Positions 1 through 64,000 of a stretch of 64,000 nucleotides of DNA are shown here, one piece after another. Position 1 is the stretch's first letter. The number at the start of each line of letters is the position of its first letter. The notes beneath the pieces were generated by a model. The model saw nothing but the letters and a program-made list of their open reading frames with translations, did no database searches and had not been told where the DNA came from. The DNA lies in NCBI GenBank assembly GCA_949317995.1, contig OX439038.1, positions 248,001-312,000 on the forward strand. Direction: 5' to 3'. Made by a program: the position numbers and the translations under genes. Origin of the DNA: Acholoe squamosa. Lineage: Eukaryota; Annelida; Polychaeta; Phyllodocida; Polynoidae.

Positions 1-3000
1 ACATGTACACATATTGAGGTATGTAGTAATAGTCCTACCATACACATGGACACATATTGAGGTATGTAGTAACAGCCCTACCATACACATGGACACATAT
101 TGAGGTATGTAGTAATAGTCCTACCATACACATGTACACATATTGAGGTATGTAGTAATACACATGTACACATATTGCGGTATGTAGTAATAGTCCTACC
201 ATACACATGTACACATATTGAGGTATGTAGTAACAGCCCTACCATACACATGTACACATATTGAGGTATGTAGTAATAGTCCTACCATACACATGGACAC
301 ATATTGAGGTATGTAGTAATACACATGGACACATATTGAGGTATGTAGTAATAGTCCTACCATACACATGGACACATATTGAGGTATGTAGTAACAGCCC
401 TACCATACACATGTACACATATTGAGGTATGTAGTAACAGCCCTACCATACACATGGACACATATTGAGGTATGTAGTAATAGCCCTACCATACACATGG
501 ACACATATTGAGGTATGTAGTAATAGTCCTACCATACACATGGACACATATTGAGGTATGTAGTAATAGCCCTACCATACACATGTACACATATTGAGGT
601 ATGTAGTAACAGCCCTACCATACACATGGACACATATTGAGGTATGTAGTAATAGTCCTACCATACACATGTACACATATTGAGGTATGTAGTAACAGCC
701 CTACCATACACATGGACACATATTGAGGTATGTAGTAATAGTCCTACCATACACATGTACACATATTGAGGTATGTAGTAATAGCCCTACCATACACATG
801 GACACATATTGAGGTATGTAGTAATAGCCCTACCATACACATGTACACATATTGAGGTATGTAGTAATAGTCCTACCATACACATGGACACATATTGACG
901 TATGTAGTAACAGCCCTACCATACACATGGACACATATTGAGGTATGTAGTAATAGTCCTACCATACACATGTACACATATTGAGGTATGTAGTAATAGC
1001 CCTACCATACACAAGTACACATATTGAGGTATGTAGTAATAGTCCTACCATACACATGGACACATATTGAGGTATGTAGTAATAGTCCTACCATACACAT
1101 GGACACATATTGAGGTATGTAGTAATACACATGGACAGATATTGAGGTATGTAGTAATAGCCCTACCATACACATGGACACATATTGAGGTATGTAGTAA
1201 CAGCCCTACCATACACATGGACACATATTGAGGTATGTAGTAATAGTCCTACCATACACATGGACACATATTGACGTATGTAGTAACAGCCCTACCATAC
1301 ACATGGACACATATTGAGGTATGTAGTAATAGTCCTACCATACACATGTACACATATTGAGGTATGTAGTAATAGCCCTACCATACACAAGTACACATAT
1401 TGAGGTATGTAGTAATAGTCCTACCATACACATGGACACATATTGAGGTATGTAGTAATAGCCCTACCATACACATGGACACATATTGAGGTATGTAGTA
1501 ATAGCCCTAGCATACACATGGACACATATTGAGGTATGTAGTAATAGTCCTACCATACACATGGACACATATTGAGGTATGTAGTAATAGTCCTACCATA
1601 CACATGGACACATATTGAGGTATGTAGTAATAGTCCTACCATACACATGGACACATATTGAGGTATGTAGTAATAGCCCTACCATACACATGGACACATA
1701 TTGAGGTATGTAGTAATAGTCCTACCATACACATGGACACATATTGAGGTATGTAGTAATACACATGGACACATATTGAGGTATGTAGAATTAGTCCTAC
1801 CATACACATGGACACATATTGAGGTATGTAGTAATACACATGGACACATATTGAGGTATGTAGTAATAGTCCTACCATACACATGGACACATATTGAGGT
1901 ATGTAGTAATAAACATGGACACATATTGAGGTATGTAGTAATAGTCCTACCATACACATGGACACATATTGAGGTATGTAGAATTAGTCCTACCATACAC
2001 ATGGACACATATTGAGGTATGTAGTAATACACATGGACACATATTGAGGTATGTAGTAATACATATGGACACATATTGAGGTATGTAGTAATAGTCCTAC
2101 CATACACATGGACACATATTGAGGTATGTAGTAATAGTCCTACCATACACATGGACACATATTGAGGTATGTAGTAATAGCCCTACCATACACATGGACA
2201 CATATTGAGGTATGTAGTAATAGTCCTACCATACACATGGACACATATTGAGGTATGTAGTAATAGTCCTACCATACACATGGACACATATTGACGTATG
2301 TAGTAATAGCCCTACCATACACATGGACACATATTGAGGTATGTAGTAATAGTCTTACCATACACATGGACACATATTGAGGTATGTAGTAATACATATG
2401 GACACATATTGAGGTATGTAGTAATAGTCCTACCATACACATGGACACATATTGAGGTATGTAGTAATACACAAGGACACATATTGAGGTATGTAGAATT
2501 AGTCCTACCATACACATGGACACATATTGAGGTATGTAGTAATAGTCCTACCATACACATGGACACATATTGAGGTATGTAGTAATAGTCCTACCATACA
2601 CATGCACACATATTGAGCTATGTAGTAATAGTCCTACCATACACATGTACACATATTGAGGTATGTAGTAATAGTCCTACCATACACATGTACACATATT
2701 GAGGTATGTAGTAATAGTCCTACCATACACATGTACACATATTGAGGTATGTAGTAATACACATGGACACATATTGAGGTATGTAGTAATAGTCCTACCA
2801 TACACATGTACACATATTGAGGTATGTAGTAATAGTCCTACCATACACATGGACACATATTGAGGTATGTAGTAATACACATGTACACATATTGAGGTAT
2901 GTAGAATTAGTCCTACCATACACATGTACACATATTGAGGTATGTAGTAATAGCCCTACCATACACATGGACACATATTGAGGTATGTAGTAATACACAT

Positions 3001-6000
3001 GTACACATATTGAGGTATGTAGAATTAGTCCTACCATACACATGTACACATATTGAGGTATGTAGTAATAGTCCTACCATACACATGTACACATATTGAG
3101 GTATGTGGTAATAGTCCTACCATACACATGGACACATATTGAGGTATGTAGTAATACACATGGACACATATTGAGGTATGTAGTAATAGTCCTACCATAC
3201 ACATGGACACATATTGAGGTATGTAGTAATAGTCCTACCATACACATGTACACATATTGAGGTATGTAGTAATAGTCCTACCATACACATGGACACATAT
3301 TGACGTATGTAGTAATAGCCCTACCATACACATGGACACATATTGACGTATGTAGTAATAGTCCTACCATACACATGGACACATATTGAGGTATGTAGTA
3401 ATAGTCCTACCATACACATGGACACATATTGAGGTATGTAGTAATAGTCCTACCATACACATGGACACATATTGACGTATGTAGTAATAGCCCTACCATA
3501 CACATGGACACATATTGAGGTATGTAGTAATAGTCCTACCATACACATGGACACATATTGAGGTATGTAGTAATAGTCCTACCATACACATGGACACATA
3601 TTGAGGTATGTAGTAATAGTCCTACCATACACATGGACACATATTGAGGTATGTAGTAATAGCCCTACCATACACATGGACACATATTGAGGTATGTAGT
3701 AATAGTCCTACCATACACATGGACACATATTGAGGTATGTAGTAATAGTCCTACCATACACATGGACACATATTGAGGTATGTAGTAATACACATGGACA
3801 CATATTGAGGTATGTAGTAATAGCCCTACCATACACATGTACACATATTGAGGTATGTAGTAATAGCCCTACCATACACATGGACACATATTGAGGTATG
3901 TAGTAATAGTCCTACCATACACATGGACACATATTGAGGTATGTAGTAATAGCCCTACCATACACATGTACACATATTGAGGTATGTAGTAATACACATG
4001 GACACATATTGAGGTATGTAGTAATAGCCCTACCATACACATGGACACATATTGAGGTATGTAGTAATAGTCCTACCGTACACATGGACACATATTGAGG
4101 TATGTAGTAATACACATGTACACATATTGAGGTATGTAGTAATACACATGTACACATATTGAGGTATGTAGTAATAGTCCTACCATACACATGTACACAT
4201 ATTGAGGTATGTAGTAATAGTCCAACCATACACATGGACACATATTGAGGTATGTAGTAATAGTCCTACCATACACATGTACACATATTGAGGTATGTAG
4301 TAATACACATGGACACATATTGACGTATGTAGTAATAGCCCTACCATACACATGGACACATATTGAGGTATGTAGTAATAAACATGGACACATATTGACG
4401 TATGTAGTAATAGTCCTACCATACACATGGACAGATATTGAGGTATGTAGTAATAGTCCTACCATACACATGTACACATATTGAGGTATGTAGTAATACA
4501 CATGTACACATATTGAGGTATGTAGTAATACACATGTACACATATTGAGGTATGTAGAATTAGTCCAACCATACACATGGACACATATTGAGGTATGTAG
4601 TAATAGTCCTACCATACACATGTACACATATTGAGGTATGTAGTAATAGTCCAACCATACACATGGACACATATTGAGGTATGTAGTAATAGTCCTACCA
4701 TACACATGTACACATATTGAGGTATGTAGTAATACACATGGACACATATTGACGTATGTAGTAATAGCCCTACCATACACATGGACACATATTAAGGTAT
4801 GTAGTAATAAACATGGACACATATTGAGGTATGTAGTAATAGCCCTACCATACACATGTACACATATTGAGGTATGTAGTAATAGCCCTACCATACACAT
4901 GGACACATATTGAGGTATGTAGTAATAGTCCTACCATACACATGGACAGATATTGAGGTATGTAGTAATAGTCCTACCATACACATGGACACATATTGAG
5001 GTATGTAGTAATACACATGGACACATATTGAGGTATGTAGAATTAGTCCTACCATACACATGTACACATATTGAGGTATGTAGTAATAGTCCTACCATAC
5101 ACATGTACACATATTGAGGTATGTAGTAATAGTCCTACCATACACATGGACACATATTGAGGTATGTAGTAATAGTCCAACCATACACATGTACACATAT
5201 TGAGGTATGTAGTAATACACATGGACACATATTGAGGTATGTGGTAATAGCCCTACCATACACATGGACACATATTGAGGTATGTAGTAATAGTCCTACC
5301 ATACACATGGACACATATTGAGGTAGTAGTAATAGTCCTACCATACACATGTACACATATTGAGGTATGTAGAATTAGTCCTACCATACACATGGACACA
5401 TATTGAGGTATGTGGTAATACACATGGACACATATTGAGGTATGTGGTAATATTCCTACCATACACATGGACACATATTGAGGTATGTAGTAATAGTCCT
5501 ACCATACACATGTACACATATTGAGGTATGTAGTAATAGCCCTACCATACACATGTACACATATTGAGGTATGTAGTAATAGCCCTACCATACACATGGA
5601 CACATATTGAGGTAGTAGTAATACACATGTACACATATTGAGGTATGTAGTAATAGTCCTACCATACACATGTACACATATTGAGGTATGTAGTAATAGC
5701 CCTACCATACACATGGACACATATTGAGGTAGTAGTAATACACATGGACACATATTGAGGTATGTAGTAATACACATGTACACATATTGAGGTATGTAGT
5801 AATAGCCCTACCATACACATGTACACATATTGAGGTATGTAGTAATAGCCCTACCATACACATGGACACATATTGAGGTATGTAGTAACAGCCCTACCAT
5901 ACACATGTACACATATTGAGGTATGTAGTAATAGCCCTACCATACACATGGACACATATTGAGGTATGTAGTAATAGCCCTACCATACACATGTACACAT

Positions 6001-7967
6001 ATTGAGGTATGTAGTAATAGTCCTACCATACACATGTACACATATTGAGGTATGTAGTAATAGCCCTACCATACACATGGACACATATTGAGGTAGTAGT
6101 AATACACATGTACACATATTGAGGTATGTAGTAATAGTCCTACCATACACATGTACACATATTGAGGTATGTAGTAATAGTCCAACCATACACATGTACA
6201 CATATTGAGGTATGTAGTAATAGTCCTACCATACACATGTACACATATTGAGGTATGTAGTAATAGCCCTACCATACACATGGACACATATTGAGGTAGT
6301 AGTAATACACATGTACACATATTGAGGTATGTAGTAATAGTCCTACCATACACATGTACACATATTGAGGTATGTAGTAATAGTCCAACCATACACATGG
6401 ACACATATTGAGGTATGTAGTAATAGTCCTACCATACACATGGACACATATTGAGGTATGTAGTAATACACATGTACACATATTGAGGTATGTAGTAATA
6501 CACATGTACACATATTGAGGTATGTAGTAATAGTCCTACCATACACATGGACACATATTGAGGTATGTAGTAATAGTCCTACCATACACATGGACACATA
6601 TTGAGGTATGTAGTAATAGTCCTACCATACACATGGACACATATTGAGGTATGTAGTAATAGCCCTACCATACACATGTACACATATTGAGGTATGTAGT
6701 AATAGCCCTACCATACACATGTACACATATTGAGGTATGTAGTAATACACATGGACACATATTGAGGTATGTAGTAACAGCCCTACCATACACATGTACA
6801 CATATTGAGGTATGTAGTAATAGCCCTACCATACACATGTACACATATTGAGGTATGTAGTAATAGTCCTACCATACACATGTACACATATTGAGGTAGT
6901 AGTAATACACATGTACACATATTGAGGTATGTAGTAATAGCCCTACCATACACATGTACACATATTGAGGTTTGTAGTAATAGCCCTACCATACACATTT
7001 ACACATATTGAGGTATGTAGTAATACACATGGACACATATTGAGGTATGTAGTAATAGTCCTACCATACACATGGACACATATTGAGGTATGTAGTAATA
7101 GCCCTACCATACACATGTACACATATTGAGGTATGTAGTAATAGTCCTACCATACACATGTACACATATTGAGGTAGTAGTAATACACATGTACACATAT
7201 TGAGGTATGTAGTAATAGCCCTACCATACACATGTACACATATTGAGGTATGTAGTAATAGCCCTACCATACACATGTACACATATTGAGGTATGTAGTA
7301 ATAGTCCTACCATACACATGTACACATATTGAGGTAGTAGTAATACACATGTACACATATTGAGGTATGTAGTAATAGCCCTACCATACACATGGACACA
7401 TATTGAGGTATGTAGTAATAGTCCTACCATACACATGGACACATATTGAGGTATGTAGTAATACACATGGACACATATTGAGGTATGTAGTAATACACAT
7501 CGACACATATTGAGGTATGTAGTAATAGCCCTACCATACACATGGACACATATTGAGGTATGTAGTAATAGCCCTACCATACACATGTACACATATTGAG
7601 GTATGTAGTAATAGTCCTACCATACACATGGACACATATTGAGGTATGTAGTAATAGCCCTACCATACACATGGACACATATTGAGGTATGTAGTAATAC
7701 ACATGGACACATATTGAGGTATGTAGTAACAGCCCTACCATACACATGTACACATATTGAGGTATGTAGTAACAGCCCTACCATACACATGTACACATAT
7801 TGAGGTATGTAGTAATACACATGTACACATATTGAGGTATGTAGTAATAGCCCTACCATACACATGTACACATATTGAGGTATGTAGAATTAGTCCTACT
7901 ATACACATGGACACATATTGAGGTATGTAGAATTAGTCCTACCATACACATGTACACATATTGAGGT
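1..7967. repeat. 43-bp minisatellite, left end outside the window
   Basis: A tandem array with a 43-bp unit (acacatggacacatattgag, then gtatgtagtaatagtcctac, then cat) fills the first 8 kb and is cut by the window edge. A common 32-bp form lacks the agtcctaccat tail. A 1-bp-shorter form (gaggtagtag instead of gaggtatgtag) appears after about 5300. Two-state sites are catGgac/catGtac, agTcc/agCcc and taaT/taaC; in the copies read, taaC goes with agCcc. The array would lie inside or just beyond RMDN1-B, which is transcribed leftward. Open frames inside it are periodic artefacts. Confidence 0.97.
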
Positions 7968-8056
7968 TCTACCAATCTGTATACTTGTGTGTACAGACGT
8001 TGAATTGATTTTATAGGTAAGAGTACCAGCGCCTACGGCGCTGTGATTATAATGGG
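7968..8056. other. Short unique stretch between two arrays
   Basis: The 43-bp array ends in a degenerate copy near 7967. It is followed by about 90 bases of unique sequence before the GC-rich 80-bp repeat. No exon of the expected RMDN type is visible here. Confidence 0.6.
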
Positions 8057-8335
8057 ACCAGCGGCAAAGTTTTCCGCCGCTCGGTCAACGTACCAGGCTC
8101 GTGCTCGTCTCCGTATTAACAGAGAGACTCGCCGAAACCAGCGGCAAAGTTTTCCGCCGCTCGGTCAACGTACCGGGCGCGTGCTCGTCTCCGTCTTAAC
8201 AGAGAGACTCGCCGAAACCAGCGGCAAAGTTTTCCGCCGCTCGGTCAACATACCAGGCTCGTGCTCATCTCTGTATTAACAGAGAGACTCGCCGAAACCA
8301 GCGGCAAAGTTTTCCGCCGCTCGGTCAACATACCG
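8057..8335. repeat. 80-bp GC-rich tandem repeat, about 3.5 copies
   Basis: Copies start at 8057, 8137, 8217 and 8297, exactly 80 bases apart, and differ at only a few sites. Each holds the short inverted repeat gcggc...gccgc around aaagttttcc, so it can fold into a small hairpin. The unit is clearly GC-richer than its surroundings. It lies in the intron downstream of the last visible RMDN1-B exon. Confidence 0.95.
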
Positions 8336-8583
8336 TCAAATACCTGTTATTATTTCTTTTTCCTCTTAAATAGATGACAAATTCAGATAGAAATACATGC
8401 AGGGTCGAGAGAAAAGAAGAATGGGTGGATTGAAAATGAATAATTATAGAGATTTCTTGATAAAAGCAGTCACGTCAGTGCGTGAAAACAGCAGACGAAC
8501 AGACAGACTCTAGGTCCACTGCTGTCGGAGGCGGGGGAGGTTTCATAGATAAGGGGGGTAAAAAATGTAGTGTTAATCCTTAC
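8336..8583. other. Intronic sequence of RMDN1-B, no feature seen
   Basis: This is unique sequence downstream of the third visible RMDN1-B exon. I looked on the minus strand for the next family exon (the MPWYQRK segment present in copy A) and did not find it. Confidence 0.6.
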
Positions 8584-8639
8584 CATACACCTATCATGTG
8601 CGAAAGAGTCGCATCGTCTGGTTTCAGCTCACTCGCCTT
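8584..8639 (-). CDS. RMDN1: RMDN1-B exon (KASELKPDDATLSHMIG)
   Basis: This 56-base exon encodes KASELKPDDATLSHMIGV plus two bases of a split Trp codon. It matches the KAIELRPNDATSVHLLGYW exon of copy A and KAIEL..DATS.H in the human protein. The acceptor is TTTTACAG and the donor GTAAGG. It is the last exon of this copy visible in the window. Confidence 0.85.
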
Positions 8640-10709
8640 CTGTAAAATTAACAGCAACCATCGTAGATTAATGCCTGTAAGTCTGATATTTGCTGATGAA
8701 CAAAATAAGACATACCGTGTTCTGAAATAAGCACTGATCTCAAATAAGCAGAGGTATTGAAATTAATCTCAATCACTAAAAACTGTATCTCAAATAGGTG
8801 CTGTGTCATATAAGCGCTGGGGGTACAGTGGAATTGAAATCAATGAGCGCCCGGGCGCATATATGGGCAGGGTCAGCTATGGTAGCTCTGTGTTGGGCCC
8901 TGCTGAGGTAATCCATGATTTTGAATTCACATCTGCAGGGCTTTTGACAGGGCTGCGCAGTGCGCAATACACGCATTTAATGCTTAAATGTCGCATTTAA
9001 ATGGCTAGAATGGCCATTCATTTACAGAATGGCGCATTGTATTTGCTAAAAAGTGTGCAATTGGCGCATTGCAAAAAATCCTGTCAAAAGCCCTGCATCT
9101 GTCTAAGTTTCTCCTCACCATGTGTAAATTAGCATATGATATAAAGTGGAGCTGTATTAAAACTTACCTCAAGATGTTCCTTGATGATTAAAGCGTTGTT
9201 TATCTTCTGTTTTGTCCCCTCTATAGAACCAATACTTTCCAACAAAATAGCGTACCACTGAAAGATAAAAGGTAAATTCCTACTGGTAAGATCTAAGGTC
9301 TATGGGTAAAAGTGCAAGGTATTTCTATAATGTATGTGTCATTGTATTTTCCCTTTCAGACTTTACTCAGGACCAGTAATGACCAGCGCTATAAAACTGA
9401 AGTCCCCAGACACCAAATTATAAGGTTTACAGTGATGTATTATAAAGGTTTTTAAACCACACTGATACCTTAGAACAAAGGAAATAAGCTGTGGTGTATG
9501 ACACCTACACAACTGTGGATTGACTCATACTTAATGATTGCAGTATGTAACAATCACTGCTCTAAAGCTGAAGTCCTCTGTCACCACTTCACGAGGTCTA
9601 CAGTGATGAATAACATAAAGGTTTATAAAGAAATGTTGATAAGGATTTCAGTATGTAACAATCAGTGCTCTAAAGCTGAAGTCCCCTGTCACCACTTTGT
9701 GCCTGTACTATAAAGCTGAATTCCCCTGTCACCACTTTGTGTCTGTACTATAAAGCTGAAGTCACCTGTCACCCTGTACTATAAAGCTGAAGTGCCTTGT
9801 CACCCTGTACTATAAAGCTGAAGTCCCCTGTCACCCTGAACTATAAAGCTGAAGTCCCCTGTCACCCTGTACTATAAAGCTGAAGTGCCTTGTCACCCTG
9901 TACTATAAAGCTGAAGTCACCTGTCACCCTGAACTATAAAGCTGAAGTCCCCTGTCACCCGGTACTATAAAGCTGAAGTCACCTGTCACCCTGTACCATA
10001 AAGCTGAAGTCCCCTGTCACCACTTTGTGTCTGTAATATAAAGCTGAAGTGCCCTGTCACCCTGTACTATAAAGCTGAAGTCCCCTGTCACCCTGTACTA
10101 TAAAGCTGAAGTCACCTGTCACCCTGTACTATAAAGCTGAAGACCCCTGTCACCCTGTACTATAAAGCTGAAGTCACCTGTCACCCTGTACCATAAAGCT
10201 GAAGTCCCCTGTCACCCTGTACTATAAAGCTGAAGTCACCTGTCACCCTGTCCTGTAAAGCTGAAGTCACCTGTCACCCTGTACTATAAAGCTGAAGTGC
10301 CTTGTCACCCTGTACTATTAAGCCTAAGTCCCCTGTCACCCTGTACTACAAAGCTGAAGTCCCTGTCACCCTGTACTATAAAGCTGAAGTGCCTTGTCAC
10401 CCTGTACTATAAAGCTGAAGTCAACACTGTATACATACATGTACCTGTACTGACCTTGTGTCCTGCAAAGCTGTTGCTGTCCAGTTCTAGTGCCTTTTTA
10501 ATGTGTTCAAACCCTTCGTAGATTAAAGCCTTCTTCTCCTTAGCATTGTCGTTGATTTTGCTCATCTTGTACTTAGCGCGGCCCAGGCGCCACTGTAGGT
10601 CACACACTGGGTCGTCATTGTGGGGCTTCAGTAAGGTGTACGACTCTACAATACTGTTATCTTCATACAGTCTGTCTACTTCAGCAAATAATGTCTCGTC
10701 AGCACTCAT
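8584..10709 (-). CDS. RMDN1: RMDN1-B: partial second RMDN1 gene (three exons visible)
   Basis: The gene is a tandem paralogue of RMDN1-A, a TPR-like protein of the family that binds microtubules and, for RMDN1, has been placed at mitochondria and the spindle. The exons are 10709-10455 (from an in-frame ATG; the splice acceptor lies a few bases upstream), 9257-9168 and 8639-8584. All have GT-AG borders, and their lengths and phases match copy A. Over the 85 shared residues of the first exon the two copies are about two-thirds identical, including the QWRLGRA and EHxKKAL segments. Exons for the C-terminal half are absent down to position 1, so they lie outside the window or are lost. N-terminal exons equivalent to A exons 1 and 2 were not recognised between 10.7 and 13.5 kb. 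The coding exons look intact and carry no stops. A functional gene and a partial duplicate both remain possible. Confidence 0.85.
8730..8870. repeat. Dispersed repeat related to the 47.8-kb MITE
   Basis: The stretch contains caaataagc, cataagcgct and caatgagcgcccg motifs shared with the element at 47820-48013. It looks like a decayed copy of that family inside an RMDN1-B intron. Its ends are not clear. Confidence 0.4.
8936..9095. mobile_element. 160-bp hAT-like MITE
   Basis: The terminal inverted repeats read CAGGGCTTTTGACAGG at the left end and CCTGTCAAAAGCCCTG at the right. A CAGGG start is typical of hAT elements. The flanks repeat catctg (8930-8935 and 9096-9101), a likely remnant of the 8-bp target duplication hAT elements make. 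The interior has gcgca-rich subrepeats and no coding capacity. It lies in an RMDN1-B intron. Confidence 0.65.
9168..9257 (-). CDS. RMDN1: RMDN1-B exon (WYAILLESIGSIEGTK)
   Basis: This 90-base phase 0-0 exon encodes a segment starting WYAILLESIGSIEGTKQK and ending IIKEHLE. It aligns residue for residue with WYAILLDGVGELEGTKQR in copy A. Acceptor ATCTTTCAG and donor GTAAGT are good. Confidence 0.9.
9560..10425. repeat. 31-bp minisatellite in an RMDN1-B intron
   Basis: About 25 copies of actataaagctgaagtcccc plus tgtcaccctgt. At the left edge it grades into longer diverged units of about 110 bp (near 9385, 9560 and 9665) that carry extra sequence such as acagtgatg. The longer units look ancestral to the compact 31-bp form. 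Confidence 0.95.
10455..10709 (-). CDS. RMDN1: RMDN1-B exon with first in-frame ATG
   Basis: The exon encodes a segment starting MSADETLFAEVDRLYEDN and ending NSFAGHK, equivalent to exon 3 of copy A. The donor is GTCAGT. Just upstream of the ATG is a GGCAG acceptor, and the AG-ATG arrangement matches copy A, where this Met is internal. So an upstream exon is expected even though the Met could serve as a start. Confidence 0.88.
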
Positions 10710-10790
10710 CTCTGCCACTGTGAGGGGTAACCTGCCAATACACAGCGTACCGTTATCAACACACGTGTTACATGTCAATACAAGTTACAT

Positions 10791-11005
10791 CTGGTCTAGT
10801 GTACACCATATATTTGAGGTACGTCTAGTGTGTGCAATAGGATATACAGAATAATTACAGACTGAGGCACGTCTAGTGTGTGCCATAAATTATACAGAAT
10901 AATTAAACAGACTTTAGCACATGTAGTGTGTGCCATAAATCATAGAGAATAATTGAACAGACTTTGGCATGTCTAGTGTGTGCCATAAATTATACAGAAT
11001 AAAAC
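10791..11005. repeat. 50-bp tandem repeat, about four copies
   Basis: The unit contains gtctagtgtgtgccataaat followed by atacagaataatt and acagact. Single diverged monomers recur at about 12893-12934 and 13062-13105, so the sequence is also dispersed locally. Confidence 0.85.
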
Positions 11006-12224
11006 CATAGTGTTGTAGATTTTAATACAATAGTAGAGAATAGTCCTGTGAGACATGGCGTGGCAACTTGTATTCTTGTGTCTAGTTTCAGTTGGTGAGA
11101 CTGATAGATAGGGCATACTATCATCTGAGCTTTTGGTAGTATATAGGACAAATTAAACCCAAACTACCCACTGCAGCGAAGTACTAATAGCATGTAGACT
11201 GTCCATTCTACATGAACCTCACTCAGCTGTAACAGGGACCTGTATTATTCAAAGACCAATGTCATAGTCAACAGGTGTGTTATTATGACGAGGCATTCAG
11301 GTAGCGGTTTTCTAACAATATGCAGTGCATTGTGGGATGGAGGTGACCTCGAACGCTAACTACACCAACTCAGCTGGTTCCCTCCACCCCCTTCCACCCC
11401 AGCCAGGTCTGGCTAGGTACCAGTCCTTTACTACACCTGGGAGCAGAGTAAGTTCACTACAGGATCAACATTGACCCACATGGGGCAGACAAATAGGAGA
11501 AGGCCTTACAAACCAGCATTGATCCCTCGGCCATTCCCTGAAGGCCTCGAGAGTACCCTGCTCTGCCTCCCACCAACACACACCCACCCACCCAACTGCC
11601 AATCACCTCGTAATAGTCTGTACCTCTACATGGGCCAGTGGTTAGCAAACCGGCCAGATCACCCCACCTCTCCATAGAGGAAGAGCACAGTGTAAGGACA
11701 CCTACATACATACATGTTTTCAGTGTTCCACAAAATTGTTTATAAAGTTAAATATGAAGGTAAAGGCTAGGCCTTAGGCCTATGTGTAATTGACTACTAT
11801 GTCCTATGTTCAATGGCGACCACAGGATCTCTATTCTTTTATTCATTCTGCTGCCCTTCAAGGGTTAATGTGATGCCATTTCCTGATCCGTTGTATCTAA
11901 AGGTGAACTGGTGCTATGTGGCACTGAAAGGGTTAATGACCACTGGTGCATGAAGGCTGGAAGAAATAGAATAATCCCCTATTGTTCATGGCCACTGAAC
12001 TGGTACACAACCTATTCTCTGTCTCTGAGGTGTAAATGCTATCCATACCATCTACATGGCCTATAGGCTACCTTCAACTATATTATATACCAAAAACATA
12101 TATACACCAATAGCAATGTGTACAGAGACAGACAATGGGCCATATTTCCCTCCTTGTTCCTATGTCTGTCAGAATCCCTCTTTGTTTCAATGTGGTTTTG
12201 TGCCTCGGTCTATATATATATAAG

Positions 12225-12253
12225 TATGTGATTGACGTCTAGTCAATCACATA
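12225..12253. repeat. Perfect short palindrome
   Basis: TATGTGATTGAC and its exact reverse complement GTCAATCACATA are separated by 5 bases. The palindrome follows a TA-dinucleotide run. It could be the remnant of a MITE end or a small structured site. Confidence 0.7.
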
Positions 12254-13398
12254 ATAATGAAACGAGTAATTAAAGTAATGTTTCATCACCAACAGGAAAT
12301 ACATTTTCTGAGAAAGCGTTATTTCAATGTAAACTAAAAAACATCTACACAGAGAAGAACATAGCAGTTCCACAAGGTGTCCTTACACTTCAACCTCCTC
12401 TGATCTTAAAAAATCCAGATATGGCAACACACACTTTAGCACTGATTTCTCCATAGAGATCGTTAACAGCGAATACCTTGTTCAAGTATGGAAAATATGA
12501 TCCAATTGTACCATAACCCTCTCAGATAAAACCAGTACTACATATATATAGTAGTTTCAGAGGAAACAATTCTAAAACAAAGGCTACATAGATGCATTTC
12601 TGAATCTTAAAATGCTCTAATGCTAATCTGCCATAGGGCTCCAAATGATGAAATATCTAATCTGAGAATAAAATCAAAAGTATGAGATATCTTCTGTAAA
12701 TTCTTTTACTGATAGTTAAATATACACAGTGTTGTTATTATATTAGAACATTGTGTAGGAATCGTCCATAGCATAGGAGCCACAGACAAAAATAGATTGC
12801 AGGCTCCCCTATGCTTAACACCTTAGCGACTCTGAACCATACACTAGTAAAAAAGTCTTACGAGTAATAATGTACCTAGTCCTAGTCTCCGCGCTAATAA
12901 TTACAGACTGAGGCACGTCTAGTGTGTTCCAAACCATACATAGATCTAGTTTTCTGAAAAATTTTTGCCCCTCCCCCCTCCCATGTTGTTAAAAAATTAA
13001 ATGCCCACTCCCTTAAAGTTCTACCCCCCCCCCCCCCCGTAGGTAAAAAATTGCCCACTACCTTATACAGACCGCGGCACGTCTACTAAGTGTATGCCAC
13101 ATTGGACTCTGCCCTGTGACTGTGAGTCCCAGTTCTATAGAATGCATGAATGCATACCTGCACTTGTAGTAGTGTAGGGCCATGGTTAAAACAGTAATTC
13201 TCTATAAGGTGCTACATAGTAAAACAATATGACCTACTCTCTTGTGTATGTCCCACAAAAAGGCAGCCTGTCAGCGTTGTGTTGTTTAGTGGCCACACGT
13301 TGACAGCAAACACAGCTCAATGCTACTGTGAGGTCGGCAGGTCAGTAAACACTAGACTGTACCGCCACCTGCAGGCAGGAGCAAACACTACTATTACA

Positions 13399-13416
13399 CC
13401 ACTGCCCCCTGGTGTT
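13399..13416 (-). promoter_or_regulatory. CTCF-like core motif
   Basis: On the minus strand the sequence reads AACACCAGGGGGCAGTGG. It closely fits the core CTCF consensus (CCA-n-AGGGGGC-n-n). It lies in the RMDN1-B upstream spacer, about 100 bases from the start of a 6.6-kb array. This is a motif match only. Confidence 0.4.
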
Positions 13417-13503
13417 AGTGCACGACGTCCTCAAGGGCTCAGCGACCCACGTACCACCTTTAAGTGGATACCCCGGGGGATACCCATCATTTGGTAAGTA
13501 ACT

Positions 13504-16500
13504 CGCCAGGGCTTCTTTCATCTATCATGACGACCTACAGGTTTGATACACTAACAGGGATAGTGGCTACCTTCATCTATCATGACGACCTACAGGTTTG
13601 ATACACTAACAGGGATAGTGGCTACCTTCATCTATCATGAAGACCTACAGGTTTGATACACTAACAGGGTTAGTGGCTACCTTCATCTATCAGGTTTGAT
13701 ACACTAACAGGGATAGTGGCTACCTTCATCTATCATGACGACCTACAGGTTTGATACACTAACAGGGTTAGTGGCTACCTTCATCTATCATGACGACCTA
13801 CAGGTTTGATACACTAACAGGGATAGTGGCTACCTTCATCTATCATGACGACCTACAGGTTTGATACACTAACAGGGATAGTGGCTACCTTCATCTATCA
13901 TGACGACCTACAGGTTTGATACACTAACAGGGATAGTGGCTACCTTCATCTATCAGGTTTGATACACTAACAGGGATAGTGGCTACCTTCATCTATCATG
14001 ACGACCTACAGGTTTGATACACTAACAGGGTTAGTGGCTACATTCATCTATCATGACGACCTACAGGTTTGATACACTAACAGGGATAGTGGCTACCTTC
14101 ATCTATCAGGTTTGATACACTAACAGGGATAGTGGCTACCTTCATCTATCATGTTTGATACACTAACAGGGTTAGTGGCTACCTTCATCTATCATGACGA
14201 CCTATAGGTTTGATACACTAACAGGGTTAGTGGCTACCTTCATCTATCATGACGACCTACAGGTTTGATACACTAACAGGGTTAGTGGCTACATTCATCT
14301 ATCATGACGACCTACAGGTTTGATACACTAACAGGGTTAGTGGCTACCTTCATCTATCATGCTGACCTACAGGTTTGATACACTAACAGGGATAGTGGCT
14401 ACCTTCATCTATCAGGTTTGATACACTAACAGGGTTAGTGGCTACATTCATCTATCATGACGACCTAAAGGTTTGATACACTAACAGGGATAGTGGCTAC
14501 ATTCATCTATCAGGTTTGATACACTAACAGGGTTAGTGGCTACCTTCATCTATCATGACGACCTACAGGTTTGATACACTAACAGGGATAGTGGCTACAT
14601 TTATCTATCAGGTTTGATACACTAACAGGGTTAGTGGCTACCTTCATCTATCATGACGACGTACAGGTTTGATACACTAACAGGGTTAGTGGCTACCTTC
14701 ATCTATCATGACGACCTACAGGTTTGATACACTAACAGGGATAGTGGCTACCTTCATCTATCATGACGACCTACAAGTTTGATACACTAACAGGGATAGT
14801 GGCTACCTTCATCTATCAGGTTTGATACACTAACAGGGATAGTGGCTACCTTCATCTATCATGACGACCTACAGGTTTGATACACTAACAGGGTTAGTGG
14901 CTACCTTTATCTATCAGGTTTGATACACTAACAGGGTTAGTGGCTACATTCATCTATCAGGTTTGATACACTAACAGGGTTAGTGGCTACCTTCATCTAT
15001 CATGACGACCTACAGGTTTGATACACTAACAGGGTTAGTGGCTACCTTCATCTATCATGATGACCTACAGGTTTGATACACTAACAAGTTAGTGGCTACC
15101 TTCATCTATCATGACGACCTACAGGTTTGATACACTAACAGGGTTAGTGGCTACCTTCATCTATCAGGTTTGATACACTAACAGGGTTAGTGGCTACCTT
15201 CATCTATCAGGAGAACCTACAGGTTTGATACACTAACAGGGTTAGTGGCTACCTTCATCTATCATGACGACCTACAGGTTTGATACACTAACAGGGTTAG
15301 TGGCTACCTTCATCTATCATGCTAACCTACAGGTTTGATACACTAACAGGGATAGTGGCTACCTTCATCTATCAGGATTGATACACTAACAGGGTTAGTG
15401 GCTACCTTCATCTATCATGATGACCTACAGGTTTGATACACTAACAGGGTTAGTGGCTACCTTCATCTATCATGCTGACCTACAGGTTTGATACACTAAC
15501 AGGGTTAGTGGCTACCTTCATCTATCAGGTTTGATACACTAACAGGGATAGTGGCTACCTTTATCTATCATGACGACCTACAGGTTTGATACACTAACAG
15601 GGATAGTGGCTACCTTCATCTATCATGACGACCTACAGGTTTGATACACTAACAGGGTTAGTGGCTACCTTCATCTATCATGACGACCTACAGGTTTGAT
15701 ACACTAACAGGGTTAGTGGCTACATTCATCTATCATGACGACCTACAGGTTTGATACACTAACAGGGTTAGTGGCTACCTTCATCTATCATGAAGACCTA
15801 CAGGTTTGATACACTAACAGGGTTAGTGGCTACCTTCATCTATCATGACGACCTACAGGTTTGATACACTAACAGGGTTATTGGCTACATTCATCTATCA
15901 TGACGACCTACAGGTTTGATACACTAACAGGGATAGTGGCTACCTTCATCTATCAGGTTTGATACACTAACAGGGATAGTGGCTACCTTCATCTATCATG
16001 TTTGATACACTAACAGGGTTAGTGGCTACCTTCATCTATCATGACGACCTATAGGTTTGATACACTAACAGGGTTAGTGGCTACCTTCATCTATCATGAC
16101 GACCTACAGGTTTGATACACTAACAGGGTTAGTGGCTACATTCATCTATCATGACGACCTACAGGTTTGATACACTAACAGGGTTAGTGGCTACCTTCGT
16201 CTATCATGCTGACCTACAGGTTTGATACACTAACAGGGATAGTGGCTACCTTCATCTATCAGGTTTGATACACTAACAGGGTTAGTGGCTACATTCATCT
16301 ATCATGACGACCTACAGGTTTGATACACTAACAGGGATAGTGGCTACATTCATCTATCAGGTTTGATACACTAACAGGGTTAGTGGCTACCTTCATCTAT
16401 CATGACGACCTACAGGTTTGATACACTAACAGGGATAGTGGCTACATTTATCTATCAGGTTTGATACACTAACAGGGTTAGTGGCTACCTTCATCTATCA

Positions 16501-19500
16501 TGACGACGTACAGGTTTGATACACTAACAGGGTTAGTGGCTACCTTCATCTATCATGACGACCTACAGGTTTGATACACTAACAGGGTTAGTGGCTACCT
16601 TCATCTATCATGACGACCTACAGGTTTGATACACTAACAGGGATAGTGGCTACCTTCATCTATCATGACGACCTACAAGTTTGATACACTAACAGGGATA
16701 GTGGCTACCTTCATCTATCAGGTTTGATACACTAACAGGGATAGTGGCTACCTTCATCTATCATGACGACCTACAGGTTTGATACACTAACAGGGTTAGT
16801 GGCTACCTTCATCTATCAGGTTTGATACACTAACAGGGTTAGTGGCTACATTCATCTATCAGGTTTGATACACTAACAGGGTTAGTGGCTACCTTCATCT
16901 ATCATGACGACCTACAGGTTTGATACACTAACAGGGTTAGTGGCTACCTTCATCTATCATGATGACCTACAGGTTTGATACACTAACAAGTTAGTGGCTA
17001 CCTTCATCTATCATGACGACCTACAGGTTTGATACACTAACAGGGTTAGTGGCTACCTTCATCTATCAGGTTTGATACACTAACAGGGTTAGTGGCTACC
17101 TTCATCTATCAGGACGACCTACAGGTTTGATACACTAACAGGGTTAGTGGCTACCTTCATCTATCATGACGACCTACAGGTTTGATACACTAACAGGGTT
17201 AGTGGCTACCTTCATCTATCAGGATTGATACACTAACAGGGTTAGTGGCTACCTTCATCTATCATGCTAACCTACAGGTTTGATACACTACCAGGGTTAG
17301 TGGCTACCTTCATCTATCATGCTGACCTACAGGTTTGATACACTAACAGGGTTAGTGGCTACCTTCATCTATCAGGTTTGATACACTAACAGGGTTAGTG
17401 GCTACCTTCATCTATCATGACGACCTACAGGTTTGATACACTAACAGGGTTAGTGGCTACCTTCATCTATCATGACGACCTACAGGTTTGATACACTAAC
17501 AGGGTTAGTGGCTACCTTCATCTATCATGACGACCTACAGGTTTGATACACTGACAGGGAAAGTCGCTATATTCATCTATCAGGTTTGATACACTAACAG
17601 GGAAAGTGGCTACATTCATCTATCATGATGACCTACAGGTTTGATACACTAACAGGGTTAGTGGCTACCTTCATCTATCATGACGACCTACAGGTTTGAT
17701 ACACTAACAGGGAAAGTGGCTACCTTCATCTATCAGGTTTGATACACTAACAGGGATAGTGGCTACCTTTATCTATCATGACGACCTACAGGTTTCATAC
17801 ACTAACAGGGATAGTGGCTACCTTCATCTATCATGACGACCTACAGGTTTGATACACTAACAGGGTTAGTGGCTACCTTCATCTATCATGACGACCTACA
17901 GGTTTGATACACTAACAGGGATAGTGGCTACCTTCATCTATCATGACGACCTACAGGTTTTATACACTAACAGGGTTACTGGCTACATTCATCTATCATG
18001 ACGACCTACAGGTTTGATACACTAACAGGGATAGTGGCTACATTCATCTATCATGCTGACCTACAGGTTTGATACACTAACAGGGTTAGTGGCTACATTC
18101 ATCTATCATGACGACCTACAGGTTTGATACACTAACAGGGTTACTGGCTACCTTCATCTATCATGACGACCTACAGGTTTGATACACTAACAGGGTTAGT
18201 GGCTACCTTCATCTATCATGACGACCTACAGGTTTGATACACTAACAGGGTTAGTGGCTACCTTCATCTATCATGACGACCTACAGGTTTGATACACTAA
18301 CAGGGTTAGTGGCTACATTCATCTATCAGGTTTGATACACTAACAGGGTTAGTGGCTACATTCATCTATCATGACGACCTACAGGTTTGATACACTAACA
18401 GGGATAGTGGCTACCTTCATCTATCAGGTTTGATACACTAACAGGGTTAGTGGCTACCTTCATCTATCATGACGACCTACAGGTTTGATACACTAACAGG
18501 GATAGTGGCTACCTTCATCTATCATGACGACCTACAGGTTTGATACACTAACAGGGTCAGTGGCTACATTCATCTATCATGACGACCTACAGGTTTGATA
18601 CACTAACAGGGTCAGTGGCTACCTTCATCTATCATGACGACCTACAGGTTTGATACACTAACAGGGTCAGTGGCTACATTCATCTATCATGCCGACCTAC
18701 AGGTTTGATACACTAACAGGGATAGTGGCTACCTTCATCTATTATGACGACCTACAGGTTTGATACACTAACAGGGATAGTGGCTACATTCATCTATCAT
18801 GCCGACCTACAGGTTTGATACACTAACAGGGTTAGTGGCTACATTCATCTATCATGCCGACCTACAGGTTTGATACACTAACAGGGATAGTGGCTACCTT
18901 CATCTATCAGGTTTGATACACTAACAGGGTTAGTGGCTACATTCATCTATCATGACGACCTACAGGTTTGATACACTAACAGGGTTAGTGGCTGCCTTCA
19001 TCTATCAGGTTTGATACACTAACAGGGTTAGTGGCTACCTTCATCTATCAGGTTTGATACACTAACAGGGTTAGTGGCTACCTTCATCTATCATGACGAC
19101 CTACAGGTTTGATACACTAACAGGGTTAGAGGCTACCTTCATCTATCAGGTTTGATACACTAACAGGGATAGTGGCTACATTCATCTATCATGACGACCT
19201 ACAGGTTTGATACACTAACAGGGTTAGAGGCTACCTTCATCTATCAGGTTTGATACACTAACAGGGATAGTGGCTACATTCATCTATCATGACGACCTAC
19301 AGGTTTGATACACTAACAGGGTTAGAGGCTACCTTCATCTATCAGGTTTGATACACTAACAGGGTTAGAGGCTACCTTCATCTATCAGGTTTGATACACT
19401 AACAGGGATAGTGGCTACATTCATCTATCATGACGACCTACAGGTTTGATACACTAACAGGGTTAGTGGCTACATTCATCTATCAGGTTTGATACACTAA

Positions 19501-20124
19501 CAGGGTTAGTGGCTACCTTCATCTATTATGCCGACCTACAGGTTTGATACACTACAGGGTTAGTGGCTACATTCATCTATCAGGTTTGATACACTAACAG
19601 GGTTAGTGGCTACCTTCATCTATTATGCCGACCTACAGGTTTGATACACTAACAGGGTTAGTGGCTACCTTCATCTATCATGCCGACCTACAGGTTTGAT
19701 ACACTAACAGGGTTAGTGGCTACCTTCATCTATCATGACGACCTACAGGTTTGATACACTAACAGGGATAGTGGCTACCTTCATCTATTATGCCGACCTA
19801 CAGGTTTGATACACTAACAGGGTTAGTGGCTACCTTCATCTATCATGACGAACTACAGGTTTGATACACTAACAGGGTTAGTGGCTACCTTCATCTATCA
19901 TGACGACCTACAGGTTTGATACACTAACAGGGAAAGTGGCTACATTCATCTATCATGTTTGATACACTAACAGGGTTAGTGGCTACCTTCATCTATCATG
20001 ACGACCTACAGGTTAGATACACTAACAGGGTTAGTGGCTACCTTCATCTATCATGCCGACCTACAGGTTTGATACACTAACAGGGTTAGTGGCTACATTC
20101 ATCTATCAGGTTTGATACACTAAC
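13504..20124. repeat. 55-bp / 43-bp minisatellite, 6.6 kb
   Basis: The long unit is gacctacaggtttgatacac, taacagggttagtggctacc, ttcatctatcatgac (55 bp). The frequent short form is 43 bp and lacks 12 bases lying between two CA dinucleotides (tatCA...CAggtttg), as replication slippage would give. Variants such as gacgtacagg, cctataggt and ctaacaagtt act as position markers. The left edge (actcgccagggcttctttca) resembles actcaccagggctccattca near 23050, so both probably come from one dispersed parent. Confidence 0.97.
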
Positions 20125-20689
20125 GGAGGGTCGGCATGATGCCCGTGCATGATGCACTAAGGTGAGCAATTCACTGATGCACTCCTGCATCAGCAACCAT
20201 TAAATACAACAAAAGCAAAATGAGCTATTTTTTCTTTTGTAGCATGATAAGGATGGAATCACAATAGTCAGGACATAAATCATGAACATGGATGTTGTAA
20301 TCATATTTATTCAATCAGCACATAATTCTGCTTACACATGTATTGACTCATGACTGATAGTATACTTGATCTGACATAATTCTGGTTACCGGTACATATG
20401 TATTGACTGATAGTATACTTGATCTGACATAATTCTGGTTACCGGTACATATGTATTGACTGATTGTAATTTGTATACTTGATCCGACATAATTCTGGTT
20501 ACATATGTATAGACTGATAGTATACTTGATTTGACAATCAGCAGACTCAATATAAATAATGCTGTCAGTAGAAACTTAGTTCCTGAGAAAGAAGATATTT
20601 CTTTTACACCAAACTATCAAAGACTGACATTCAGCTAATGGTTTACTCGGTAGAGTTTATCAAAGACTGACATTCAGCTAATGGTTTAC
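20125..20689. repeat. Array flank with two small tandem repeats
   Basis: It begins with gcatgatgcactaag-type sequence related to the 34-bp repeat near 23.1 kb. From 20335 to 20530 there are about 3.5 copies of a roughly 60-bp unit (ctgacataattctggttacc ... tagtatacttgat). At 20625-20690 tatcaaagactgacattcag followed by ctaatggtttact occurs twice, and a third copy lies at about 22220, on the far side of the next element. Confidence 0.8.
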
Positions 20690-22213
20690 TACCTTAAATC
20701 CTCGCATTTAGGACGTGGCTTTTACACAAGAATAGCCTCAGGGTGCGTCCTATAGGATCTACCTGAACTCAGGGTGCGTCCTATAGGATCTACCTGAACT
20801 CAGGTTGCGTCCTGTAGGTGAGGATTTTACACTATAGAGCAGTAGTAATATTACCAGCTGCGTCCTATAGGATCTACCTAAACTCAGGGTGCGTCCTATA
20901 GGATCTACCTAAACTCAGGCTGCGTCCTGTATGTGAGGATTTTACACTATAGAGCAGTAGTAATATTACCAGCTGCGTCCTATAGGATCTACCTGAACTC
21001 AGGGTGCGTCCTGTAGGTGAGGATTTTACACTATAGAGCAGTAGTAATATTACCAGCTGCGTCCTATAGGATCTACCTGAACTCAGGGCGCATCCTATAG
21101 GTGAGGATTTTACACTATAGAGCAGAAGTAATATTACCAGCTGCGTCCTATAGGATCTACCTAAACTCAGGGTGCGTCCTGTATGTGAGGATTTTACACT
21201 ATAGAGCAGTAGTAATATTACCAGCTGCGTCCTATAGGATCTACCTAAACTCAGGGTGCGTCCTATAGGATCTACCTAAACTCAGGCTGCGTCCTGTATG
21301 TGAGGATTTTACACTATAGAGCAGTAGTAATATTACCAGCTGCGTCCTATAGGATCTACCTGAACTCAGGGTGCGTCCTATAGGATCTACCTGAACTCAG
21401 GGTGCGTCCTATAGGTGGGGATTTTACACTATAGAGCAGAAGTAATATTACCAGCTGTATCCTATAGGATCTACCTAAACTCAGGCTGCATCCTATAGGT
21501 GGGGATTTTACACTATAGAGCAGAAGTAATATTACCAGCTGCGTCCTTAAGGATTTAGCACAACTCAGGATGCATCCTATAGGTGAGGATTTTACACTAT
21601 AGAGCAGAAGTAATATTACCAGCTGCGTCCTATAGGATCTACCTGAACTCAGGGTGCGTCCTATAGGATCTACCTGAACTCAGGGTGCGTCCTATAGGAT
21701 CTACCTGAACTCAGGGCGCGTCCTATAGGTGGGGATTTTACACTATAGAGCAGAAGTAATATTACCAGCTGCATCCTATAGGATCTACCTGAACTCAGGC
21801 TGCGTCCTATAGGATCTACCTGAACTCAGGGTGCGTCCTATAGGTGAGGATTTTACACTATAGAGCAGTAGTAATATTACCAGCTGTATCCTATAGGATC
21901 TACCTGAACTCAGGGTGCGTCCTATAGGTGGGGATTTTACACTATAGAGCAGTAGTAATATTACCAGCTGTATCCTATAGGATCTACCTGAACTCAGGCT
22001 GCATCCTATAGGTGGGGATTTTACACTATAGAGCAGAAGTAATATTACCAGCTGTATCCTATAGGATCTACCTGAACTCAGGCTGCGTCCTATAGGTGAG
22101 GATTTTACACTATAGAGCAGTAGTAATATTACCAGCTGCGTCCTTAAGGATTTAGCACAACTCAGGATGCGTCCTATACACGAGGGGCATCCTATACACG
22201 AGAATTTACAGTA
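20690..22213. mobile_element. TACCGTA-family MITE with its interior expanded into a minisatellite
   Basis: The left end TACCTTAAATCCTCGCAT and right end ACGAGAATTTACAGTA correspond to the terminal inverted repeats of the element at 45240-45476. Between them lie about 17 copies of an 84-bp unit, and of its 30-bp half, containing tgcgtcctataggatctacc and ggattttacactatag. The 45.2-kb element has the same order once: tgcgtcttataggatgtact ... attttactatag. So the array appears to have grown inside one transposon copy. Frame-open stretches on the minus strand are repeat artefacts. Confidence 0.8.
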
Positions 22214-22639
22214 GGTAGTGTTTATCAAAGACTGACATTCAGCTAATGGTTTACTAGGTACATTTAAGTGGAAGCCTGAGAAGAGTATGACATTGAAGGA
22301 ACAGTAAAAAATTTGACAATCAGGTGATAATTACCCCCTCGCGCAATGACGGGACTTAACTTGTCATCTTTGTTTTATGAGGGAAATCTGTGATTATCAT
22401 GGTGCTGAAGTTACCGTACCTGCCCTTATTAACACCGGTGTCTTAAAAAAGCACATGGAACAAAGGTTTTGAAGCTAATTGAAGTATACATCATTTTTAA
22501 TGACTTAAATAAGCGCCGATCTTGTATTTAAGCACTTTGGGTACAGCCTAGCTGTTTTCATCAGGCACTTATACAGCCCACTCTAGTATATGAAGCATTT
22601 ACTGTGTGTTTACATATTGAATGAAAAACCTTTATTTTC
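22214..22639. other. Intergenic sequence
   Basis: The stretch starts with the third copy of tatcaaagactgacattcag. At about 22487-22560 it holds a decayed fragment with taaataagcgcc, as in the 47.8-kb MITE. No coding region was seen. Confidence 0.5.
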
Positions 22640-22935
22640 TACCGTAATCTCCCGCATATAAGGAGCATCTTATATGGGGGGTTTTAGTTCTCATTGGATC
22701 CACAAGGGGGACACCAACACCGTTCTTTTGATATCTTACATGCCCCCTTGGTCATAATAGGACATAAGGGGGCCAAGGAGGGTCTGGGGTGGCCCAAACT
22801 ACACATAGGTTTTTGAATTTTGAAAATTCATTCAGTAGAACCAAAGTTATGCATTTTTCATTTTTTTGAGAATTTTCCAAAACTCTAGGTGCGCCTTATA
22901 TGCAGGCTGCGCCTTATACGCGGGAGATTACAGTA
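22640..22935. mobile_element. TACCGTA-family MITE, 296 bp
   Basis: The ends are TACCGTAATCTCCCGCATAT and GCGGGAGATTACAGTA, a long imperfect inverted repeat. Subterminal TATAAG/CTTATA motifs are present (ataaggagc, gcgccttata). If the outer TA is counted as target duplication, insertion was at TA. There is no coding capacity. Confidence 0.8.
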
Positions 22936-23054
22936 CTACATTTATGTCTGTTTAACAATTTAAGGGCCGATGAGGCAGAAGTGCATCTTGCCCATTGGTG
23001 CATCATGCTGACCTGGAAGATCATGAGGCATTAATGCAGCCCTAGCGAGTTACT

Positions 23055-23185
23055 CACCAGGGCTCCATTCATGCATCGTGACAACCAATGGGCATGATGC
23101 ATTAATGCATCGTGACAACCAATGGGCATGATGCATTAATGCATCATGACAACCAATGGGCATGATGCATTAATGCATCAGCCAC
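23055..23185. repeat. 34-bp tandem repeat, about three copies
   Basis: The unit gcatcgtgacaaccaatggg plus catgatgcattaat repeats at 34-base steps from 23073. The stretch before it (ttactcaccagggctccatt) matches the left edge of the 13.5-kb array, which points to a shared ancestral sequence. Confidence 0.85.
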
Positions 23186-23395
23186 TCTTAAAGGGTTAAA
23201 CAACATCCAACAGGAATATGGTAACATGATGAAAAGTGGAATTCATTCTAACTACATTTAGGTTTACATGTAAATGCCCACAATTTCTTTCCAATATCTT
23301 TTTGTCTTTCAGACAATCGGCACATTAGTTTATAACTCATGATTTGGTAGAAGACTTTGTCCTGGCTCACATCCCTTTTACAGAAGCCGATTGTT

Positions 23396-23434
23396 TCACA
23401 CTGACTTGAGCAGCTCCTCTGCCTCCTTGTGGGA
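23396..23434 (-). CDS. RMDN1: RMDN1-A exon 9 (C-terminus and stop)
   Basis: The exon encodes SHKEAEELLKSV and TGA, with acceptor CTGTATTAG and phase 0 entry. It aligns in length and pattern with the human end (IQTEAAQLLTS after EEDKQ). No polyadenylation signal close downstream was obvious. Confidence 0.8.
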   Translation of the reverse strand, partial: SHKEAEELLKSV

Positions 23435-26400
23435 CTAATACAGGAGACAAATAGGAACATTTAATTATGGATTGTACATGGAAAAATGTTTAATACACAC
23501 ATGGTATATGAAAGAATGGCCCTTTAAATGGCAATGCGTATATTCAAGCATAATCAGAAGGACAGACTTAACTATGGATTGTATGTGACAAAAGTTGATC
23601 GATAGAAAATAAAATGAACATTTAATGCTACAAATGACAAAAGGGGTACTAAACCATGATCTTAGACAATTTGATAAATTCTCTGGGCAATTCATGGTAT
23701 TTTCTGTAACAATTGAATATGGCATCACTTTAAATCACTCAGGATAAACTTGTTAGTTTTTTACATCATGGCTTCAACTGTAGCTGCAACAGAAGCCACA
23801 CCATGGCTTCAACTGTAGCTCCAACAGAAGCCACATCATGGCTTCAACTGTAGCTCCAACAGAAGCCACAACATGGCTTCAACTATAGCTCCAACAGAAG
23901 CCACATCATGGCTTCAAATGTAGCCCTAACAGAAGCCACATCATGGCTTCAACTGTAGCTCAACAGAAGCCACATCATGGCTTCAACTATAGCTCCAACA
24001 GAAGCCACATCAGGGCTTCAACTGTAGCTCCAACAGAAGCCACATCAGGGCTTCAACTGTAGCTCTAACAGAAGCCACATCAGGGCTTCAACTGTAGCTA
24101 CAACAGAAGCCATATCATGGCTTTAACAGAAGCTCAAAAAGAAGCCACATCATGGCTTTAACCGAAGCTCCAACAGAAGCCACATCATTGGTTCAACTGT
24201 AGCTCCAACAGAAGCCACATCAGGGCTTCAACTGTAGCTCCGACAGAAGTCACATCATGGCTTCAACTGTAGCTCCAACAGAGGCCACACAATGGCTCCA
24301 ACTGTAGCTCCAACAGAGGCCACATCATGGCTCCAACTGTAGCTCCAACAGAAGCCACATCATGGCTTCAACTGTAGCTCCGACAGAAGTTACATCATGG
24401 CTTCAACTGTAGCTCCAACAGAAGCCACACAATGGCTCCAACTGTAGCTCCAACAGAGGCCATATCATGGCTCCAACTGTAGCTCCAACAGAAGCCACAT
24501 CATGGCTTCAACTGTAGCTCCGACAGAAGTCACATCATGGCTTCAACTGTAGCTCCAACAGAAGTCACACCATGGCTTCAACTGTAGCTCCAACAGAAGC
24601 CATATCATGGCTTTAACCGAAGCTCCAACAGAAGCCACATCAGGGCTTCAACTGTAGCTCTAACAGAAGCCACACCATGGCTTCAACTATAGCTCCAACA
24701 GAAGCCACATCATGGCTTCAACTGTAATGCCAACAGAAGCCACATCATGGCTCTAACTGTAGCTCCAAAGGAGGCCATATCATGGCTCCAACTGTAGCTC
24801 CAACAGAAGCCACATCATTTGTTCAATTGTAGCTCCAACAGAGGCCATATCATGGCTTCAACTGTAGTGCCAACAGAAGCCACATCATAGCTCTAACTGT
24901 AGCTCCAAAGGAGGCCATATCATGGCTCCAACTGTAGCTCCAACAGAAGCCACATCATTGGTTCAATTGTAGCTCCAACAGAAGTCACACCATGGCTTCA
25001 ACTGTAGCTACAACAGAAGCCACATCATGGCTTCAACTGTAGCTACAACAGAAGCCACATCATGGCTTCAACTATAGCTCCAACAGAAGCCACATCATGG
25101 CTTCAACTGTAGCTCCAACAGAGGCCTGTAGCTCCAACAGAAGCTACATCATGGCTTCAACTGTAGCTCCAACAGAAGCCACATCATGGCTTCAACTGTA
25201 GCTCCAACAGAAACCACATCATGGCTTCAACTGTAGCTCCAACAGAAGCCACATCATGGCTTCAACTGTAGCTCTAACAGAAACCACACCATGGCTTCAA
25301 CTGTAGCTCTAACAGAAACCACATCATGGCATCAATTGTAGCTCCAACAGAGAAAGCTTTACTCACAGCTTTATCATCCTCAGTTTTGACGGGGTACTGG
25401 TGCGCGCGGGTGAGGTACTCCTTGGCCTTCTCCTTATTACCGAGTCTGAGATACGTCTTACCCAGCATCATCAGGTTCTTACTGTAGAAGTTGGGCTCAA
25501 CTACAAGTAGAAGGAGAAAAGATGACATACTGTAAACGGAGATATTTTCACATGTATTGATTTTCACGGAAATAGTAAAAAACATTTTCATGTGTACTTA
25601 AGTTCACAGATTTTGTCTTAAGGAAAATAGTGTAGAGGTGCAGACGGTTTTATTTTTCGTCCTCGGGGATTTTGATTTAAAAGGTGAACACTGTCAGGCT
25701 ATGAATGAAAATGTGTACACCTTCTACATGAGTAATTTATAAAGGTACAACTAAAGGAGACATAATACTTACTTGTTTCTGCCCTCTCAAAGTACTGTAG
25801 TGCCTTGAAACAGAAATGGGGTATTCTTAGACAAACACATCTATAGTGTTATATGTGTGATGCGGCCAGGCTCTGCGCCATGAGGTATGTACAGCATAAA
25901 GACATCATCATATACTGAATAAATATTACCATATCATTCTATAGAACGTGCATGCTGTAATACGCACCAATCCAATTTGTGCAGACAAAGTGCATACTAC
26001 AACGACATTTAGCATAAAAACATTTTTGTGTAGAAATAAATAGTAGACATTTTAAGGATTTGGGGTGTGCACATATTACCGGTAGAATTAATATTTGTTA
26101 TTTGTTTGGAGCATCAAGAAAGTATTTCTCTGCACATGTGCGCCCTTTGGTATGAATACGGTAAGCCTTGGTTTATATCCAGTGAAGTAGACTGTAAACA
26201 TCAAACACATCAGACTTACTTCATCGTACGTGGATGTGGGCGGTGAAGCAAAGATAACAGCCGCAACTTTTCTCTGATACCACGGCATGTCGGCAAACAA
26301 AAAGCACCTGTCAACAAAATTATTAGTGTCATTATATTTGTATCTTTTTTCTTTTGGTATTAGGAGCGAACTAAATTAATATTTCTTTTTGGTCTAAATA

Positions 26401-29400
26401 TATATAAAGATTACAATATAAGCCACACCCTGTGTTAAAGATTACAATATAAGCTGCACCTTGTGTTAAAGATTACAATATAAGCCACACCCTGTGTTAA
26501 AGATTACAATATAAGCCACACCCTGTGTTAAAGATTACAATATAAGCTGCACCTTGTGTTAAAGATTACAATATAAGCTGCACCTTGTGTTAAAGATTAC
26601 AATATAAGCTGCACCTTGTGTTAAAGATTACAATATAAGCCACACCCTGTGTTAAAGATTACAATATAAGCTTCACCTTGTGTTAAATGATTGATTGATT
26701 TGTGTTTTACAGCACTTTAGCGGCACTAAGTGGCTATCCCGTGCTTCACAGGTTGATAAATTTAACAGAGGAATGTGTCAGTACTCGCACATATGTTCAC
26801 CTTGTGTTAAAGATTACAATATAAGCCACACCCTGTGTTAAAGATTACAATATAAGCCACACCCTGTGTTAAAGATTACACCATGTTAAATCTTACATTA
26901 TAGGGCACACCCCAGGTAACCCACTGTCTCTATGCAGTAGTACATTATCTAGCTTCATTGATAGAACCATTAAAAACTCACCAGTAACCTAAGAGATGGA
27001 CGGAAGTGGCATCGTTTGGTCGTAGCTCTATCGCCTTCTGCAGAATCAATAGAAATGAGGGTGAATTGACGAGTTTCAACAAGTCTGAATGTTCATACTG
27101 GATAACATAAAACCTCTTGTAAAAAAACACCCCCCTGGTTCAAGAAGAGTATATTTTTTTTTGGGGGGGGGGGAATAACACTTGTAAATAAAATTTATAG
27201 CTGCATCTCATTCTGCAGCTGTTCTGTTATGCAAACCACTATGCACTATCGGTATTGGTATCTGTACTACATGCCCCATTGACGACTCACCATGAAGTGG
27301 TCCTTGACAAGGAAAGCATTTGTAATCCGCTGTTTGGTCCCCTCCAGCTCACCGACACCATCCAACAATATGGCGTACCACTGTAAGGTAAAAAATAAAG
27401 TCAGTATGTACCCACACTGTCCAACAATATGGCGTACCACTGCAAGGTAAGGCTTAAAGTCGGTATGTGTATCCTCAGACATGTGTCATTAAATAGCTTA
27501 GACAATACTGATGCAAAAAATGCATACTTATCCCACGCAGTGAGCACTATGTGTGTAATGAAAATATAAAAGTACTTGTGTAAAACTTAACGCCTGCAGC
27601 GACTGTTGGGACATAACCAACGGCCATTAAAAGTTTGTAGTTCTTGTAGAAATCTGGAAGATTTCATAGTAAATAAGCCAAAGCTGGGATGTGCGTGTAG
27701 CTGCTGCAGGATCGCGTGCTGAACTGATGCATTATGGGATAGTAGTTCAAGTGTCCATTTCCGTTGTGAATACTTCGTCTGCATAGTAACCAGACATAAA
27801 CCTTAACGCCTCAAGTGCTCCTTAACTACATACAGTTGGACAGTACAGTAAACTGGATACATGTAGCGCTCCTTGACTACATACAGTTGGACGGGGCAGT
27901 AAACTGGATACATGTAGGGCTCCTTGACTACATACAGTTGGACAGTACAGTAAACTGGATACATGCAGCGCTCCTTGACTACATACAGTTGGACAGTACA
28001 GTAAACTGGATACATGTAGGGCTCCTTGACTACATACAGTTGGACAGTACAGTAAACTGGATACATGTAGGGCTCCTTGACTACATACAGTTGGACAGTA
28101 CAGTAAACTGGATACATGTAGCGCTCCTTGGGTACATACAGTTAGACAGTACAGTAAACTGGATACATGTAGCGCTCCTTGGCTACATACAGTTGGACAG
28201 TACAGTAAACTGGATACATGCAGCGCTCCTTAACTACATACAGTTGGACAGTACAGTAAACTGGATACATGTAGCGCTCCTTGGGTACATACAGTTGGAC
28301 AGTACAGTAAACTGGATACATGCAGCGCTCCTTGACTACATACAGTTGGACAGTACAGTAAACTGGATACATGTAGGGCTACTTGGGTACATACAGTTGG
28401 ACAGTACAGTAAACTGGATACATGTAGGGCTACTTGACTACATACAGTTGGACAGTACAGTAAACTGGATACATGCAGCGCTCCTTGACTACATACAGTT
28501 GGACAGTACAGTAAACTGGATACATGCAGCGCTCCTTAACTACATACAGTTGGACGGGGCAGTAAACTGGATACATGTAGCGCTCCTTGGGTACATACAG
28601 TTGGACAGTACAGTAAACTGGATACATGTAGTGCTCCTTAACTACATACAGTTGGACAGTACAGTAAACTGGATACATGTAGGGCTACTTGACTACATAC
28701 AGTTGGACAGTACAGTAAACTGGATACATGTAGGGCTACTTGACTACATACAGTTGGACAGTACAGTAAACTGGATACATGCAGCGCTCCTTGACTACAT
28801 ACAGTTGGACAGTACAGTAAACTGGATACATGTAGCGCTACTTGGCTACATACAGTTGGACAGTACAGTAAACTGGATACATGTAGGGCTACTTGACTAC
28901 ATACAGTTGGACAGTACAGTAAACTGGATACATGTAGCGCTCCTTAACTACATACAGTTGGACGGGGCAGTAAACTGGATACATGCAGCGCTCCTTGACT
29001 ACATACAGTTGGACAGTACAGTAAACTGGATACATGTAGCGCTCCTTAACTACATACAGTTGGACAGTACAGTAAACTGGATACATGCAGCGCTCCTTGA
29101 CTACATACAGTTGGACAGTATAGTAAACTGGATACATGTAGGGCTACTTGACTACATACAGTTGGACAGTACAGTAAACTGGATACATGTAGGGCTCCTT
29201 GACTACATACAGTTGGACAGTATAGTAAACTGGATACATGCAGCGCTCCTTGGCTACATACAGTTGGACAGTACAGTAAACTGGATACATGTAGGGCTCC
29301 TTGACTACATACAGTTGGACGGCGCAGTAAACTGGATACATGTAGCGCTCCTTGACTACATACAGTTGGACGGGGCAGTAAACTGGATACATGCAGCGCT

Positions 29401-32400
29401 CCTTGACTACATACAGTTAGACAGTACAGTAAACTGGATACATGCAGCGCTCCTTGACCACATACAGTTGGACGGGGCAGTAAACTGGATACATGTAGCG
29501 CTCCTTGACTACATACAGTTGGACAGTACAGTAAACTGGATACATGCAGCGCCCCTTGACTACATACAGTTGGACAGTACAGTAAACTGGATACATGCAG
29601 CGCTCCTTGACTACATACAGTTGGACAGTACAGTAAACTGGATACATGCAGCGCTCCTTGACTACATACAGTTGGACAGTACAGTAAACTGGATACATGC
29701 AGCGCTCCTTGACTACATACAGTTGGACAGTACAGTAAACTGGATACATGCAGCGCTCCTTGACTACATACAGTTGGACAGTACAGTAAACTGGATACAT
29801 GCAGCGCTCCTTGACCACATACAGTTGGACGGGGCAGTAAACTGGATACATGCAGCGCTCCTTGACTACATACAGTTGGACGGGGCAGTAAACTGGATAC
29901 ATGCAGCGCTCCTTGACTACATACAGTTGGACGGCGCAGTAAACTGGATACATGTAGCGCTCCTTGACTACATACAGTTGGACGGGGCAGTAAACTGGAT
30001 ACATGCAGCGCTCCTTGACTACATACAGTTAGACAGTACAGTAAACTGGATACATGCAGCGCTCCTTGACCACATACAGTTGGACGGGGCAGTAAACTGG
30101 ATACATGCAGCGCCCCTTGGCTACATACAGTTGGACAGTACAGTAAACTGGATACATGTAGCGCTCCTTGGCTACATACAGTTGGACAGTACAGTAAACT
30201 GGATACATGCAGCGCTCCTTGACTACATACAGTTGGACAGTACAGTAAACTGGATACATGCAGCGCCCCTTGGCTACATACAGTTGGACAGTACAGTAAA
30301 CTGGATACATGTAGCGCTCCTTGGCTACATACAGTTGGACGGGGCAGTAAACTGGATACATGCAGCGCTCCTTGGCTACATACAGTTGGACAGTACAGTA
30401 AACTGGATACATGTAGCGCTCCTTGACTACATACAGTTGGACAGTACAGTAAACTGGATACATGCAGCGCCCCTTGGCTACATACAGTTGGACAGTACAG
30501 TAAACTGGATACATGTAGCGCTCCTTGGCTACATACAGTTGGACAGTACAGTAAACTGGATACATGTAGCGCTCCTTGGCTACATACAGTTGGACAGTAC
30601 AGTAAACTGGATACATGTAGCGCTCCTTGACTACATACAGTTGGACGGTACAGTAAACTGGATACATGCAGCGCTCCTTGACTACATACAGTTGGACAGT
30701 ACAGTAAACTGGATACATGCAGCGCTCCTTGGCTACATACAGTTGGACGGGGCAGTAAACTGGATACATGTAGCGCTCCTTGACTACATACAGTTGGACA
30801 GTACAGTAAACTGGATACATGTAGCGCTCCTTGACTACATACACTTGGACGGGGCAGTAAACTGGATACATGCAGCGCTCCTTGACTACATACAGTTGGA
30901 CGGAGCAGTAAACTGGATACATGTAGCGCTCCTTGACTACATACACTTGGACGGGGCAGTAAACTGGATACATGCAGCGCTACTTGACTACATACAGTTG
31001 GACGGGGCAGTAAACTGGATACATGCTGCAGCTACATATATATGTTTGCCTGATGAAACTTCCTATCACATCTCTTAAAATCAATTTTTGTAACTTTTAC
31101 TTCAATCTAAACTTTCAACTTTGAATTATAATATTGTGGAGGATGCACCTCCCTCCGCCATGGATCCAGCACCACTAGTGTAGTGATCAAAGAGTGATTA
31201 GCAAAACTGATAAAACATGTCACAACTAGGCCACCCTTAAAGATATATCCCGTTTCCTGCCCAGAGGGTGTGATTTTCCAGACCCATTAGGGAGGGAGGG
31301 AAATATTTATGACTTTTTTTTATGAATATGGTAAGTAGGGGCAGCATGAATCTGTCATCATGTTCTAATTTTGAGGGATTGGAAACCAAGAATCTTGGAC
31401 TGTAAGGACAAAAAAAAGAAGAAAATTTTCACTAGGCCTCTGGACGGGAAATGAATATATTTTAAAGTGTGGCCCTATTGCCATGATTTATACCTTATGT
31501 GCAGCAAAGCTGTTGTCGTCCAGGTCTAGCGCTTTTTTAACGTGTTCAAACGACTCATACAGGAAGGCCTTCTTCTCCTCTGCCTTGTCGCTCAGTTTGC
31601 TCATTTCATACGCAGCGCGCCCCAGGCGCCATTGTACGTCACACACGGGGTGGTCGCGGTGAGACTTTAGTACGCTGTATAACTCTACGATGTTATTGTC
31701 GTCATACAGTCGGTCTGCTTCTACAATCAGCTTCTCATGTGGACTCATCTCTGTGAATATACAGGAGTAACGGATGTCTTAGTTATTACTCTATAACCCC
31801 ACGATGTTATTATCATCATACAGTCAGTCTGCTTCTACAATCAGCTTCTCATGTGAGCTTCTCATGTGGACTCATCTCTGTGAATATACAGGAGTAATGG
31901 GATGTGTTAGTTACTGGAATTAGATATAATAAGACTCAATATGAGGAATAGGGAGCAATCCAGTATGAAATGACATACCTTTTATTCTACTTGATCAAAC
32001 TTGAAAGATCAACTGCTATCTAGGATCTCACTGGGCAGGCTAACACACCATACAACAGGGAAGTTTTAATTTATCCCTTACCCCATCTCTCCTCCTCCAC
32101 CTAAGTCTATAAGCTTTGTCTTGTATGCGAGGGTTTATGGTAGGTATTGAAGTTTGAAAAGAATAAAATGAGAAATAGGGATGAAGAGTTGGTTCCAGGA
32201 AAAAAAAACCTTTATACATGTCCAAATGGTACAACTAATGTAAGCTCAACTAAGAACTGATTGATATTTCTATATTAGAGCATGATTCACTGCACATAAA
32301 AGTCACCATCCAGTAAATATTATTGATTGCGGAGCTCCTCTCTGGCATGCACGGAGATCCAAGTCAAACAACCGAAGCTGCCCTCAGGCACAAGTTCAGT

Positions 32401-35400
32401 ACATATATAACATTGATATTTACCATAGTAACTACAAAAACTCGCAGGACACAGGCTTTTACTGCCAAAACCACTGCCGGGCCTGCGGACATTGCCGGAC
32501 TGTAGAACCAAATGTCTTACTGTACTATTGGACCTTGGACTTCATCTTGGTTTTCATGACTCACAAATCAGGTAGTTATAATGATGGTGATCTTAAAGTC
32601 TTGTCAGCCCTTCCAAGATTAATCCAGGCATGCAGAATAATAAAATGGTTCAATAAAATTCCAATACTTACCAATAACAGGTTCTGTAGTTTTCTTCCCC
32701 CAGAATGCATGAACGGTCGGTACGAAGGGAACGGCAAGACCGAGGGCAAGTCTGGGAGTAACATGGCCAATCTGGAAGTAAGATTTAACTGTGTGAATAT
32801 CAATATGCTAAGATCTATTGGTAATTTGTTAGATACTTTGTCAAATTCATGTCACTCCCCCACCCATGAACAACTTGTCCTAATTAGTCCATCCGGTGCA
32901 TTTCTAGTGTATAGGTCAGTGAGCGCTCCCCCACTGAACTACATCCCCTGGCCTGACATTCACACCTTCAAACTATGCCTGGAGCGGTATGATACTACTA
33001 GGGGTACGGACTGTCCAACGACCGACCCTAAGCATCTGGGCGTGGGGAATCCTTTTCCCATACACTAGTGTTATGATTGTCGATGGCTATTTCAAATTGA
33101 AGACCTGCATTCACAAGGACAATTTATTTTTCTTTTCTCGAGGGGAGGGGGACATTTTACCACAACCAGTTCTTAGTGGAGGGGCTGTGATAGTGTTTAT
33201 CATATTGGTGGGGGGGTGGAAACAAATATTGGTTCCTTACCCATAGACTGTCCACCAGTTACCAAATCTCAGCCTTATCTCGTGGATTCATGCAGCTCTC
33301 AGTCGGGTTCCATGCAGATTTCCCTCTTTGCGATGTTTAATTATATGGCTACTGGCAAATTACCCACACATTTCTCAATTTCTATCTGCATACAGTTGAA
33401 TGCAGGATAACTATATTTATTTGTATCAGGGAACACTGAGATTTGAATATTCATTGAGCTAGATGAATGGAAAGTAAACATCACAAAGGGGGAAAACTGC
33501 ATGGAACATGACTGGGAGCTGCGTGAATCCATGAGATAGGGCCAAGGAATTGCAACCTGTGGAGAGTCTATTCAATCGATTCATTGGAATTTGAGAGATA
33601 TAATCAAGGTTTCTATTTTTAGTACAGAAAAGAGGTAATGTACAGTCCCTTCTGTGGTCACCGGATGAATTCACTCCCATGAAACGTTCATGGAAAAGGT
33701 AAAGTGAAGGGACACCTGCATGCCCTGGGACTGGGAGGCTGGCCAGTTGCTCAATCAGTCGCAGCTCTGCTGTTGTACGACTGAGAGTTTACCCCTGGTA
33801 GACTAGCTGAAGCTTATTAGCTAAAAGCTAAATGGTAAATGATGGAGGACCACCTTCGAAAGTAGGTCATGAGAGGTGCGTTAGGTTACTAACTTTTATC
33901 TCTTACTACATCTGCCCACATGCCAGATTCTTTGAAGATTCAGAGAAAAGGTGACTAAATGTTACAATTTTAGGGGGCATATTTAAAGGGTTTTTTTGGG
34001 GGGGATTTTACATGCAAGAATTTGAGTTGGGGTTCGTTTTTCAGCGGTACCAAACGCACCGCTCATGACCTGCTTTTGGGACTAGTCCCCTGTCATTTAC
34101 CTTAAAAGCTCGGCCGCTTATTAGTAGTCTACCTCAGGTAAACAAGAGAACTGACAAATCCAGGCCAGGAATGACTCCAGCAGATGCACCATACTGGACC
34201 TACTAAGGTTTTTCATTTCCAGCTTCTTAACCTTGGGTAAACAAGGGATGTCTACCTGGGGTACCTTCTCTACCTGAGATAGAGAAGGGTTCTCTACCTG
34301 AGATAGAGAAGGGTTCTCTACCTCAGGTAGAGAGAGTGGTGCGAAAGCGACTATTGCAGTTAAGATGAAACCTTGAAGTTTCTTGACATTCTTTTCCAAG
34401 ATAACAATATCTTGTCTGTCTTGAATGACCTCCTTAATCTCATCCTCTAACTTGGGGACAATCATCTTGTTAACATTTACAGGCTGTGGATAGTCAATGA
34501 ACAACTTGTCCAACTGTTCCTTTGGCATTCTTTCGGTGAAAGCACCATCCACAAGGTCGGCCACTCGCTTGTCAAGCTTAAATTCTCTCTTCTTGGCCAC
34601 TTGCCCTTCTCTCTGAGTCCTGACCATATCAGCGAGACTTCTATCTTCTAACGGAACCTCTTTTTCCCTGTCCTTCTTGGACTTGGTTCCCAGGTCGTCA
34701 TCCGAGTTGTCAGATACTTCATCGACCTTCTTCCTCTTAACCGGGGGAGTTTCATCCTCCTCTTCTTCCTCCTCCTCCTCTTCTTCGTCATCTGCTGGAG
34801 GATAGTATCCAGGATAACCATAACCATAGGGGTTAAAGTTCATCGGTGGAGGAGGTGGCGGGTAACCCTGGTTCCAACCCATCACATGGTTTGTCTACTG
34901 AAACCCATATGACTGTGGTGGTAGCTGACCATAAGGCCCCAGTGAAGGAGGGGGTTGTTGCCCGTAAGACCCCATTTGTCCGTAGGGCCCCATGGGTTGG
35001 GGTGTTTGTCCGTAGAGCCTGTAGGCTGCGAAGGCTGTTGTTGCCCGTAGAGCCCCGTAGGCTGCAGTGGCTGTTGTTGTCCATGGAGCCCTGCGGGCTG
35101 TGGTGGTTGTTGGTGTTGTCCGTAGGACCCCAATTGTTGAGGAATTCGTTGTCCAAACAATCCTCCAGCTTGCTGGGACTGGAACTGTCCCTGCAGCCCA
35201 GTGAAATGCATCCAAGGCTGGGCACCAGTAGAAGGCACCACCAGTGTTTGTCCCGCAGTAGTCGTTGCGGTCGTGGTCACCGTATGAGTAGTGATTGTAG
35301 TAGCCACAGGCGTAGAAGTAACTGACGCCATAGTAACCATTTTCACGAGAATCTGGAACAAATCCAGGTCAACATTTTAGCAAAGAGAATAATTACCAAT

Positions 35401-38400
35401 GCAAACAGAGTAACTATGTGTACCCTCTGACCTACTCTGAGAGTAGACCTAGGAGGTAGAACTGTCACTAACCCATAGTGTACAGCCTCTCCACAATTGC
35501 CTGAGTTTGAACAATCCCAGCTTGAACCTGTCTTCCAAGCCCCTAAAGGCCAAGCGCTACATGCATTAACAAAACTCTAAGTAGAACAGCCTAACTGGGC
35601 TATGTGTACCTTCTGACCTACTCTGAGAGTAGGCCTAAGCAGTAGGACTGTCGCCAACCAATGAGCATACAGCGTCCGAACCAAGAGGGAAGTGTAAATC
35701 TAACGTCTGCAAAGCCTGTACAGGCCGAGCCCGATAGAAAACCAATAAAAAACCTGTCCAACAGGGACAGTAAAGAAGAGAACAAAAAAACTCAACGAAT
35801 TCGCCGTAGCGTCAACCGCCGAACAACTACCCTGAAGCATACCCGCAAACAATGCGAGAGCAGAACAGCTAAAAGCTAAATGGTAAATGACGGGGGACCC
35901 CCCTTGAAAGTAGGTCATGAGGGGTGCATTAGGTTGCTAACTTTTATCTCTTACTACGTCTGCCCACATGCCAGATTCTTTGAAGATTCAGAGTAAAGGT
36001 GACTTAATGTTACAATTTTAGGGAGCATATTAAAAGGTTTATTTTGGGGGATTGTAGATGCAAAAATTTGATTGGGGGTTCGGGGGCAGAGCCCCCCAAA
36101 AAAAGGTTAGTTCTTGACTCTATGTCCGTTTTTTCAGTGGTACCAAACGCACCGTTCATGACCTGCTTTTGGGACTGGTCCCCCGTCATTTACCTTAAAA
36201 GCGCGACCGCAGAACAAAAGGTAGCTCTGCGCCCGCCAATAAGAAGACCGGTTAGAACCTTAGCGTTGACCAATGGGAGCGCAGGACACAAGCGCGTCTC
36301 AGATTGAACACAATTGAGCCCCAGCTTAGACAAAATGATGATTCTATTGTCTTCAAAGCCGGAACGGGCGAGAGGGACAGAAAACAGCCCAAAAGGGACC
36401 GAAAAGAAGAGATAATGACTGAATTCGTCTCCAAACCGTTAGATACACTACTATTGAGCTCTAATCCAGCCTAAATTACCAAAATTCCACCAATGCAAGC
36501 AAATCCAAAATGGCGCCCCGGAGGTCGGCCGGTCGGACCGCGCAAAAATGGAAATAACAAAGGAATTCAGCCGTCTCAGCGAGTAAAATACCCATGAGCC
36601 TTTCCTATAAGAATTCCCCAAGGGAAATAGGTAGAAAATACTCCGGAAAAAAACTGCACCCGGACTAAATAATTACTTACTTACCCAGGTTAATGACAGT
36701 GCTCTAAATCTAAGATTGACTGACGCTGTCTGCCAAATTTGACCAACTGACTACGCATGCGCGGCCTGGCCGCATGCGCGGCCTGGCCTCCTGTAAATTA
36801 CCGTAAGTAGGTCAGTCAAAATATGATATGGGTATGTACTCATACCTCTGTAATAAAATCCAAGGATGAGTATCTTTTGTTTCTCTCAATAATTTTACAT
36901 CAAAATATCGATACTACAATGGTACATCAGTAATAGTACTGTGGCGTTCGGCGGAAAGACGACATCGCCCCCCCTCCTGTACATCGCCGGGCTGCCCCAG
37001 CTTTCCCCCCGGTAGCTTCAGGATAGTAGAAGGATATTAGATATTGATGAACAGGAAAGGCAATGCAGAGTCAACGAATCAGGACACTGTCATCTCTACA
37101 GACCTTTCGATAAAAACCTCTGCTATGAGAAGTACAAAATCCCAAAGAGGATGTGATACCGGTACTGCCTGTTGGCAAACCAAAACCGTAGCTTCAGGAT
37201 TTGCTAACATGAACATCATTGGCATGCATGCAGAAGTGCGTAATCGAGGCGGGTACCCTTGTTTTTTTTATACAGTACCAGCTAGTACCCGGTAGCAGTA
37301 GACCTACATTTTAAAGGGGGCTTTGAAAATCGCCATGCTAGTCCTCCTTCTGTAGTAAACTTAAAGTCATATATTTTGTGTTCCTCACATGTCATAGCTT
37401 TTGTAGGCAAAAGTTCCCCCCCCCCCTCCCACTTGTGCAGGTCGGTCACGATAAAAACGACTGTAGACTGGTCCAAACCATAACCTAATTTTGGGGGGGG
37501 GTTCATTTTGCAAAATCAGTTCTAGTGAGCGGCGGTAAAAGAATCTGAAAGCTGTTAGGTAGTTTTCAAACGTCCGAGAAAACCCCCAACCTCCCCTCTT
37601 GTACATATAATGACCACTCCATTACTCACAACACAACAGCCTTGTGCTTTTGTGTGGACAAAGGAGAGTGGGGACTAAAAACTTTTTTTTTCAATAGCAG
37701 AAACGTCCAACTCGTGGCCCAATGTTACGATATTCTGGTCTAAAATAACTGATCCAAACTTTATTTTGTAAAAATATATTCATTTCTGGGTGGACAAAGG
37801 AGAGTTGGGACTAAATTGGTTCACCCTTCACACGCTCTTACTCACTACCGCGTTTCCCCTTCTGGCGGGGACTGGAAACAGGGGGCCAGGACATCGCTAA
37901 GCCCACACGAATGTGATAGCTATGGATAGGGGCCAGGTCTCCGCTAAGCCCAAAAGTATGGTATACCTAAAAATAAAAGGCCAGGACTCCGCGAAACTCG
38001 CACGTATGTGTGAATACGTGAAAGCGGGGAGTCGGGCAAGCACAGGTTGGAATTCTAGGGACACTGGAACACGGTGGAGATGCTAAGGAAAAGTTCCTCA
38101 GTTCTAGGGAAGGCAGTACCATGGGGGACTCGACACATCCTCACTAAAACTTGGACACGTGTTAGACCCTAGGGACACTGGGGTCCAAAAATAGGGTTGC
38201 AAGTTAAACGACACATCGGTTGAGCTGGGGACTGCGGGAGGCTGCGAGTCTCCAGAGGGGTGCCTCCAAGTTGGGCCTCATGAGGGAACTGCGGGAGGCT
38301 GCGCTTCGGGCTGGGCCTCCAAGATGTTGGGGGAGTTGGACATCACAACTCACAGGGGCCTACCAATAAATTGGAGCAGCTGCTCCAGGGTAAGGCAGTA

Positions 38401-41400
38401 GTTTCTGGAAAAAGACTGTCAGAATTGGAACTGTGCTCCAGGACAGTGCAGTGTGAGAGCCTAGATGGGTTCTGTCTGACTGGACAAGCCAGAATTGATA
38501 CCTGATTTTGGTGAAACAGCCCCGGATTGGCCACACTGGGAGTGTACATTTTGGGGACTGGCTTGGGGCCAAAATGGCCACTGCCTCCATTTTCCCAGTC
38601 CAGATCAGGCTGTCAGTTGACTCAAAAATACAGTGGTTTGCATCACCGGGAAGCTGGCAACTTGAGTAATTTAATGGTGTTTAAATTGTCTTTATAATGG
38701 TACTAGAATAGGGATTGAATGTGGAATTTCTATAATATTTTCTGTCAGTGGATTTCCAGCCAGTGTGGGTCTTATCAGTCCCTGCCCACTGTGCACAGGC
38801 TGCACTGGTTCTCACACATTTCAGACCTTGCTTTACTTAATCTTAAATTAAATTTGATTGAATGATATTAGAGGGTAACCAATTACACCACTGTAAGCAC
38901 AACAGTTTGGTGATTCATAGGCTATATTCTGCATCAAAAGGAACTAAGATAAGTATTATAGATCATGCTGGAAAGTCAAAATTTTCTAAATGGCAGTGTG
39001 ATAAGCGGACCTGAAATTCTTGGATATTTTACTCAACTCTCCTATACTCTTTAGCTTTGGGCTAATTTGGGCTAATAGATAATAAATAGCTGATTAAAGA
39101 TTCTAAAAGTACAAACTTTTGTGGTTATCCCTTATAAGTTTACACAAATATTTAGTTTTGATATTTTCGGATTTAAGTCAAAAATCTTCTGAAATATATA
39201 CAATCTGTCCAGATATTTCATTCTTTCTCCCTTTATGGTAACTGATAATGTCTAAAGCTTTCAATAGAGGTTATTGACCAAGAATTAACAAAAATATCAG
39301 CATTTTATATTTCAAGGTCTTATAGAAATTAAGTCTGCGCACACCAATACCCCTTGAGAACTGATGAGATATTAAATCAATGACTGGACCTAGAGTAAAA
39401 TGACCTACAAATTCTGATTCCTTGGTTATTTTTACCCTTGATACATGAAAATAGTTAATGTTGACAGTGGAAAAGAGCCCTGAAATAGAAAATTATATTG
39501 ATTGATTTACTATAGTGACAGATAGGGACTCACGGGAGTGGGTACAGGGGTGTTATGTCAAGGTGAATATCGATGCCCCATTGACAATGCACTGAGACCG
39601 TGTATTGTACCCCTGCATTGAATAACCCGGGCCAAATCCGCACGATGACGTCATAGGTCTATCGCGCATGCGCAGCCTTTTTGAAACGTAAACATTCAAA
39701 ATGGTGGCAGTCAGCATTTCGCATTGGTGGTAGGTCAATTCTTATTGATTTTGAATGATATTGATGAAATATCGATTGATTTCCCACTCAAACACCTTGA
39801 CATAAATGTAAAGATGAACTCTGATCAGTTTGAGCCTCCTGTTTCTTCACTCGCGTGTTTTGCCCGCTCCGCACTCGGCCTACCGGCCTCGTGCGGAACG
39901 GGCAGGATACGCTCGTGAAGAAACGGTCAGCTCAAACTGCTCATCGTTCACCTTTACCATTTTATTCCTAGTCAGTGACTCAGTCGCTGACCGGACCCAG
40001 TCTAGGCACTTACCTAATATTTCAAGACTTTATCCCATTAAACCTATCTAATGATCAATGGATGGATCTTGAGAAAAGAAGTGGATTTGCTTTTTAAATG
40101 AAGTCTCTATGTCAATTTTAAGTGGAATTACGATCGGTCAAAGGTACCAAATCAGACCCAGAATTCTGCCATAGTTAAGAGTTTAATTTGGATCCAATTT
40201 TGTGATCAAGCAAGATGAATCCAAGGTAGACTAGATCACTAAAATGATTATTTTGGGCAATTTTCTTTTCAGATAAGCAAGATATACCCTCAAGAATGTA
40301 AATAATAATAATACATTTTATCATAATCAAACAATGTAAAAGCAAATTTTTGATGTCATCTTTTCCCTTGAACTGTGCGCTCTGACAGAACCACGGCAGA
40401 ATATCGCCTTTGACTCAGGATGTTTGAATGATCATAACTTCCATTTAAATTGACATAAAAACATCATTCAAAAAGCAAAACCACTTATTTGTATCACAGC
40501 TATCAATTTCTCATCATATAAAATGCATACAATAAGGTCTTAATTGATAGGTAAGTGCCCAACATGCGGGAGGTTGGGACAAGTGTCCAGAGATAATCTC
40601 TCTGAAAAAGTTTGCAGGGTCTGTCAAACATACTGCAGCCCCTTAGAAAAAGAAAAGGAAGACATTTTCTAGATCATTTTTAACCATAGAACAGGTGGGA
40701 ACCATTTATTTTTAGGTGCTCAGTGATCTTCTCATCATAAAATTGTTCTAAACTTTTGGTTGAACTTGAATGGGGTCAAAGGGCGAAGTTTCAAAGGCAA
40801 AATTCTCTGCATTCAATCTTGTACAAAATATATTCATTTTAAAGGTCTAGGCAAGCCTGTTAAAATGAGCCCTTGTCTGTAAAGATCTTCCAGTAAAGGG
40901 CTTCAGAATATGCTTGGAAAGAAAGGAGAGTTTAACACTACCAGTTTCAGCTTTATCACAGTTTCACACCTCCACTGCAGCAGACTCATGCTAGGCATGG
41001 CAGTGTCCTGAAGAGGGCGCCCCAGGCACTGTGCCTGCTGCAGCAGCCATTTCTGCCCAAGTTCTTCTGTCTGGGTATGGTCAACTTTGCCCCCACCCTG
41101 GAGGAGAACCTATAGAGATATTTGAATAATTCCAAATGCTATGATTGCCTACAACACCTCTAGTTTTAGTATCAGGCTATAATTTTGGTAAAAACAAATT
41201 ATCAATGATAAATATCAGAGGTTCAAAGTTAGGTTATGCTGAAAAACTGACTAAGTTGCTGATAGTCTCTAGCCACTATATAAGTGATGGAAAGTCATTA
41301 TTTTTCAATATAAATCAGTCTTATGTTCATTGATTTGTGCATGGCAGTGTTTGTGGGAAAGTAAGGTGTAGAGCAAGGTTGACCCTGAAATTTTGTCTAT

Positions 41401-43946
41401 GTCCACTTTCCTGGTCTTCAAAATTAGGAAAACGTCACAGAATATCTAAAATGAATTAATGATGTGATAATATAATATTTTCCCTACAAGGAAAACCTAA
41501 CGGCATCAAAATCCATTGACAATTCAATGACTTATGACCATTTATATTGAAGATGCCAAGTGTGCTTTTTTATCATTTTCTGTGAAAACTCCTTCTGACA
41601 GCCTGTACACAATCACCTCTTGTACAAAAACTACTACCGTAAATCCCCGGTCATAAGCCGTTTTTTTTTTGTATTTTGGGCCCAAACCGGCTTCTATTTT
41701 TTTTCCCAAACTCCCCCCCGGCTTATGACCGTTTTTTTTTTTACTATAGATTAAAGAGAAAATGGTAAAAATTTGACCCAAAAACCGGCTTTTATTTTTT
41801 TCCTGAACTCACCCCTCGGCTTTTGACCGGGGCCGGCTTGTGACCGGGAATTTACGGTACTGACATTAAGAAGATAAATCTAATTGATTCATAGAGGGAA
41901 AATGTTGGGCTTTGTTATGACAGGTGATAGATAGCTCTGTGATGACATTTTCAATTTCTTAGATTCTTGCCAGGACCCCATGTTCGGGCAGATTCAGGGC
42001 AATTCTCAGTGAAAAGCCTGTTCCAGACAGTATCTCAACATGATGGATTTTGCTATCAAACCCATATCAAACCCTAATAGAAACACATTTTTCGCACTTC
42101 TAGCATCCTAAAGTATTGATAAATTTAGTTTTTTGAAAAACAATTTTTAACCCCTTGCCATGCCTACTCATGCAGTGGAGGTATGTCATAGTTGGATCGG
42201 CGCCCAACTCACATACTTGTTGTGAGTTGGGCATACTGGGGCCTGAGTTTTTGAGATTGGATGCGCCTCCATTTTAGGCGCACTCTCCTATATTCATTCC
42301 TGCTTCAAATACAACATAACTTGTATTTTTGGGTATTTTAAAAATCCTGACATTCTTTACTGGAGAAATAACATGGCGGCCATGTTGGATTTTCGGACAT
42401 GCACTTGGTGAATTTACAGCTCATGTAGCTTTAGAAATATACTGAGATATGATTCAATTTTTTTAAATCATCTAGACATATACCTAAAGTTTACACAACA
42501 TTAATGATTTAGTTCAATTCTACTTTTAAGTTGTCAAACTAAGCACATGTAAACAATGCATGTGGTACTTCCGGTGCTACACGCCTACAGCATGCGACCA
42601 CTATCAATCTCAGCTACTTGTTAGTCTTGTATGAAGCTCTCTGAGACCCTATAACGTAGTGTCATTAGGGTCTCAGATCTGTGACTAGTATAAGTATGCC
42701 AGTGCCTACCCAGTCAGTAGGAATAACACCCCTGCACCCACTCCCGCTAGTCCCTATCTGTCACTATAGTAAATCAATCAATATGATTTTCTATTTTAGG
42801 GCTCTTTTCCACTGTCAACATGAACTATTTTCATGTACCAAGGGTAAAAATAACCAAGGAATTAGAATTTGTGGGTCATTTTACTCTAGATCCAGTCACT
42901 GATTTGATATCTTAACAGTTCTCAAAGGGTATTGGTGTGCCCAGACTGTAATTTCTATAAAACCTTGAAATATAAAATGCTGATATTTTTGTTAATTCTT
43001 GGTCAATTTTTACATTTGAGACCTCTATTGAAAGCTTAAGACATTATCAGTTACCATAGAGGGAGAAAGAATGAAATATCTGGACAGATTGTATATATTT
43101 TAGAAGAGTTATGACTTAAACCCGAAAATATCAAAACTAAATATTTGTGTAACTTTTTTAAATTTATATGAGATAACCACAAAAGTGTGTACTTTTAGGA
43201 TCTGTAATCAGCTATTTATTATCTATTAGCCCAAATTAGCCCAAAGCTAAAGAGTATAGGAGAGTTGAGTAAAAAATCCAAGAATTTCAGGTCTGCTTAT
43301 CACACTGCCATTTAGAAAATTTTGACTTTCCAACATGATCTATAATACTTATCTTAGTTCCTTTTGATGCAAAATATAGCCCATTAATCCCCAAACTGTT
43401 GTGCTTACAGTGATGTAACTGGTTACGCTCTATGATCGTTCAATCAAATTTAATTTGAGATTAAGTAAAGTAAGGTCTGAAATGTGTGAGAACCAGTGCA
43501 GCCTGTGCACAGTGGGCAGGGACTGATAAGAGCCACACTGGGTGGAAATCCACTGACAGAAAATATTATAGAAATTCCACATTCAATCCCTTATAACTTC
43601 TGTTCTAGTAACACTATGAAGACAATTTAAACACCATTAAATTACTCAAGTTGCCAGCTTCCCGGTGATGTAAAATTATCCGGGTAAATCCAAAATAAAA
43701 GTTTGGCATGTTAATGATGTTTTCCCTACAGTCACTGAGTCAGTGACACTGACAGTCAAGTCACAGTGGGATTTTTGCCAAAATGCATAAACCAAACACC
43801 ACAACTCCCCTTCCTGCACTTACACTGCCTCCTAGGCTTTGTTTTCTGCTACATCCTTCAAGATTTTTGCGAGCAGCATTCCTAAATCGGAGTAAATTCT
43901 GCCAAGATTTGCCGTAGCAGAAGACTTGTTGCCTGAAAGCCGCCAT
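23396..43946 (-). CDS. RMDN1: RMDN1-A: complete RMDN1 gene, nine exons, 305 residues
   Basis: Regulator of microtubule dynamics protein 1: a TPR-like helical-repeat protein of a family (founder RMD-1 in C. elegans) that binds microtubules and acts in chromosome segregation; the vertebrate protein is also found at mitochondria. Coding exons: 43946-43824, 32771-32672, 31750-31494, 27380-27291, 27037-26982, 26307-26220, 25803-25773, 25500-25367, 23434-23396. All phases agree, all borders are GT-AG, and the sum is 305 codons plus stop. Residues 1-41 are basic and Arg-rich like a mitochondrial presequence. Residues 45-65 are hydrophobic. The family core follows, with QWRLGRA, EHVKKAL, WYAILL, EGTK, KAIELRPNDAT, MPWYQRK, SPPTSTY and EPNFYSKNLMMLGKTYLRLG. 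Exons 3-9 are certain by family match. Exons 1 and 2 rest on phase, splice sites, composition and length. Confidence 0.88.
23766..25351. repeat. 35-bp minisatellite in intron 8 of RMDN1-A
   Basis: About 45 copies of catggcttcaactgtagctc plus caacagaagccacat. Variants include catcatgg/catcaggg, gaagcc/gaggcc and single-base changes. The array stops about 15 bases short of the donor of exon 8 at 25366, so it fills nearly the whole exon-side end of the intron. Confidence 0.95.
25367..25500 (-). CDS. RMDN1: RMDN1-A exon 8 (EPNFYSKNLMMLGKTYLRLG)
   Basis: This is the most conserved part of the family: the human protein reads DPNFYSKNLLLLGKTYLKL here. The exon ends with HQYPVKTEDDKA. Acceptor CTTGTAG, donor GTGAGT, 134 bases. 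Confidence 0.93.
25773..25803 (-). CDS. RMDN1: RMDN1-A exon 7 (31-base micro-exon)
   Basis: The exon encodes ALQYFERAET plus one base of a split codon and matches the ALxxFxxAE segment of the family. Acceptor TGTTTCAAG, donor GTAAGT. It is short enough for ORF-based annotation to miss. Confidence 0.88.
26220..26307 (-). CDS. RMDN1: RMDN1-A exon 6 (MPWYQRK)
   Basis: The exon completes the split Trp and encodes CFLFADMPWYQRKVAA then SPPTSTYDE, against WCYTFAEMPWYQRR and TPPSSTYEK in human RMDN1. This segment separates RMDN1 from RMDN2/3, which have LSWLEKK-type sequence here. Acceptor TTGACAG, donor GTAAGT. Confidence 0.93.
26405..26688. repeat. 31-bp array in intron 5 of RMDN1-A, left block
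   Basis: Nine copies of gattacaatataagccaca plus ccctgtgttaaa, alternating with a tgcaccttg form. The ataagccacaccctg motif matches ataaggcgcaccctgagtta at 58155-58175, so the array derives from a TATAAG-type MITE. Confidence 0.92.
26689..26805. mobile_element. Insertion interrupting the 31-bp array
   Basis: About 115 bases (tgattgattgatttgtgttt then tacagcactttagcggcact) break an otherwise regular array that resumes at about 26806. The flanking array copies both read cttgtgttaa/caccttgtgttaa. It looks like a short dispersed element, perhaps a SINE fragment. Family unassigned. Confidence 0.45.
26806..26885. repeat. 31-bp array in intron 5, right block
   Basis: About 2.5 further copies of the same unit follow the insertion. 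The last decays into ttacattatagggcacaccc. Confidence 0.85.
26982..27037 (-). CDS. RMDN1: RMDN1-A exon 5 (KAIELRPNDATSVHLLGY)
   Basis: This 56-base exon is in phase with exon 6 through a split Trp codon. Human RMDN1 has KAIELNPKDATSIHLMGIW here. Acceptor TTCTGCAG, donor GTGAGT. Confidence 0.92.
27291..27380 (-). CDS. RMDN1: RMDN1-A exon 4 (WYAILLDGVGELEGTK)
   Basis: This 90-base phase 0-0 exon ends NAFLVKDHFM. Acceptor TTACAG, donor GTGAGT. Just upstream in the transcript (27440-27415) lies a tandem copy of its acceptor and first codons. Confidence 0.93.
27382..27475 (-). repeat. Duplicated 3' splice site upstream of exon 4
   Basis: The intron-exon junction of exon 4 is repeated 59 bases upstream in the transcript (decoy AG at 27440, true AG at 27381). 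The decoy encodes WYAILLDSVGTY and then a stop. Confidence 0.85.
27476..27812. other. Intron 3 sequence before the 51-bp array
   Basis: Unique sequence. Open frames here have no family match and no repeat structure was seen. Confidence 0.5.
27813..31031. repeat. 51-bp minisatellite in intron 3 of RMDN1-A, about 63 copies
   Basis: The unit is ctccttgactacatacagtt, ggacagtacagtaaactgga, tacatgtagcg. The 51-bp length is a multiple of three and the plus strand of the unit lacks stops in one frame, which creates an uninterrupted 1087-codon frame antisense to RMDN1. Variant blocks ggacagtaca/ggacggggca alternate along the array. The even divergence and intron position argue against a coding role. 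Confidence 0.97.
31032..31493. other. Intron 3 sequence next to exon 3
   Basis: Unique AT-rich sequence with no feature recognised. Confidence 0.5.
31494..31750 (-). CDS. RMDN1: RMDN1-A exon 3 (QWRLGRA helical core)
   Basis: The exon encodes a split Glu codon, then a segment starting MSPHEKLIVEADRLYDDN and ending DDNSFAAHK. Human RMDN1 has ILEQADYLYESGE and LLWRLARA in this part. Acceptor ATTCACAG, donor GTATAA. The Met is internal in the nine-exon model. Confidence 0.93.
31791..31912 (-). repeat. Truncated tandem copy of exon 3 and its acceptor
   Basis: This segment repeats 31677-31790: the first part of exon 3, the acceptor and the intron next to it. The decoy AG is at 31878, 127 bases upstream of the true one. 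A further 13-base internal repeat (agcttctcatgtg) puts a stop after eight codons (MSPHEKLT). Confidence 0.88.
31913..32671. other. Intron 2 of RMDN1-A
   Basis: Mostly unique. A splice-like segment near 32440-32490 reads open on the minus strand, but its phases do not fit exons 2 and 3. No repeat element was recognised. Confidence 0.45.
32672..32771 (-). CDS. RMDN1: RMDN1-A exon 2 (hydrophobic segment)
   Basis: The exon encodes IGHVTPRLALGLAVPFVP, then TVHAFWGKKTTEPVI, and one base of the Glu codon shared with exon 3. Acceptor TTACTTCCAG, donor GTAAGT, entry phase 0, exit phase 1, as needed. The hydrophobic stretch is a plausible membrane anchor in the place where human RMDN1 has its moderately hydrophobic LLLSALSYLG region. 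Confidence 0.75.
33242..33572. mobile_element. Palindromic MITE-like element in intron 1
   Basis: Two arms of 98 bases (33242-33339 and 33475-33572) are imperfect reverse complements, for example ggattcatgcagctctcagt against the complement of gggagctgcgtgaatcc. The spacer is 135 bases. No target duplication was identified. Confidence 0.65.
33573..33811. other. Intron 1 sequence
   Basis: Unique sequence between two MITEs. Nothing recognised. Confidence 0.4.
33812..34123. mobile_element. MITE copy 1 with 8-bp target duplication
   Basis: The element is 33820-34115, flanked by gcttatta at 33812-33819 and 34116-34123. It shares its whole length, from gctaaaagctaaatggtaaa to ttaccttaaaagc, with copy 2 at 35868. 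Subterminal inverted repeats ggtaaatga...tcatttacc lie about 14 bases inside each end. An 8-bp duplication suggests hAT, although the outer ends do not carry the usual CAGGG. Confidence 0.8.
34121..36720 (-). mobile_element. DIRS-like retroelement fossil: gag-type ORF1 and leader
   Basis: On the minus strand, about 35340-34120, is a gag-type region: a Gln/Pro/Gly-rich low-complexity N-terminus, a Pro-Tyr stretch, an acidic run, a basic patch and a helical domain with DKRVADLVDGAF, YPQPVNV and VKKLQGFILTAIV. This order and the YPxPxN pattern resemble ORF1 of tyrosine-recombinase (DIRS-type) retrotransposons. Upstream is a leader with diverged repeats of about 190 bp (copies at about 35410 and 35597, each with ctatgtgtacc and tgacctactctgagagtag). 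It looks broken, with about two breaks and no reverse transcriptase, RNase H or recombinase part in the window. The still-readable domain suggests moderate age. A MITE sits in the leader and another abuts the 3' side. Outer limits are approximate. Confidence 0.55.
35860..36216. mobile_element. MITE copy 2 with 8-bp target duplication
   Basis: The element is 35868-36208, flanked by gcagaaca at 35860-35867 and 36209-36216. It is the same family as copy 1 at 33820, about 45 bases longer because of an internal stretch with ggggcagagccccccaa. Near the ends it keeps a perfect ggtaaatgacgggggacc and its reverse complement. It inserted into the leader of the gag-type fossil. Confidence 0.85.
36721..38640. 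other. Intron 1 sequence with small local repeats
   Basis: It contains gcatgcgcggcctggc twice in tandem (36755-36790, NRF-1-like), a C run and a G run near 37410-37500, a tggacaaaggagagt motif twice (37652, 37791), three diverged copies of about 50 bp around ggccaggacatcgctaagcc (37885-37995), and two copies of about 60 bp around gggaactgcgggaggctgcg (38225-38330). No exon could be supported. Confidence 0.5.
39646..39705. promoter_or_regulatory. CRE, NRF-1 and YY1-like motif cluster
   Basis: TGACGTCA (39646-39653) is followed by GCGCATGCGC (39664-39673) and AAAATGGTGGC (about 39698). CRE, NRF-1 and YY1 motifs together are usual for CpG-type metazoan promoters. The cluster lies just inside the left arm of the inverted repeat. 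No gene start was found beside it. Confidence 0.4.
39802..39964. repeat. Imperfect 80-bp-arm hairpin
   Basis: The sequence from 39802 to about 39882 pairs with 39883-39964: cagtttgag, gtttcttcac, gcccgctccgcac and cggcc each meet their complements. The tip is GC-rich (cggcctaccggcc). It could be a MITE or a structured RNA segment. Confidence 0.75.
40005..40559. mobile_element. Nested MITE with GGCACTTACC ends
   Basis: The outer ends GGCACTTACC (40005-40014) and GGTAAGTGCC (40550-40559) are exact complements. Homology continues inward for about 200 bases (ttttgctttttgaatga-type and atgtcaatttaaatgg-type blocks, then gaattctgcc near the middle). No clear target duplication. Confidence 0.65.
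40942..41109 (-). other. Possible phase 0-0 cassette exon in RMDN1-A intron 1
   Basis: On the minus strand 56 codons are open between an AG acceptor (CTCTATAG) and a GTAGTG donor. The text starts VLLQGGGKVDHTQTEELG and ends ETVIKLKL. It is locally GC-richer than its surroundings. Both borders are phase 0, as is the exon 1/exon 2 junction, so inclusion would keep the frame. The family protein does not need it, since length fits without it. I do not recognise the sequence. Confidence 0.25.
41635..41859. mobile_element. TACCGTA-family MITE, 225 bp
   Basis: The ends are TACCGTAAATCCCCGGTCAT and TGACCGGGAATTTACGGTA. Internal cataagccg/cggcttatgacc motifs repeat. It is the same family plan as the elements at 22640 and 45240, with CCGGTCATAAG in place of CCGCGTATAAG. 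Confidence 0.85.
42202..42232. repeat. Perfect 12-bp-arm palindrome
   Basis: GCCCAACTCACA and TGTGAGTTGGGC are separated by 7 bases. It lies in the spacer of the 5-kb inverted repeat. Confidence 0.75.
42371..42385. promoter_or_regulatory. YY1-like dyad ACATGGCGGCCATGT
   Basis: A near-perfect palindrome with an ATGGCGGC/GCCGCCAT-type core on both strands. A motif observation only. Confidence 0.25.
43824..43946 (-). CDS. RMDN1: RMDN1-A exon 1 (basic N-terminus)
   Basis: The exon encodes 41 residues from MAAFRQQVFCYGKSW to SRKQSLGGS, with no acidic residue before Glu30 and many Arg/Lys, as in a mitochondrial presequence. The ATG lies in CAAGATGGCGGC. Donor CAGTGTAAGT, exit phase 0, which fits exon 2. 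Joined to exon 2 it gives an N-terminus of the family's length. Its link to exon 2 spans an 11-kb intron and is inferred. Confidence 0.65.
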
Positions 43947-44060
43947 CTTGGACCTCTTTCTCCCTCCGCTGTCAGTGAGTGAAGAGTTTCTTCCGGGACA
44001 TGTGTAAGCAGTACAAGAAATGTGAGTCGGGTGCGGTCAGATTTCAGGGGGAGTGGCGGA
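43941..44060 (-). promoter_or_regulatory. Promoter region of RMDN1-A
   Basis: There is no TATA box. A YY1 motif (CAAGATGGCGGC) overlaps the start codon and an ETS motif (CCGGAAGAAAC, minus strand, about 43986-43996) lies 45 bases upstream. YY1 at the ATG with a nearby ETS site is a common arrangement for housekeeping and mitochondrial genes. Confidence 0.5.
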
Positions 44061-45239
44061 ATTCTTCTCGTTTTACACCAAACGACGGACTCTGATCGTG
44101 TCAGGGAACGTTATTTAACAGTGTTTCTGCCTTGAATAGAGTCCAGACTTTTGAAAAAGCCCCAAAACGCTGCAGATTTGAGCTAGTTTCACTAACCGGA
44201 TGTGGTAATATGTGCAGCGGTGAAAACACAAACAAGTTACAAGGTGCATGGATGACAACAATCAACATGAGTGGATGATTTGATGAGTGTATGTCAGCAC
44301 ATATTGACATACGTATAGTGACAGTGTGTGACCTTATCGATGCTGATCGTGTGGGGGTATATTCCGACTGCTAGGTTAACACTGGCAGTGACTGTGTGAA
44401 CGTGGTTGTTGTAAAGTGCCACGCCTACTCCCTTCAAACACACAGGAATCAGGAATTAATTTGCTCCAAACTTCAGTTGAAGGGGTGAGACACATCTGCA
44501 CATTATTGGCTCGTGTTAAAGCTTAATGGTGTCAAATATCATACCACTGATGTGGACCTAGATAGGCACTTCAACAAAAATTTTAAAATGAATACAAAAA
44601 GATCTTTTTAGTCACATTCCATTAAGCTCATTCAGACATTTCCAAAACTTTTGGAATTAAGATTCTATCTTGTCTAGAACCAGAGATATTAGAAAAATGG
44701 TGTCCGAAATTCTGAGGCAAGTAGCATAATAGAAATGGTAGGAAATGTGTTTCAGTTTTTGTGATGTGAATTCAGGACATAAACACTATTTTATCCATAA
44801 AATTGTCAATTTCCAATGGATTAACTTGAAATTTTCAGGACTTATCAGTGGTGAGGAGATCATAACATAACCTATCCAATATCATGGTTTGACCTTCACA
44901 TGACCTTTCAGTGACCTTGAGGTGACCTTGAAAAGCCCTTCCGGAGCTTTAACTCCTTTCTGGGAATTTATATTTCAATAGAAAACAAGATTTAAAGAGC
45001 CTTAGAGTTAAGTCCCATCAGTTTATTAAAGATTCTATTATAATTCTAATAAAAGATGTCAGTTGACCTAGTTTTTTGACCTACTTAGTGAAGCAGTACA
45101 TTTGACCTTACCACAGGGTCATACAGCTCAATACAGAGCGATTAATCACTCCCCATGGATCATTAGATTAAACCTGCAATTTACCCATACCATATTATGA
45201 TTCTAATACTATTACTCTGTAAAAAAGTGTTAAGTGACC
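44061..45239. other. Intergenic, upstream of RMDN1-A
   Basis: Unique sequence apart from the DR5 half-site cluster. Open frames here are short and unconvincing. Confidence 0.5.
44890..44928 (-). promoter_or_regulatory. Four AGGTCA half-sites at DR5 spacing
   Basis: TGACCT occurs at 44890, 44901, 44912 and 44923, each separated by exactly 5 bases. On the minus strand this is four perfect AGGTCA direct repeats spaced by 5, the arrangement bound by RAR/RXR. It lies about 950 bases upstream of the RMDN1-A start codon. It might instead be an 11-bp microrepeat without function. Confidence 0.45.
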
Positions 45240-45476
45240 TACCGTAAACTCCCGCGTATAAGACGCGTCCTCTATGCCAAACAAATGCCTTGTGCGTCTT
45301 ATAGGATGTACTGAAATTGGGGGTGCGTCTTATACGAGGGGTAATTTTACTATAGAAATGTACTAATCTTACAAATTCCATCCTTAAAATGTGCGTCTTA
45401 TACGCGAAAATGCCTTTGCTGAGTTTGGGGTGCATCTTATACGCGCAATGCGTCTTCTACGCGGGAGATTACGGTA
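45240..45476. mobile_element. TACCGTA-family MITE, 237 bp
   Basis: The inverted ends run about 27 bases (TACCGTAAACTCCCGCGTAT; right end CGCGGGAGATTACGGTA). Four internal cttata/tataag units precede gcg. This copy preserves once the sequence that is tandemly amplified at 20690-22213. TA flanks suggest TA target sites. Confidence 0.88.
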
Positions 45477-45620
45477 GTTTCTTGACCTAATAACCAAAAT
45501 GGTCTTTTGATAGCTTTTACCCAGCCGTACACTCAACTGGTCCATAAATTAGTAATTTGTTTTATTGATCCTCTGTCTATACTTAAACTGGATATAATTT
45601 GTTTATGTGTGCGTTTCTCC

Positions 45621-46560
45621 ATCTAGATTTTCAAGTGCCTAGAAAAATAGGGTCTCACTCTCCCATCTTTAAAAACTTTACATTTGTAAAATCCTTGGAA
45701 TCTCAGCATTCTGAATCTGTTATTGAAATCTTTCCAGGTATATTGTAAGTGGGCATGAAATGCTCCCAGGAAAGTGTAACATGACAGGAACGCGCAGAAC
45801 ATAACTTTTTTATTTTTTTTTATCTAGATGTTCAGGTGCATAGAAATGTAAGTTCTAATTTGCCCATTTTCAAAAACTTTACATTTCTGAATTCCTTGGA
45901 ATCTAAGCTTTTAGAATCTGTTATTGGATTCTGTCCAGGATCATTTTAAATGGGTCTAAAATGCTCCCGGGAAAGTGTAACATGACGGGAACGCGCAGGA
46001 ACATGACTTTTTTATATTTTTTTTTATCTAGATGTTCAGGTGCATAGAAATGTAAGTTCTAATTTGCCCATCTTCAAAAACTTTACATTTCCAAAATCCT
46101 TGGAATCTCAGCTTTTAGAATCTGTCATTGGATTCTGTCCAGGATCATTTAAAATGGGTCTAAAATGCTCCCGGGAAAGTGTAACATGACGGGAACGCGC
46201 AGGAACATGACTTTTTTATATTTTTTTTATCTAGATGTTCAGGTGCATAGAAATGTAAGTTCTAATTTGCCCATCTTCAAAAACTTTACATTTCCAAAAT
46301 CCTTGGAATCTCAGCTTTTAGAATCTGTCATTGGATTCTGTCCAGGATCATTTTAAATGGGTCTAAAATGCTCCCGGGAAAGTGTAACATGACGGGAACG
46401 CGCAGGAACATGACTTTTTTATATTTTTTTTTATCTAGATGTTCAGGTGCATAGAAATGTAAGTTCTAATTTGCCCATCTTCAAAAACTTTACATTTCTG
46501 AATTCCTCCAAGATCAATTTAAAAGGGCCTAAAATGATCCCGGGAAAGTGTAACATAACT
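45621..46560. repeat. 204-bp tandem repeat, about 4.7 copies
   Basis: Copies begin at 45621, 45822, 46026, 46229 and 46433 with atctagatgttcagg. The unit includes caaaaactttacatttc, tgctcccgggaaagtgtaac and a T-rich run. The first copy is the most diverged and the last is truncated, as expected for growth from the middle. Confidence 0.93.
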
Positions 46561-47413
46561 GCAATGTTCACAGGTAGTGTTGATGTGAGATCACACTCAC
46601 CTGGCAGCAGTGTGAGGAGGAGTGGGAAATCTGTAAAATGTATCATATTTTGGTCCTCATAAAAGTATCAGTGGGCAAAGTGATAGAAACATGAAATTTC
46701 ATATCCTGGGAGATTAGTATGCCCTGAAGCTGTGTCTGGTGTTTCCGTTTCCGTGTCTCCATTGCTTGATGTGTTTTTCAAAGCTTCAATATTACCTTCA
46801 TATTCAACTTACTGTAACACGGTTAATAATTGGAATTTTTTATCCCAGATTTCGCTGGTGGGTAGCTTAATATCTAAACTATGTGGACAGCTATCAAAAC
46901 CCCATACAAACAATATATTAATGGCCAAAATCGGCGATGCCCGCGAGGTCGCGAATTTCGTCCACACTGAGAGCTGACCAAAAGTGTCACACCTCCCTGC
47001 CAGCTTTTCTCACCCTCCACTGTGGCAATGTTAAAGTACCTAACCTAGAGAGCTTGTTTGATCTGATATGTGACTTGGATTTCTGGGATTTATTCTTTCT
47101 ATCAGCTAGGTCCTAGTCGGGCTAGGTGGAAGCTTTGATAATTGGTCTTCATTTGAAAACTTGCAAAGGAGCATTCAAGCAGATCATTTCATTTCGTGAA
47201 CTCTGATCTGCTTGACCTGATCTGCTTGAGCTAAATGAACTGCTTCAAGCAGTAAAAAAACGTTTCGTGAACTGGGGCCTGATTGTATATGATTAAAAGC
47301 AGAGGATCCCGTGCCCTTGAAGCAGCTTTATTGGATACCGGTGAGAATTATACAAACGCAAGGTTACAAGCTTTAGGATAACAAGAGTGATATATCTAAA
47401 GTAAGAGGCTAGT
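46561..47413. other. Intergenic, upstream of the unknown plus-strand gene
   Basis: Unique sequence with no repeat recognised. The region near 47340-47413 should hold the 5' UTR or promoter of the next gene. No TATA box is evident. Confidence 0.45.
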
Positions 47414-48973
47414 ATGAGTGGCCTGCCAGGTCTACCAAAACCCCTGGAGGGCCTGCTCCGGGGCCTGTTGGAGGAGAACCACCTCTCATCATGGACATCA
47501 GACTGGGCGGATGGTGACGTCAAAGTCACCATCCGATTCACCACCACAAAGAAAAACGGGGAAGACGTCCCGCCGGAAGCTGCCGGGGGAAAAGTGGGTC
47601 TTGTGTCACAAAGTGCGGGACAGGATTCAGCCTCAGATTCTGACAATGATACGACACTGGGAGGCAGTAAAAGCACCACAATAACCGAACATGGGACAGC
47701 TGGGAAACCAAGAAGGTATTATAATGTAATCTTTTATTATAACCCAGACAGTCATGATTTTCAATACATATTTTGATCCACCTGTGAATAGAAAGAACGG
47801 TTTGAAGGCTAAGCATATTTACCGTAATGACCCATTTGATAGCCAGGTCTAAAAACAAAAGCGGCGATGTCGAATAAGAGATGGGAGCACTGGGGTATTG
47901 AGTACAATCTTAAACACTAAAAATAGTATTCAAATAAGCGCCTTTCTAGAATGAGGGGCAGGGGTAGGGGGGAAATCGATGAGCGCCCGTGTGTTTTAAA
48001 GGAGACTACGGTATGTTTTGTCATCTAGACTGTTTGTGCAACCTCTATCAGATGACCTCAGGTAGTTTATGTCATACATTGATATATGATATGTGAGGTC
48101 AGTTTGTACTGAAGGACTATTGATTTTATTTTAGGACTATTGATTTTACTCACAATGTTATGATTATCACATTGTCCCCCACCATATATATATATATATT
48201 TATGCATTGATATGTGAGTTGTGAGGTCAGTTGTACTAAGGACCATTGATCTTTATTCACATTGTCCCCCTCCATAAACATAGCACCTTAGCGACCAGTC
48301 ATTAATTGTCAGGTTGGGGCTAAGTGGATTTGGGGAGGGGGCATTATGAAAAAAGGGCCTTGGGGAGGGGGTCGGTGGCAAAACTCAGTAAATCTAGAAA
48401 ATTACTATAACTAGATATATTACAGTAACATCTATAAATGATTACCCTCCCCTCTCCATCTATGAATGATAATGATGTGTTCCTTCTGCCTTCATATACA
48501 TATATAGCAATTCCATGTCTTATCCTATCACCAGATACCATTTACTGTATCTAACAGTTCTATATAGTTAGTCCATATCTTGTCTCATCACCAGATACCA
48601 TTTACTGGAGTTGGCAAACAGTCCCCCAGACAAGCAGCCCGCGGGTTCCTTCCCGCCGGCCCCATGCACCACCATCATGACAGAAGAGGGCAGCCTTGGG
48701 CGCCGCGGTATGACCACCTCCACCTCCTCCAGCTCTGAGGATACCGTCCCTGATAAAGACCCCGCTGTGATTGGACAGAACACCCGCAGGTACCGACCAA
48801 TCAACATCAGGGACTTTGGTAACACGTATAGTAGTTCCTCCGCTGAGAACTCCAGTCCTGAGGGATTTGATGAAGTTGACTCCACGCCGCCGCTCAAAGT
48901 ATACAACCAAACTAACGCCTCCGACACCGCCGATAACTTTGACGCGACCACACTGGTGGATATTACAGAATGA
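47414..48973 (+). CDS. Unrecognised two-exon gene, 226 residues
   Basis: Exon 1 is 47414-47715 (donor GTATTA) and exon 2 is 48595-48973 (acceptor CATCACCAG); the split Arg codon joins them in frame and the total is 227 codons with TGA. The ATG is the first after an in-frame TAA at 47402 and has A at -3. Residues 1-50 look folded (PLEGLLRGLLEENHLSSW then DGDVKVTIRF). The rest is Ser/Thr- and Asp/Glu-rich and probably disordered, ending DATTLVDITE. There are no membrane segments or signal peptide. I do not recognise the family. The start of exon 1 resembles short helix-plus-strand modules seen in lineage-specific invertebrate proteins, which is only an impression. The gene is head-to-head with RMDN1-A, 3.5 kb apart, and its intron carries a MITE. 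Confidence 0.65.
47820..48013. mobile_element. TACCGTA-ended MITE in the intron of the unknown gene
   Basis: The ends are TACCGTAATGACCC and GGAGACTACGGTA. Internal caaataagcgcc and gatgagcgcccg motifs recur in decayed form at 8730-8870 and 22487-22560. Confidence 0.7.
48014..48480. other. Rest of the intron, with a local duplication
   Basis: A roughly 140-base segment (cattgatatatgatatgtga ... attgtcccccacc) is repeated in diverged form (48060-48185 and 48203-48275), separated by a TA microsatellite. Confidence 0.6.
48481..48594 (+). repeat. Duplicated 3' splice site of exon 2
   Basis: tatcaccagataccatttactg occurs at 48525-48546 and again in near-identical form at 48585-48606, 60 bases apart. 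The upstream copy offers an AG at 48533-48534; using it would give YHLLYLTVLYS and then a stop. The downstream copy leads into the long open exon. Confidence 0.85.
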
Positions 48974-49380
48974 TTTGTCTCTAATTTTGATTGTGTTATT
49001 TATTATCATTTATCAAGTTGTGTTCATCTAAAACTGTTATCATATATTATTGAGTGAGTTTTATCATCTTCTGACATCTGTCAAATGTTATTTATTGAAC
49101 AATAGTGCCTATACAATACTGTAATTATACATAAAAATTGTTCCTCGGATTTGTGGTTTATGTATCTGATAAATTGTTAGAGAAAGTTAGTGTTGTACAC
49201 CATTTTCGTACAGAGTTTAACTCATACAAGCTCCACCTCTTTGGTAAAAATGTGTAGAGAATTAATTTCATGTATAAATCAACCTAATACCTCCAACAGC
49301 ACCAGTAACTTTTTGGTTATCACAGAATGGTTGTCTCTAATTCTGATATGTGTTATCTATGCTATAATTGTGTTCGTTAA
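48938..49380 (+). repeat. Diverged duplicate of the gene's 3' end
   Basis: The last coding segment and early 3' UTR (cctccgacaccgccgataac ... cagaatgatttgtctctaat) recur at 49289-49345 (cctccaacagcaccagtaac ... cagaatggttgtctctaatt). The second copy lacks the upstream coding part and looks non-functional. Confidence 0.7.
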
Positions 49381-49619
49381 ATGCTCTTCAATATCATATA
49401 CATCTAGGAGTGATTTATTTATTTTTCTGCTGGAGTTTCTTTACTAAACAAGCGTCTATAAAATACTGTAAATATATAAACCTAGTAACCTACATCTTTT
49501 TCTGATTCATTTCTTTCGTTTGATACCGTTTTTATCATTTCTCCAGAGGAAACCCTCAAAACATATATGTAGAAAACTGATTATTTTGTAGTCAGACGAC
49601 AGCTTATGGCATCTCAATG
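49381..49619. other. Intergenic
   Basis: AT-rich unique sequence, nothing recognised. Confidence 0.4.
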
Positions 49620-49703
49620 TACCATACAATTTTCGTGTATAAGCCACAAACTTGTATAAGCCATAAGCTGGACTGACGGCGTGAAAATTGGCAGTCTACG
49701 GTA
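49620..49703. mobile_element. Short TACCGTA-family MITE beside the 36-bp array
   Basis: It runs from TACCATACAATTTTC to GTCTACGGTA, with gtataagccacaaac and gtataagccataagc inside. The ends are degenerate but the plan (terminal TACNNTA, internal TATAAGCC) is that of the family. Confidence 0.6.
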
Positions 49704-49707
49704 GTAG

Positions 49708-52700
49708 TACTAGCCTGCCTATGTAGAGCAGTAATACATGGCATACATGTATCATTGTTATGTAGAGCAGTAAAACATGGCATACATGTATCATTATGTA
49801 GAGCAGTAATACATGGCATACATGTATCATTATGTAGAGCAGTAATACATGGCATACATGTATCATTATGTAGAGCAGTAATACATGGCATACATGTACC
49901 ATTATGTAGAGCAGTAATACATGGCATACATGTACCATTGTTATGTAGAGCAGTAATACATGGCATACATGTATCATGATGTAGAGCAGTAATACATGGC
50001 ATACATGTATCATTATGTAGAGCAGTAATACATGGCATACATGTACCATTATGTAGAGCAGTAATACATGGCATACATGTATCATTATGTAGAGCAGTAA
50101 AACATGGCATACATGTATCATTATGTAGAGCAGTAATACATGGCATACATGTATCATTGTTATGTAGAGCAGTAATACATGGCATACATGTACCATTATG
50201 TAGAGCAGTAATACATGGCATACATGTATCATTGTTATGTAGAGCAGTAATACATGGCATACATGTACCATTATGTAGAGCAGTAATACATGGCATACAT
50301 GTACCATTATGTAGAGCAGTAATACATGGCATACATGTATCATTATGTAGAGCAGTAATACATGGCATACATGTATCATTGTTATGTAGAGCAGTAATAC
50401 ATGGCATACATGTATCATTATGTAGAGCAGTAATACATGGCATACATGTATCATTATGTAGAGCAGTAATACATGGCATACATGTATCATTATGTAGAGC
50501 AGTAATACATGGCATACATGTATCATTATGTAGTAATACATGGCATACATGTATCATGATGTAGAGCAGTAATACATGGCATACATGTATCATTATGTAG
50601 AGCAGTAATACATGGCATACATGTATCATTATGTAGAGCAGTAATACATGGCATACATGTATCATTATGTAGTAATACATGGCATACATGTGTCATGATG
50701 TAGAGCAGTAATACATGGCATACATGTATCATGATGTAGAGCAGTAGTACATGGCATACATGTATCATTATGTAGAGCAGTAATACATGGCATACATGTA
50801 TCATTATGTAGAGCAGTAATACATGGCATACATGTACCATTATGTAGAGCAGTAATACATGGCATACATGTATCATTATGTAGAGCAGTAATACATGGCA
50901 TACATGTATCATTGTTATGTAGAGCAGTAATACATGGCATACATGTATCATTATGTAGAGCAGTAATACATGGCATACATGTATCATTATGTAGAGCAGT
51001 AATACATGGCATACATGTTTCATTGTTATGTAGAGCAGTAATACATGGCATACATGTATCATTATGTAGAGCAGTAATACATGGCATACATGTATCATTA
51101 TGTAGAGCAGTAATACATGGCATACATGTATCATTATGTAGTAATACATGGCATACATGTATCATTATGTAGAGCAGTAATACATGGCATACATGTATCA
51201 TTGTTATGTAGAGCAGTAAAACATGGCATACATGTATCATTATGTAGAGCAGTAATACATGGCATACATGTATCATTATGTAGAGCAGTAATACATGGCA
51301 TACATGTATCATTGTTATGTAGAGCAGTAAAACATGGCATACATGTATCATTATGTAGAGCAGTAATACATGGCATACATGTATCATTATGTAGAGCAGT
51401 AATACATGGCATACATGTACCATTATGTAGAGCAGTAATACATGGCATACATGTATCATTATGTAGAGCAGTAAAACATGGCATACATGTATCATTATGT
51501 AGAGCAGTAATACATGGCATACATGTATCATTGTTATGTAGAGCAGTAATACATGGCATACATGTACCATTATGTAGAGCAGTAATACATGGCATACATG
51601 TATCATTATGTAGAGCAGTAATACATGGCATACATGTATCATTGTTATGTAGAGCAGTAATACATGGCATACATGTATCATTATGTAGAGCAGTAATACA
51701 TGGCATACATGTATCATTATGTAGAGCAGTAATACATGGCATACATGTATCATTGTTATGTAGAGCAGTAATACATGGCATACATGTACCATTATGTAGA
51801 GCAGTAATACATGGCATACATGTATCATTATGTAGAGCAGTAATACATGGCATACATGTATCATTGTTATGTAGAGCAGTAATACATGGCATACATGTAT
51901 CATTATGTAGAGCAGTAATACATGGCATACATGTATCATTATGTAGAGCAGTAATACATGGCATACATGTATCATTATGTAGAGCAGTAATACATGGCAT
52001 ACATGTATCATTATGTAGAGCAGTAATACATGGCATACATGTACCATTATGTAGAGCAGTAATACATGGCATACATGTACCATTATGTAGAGCAGTAATA
52101 CATGGCATACATGTATCATGATGTAGAGCAGTAATACATGGCATACATGTATCATGATGTAGAGCAGTAATACATGGCATACATGTATCATTATGTAGAG
52201 CAGTAATACATGGCATACATGTATCATTATGTAGAGCAGTAATACATGGCATACATGTGTCATTATGTAGAGCAGTAATACATGGCATACATGTGTCATT
52301 ATGTAGAGCAGTAATACATGGCATACATGTACCATTATGTAGAGCAGTAATACATGGCATACATGTATCATTATGTAGAGCAGTAATATATGGCATACAT
52401 GTATCATTGTTATGTAGAGCAGTAAAACATGGCATACATGTATCATTATGTAGAGCAGTAATACATGGCATACATGTACCATTATGTAGAGCAGTAATAC
52501 ATGGCATACATGTATCATTATGTAGAGCAGTAATACATGGCATACATGTACCATTATGTAGAGCAGTAATACATGGCATACATGTACCATTATGTAGAGC
52601 AGTAATACATGGCATACATGTATCATGATGTAGAACAGTAATACATGGCATACATGTATCATGATGTAGAGCAGTAATACATGGCATACATGTACCATTA

Positions 52701-52840
52701 TGTAGAGCAGTAGTACATGGCATACATGTACCATTATGTAGTAATACATGGCATACATGTGTCATGATGTAGAGCAGTAATACATGGCATACATGTATCA
52801 TTATGTAGAGCAGTAGTACATGGCATACATGTATCATTGT
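49708..52840. repeat. 36-bp minisatellite, about 86 copies
   Basis: Unit atgtagagcagtaatacatg plus gcatacatgtatcatt. A 39-bp form has an extra gtt and a 31-bp form lacks agagc. atgtatcatt/atgtaccatt are the main variants. Lengths of 36 and 39 keep frame on both strands and create long spurious open frames. Confidence 0.97.
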
Positions 52841-52854
52841 TCTGCAGGGTCAAA

Positions 52855-52946
52855 TACCCCGCATGAGCCACACACTGACTTGGGGAACTTCTTATAAGCC
52901 ACAATAAGTATCTGGTTTGCGTATAAGCTGTGGGAATTTACCGTGA
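52855..52946. mobile_element. TATAAG-type MITE remnant between two arrays
   Basis: It contains ccccgcatgagccacacac, cttataagccacaa and gcgtataagctgtgggaatt followed by taccgt. It is a decayed relative of the TACCGTA family. Confidence 0.5.
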
Positions 52947-53054
52947 GTTTGTCGACTTCAGTCGCTTATGTCTCATTCATACTAGAAAAGCACTTTTTTC
53001 TACTGGGGTGTTTGTTGCTCAATGAATATGTATATGTAGATAATGTGTTGTGAA

Positions 53055-55190
53055 GTGTACATGTACATGTACGTGTATATACCGCAGTGTATCGTAATAT
53101 ATGTACATGTATGTGTATATACCGCAGTGTATTGTAATATATGTACAAGTATATACCGCAGTGTATTGTAATATATGTACATGTACGTGTATATACCGCA
53201 GTGTATCGTAATATATGTACATGTACGTGTATATACCGCAGTGTATTGTAAAATATGTACATGTACGTGTATATACCGCAGTGCATTGTAATATATGTAC
53301 ATGTACCTGTATATACCGCAGTGTATCGTGATATATGTACATGTACGTGTATATACCGCAGTGTATTGTAATATATGTACATGTACGTGTATATACCGCA
53401 GTGTATCGTGATATATGTACATGTATGTGTATATACCGCAGTGTATTGTAATATATGTACATGTACCTGTATATACCGCAGTGTATCGTAATATATGTAC
53501 ATGTATGTGTATATACCGCAGTGTATCGTGATATATGTACATGTACGTGTATATACCGCAGTGTATTGTAATATATGTACATGTACGTGTATATACCGCA
53601 GTGTATCGTAATATATGTACATGTACGTGTACATACCGCAGTGTATTGTAATATATGTACATGTACGTGTATATACCGCAGTGTATTGTAATATATGTAC
53701 ATGTACGTGTATATACCGCAGTGTATCGTGATATATGTACATGTACCTGTATATACCGCAGTGTATCGTGATATATGTACATGTATGTGTATATACCGCA
53801 GTGTATTGTAATATATGTACATGTATATACCGCAGTGTATTGTAATATATGTACATGTACGTGTATATACCGCAGTGTATCGTAATATATGTACATGTAC
53901 GTGTATATACCGCAGTGTATTGTAATATATGTACATGTACTTGTACATACCGCAGTGTATCGTGATGTATGTACATGTATGTGTATATACCGCAGTGTAT
54001 TGTAATATATGTACATGTACGTGTATATACCGCAGTGTATCGTGATATATGTAAATGTATGTGTATATACCGCAGTGTATTGTAATATATGTACATGTAC
54101 TTGTACATACCGCAGTGTATCGTAATATATGTACATGTACGTGTATATACCGCAGTGTATTGTAATATATGTACATGTACGTGTATATACCGCAGTGTAT
54201 CGTGATATATGTACATGTATGTGTATATACCGCAGTGTATTGTAATATATGTACATGTACGTGTATATACCGCAGTGTATTGTAATATTTGTACATGTAC
54301 GTGTATATACTGCAGTGTATCGTAATATATGTACATGTACGTGTATATACCGCAGTGTATCGTAATATATGTACATGTACGTGTATATACCGCAGTGTAT
54401 CGTGATATATGTACATGTATGTGTATATACCGCAGTGTATCGTAATATATGTACATGTACGTGTATATACCGCAGTGTATCGTGATATATGTACATGTAT
54501 GTGTATATACCGCAGTGTATCGTAATATATGTACATGTACGTGTATATACCGCAGTGTATTGTAATATATGTACATGTATGTGTATATACCGCAGTGTAT
54601 TGTAATATATGTACATGTATATACCGCAGTGTATTGTAATATATGTACATGTACGTGTATATACCGCAGTGTATCGTAATATATGTACATGTATGTGTAT
54701 ATACCGCAGTGTATTGTAATATATGTACATGTATATACCACAGTGTATTGTAATATATGTACATGTACGTGTATATACCGCAGTGTATCGTAATATATGT
54801 ACATGTACGTGTATATACCCCAGTGTATTGTAATATATGTACATGTACGTCTATATACCGCAGTGTATTGTAATATATGTACATGTATGTGTATATACCG
54901 CAGTGTATCGTAATATATGTACATGTACGTGTACATACCGCAGTGTATTGTAATATATGTACATGTACCTGTATATACCGCAGTGTATTGTGATATATGT
55001 ACATGTACTTGTATATACCGCAGTGTATCGTAATATATGTACATGTACTTGTACATACCGCAGTGTATCGTGATATATGTACATGTACGTGTATATACCG
55101 CAGTGTATTGTAATATATGTACATGTACATGTATATACCGCAGTGTATCGTAATATATGTACATGTACGTGTATATACTGCAGTGTATCT
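53055..55190. repeat. 40-bp minisatellite, about 53 copies
   Basis: Unit atataccgcagtgtattgta plus atatatgtacatgtacgtgt. Common variants are gtatc/gtatt, gtaat/gtgat and acgtgt/atgtgt; 30-bp copies lack the last gtacgtgtat-type segment. Because 40 is not a multiple of three and the minus strand of the unit has no stop, all three minus-strand frames stay open for over 600 codons. Confidence 0.97.
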
Positions 55191-55507
55191 TAACTTATGA
55201 TAATAGATATAAAATAGATATCTATATATGTCATCTATCACACGACTCAAGTCACAGCCTCAAAGCCCATGTATAATATAAGTCGGAAATTCAGAGGTGC
55301 AACATATTGGGTCTGAAAATGTTGCTATTCCTTAATAAATATATCCAACCCTTGTATAAGGCACACCCTGACTTTCTTGGGTTGTCAAAAGTTGTATAAG
55401 CCATGGCGTGGGGTTTTACAGAGTAGTCCATAGATACTGACCCCCCTGCACCCGCCCGCCTCTATAGATAAGGCCACATTTTGTACATTATAATATTAGC
55501 ATTAGAC
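55191..55507. other. Array flank with a TATAAG remnant
   Basis: Around 55345-55425, cttgtataaggcacaccctg and gttgtataagccatggcgtg form another decayed member of the TATAAG-type family. The rest is unique. Confidence 0.5.
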
Positions 55508-55851
55508 CACTCCAAAAAAGAAACTTGTTTCTCATCACCACTCTCGTAAAAAATTTATGAGAAACATGTACCAAAAAATGAGCAAAAGTAGTCAACTTTG
55601 GTACCAAATGAAAGCTTATGGTCCAGGGAATGCAGCTAGCTATCAATAATAGACATTATCACATTTTATAATGTCTATGATAACTGTACTTTTAAAATGC
55701 AGTTTTTCTCACATGCAGCCATTCGCATTACGCCCGCGATGCAATCACACCCTTATGAAATACTACAGCAAAAAAAAAAAAAAAAAAAAAACCTCCATCG
55801 TCACTTTTCATGACTTTCTGATGAAAAACAAGTTTGTTTTTTTTTGGAGTG
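55508..55851. mobile_element. 344-bp MITE with CACTCC ends
   Basis: The left end CACTCCAAAAAAGAAAC continues with ttgtttctcatca. The right end is its complement, tgatgaaaaacaagtttg to TTTTGGAGTG. Inside are tagacattat/ataatgtcta inverted repeats and a run of about 21 A. Target duplication not clear. Confidence 0.75.
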
Positions 55852-55894
55852 TCCTTATTGATAGTATTCTAATCTACTTAACACACGTGTGTAA

Positions 55895-57727
55895 CGTTAC
55901 ACAATGAAGTACCAGTGGCATGTTTAATTGGCACCAACAGCTTTGTGTAATGACGTAGTCTGTTATTTCTGTGTTTGTGTAGTGACTACGTCTGTTATTT
56001 CTGTGTTTGTGTAATGACTACGTCTGTTATTTCTGTGTTTGTGTAATGACTACGTCTGTTATTTCTGTGTTTGTGTAATGACGTAGTCTGTTATTTCTGT
56101 GTAAAGGTACACAATGAAGTACCAGTGGCATGTTTAAGTTGCACCAACAGCTTTGTGTAATGACTACGTCTGTTATTTCTGTGTTTGTGTAATGACTATG
56201 TCTGTTATTTCTGTGTTTGTGTAGTGACTACGTCTGTTATTTCTGTGTTTGTGTAATGACGTAGTCTGTTATTTCTGTGTTTGTGTAATGACTAAGTCTG
56301 TTATTTCTGTGTTTGTGTAATGACGTAGTCTGTTATTTCTGTGTATAGGTACACAATGAAGTACCAGTGGCATGCACCAACAGCTTTGTGTAATGACGTA
56401 GTCTGTTATTTCTGTGTTTGTGTAAGACGTAGTCTGTTATTTCTGTGTTTGTGTAATGACTAAGTCTGTTATTTCTGTGTTTGTGTAATGACGTAGTCTG
56501 TTATTTCTGTGTTTGTGTAATGACGTAGTCTGTTATTTCTGTGTTTGTGTAATGACGTAGTCTGTTATTTCTGTGTTTGTGTAATGACGTAGTCTGTTAT
56601 TTCTGTGTTTGTGTAATGACGTAGTCTGTTATTTCTGTGTTTGTGTAATGACGTAGTCTGTTATTTCTGTGTTTGTGTAATGACGTAGTCTGTTATTTCT
56701 GTGTTTGTGTAATGACGTAGTCTGTTATTTCTGTGTTTGTGTAATGACGTAGTCTGTTATTTCTGTGTAAAGGTACACAATGTAGTACCAGTGGCATGCA
56801 CCAACAGCTTTGTGTAATGACGTAGTCTGTTATTTCTGTGTTTGTGTAATGACGTAGTCTGTTATTTCTGTGTTTGTGTAATGACGTAGTCTGTTATTTC
56901 TGTGTATAGGTACACAATGAAGTACCAGTGGCATGCACCAACAGCTTTGTGTAATGACGTAGTCTGTTATTTCTGTGTTTGTGTAATGACTACGTCTGTT
57001 ATTTCTGTGTAAAGGTACACAATGAAGTACCAGTGGCATGCACCAACAGCTTTGTGTAATGACTACGTCTGTTATTTCTGTGTTTGTGTAATGACTACGT
57101 CTGTTATTTCTGTGTTTGTGTAATGACTACGTCTGTTATTTCTGTGTTTGTGTAATGACTACGTCTGTTATTTCTGTGTAAAGGTACACAATCAAGTACC
57201 AGTGGCATGCACCAACAGCTTTGTGTAATGACGTAGTCTGTTATTTCTGTGTTTGTGTAATGACTACGTCTGTTATTTCTGTGTAAAGGTACACAATGAA
57301 GTACCAGTGGCATGCACCAACAGCTTTGTGTAATGACTATGTCTGTTATTTCTGTGTTTGTGTAATGACGTAGTCTGTTATTTCTGTGTTTGTGTAATGA
57401 CGTAGTCTGTTATTTCTGTGTTTGTGTAATGACTACGTCTGTTATTTCTGTGTTTGTGTAATGACGTAGTCTGTTATTTCTGTGTTTGTGTAATGACTAC
57501 GTCTGTTATTTCTGTGTAAAGGTACACAATGAAGTACCAGTGGCATGCACCAACAGCTTTGTGTAATGACGTCTGTTATTTCTGTGTAAAGGTACACAAT
57601 GAAGTACCAGTGGCATGCACCAACAGCTTTGTGTAATGACGTCTGTTATTTCTGTGTAAAGGTACACAATGAAGTACCAGTGGCATGTATAAGTTAACAT
57701 CTTTTTTAATGACGTAGTCTGTTATTC
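55895..57727. repeat. 32-bp minisatellite with inverted-core variants
   Basis: Unit gtaatgacgtagtctgttat plus ttctgtgtttgt. About ten times a second segment (ggtacacaatgaagtaccag plus tggcatgcaccaacagcttt) is interleaved. The core occurs as GACGTAGTC, as its reverse complement GACTACGTC, as GACTAAGTC, GACTATGTC and as collapsed GACGTC. Confidence 0.96.
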
Positions 57728-58138
57728 CTGTGTATAGATAATTTAATCTTTATTTGCTAATTCGTTACATATAAGGCAGCTATGATTGTTAATATTTAAT
57801 GTTGGTGTAGATTGTAGAGTCTATGTGACGCCTCATCATGATGAAGCCCTCTGAGGCCCTGTAGAATTTATCCTTGTATTAAGTTATTCATACAAAGCCT
57901 TGTAAAGATGGCCTTATAAAGCCTGCGCCCTGCACCACACGTGCTCTCTAAAGTTATACTATTTATTATAAGAGTCTGTTACAGCTGTGTTAAGGTTATC
58001 TATTTTGCTAAGACGGCGAAGGTTGGCTTTGATCTAACACACATCCGACTGTATTTATCGTAGATACTAGTAGACTGTTTGATTTATATAGGGTCAGGTA
58101 TATAAACATTCTGCATACCTTTGCTGTGTGGCTTCTAT
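57728..58138. other. Unique spacer
   Basis: No repeat or exon recognised between the 32-bp array and the next MITE fragment. Confidence 0.4.
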
Positions 58139-58280
58139 ACCCTGACACCCTGTGCATAAGGCGCACCCTGAGTTAAAAGACTTAATTTTGAGCGTTTTTA
58201 AAAGCACTATTCTACAATATGATATCCTCGTCTATAAGGGCACCCACAATCTTTCTGATGCTATAAGGCGCAATGGGAAA
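58139..58280. mobile_element. TATAAG-type MITE fragment at the start of the 76-bp array
   Basis: It begins TACCCTGACACCCTGTGC and continues with ataaggcgcaccctgagtta, a diverged family end. ctataagggcaccca and gctataaggcgcaat follow before the array begins. The opposite end was not found beyond the array. Confidence 0.5.
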
Positions 58281-58284
58281 TTGT

Positions 58285-61200
58285 GTATCAGTATAGACGT
58301 CCACAGTGTACTGTACAGGTCTATGCTGTATCAGCCACACCTTATGCTGTATGTGCTCTGGTATCAGTATAGACGTGCACAGTGTACTGTACAGGTGTAT
58401 GCTGTATCAGCCACACCTTATGCTGTATGTGCTCTGGTATCAGTATAGACGTGCACAGTGTACTGTACAGGTCTATGCTGTATCAGCCACACCTTATGCC
58501 GTATGTGCTCTGGTATCAGTATAGACGTGCACAGTGTACTGTACAGGTTTATGGTATCATCAGTATAGACGTGCACAGTGTACTGTACAGGTCTATGCTG
58601 TATCAGCCACACCTTATGCTGTATGTGCTCAGGTATCAGTATAGACGTGCACAGTGTACTGTACAGGTCTATGCTGTATCAGCCACACCTTATGCCGTAT
58701 GTGCTCTGGTATCAGTATAGACGTGCACAGTGTACTGTACAGATCTATGCTGTATCAGCCACACCTTATGCTGTATGTGCTCTGGTATCAGTATAGACAT
58801 GCACAGTGTACTGTACAGGTCTATGGTATCAGCGACACCTTATGCTGTATGTGCTCTGGTATCAGTATAGACATGCACCGTGTACTGTACAGGTGTATGG
58901 TATCAGCCACACCTTATGCTGTATGTGCTCTGGTATCAGTATAGACATGCACCGTGTACTGTACAGGTCTATGGTATCAGAGACACCTTATGCTGTATGT
59001 GCTCTGGTATCAGTATAGACGTGCACAGTGTACTGTACAGGTGTATGGTATCAACCACACCTTATGCTGTATGTGCTCTGGTATCAGTATAGACGTGCAC
59101 AGTGTACTGTACAGGTCTATGCTGTATCAGCCACACCTTATGCTGTATGTGCTCTGGTATCAGTATAGACGTGCACAGTGTACTGTACAGGTCTATGCTG
59201 TATCAGCCACGCCTTATGCTGTATGTGCTCTGGTATCAGTATAGACATGCACAGTGTACTGTACAGGTCTATGCTGTATCAGCCACACCTTATGCTGTAT
59301 GTGCTCAGGTATCAGTATAGACGTGCACAGTGTACTGTACAGGTCTATGCTGTATCAGCCACACCTTATGCCGTATGTGCTCTGGTATCAGTATAGACGT
59401 GCACAGTGTACTGTACAGATCTATGCTGTATCAGCCACACCTTATGCTGTATGTGCTCTGGTATCAGTATAGACATGCACAGTGTACTGTACAGGTCTAT
59501 GGTATCAGCGACACCTTATGCTGTATGTGCTCTGGTATCAGTATAGACATGCACCGTGTACTGTACAGGTGTATGGTATCAGCCACACCTTATGCTGTAT
59601 GTGCTCTGGTATCAGTATAGACATGCACCGTGTACTGTACAGGTGTATGGTATCAGCCACACCTTATGCTGTATGTGCTCTGGTATCAGTATAGACGTGC
59701 ACAGTGTACTGTACAGGTGTATCCTGTATCAGCCACACCTTATGCTGTATGTGCTCTGGTATCAGTATAGACATGCACCGTGTACTGTACAGGTCTATGG
59801 TATCAGAGACACCTTATGCTGTATGTGCTCTGGTATCAGTATAGACGTGCACAGTGTACTGTACAGGTGTATGGTATCAACCACACCTTATGCTGTATGT
59901 GTTCTGGTATCAGTATAGACGTGCACAGTGTACTGTACAGGTCTATGCTGTATCAGCCACACCTTATGCTGTATGTGCTCTGGTATCAGTATAGACGTAC
60001 ACAGTGTACTGTACAGGTGTATGCTGTATCAGCCACACCTTATGCCGTATGTGCTCTGGTATCAGTATAGACGTGCACAATGTACTGTACAGGTCTATGC
60101 TGTATCAGCCACACCTTATGCCGTATGTGCTCTGGTATCAGTATAGACGTGCACAGTGTACTGTACAGGTCTATGCTGTATCAGCCACACCTTATGCCGT
60201 ATGTGCTCTGGTATCAGTGTAGACGTGCACAGTGTACTGTACAGGTCTATGGTATCAGCCACACCTTATGCCGTATGTGCTCTGGTATCAGTGTAGACGT
60301 GCACAGTGTACTGTACAGGTCTATGCTTTATTAGCCACACCTTATGCTGTATGTGCTCTGGTATCAGTATAGACGTGCACAGTGTACTGTACATGTCTAT
60401 GCTGTATTAGCCACACCTTATGCTGTATGTGCTCTGGTATCAGTATAGACGTGCACAGTGTACTGTACAGGTCTATGCTGTATCAGCCACACCTTATGCT
60501 GTATGTGCTCTGGTATCAGTATAGACGTGCACAGTGTACTGTACAGGTCTATGCTGAATCAGCCACACCTTATGCTGTATGTGCTCTGGTATCAGTACAG
60601 ACGTGCACAGTGTACTGTACAGGTCTATGCTGTATCAGCCACACCTTATGCTGTATGTGCTCTGGTATCAGTATAGACGTGCACAGTGTACTGTACAGGT
60701 CTATGCTGTATCAGCCACACGTTATGCTGTATGTGCTCTGGTATCAGTATAGACGTGCACAGTGTACTGTACAGGTGTATGGTATCAGCCACACCTTATG
60801 CTGTATGTGCTCTGGTATCAGTATAGACGTGCACAGTGTACTGTACAGGTGTATGGTATCAGCCACACCTTATGCTGTATGTGCTCTGGTATCAGTATAG
60901 ACGTGCACAGTGTACTGTACAGGTGTATGGTATCAGCCACACCTTATGCTGTATGTGCTCTGGTATCAGTATAGACGTGCACAGTGTACTGTACAGGTGT
61001 ATGCTGTATCAGCCACACCTTATGCTGTATGTGCTCTGGTATCAGTATAGACGTGCACAGTGTACTGTACAGGTGTATGGTATCAGCCACACCTTATGCT
61101 GTATGTGCTCTGGTATCAGTATAGACGTGCACAGTGTACTGTACAGGTGTATGCTGTATCAGCCACACCTTATGCTGTATGTGCTCTGGTATCAGTATAG

Positions 61201-63580
61201 ACGTGCACAGTGTACTGTACAGGTGTATGGTATCAGCCACACCTTATGCTGTATGTGCTCTGGTATCAGTATAGACGTGCACAGTGTACTGTACAGGTGT
61301 ATGCTGTATCAGCCACACCTTATGCTGTATGTGCTCTGGTATCAGTATAGATGTGCACAGTGTACTGTACATGTGTATGGTATCAGCCACACCTTATGCT
61401 GTATGTGCTCTGGTATCAGTATAGATGTGCACAGTGTACTGTACAGGTCTATGCTGTATCAACCACACCTTATGCCGTATGTGCTCTGGTATCAGTATAG
61501 ACGTGCACAGTGTACTGTACAGGTCTATGCTGTATCAGCCACACCTTATGCTGTATGTGCTCTGGTATCAGTATAGACGTGCACAGTGTACTGTACAGGT
61601 CTATGGTATCAGCCACACCTTATGCTGTATGTGCTCTGGTATCAGTATAGACGTGCACAGTGTACTGTACATGTGTATGGTATCAGCCACACCTTATGCT
61701 GTATGTGCTCTGGTATCAGTATAGACGTGCACAGTGTACTGTACAGGTCTATGCTGTATCAGCCACACCTTATGCCGTATGTGCTTTGGTATCAGTGTAG
61801 ACGTGCACAGTGTACTGTACAGGTCTATGCTGTATTAGCCACACCTTATGCCGTATGTGCTCTGGTATCAGTATAGACGTGCACAGTGTACTGTACAGGT
61901 CTATGCTGTATCAGCCACGCCTTATGCTGTATGTGCTCTGGTATCAGTATAGACGTGCACAGTGTACTGTACAGGTGTATGCTGTATCAGCCACACCTTA
62001 TGCTGTATGTGCTCTGGTATCAGTATAGACATGCACAGTGTACTGTACAGGTCTATGCTGTATCAACCACACCTTATGCCCTATGTGCTCTGGTATCAGT
62101 ATAGACGTGCACAGTGTACTGTACATGTGTATGGTATCAGCCACACCTTATGCCGTATGTGCTCTGGTATCAGTATAGACATGCACAGTGTACTGTACAG
62201 GTCTATGGTATCAGCCACACCTTATGCCGTATGTGCTCTGGTATCAGTATAGACGTGCACAGTGTACTGTACAGGTTTATGGTATCATCAGTATAGATGT
62301 GCACAGTGTACTGTACAGATCTATGCTGTATCAGCCACACCTTATGCTGTATGTGCTCTGGTATCAGTGTAGACGTGCACAGTGTACTGTACAGATCTAT
62401 GCTGTATCAGCCACACCTTATGCCATATGTGCTCTGGTATCAGTATAGACGTGCACAGTGTACTGTACATGTGTATGGTATCAGCCACACCTTATGCTGT
62501 ATGTGCTCTGGTATCAGTTTAGACGTGCACAGTGTACTGTACAGGTCTATGCTGTATCAGCCACACCTTATGCTGTATGTGCTCTGGTATCAGTATAGAC
62601 GTGCACAGTGTACTGTACAGGTGTATGGTATCAGCCACACCTTATGCTGTATGTGCTCTGGTATCAGTATAGACGTGCACAGTGTACTGTACAGGTCTAT
62701 GCTGTATCAGCCACACCTTATGCTGTATGTGCTCTGATATCAGTATAGACGTGCACAGTGTACTGTACAGGTCTATGCTGTATTAGCCACACCTTATGCC
62801 GTATGTGCTCTGGTATCAGTATAGACGTGCACAGTGTACTGTACAGGTCTATGCTGTATCAGCCACACCTTATGCTGTATGTGCTCTGGTATCAGTATAG
62901 ACGTGCACAGTGTACTGTACAGGTGTATGCTGTATCAGCCACACCTTATGCTGTATGTGCTCTGGTATCAGTATAGACATGCACAGTGTACTGTACAGGT
63001 TTATGCTGTATCAACCACACCTTATGCCCTATGTGCTCTGGTATCAGTATAGACGTGCACAGTGTACTGTACATGTGTATGGTATCAGCCACACCTTATG
63101 CTGTATGTGCTCAGGTATCAGTATAGACGTGCACAGTGTACTGTACAGGTCTATGGTATCAGCCACACCTTATGCCGTATGTGCTCTGGTATCAGTATAG
63201 ACGTGCACAGTGTACTGTACAGGTTTATGGTATCATCAGTATAGATGTGCACAGTGTACTGTACAGATCTATGCTGTATCAGCCACACCTTATGCTGTAT
63301 GTGCTCTGGTATCAGTGTAGACGTGCACAGTGTACTGTACAGATCTATGCTGTATCAGCCACACCTTATGCCATATGTGCTCTGGTATCAGTATAGACGT
63401 GCACAGTGTACTGTACAGGTGTATGGTATCAGCCACACCTTATGCCGTATGTGCTCTGGTATCAGTATAGACGTGCACAGTGTACTGTACAGGTTTATGG
63501 TATCATCAGTATAGATGTGCACAGTGTACTGTACAGATCTATGCTGTATTAGCCACACCTTATGCCGTATGTGCTCCGGT
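58285..63580. repeat. 76-bp / 74-bp minisatellite, about 70 copies
   Basis: Unit ggtatcagtatagacgtgca, cagtgtactgtacaggtcta, tgctgtatcagccacacctt, atgctgtatgtgctct. The 74-bp form reads ctatggtatcag for ctatgctgtatcag. A rare truncated form (tatggtatcatcagtatag) marks block copies at about 58550, 62280, 63230 and 63500. Open frames are repeat artefacts. Confidence 0.97.
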
Positions 63581-64000
63581 TCCCTGTTGTATCGTTGATG
63601 TCTTAATACTGCTACACATGTCAACATACAGCTTTATCATGAGACTGCTAAATTTCAGTTGAAAAATTCCTACATGTTTAGAGTACTTCTACTCTTCTTC
63701 AGGGAATAAGAAATCTGCCCCGAACGTACCCCATGTTTTTCTTTTTTTTTCTGGATATTGAAACCCAGCACTGTCGACATGCAATCTTAGAGCGAACCCT
63801 TTTTATGGCAGATTGACAGTGATGTGAAATTACCTTGGTCTGAAATGAAGATGGGTTTGAAATGACCGGGTCTGAATTTGCTTCGGTTCAAAAGTACCTG
63901 TTACCAAATCAACCACATGAATATGCATCTAGCAGAGATTGCAACATGTGTACATTTGTATAGCGTTATCGCGGTACTTGTCATGTCTGTATATACCGGG
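63581..64000. other. Unique sequence at the right edge
   Basis: No coding region, element or tandem repeat recognised. Confidence 0.4.

What the first reader, a model, noticed from the sequence alone, without database searches (positions are those of the whole stretch)
20690..22213. A minisatellite that grew inside one MITE
Both ends of this 1.5-kb stretch match the inverted ends of the MITE at 45240-45476. Between them the order tgcgtcctataggatctacc ... attttacactatag, present once in the 45.2-kb copy, is repeated about 17 times. This catches transposon-to-satellite conversion with the parent structure still visible, and a plain copy 23 kb away serves as reference.
Basis: partly seen in the sequence, partly recalled or inferred. 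Interest (0 to 1): 0.75.

Follow-up and report, generated by a model that had tools for sequence, protein, structure and literature searches.

The report
Minisatellite grown inside a small transposon
A small non-coding jumping gene in a eukaryote's genome has had its middle copied over and over into a 1.4-kb repeat array while both its ends stayed readable, a clear new example of an already described way in which repeat arrays arise.

Summary
20690-22213 is one TA-flanked inverted-repeat element with an array inside; 45240-45476 is an unexpanded relative. Bounds are exact: the element splits a copy of a 43-bp host repeat, which is again 43 bp when one TA is counted. The array has 36 units: 20 A (31 bp), 14 B (53 bp), 2 A' (31 bp). 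Three elements share a plan L-A-B-A'-C-R: this one, 45240-45476, and a more distant one at 41635-41859. A' is an old copy of A, so the unexpanded plan already held a direct repeat around B. Exchange between A and A', or between module-start motifs, gives the duplications seen. Units carry 1 private change in 1,362 positions while the element's ends differ at 7 of 26, so the array looks younger than the insertion. This is a new member of a known kind (Xenopus Xstir and miDNA4, Drosophila Tetris, bacterial BrickBuilt). A second inverted-repeat family in the window (22952-23199) also carries an array, and the 6.6-kb array at 13510-20124 may be a late stage of it.

The parts
20618..20660 (+). host 43-bp tandem repeat, copy 1 (uninterrupted; has TC where the others have TA)
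   Evidence: 30-nt core exact; period 43
20661..20689 (+). host 43-bp repeat, copy 2, left part (29 bp) interrupted by the element
   Evidence: 29 + TA + 12 = 43 bp
20690..22213 (+). whole expanded MITE, TA to TA (1,524 bp)
20690..20744 (+). module L with left terminal inverted repeat
   Evidence: 7 of 26 mismatches to the 45-kb end; L vs m45 L z=5.5
20745..22168 (+). array of 36 units: 20 A (31 bp), 14 B (53 bp), 2 A' (31 bp); order AABAABABABABAABAABABA'BAAABAABABABABA'
21541..21571 (+). A' unit inside the array, identical to the terminal A' at 22138-22168
20818..21012 (+). 195-bp block repeated exactly at 21185-21379 (lag 367)
22138..22168 (+). module A', old divergent duplicate of A
   Evidence: 75.6% mean identity to the 20 A units; A vs A' z=8.2
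22169..22186 (+). module C (18 bp)
22187..22213 (+). module R with right terminal inverted repeat
   Evidence: 6 of 26 mismatches to the 45-kb end; R vs m45 R z=6.7
22214..22225 (+). host 43-bp repeat, copy 2, right part (12 bp)
22226..22260 (+). host repeat copy 3, carries a single TA at the insertion point (empty-site reference)
45240..45476 (+). unexpanded relative m45: L54-A31-B68-A'39-C18-R27
   Evidence: internal direct repeats of 12, 13 and 14 bp at module starts
41635..41859 (+). unexpanded, more distant relative m41: L53-A31-B67-A'31-C17-R26
   Evidence: A vs A' z=6.9; 49-column, 86% direct repeat covering A and A'
22640..22935 (+). relative m22: same ends and right part (C, R), otherwise different interior
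32117..32142 (-). lone end-like sequence, 6 mismatches, no partner found

Best explanation
The feature is a non-autonomous DNA transposon (a MITE with TA target-site duplication, most likely Tc1/mariner-type) whose internal A and B modules have multiplied in tandem. Shown: the element bounds, the empty site, the L-A-B-A'-C-R plan shared with m45 and, more weakly, with m41, and a 36-unit array made only of whole A, B and A' modules. Inferred: the ancestor, like these relatives, carried A twice (A and A') around B, and its modules opened with a shared motif of about 12-14 bp. Misaligned exchange, or slippage during repair or replication, between A and A' gave AB-AB-A'. Exchange between the motif at the start of A and that at the start of B gave extra single A units. 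Later unequal exchange copied multi-unit blocks, once carrying the terminal A' into the interior. Most amplification or homogenisation happened after the element had landed and its ends had begun to decay.
For: Ends match beyond shuffles, and insertion at a TA in a 43-bp repeat leaves an exact empty site. Modules A and B match the 45-kb interior in the same order and position. m45 has 12-bp (lag 31), 14-bp (lag 68) and 13-bp (lag 99) exact direct repeats at module starts; 200 shuffles reach at most 10. A vs A' similarity exceeds every one of 1000 shuffles in each of three elements. All 36 units are whole modules, with no partial ones. Two exact repeats of 80 bp or more, 195 bp and 90 bp, at lags 367 and 283. 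All four combinations at B columns 15 and 37, neither in a CpG, point to exchange within the array. Private variants are 1 of 1,362 unit positions against 7 of 26 differences between the ends.
Against: Only one expanded copy is available, so growth after insertion is inferred from divergence and not seen directly. The end-versus-array age comparison mixes two kinds of change, and gene conversion could keep an old array looking young. Relatives m22, m41 and m45 have 3, 2 and 2 differences between their own ends, so some of the 7 may predate insertion. The exact-repeat test for a seed holds only for m45: m22's longest (11 bp) is within its shuffles (maximum 13), and m41's longest (13 bp) is mostly a run of T. 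m41 matches the one-copy expanded element at z=4.5, its B module only weakly (59 of 1000 shuffles reach it), and most of its modules score low one by one. m22 lacks the A-B part. Module cuts were made at motifs chosen after seeing each sequence. Placement in Tc1/mariner rests on the TA duplication alone; no transposase was found.
Confidence: 0.87

Rival explanations
1. Capture: the MITE picked up or was interrupted by a tandem repeat that already existed, as proposed for Xenopus miDNA4.
For: The window is full of other minisatellites, so source arrays are plentiful.
Against: The units are the MITE's own modules, in its own order. Outside the element and m45, BLAST of the whole element against the window gave only 19-base hits at E about 1.
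Confidence: 0.05
2. The array formed in an earlier element and was moved here at full length by transposition; this locus is one of many long copies.
For: Some described MITE-borne arrays occur in many copies (BrickBuilt; Tetris). Nothing in the window excludes it.
Against: Of four paired family elements in 64 kb only one is expanded. Units are nearly free of private changes while the ends have diverged, so much of the turnover seems later than insertion.
Confidence: 0.2
3. The similarity of the ends to the MITE is chance, and this is an ordinary minisatellite.
For: The two ends differ from the 45-kb end by 7 and 6 of 26, and a plain gapped inverted-repeat scan of the flanks did not flag the pair (p=0.26).
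Against: A search with the family's own end sequence finds both, exactly placed, with the TA and a matching empty site; shuffles give 0.03 hits per window. The interior also matches.
Confidence: 0.01
4. The array was selected because each unit carries a copy of the terminal motif, taken here as a transposase binding site: more sites, better transposition.
For: A search for GCGTCTTATA with one mismatch allowed anywhere found 6 sites in m45, all with CTT, and 21 in the expanded element, all with CCT; most of the 21 are array copies and not independent. Over 14 bp at 6 modules in 3 elements, within-element identity is 0.749 against 0.595 for the same module between elements; 3 of 5000 permutations reach it. 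That internal repeats can hold extra transposase sites is said of Galileo, and a similar course is suggested for Tetris, in the passage read.
Against: The modules were cut at motifs holding these very letters, so that test is partly circular; only the L module is free of it. Between m45 and the expanded element alone the difference is small (0.771 against 0.738). The expanded element's ends have diverged, and it is probably immobile. Gene conversion would give the same concordance.
Confidence: 0.15

Closest known systems
miDNA4 of Xenopus tropicalis (Scalvenzi and Pollet 2014; original not seen, described in passages of reviews PMC12628747 and PMC9659126)
   Same: Tc1/mariner-type MITE with an internal satellite in one to many copies
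   Different: There the tandem repeat is thought to have been captured and to expand by short flanking AT-rich direct repeats; here the unit is the element's own A and B modules and the seed is A-B-A'
Xstir / MITE of Xenopus (Hikosaka and Kawahara 2004; original not seen, passages in PMC12628747)
   Same: MITE, tandem array and composite forms, with repeats that may derive from MITE internal sequence
   Different: Sequences not compared; the mechanism proposed there is a stem-loop formed by neighbouring elements
Tetris TIR-220 of Drosophila virilis (PMC4079207, passages, one from the abstract)
   Same: Internal tandem repeats derived from the element act as seeds of longer arrays; extra transposase sites proposed as a reason for growth
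   Different: Foldback element with repeats of about 220 bp inside long TIRs; kb-size arrays elsewhere in the genome
BrickBuilt of Porphyromonas gingivalis (PMC4596501, abstract and section 7 part 1)
   Same: A minisatellite of short units bounded by leader and tail with inverted-repeat ends
   Different: Bacterial, IS5-type ends, 23-bp unit, 19 occurrences in one genome
Tandem repeat-containing MITEs of the clam Donax trunculus (Satovic and Plohl 2013; title seen in a reference list; paper not held)
   Same: By title, MITEs carrying tandem repeats
   Different: Not read; cannot compare

Membership tests
MITE | short, non-coding, terminal inverted repeats | tested here: met
   225-296 bp in the three unexpanded relatives, ends mismatched at 2-3 of 26. 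6 of the 40 listed ORFs were scanned with Pfam and none matched a transposase; the other 34, many of them array-coded, were not scanned
MITE | target-site duplication with empty site | tested here: met
   TA at both ends in 4 of 4 paired elements, though the search sequence itself began with TA; the empty site inside the 43-bp repeat for the expanded one is independent of that
MITE | several dispersed copies | tested here: met
   four paired elements in 64 kb; genome-wide number unknown
Tc1/mariner-type (TA-inserting) MITE | TA target duplication | tested here: met
Tc1/mariner-type (TA-inserting) MITE | ends shared with an autonomous element coding a DDE transposase of this group | not testable with these tools
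   no genome held; end pattern gave 0 matches in viral contigs and 1, about chance, in prokaryote genomes
Tandem-repeat-bearing MITE / MITE-derived minisatellite | tandem units derived from the element's own interior | tested here: met
Tandem-repeat-bearing MITE / MITE-derived minisatellite | copy number varies between copies or individuals | tested here: inconclusive
   one A-B in m45 and m41 against 14 B units here; no other individuals available

The most novel reading that the evidence does not exclude
In this genome, minisatellites may regularly be born inside MITEs, seeded by motif copies inside the element that evolve in concert with its ends. One 64-kb window would hold the series: unexpanded (45.2 and 41.6 kb), 3-4 units (23.07 kb, second family), 36 units (20.7 kb) and about 6.6 kb of array (13.5-20.1 kb, second family).
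Probability: 0.3. Interest if true: 0.55.

Novelty: new member of a known kind. Interest (0 to 1): 0.4.

Why it matters
Conversion of a transposon into a satellite is often inferred from sequence likeness alone. Here the landing site, both ends, the unexpanded module plan and the likely seed repeats are all readable at one locus and its neighbours, so steps from one copy to 36 units can be reconstructed from sequence. If other MITEs of the genome follow the same path, the source of its abundant minisatellites becomes testable.

Tried and rejected
No whole genome is held for the window, so copy number and other expanded copies could not be counted. The end pattern found nothing in viral contigs and one match in a bacterial MAG, about what chance gives for 19 fixed bases in 257 Gb (my estimate for even base composition, about 1.9 expected); it was not pursued. 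Two literature searches for the end motif returned 1 and 17 papers; going by titles and abstract openings none concerns a MITE (one is on the gypsy retroelement of flies); none was read. Single-strand folding of four stretches gave no notable structure (z between -1.6 and +0.5), so hairpin-driven slippage was not adopted. A gapped inverted-repeat screen around 16 arrays (the array at 1-7967, at the window edge, was left out) put only the 23.07-kb array beyond all its shuffles and missed the known case, so its negatives mean little. The motif concordance test leans on m41, is weak for m45 against the expanded element alone, and is partly circular because modules were cut at those motifs; one search is the freer test. 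The pattern that cut the array into units required TCCT, so agreement of the units on that base is not evidence. The two A' units were left out of the A variation counts. In the module z-tests the weak ones were m45 A' (1.6 against A', higher against A, C and R), m45 C (3.2, slightly higher against R), and in m41 all but R (5.4): A 0.8, B 1.7, C 1.6, L 2.4, A' 2.5. The m41 plan therefore rests on module order and lengths, the A/A' repeat, z=4.5 for the whole, and the TTTTACTATAGA core at the same offset in B of m41 and m45. For the second family, the self-comparison of the collapsed window at E 0.01 did not list the likeness to the 13.5-kb array edge; it appears only with the element as query.

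Full report
Observation. The stretch 20690-22213 starts and ends with TA. Its first 26 bases match the left end of the element at 45240 with 7 mismatches, and its last 26, reverse-complemented, match with 6. In 60 dinucleotide shuffles of the window, both strands, matches with 7 or fewer mismatches averaged 0.03 (at most 2) and matches with 6 or fewer never occurred. The landing site settles the bounds. A 43-bp host repeat occurs at 20618, at 20661 and at 22226. The middle copy is split by the element into 29 bp and 12 bp, which with a single TA make 43 bp, and the third copy carries a plain TA at the same place; the first copy has TC there. So the insertion made a TA duplication.

Array. Cut at the recurring GCGTCC-type motif, the interior falls into 36 units with only two lengths: 22 of 31 bp and 14 of 53 bp, with no partial unit. 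Two of the 31-bp units, at 21541 and 22138, are identical to each other and differ from the rest (75.6% mean identity); I call them A'. The order is AABAABABABABAABAABAB-A'-BAAABAABABABAB-A', followed by two short modules, C (18 bp) and R (27 bp).

Family plan. The 45-kb element has the modules L54-A31-B68-A'39-C18-R27. A further relative at 41635-41859 has L53-A31-B67-A'31-C17-R26. The expanded element has L55, the array of A and B, A'31, C18 and R27. The cuts were made at a motif chosen for each element by eye (GCGTCC, GCGTCTT, CGGCTT types). A and B of the expanded element match A and B of the 45-kb copy with z=7.2 and 5.7, and the one-copy version of the whole element matches with z=12.8. 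m41 is more distant: the whole matches with z=4.5; its B shares a TTTTACTATAGA core at the same offset with m45 (9 of 1000 shuffles reach the score) but only weakly matches the expanded B (59 of 1000). A fourth element, 22640-22935, has the same ends and C, R modules but another interior.

Seed. In each of the three module-bearing elements A and A' resemble each other more than in any of 1000 shuffles. In m41 a direct repeat of 49 aligned columns, 86% identical, begins 4 bp before A and recurs 4 bp before A'. In m45 the module starts share exact direct repeats of 12 bp (lag 31), 14 bp (lag 68) and 13 bp (lag 99), while 200 shuffles reach at most 10; the same exact-repeat test is negative for m22 (11 against a shuffle maximum of 13) and in m41 finds mainly a T run. 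The unexpanded plan A-B-A' is therefore already a short tandem repeat, one period and a part. Exchange of A with A' duplicates AB; exchange between neighbouring motif copies duplicates A alone. These are the two duplications seen. An A' followed by B inside the array (21541) is what exchange between a right-end A' and an internal A would leave. These steps are inferred.

Turnover and age. Apart from the two A' units, the 34 units vary at only 5 positions in A and 5 in B, nearly all shared by several units; there is 1 private change in 1,362 unit positions. The two exact repeats of 80 bp or more, 195 bp at lag 367 and 90 bp at lag 283, run across several units. Two pairs of B columns and two of A columns, among those with two states, show all four combinations; one B pair (15, 37) is outside CpG, so recurrent deamination is an unlikely cause. 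The element's ends differ from each other at 7 of 26 positions, against 3, 2 and 2 in the three relatives. Fisher's test between 7 of 52 and 1 of 1,362 gives p about 5e-10, but the two counts measure different things, so I use it only to say that the array is young relative to the element. Either it grew late or it has been homogenised since.

Motif concordance. With one mismatch allowed anywhere, GCGTCTTATA has 6 sites in m45, all CTT, and 21 in the expanded element, all CCT, mostly array copies. Over six modules in three elements the 14-bp motif agrees better within elements than between them (0.749 against 0.595; 3 of 5000 permutations), but the modules had been cut at those motifs, so the test is partly circular, and for m45 and the expanded element alone the difference is small. 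This may be gene conversion or shared selection by a transposase. It is a lead, not a result.

Second case. The element at 22952-23199 has TTAA at both ends and inverted arms (22944-22999 against 23152-23206, score 49, z 15.9, none of 200 shuffles; ends), with a 34-bp array (23066-23179) that runs into the right arm. The left edge of the 6.6-kb, 55-bp array at 13510-20124 matches this element at its own array edge (BLAST E 8.7e-5), though the whole-window self-comparison at E 0.01 does not list it. The DNA right of that array matches the element's arms (0 of 500 shuffles for each), and the two repeat units resemble each other (score 33, shuffle maximum 31 of 500). The expected left arm could not be found (178 and 73 of 500 shuffles as good). 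So that array may be a late stage in a second family, unproven.

Comparison. Tandem growth inside MITEs is in print: Xstir and miDNA4 in Xenopus, described in the passages of PMC12628747 and PMC9659126 that I read; Tetris (PMC4079207, passages); BrickBuilt (PMC4596501, abstract and part of one section). The Donax paper is not held. The end motif was not found in a MITE paper in two searches of the held library (listings only). I therefore file this as a new member of a known kind, with unusually complete anatomy. The host was not identified. I take it for a eukaryote from its sequence character, probably an animal on weak evidence: one ORF gives a sub-threshold match (18.2 bits, cut-off 26.7) to the regulator of microtubule dynamics family, and no whole genome is held for the window.

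Noticed in passing
22952-23199: Second, unrelated inverted-repeat element bounded by TTAA (piggyBac-like by recall) with a 34-bp tandem array (23066-23179) running into its right arm, 0.7 kb from the first element.
   Followed up: partly
13497-20214: The 6.6-kb array of 55-bp units has a left edge and a right flank related to the TTAA element at 22952-23199, so it may be a far-expanded member of that family; its left arm was not found.
   Followed up: partly
22640-22935: Another element with the same ends as the finding but a different interior.
   Followed up: partly
38637-39556 and 42723-43674: A 0.95-kb inverted duplication, 91% identical, probably another repeat family.
   Followed up: no
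10453-10714 and 31492-31753; 33819-34117 and 35867-36210: Dispersed repeats of 262 bp (76%) and about 346 aligned columns (78%).
   Followed up: no
33243-33571; 39804-39962: Two self-complementary stretches (331 and 160 aligned columns), possibly further MITEs.
   Followed up: no
1-7967, 27817-31025, 49720-55193, 55942-63580: The window is very rich in minisatellites: I grouped the larger tandem-repeat rows into 16 arrays for and left out several short ones (such as 31843-31868 and 34266-34333).
   Followed up: no
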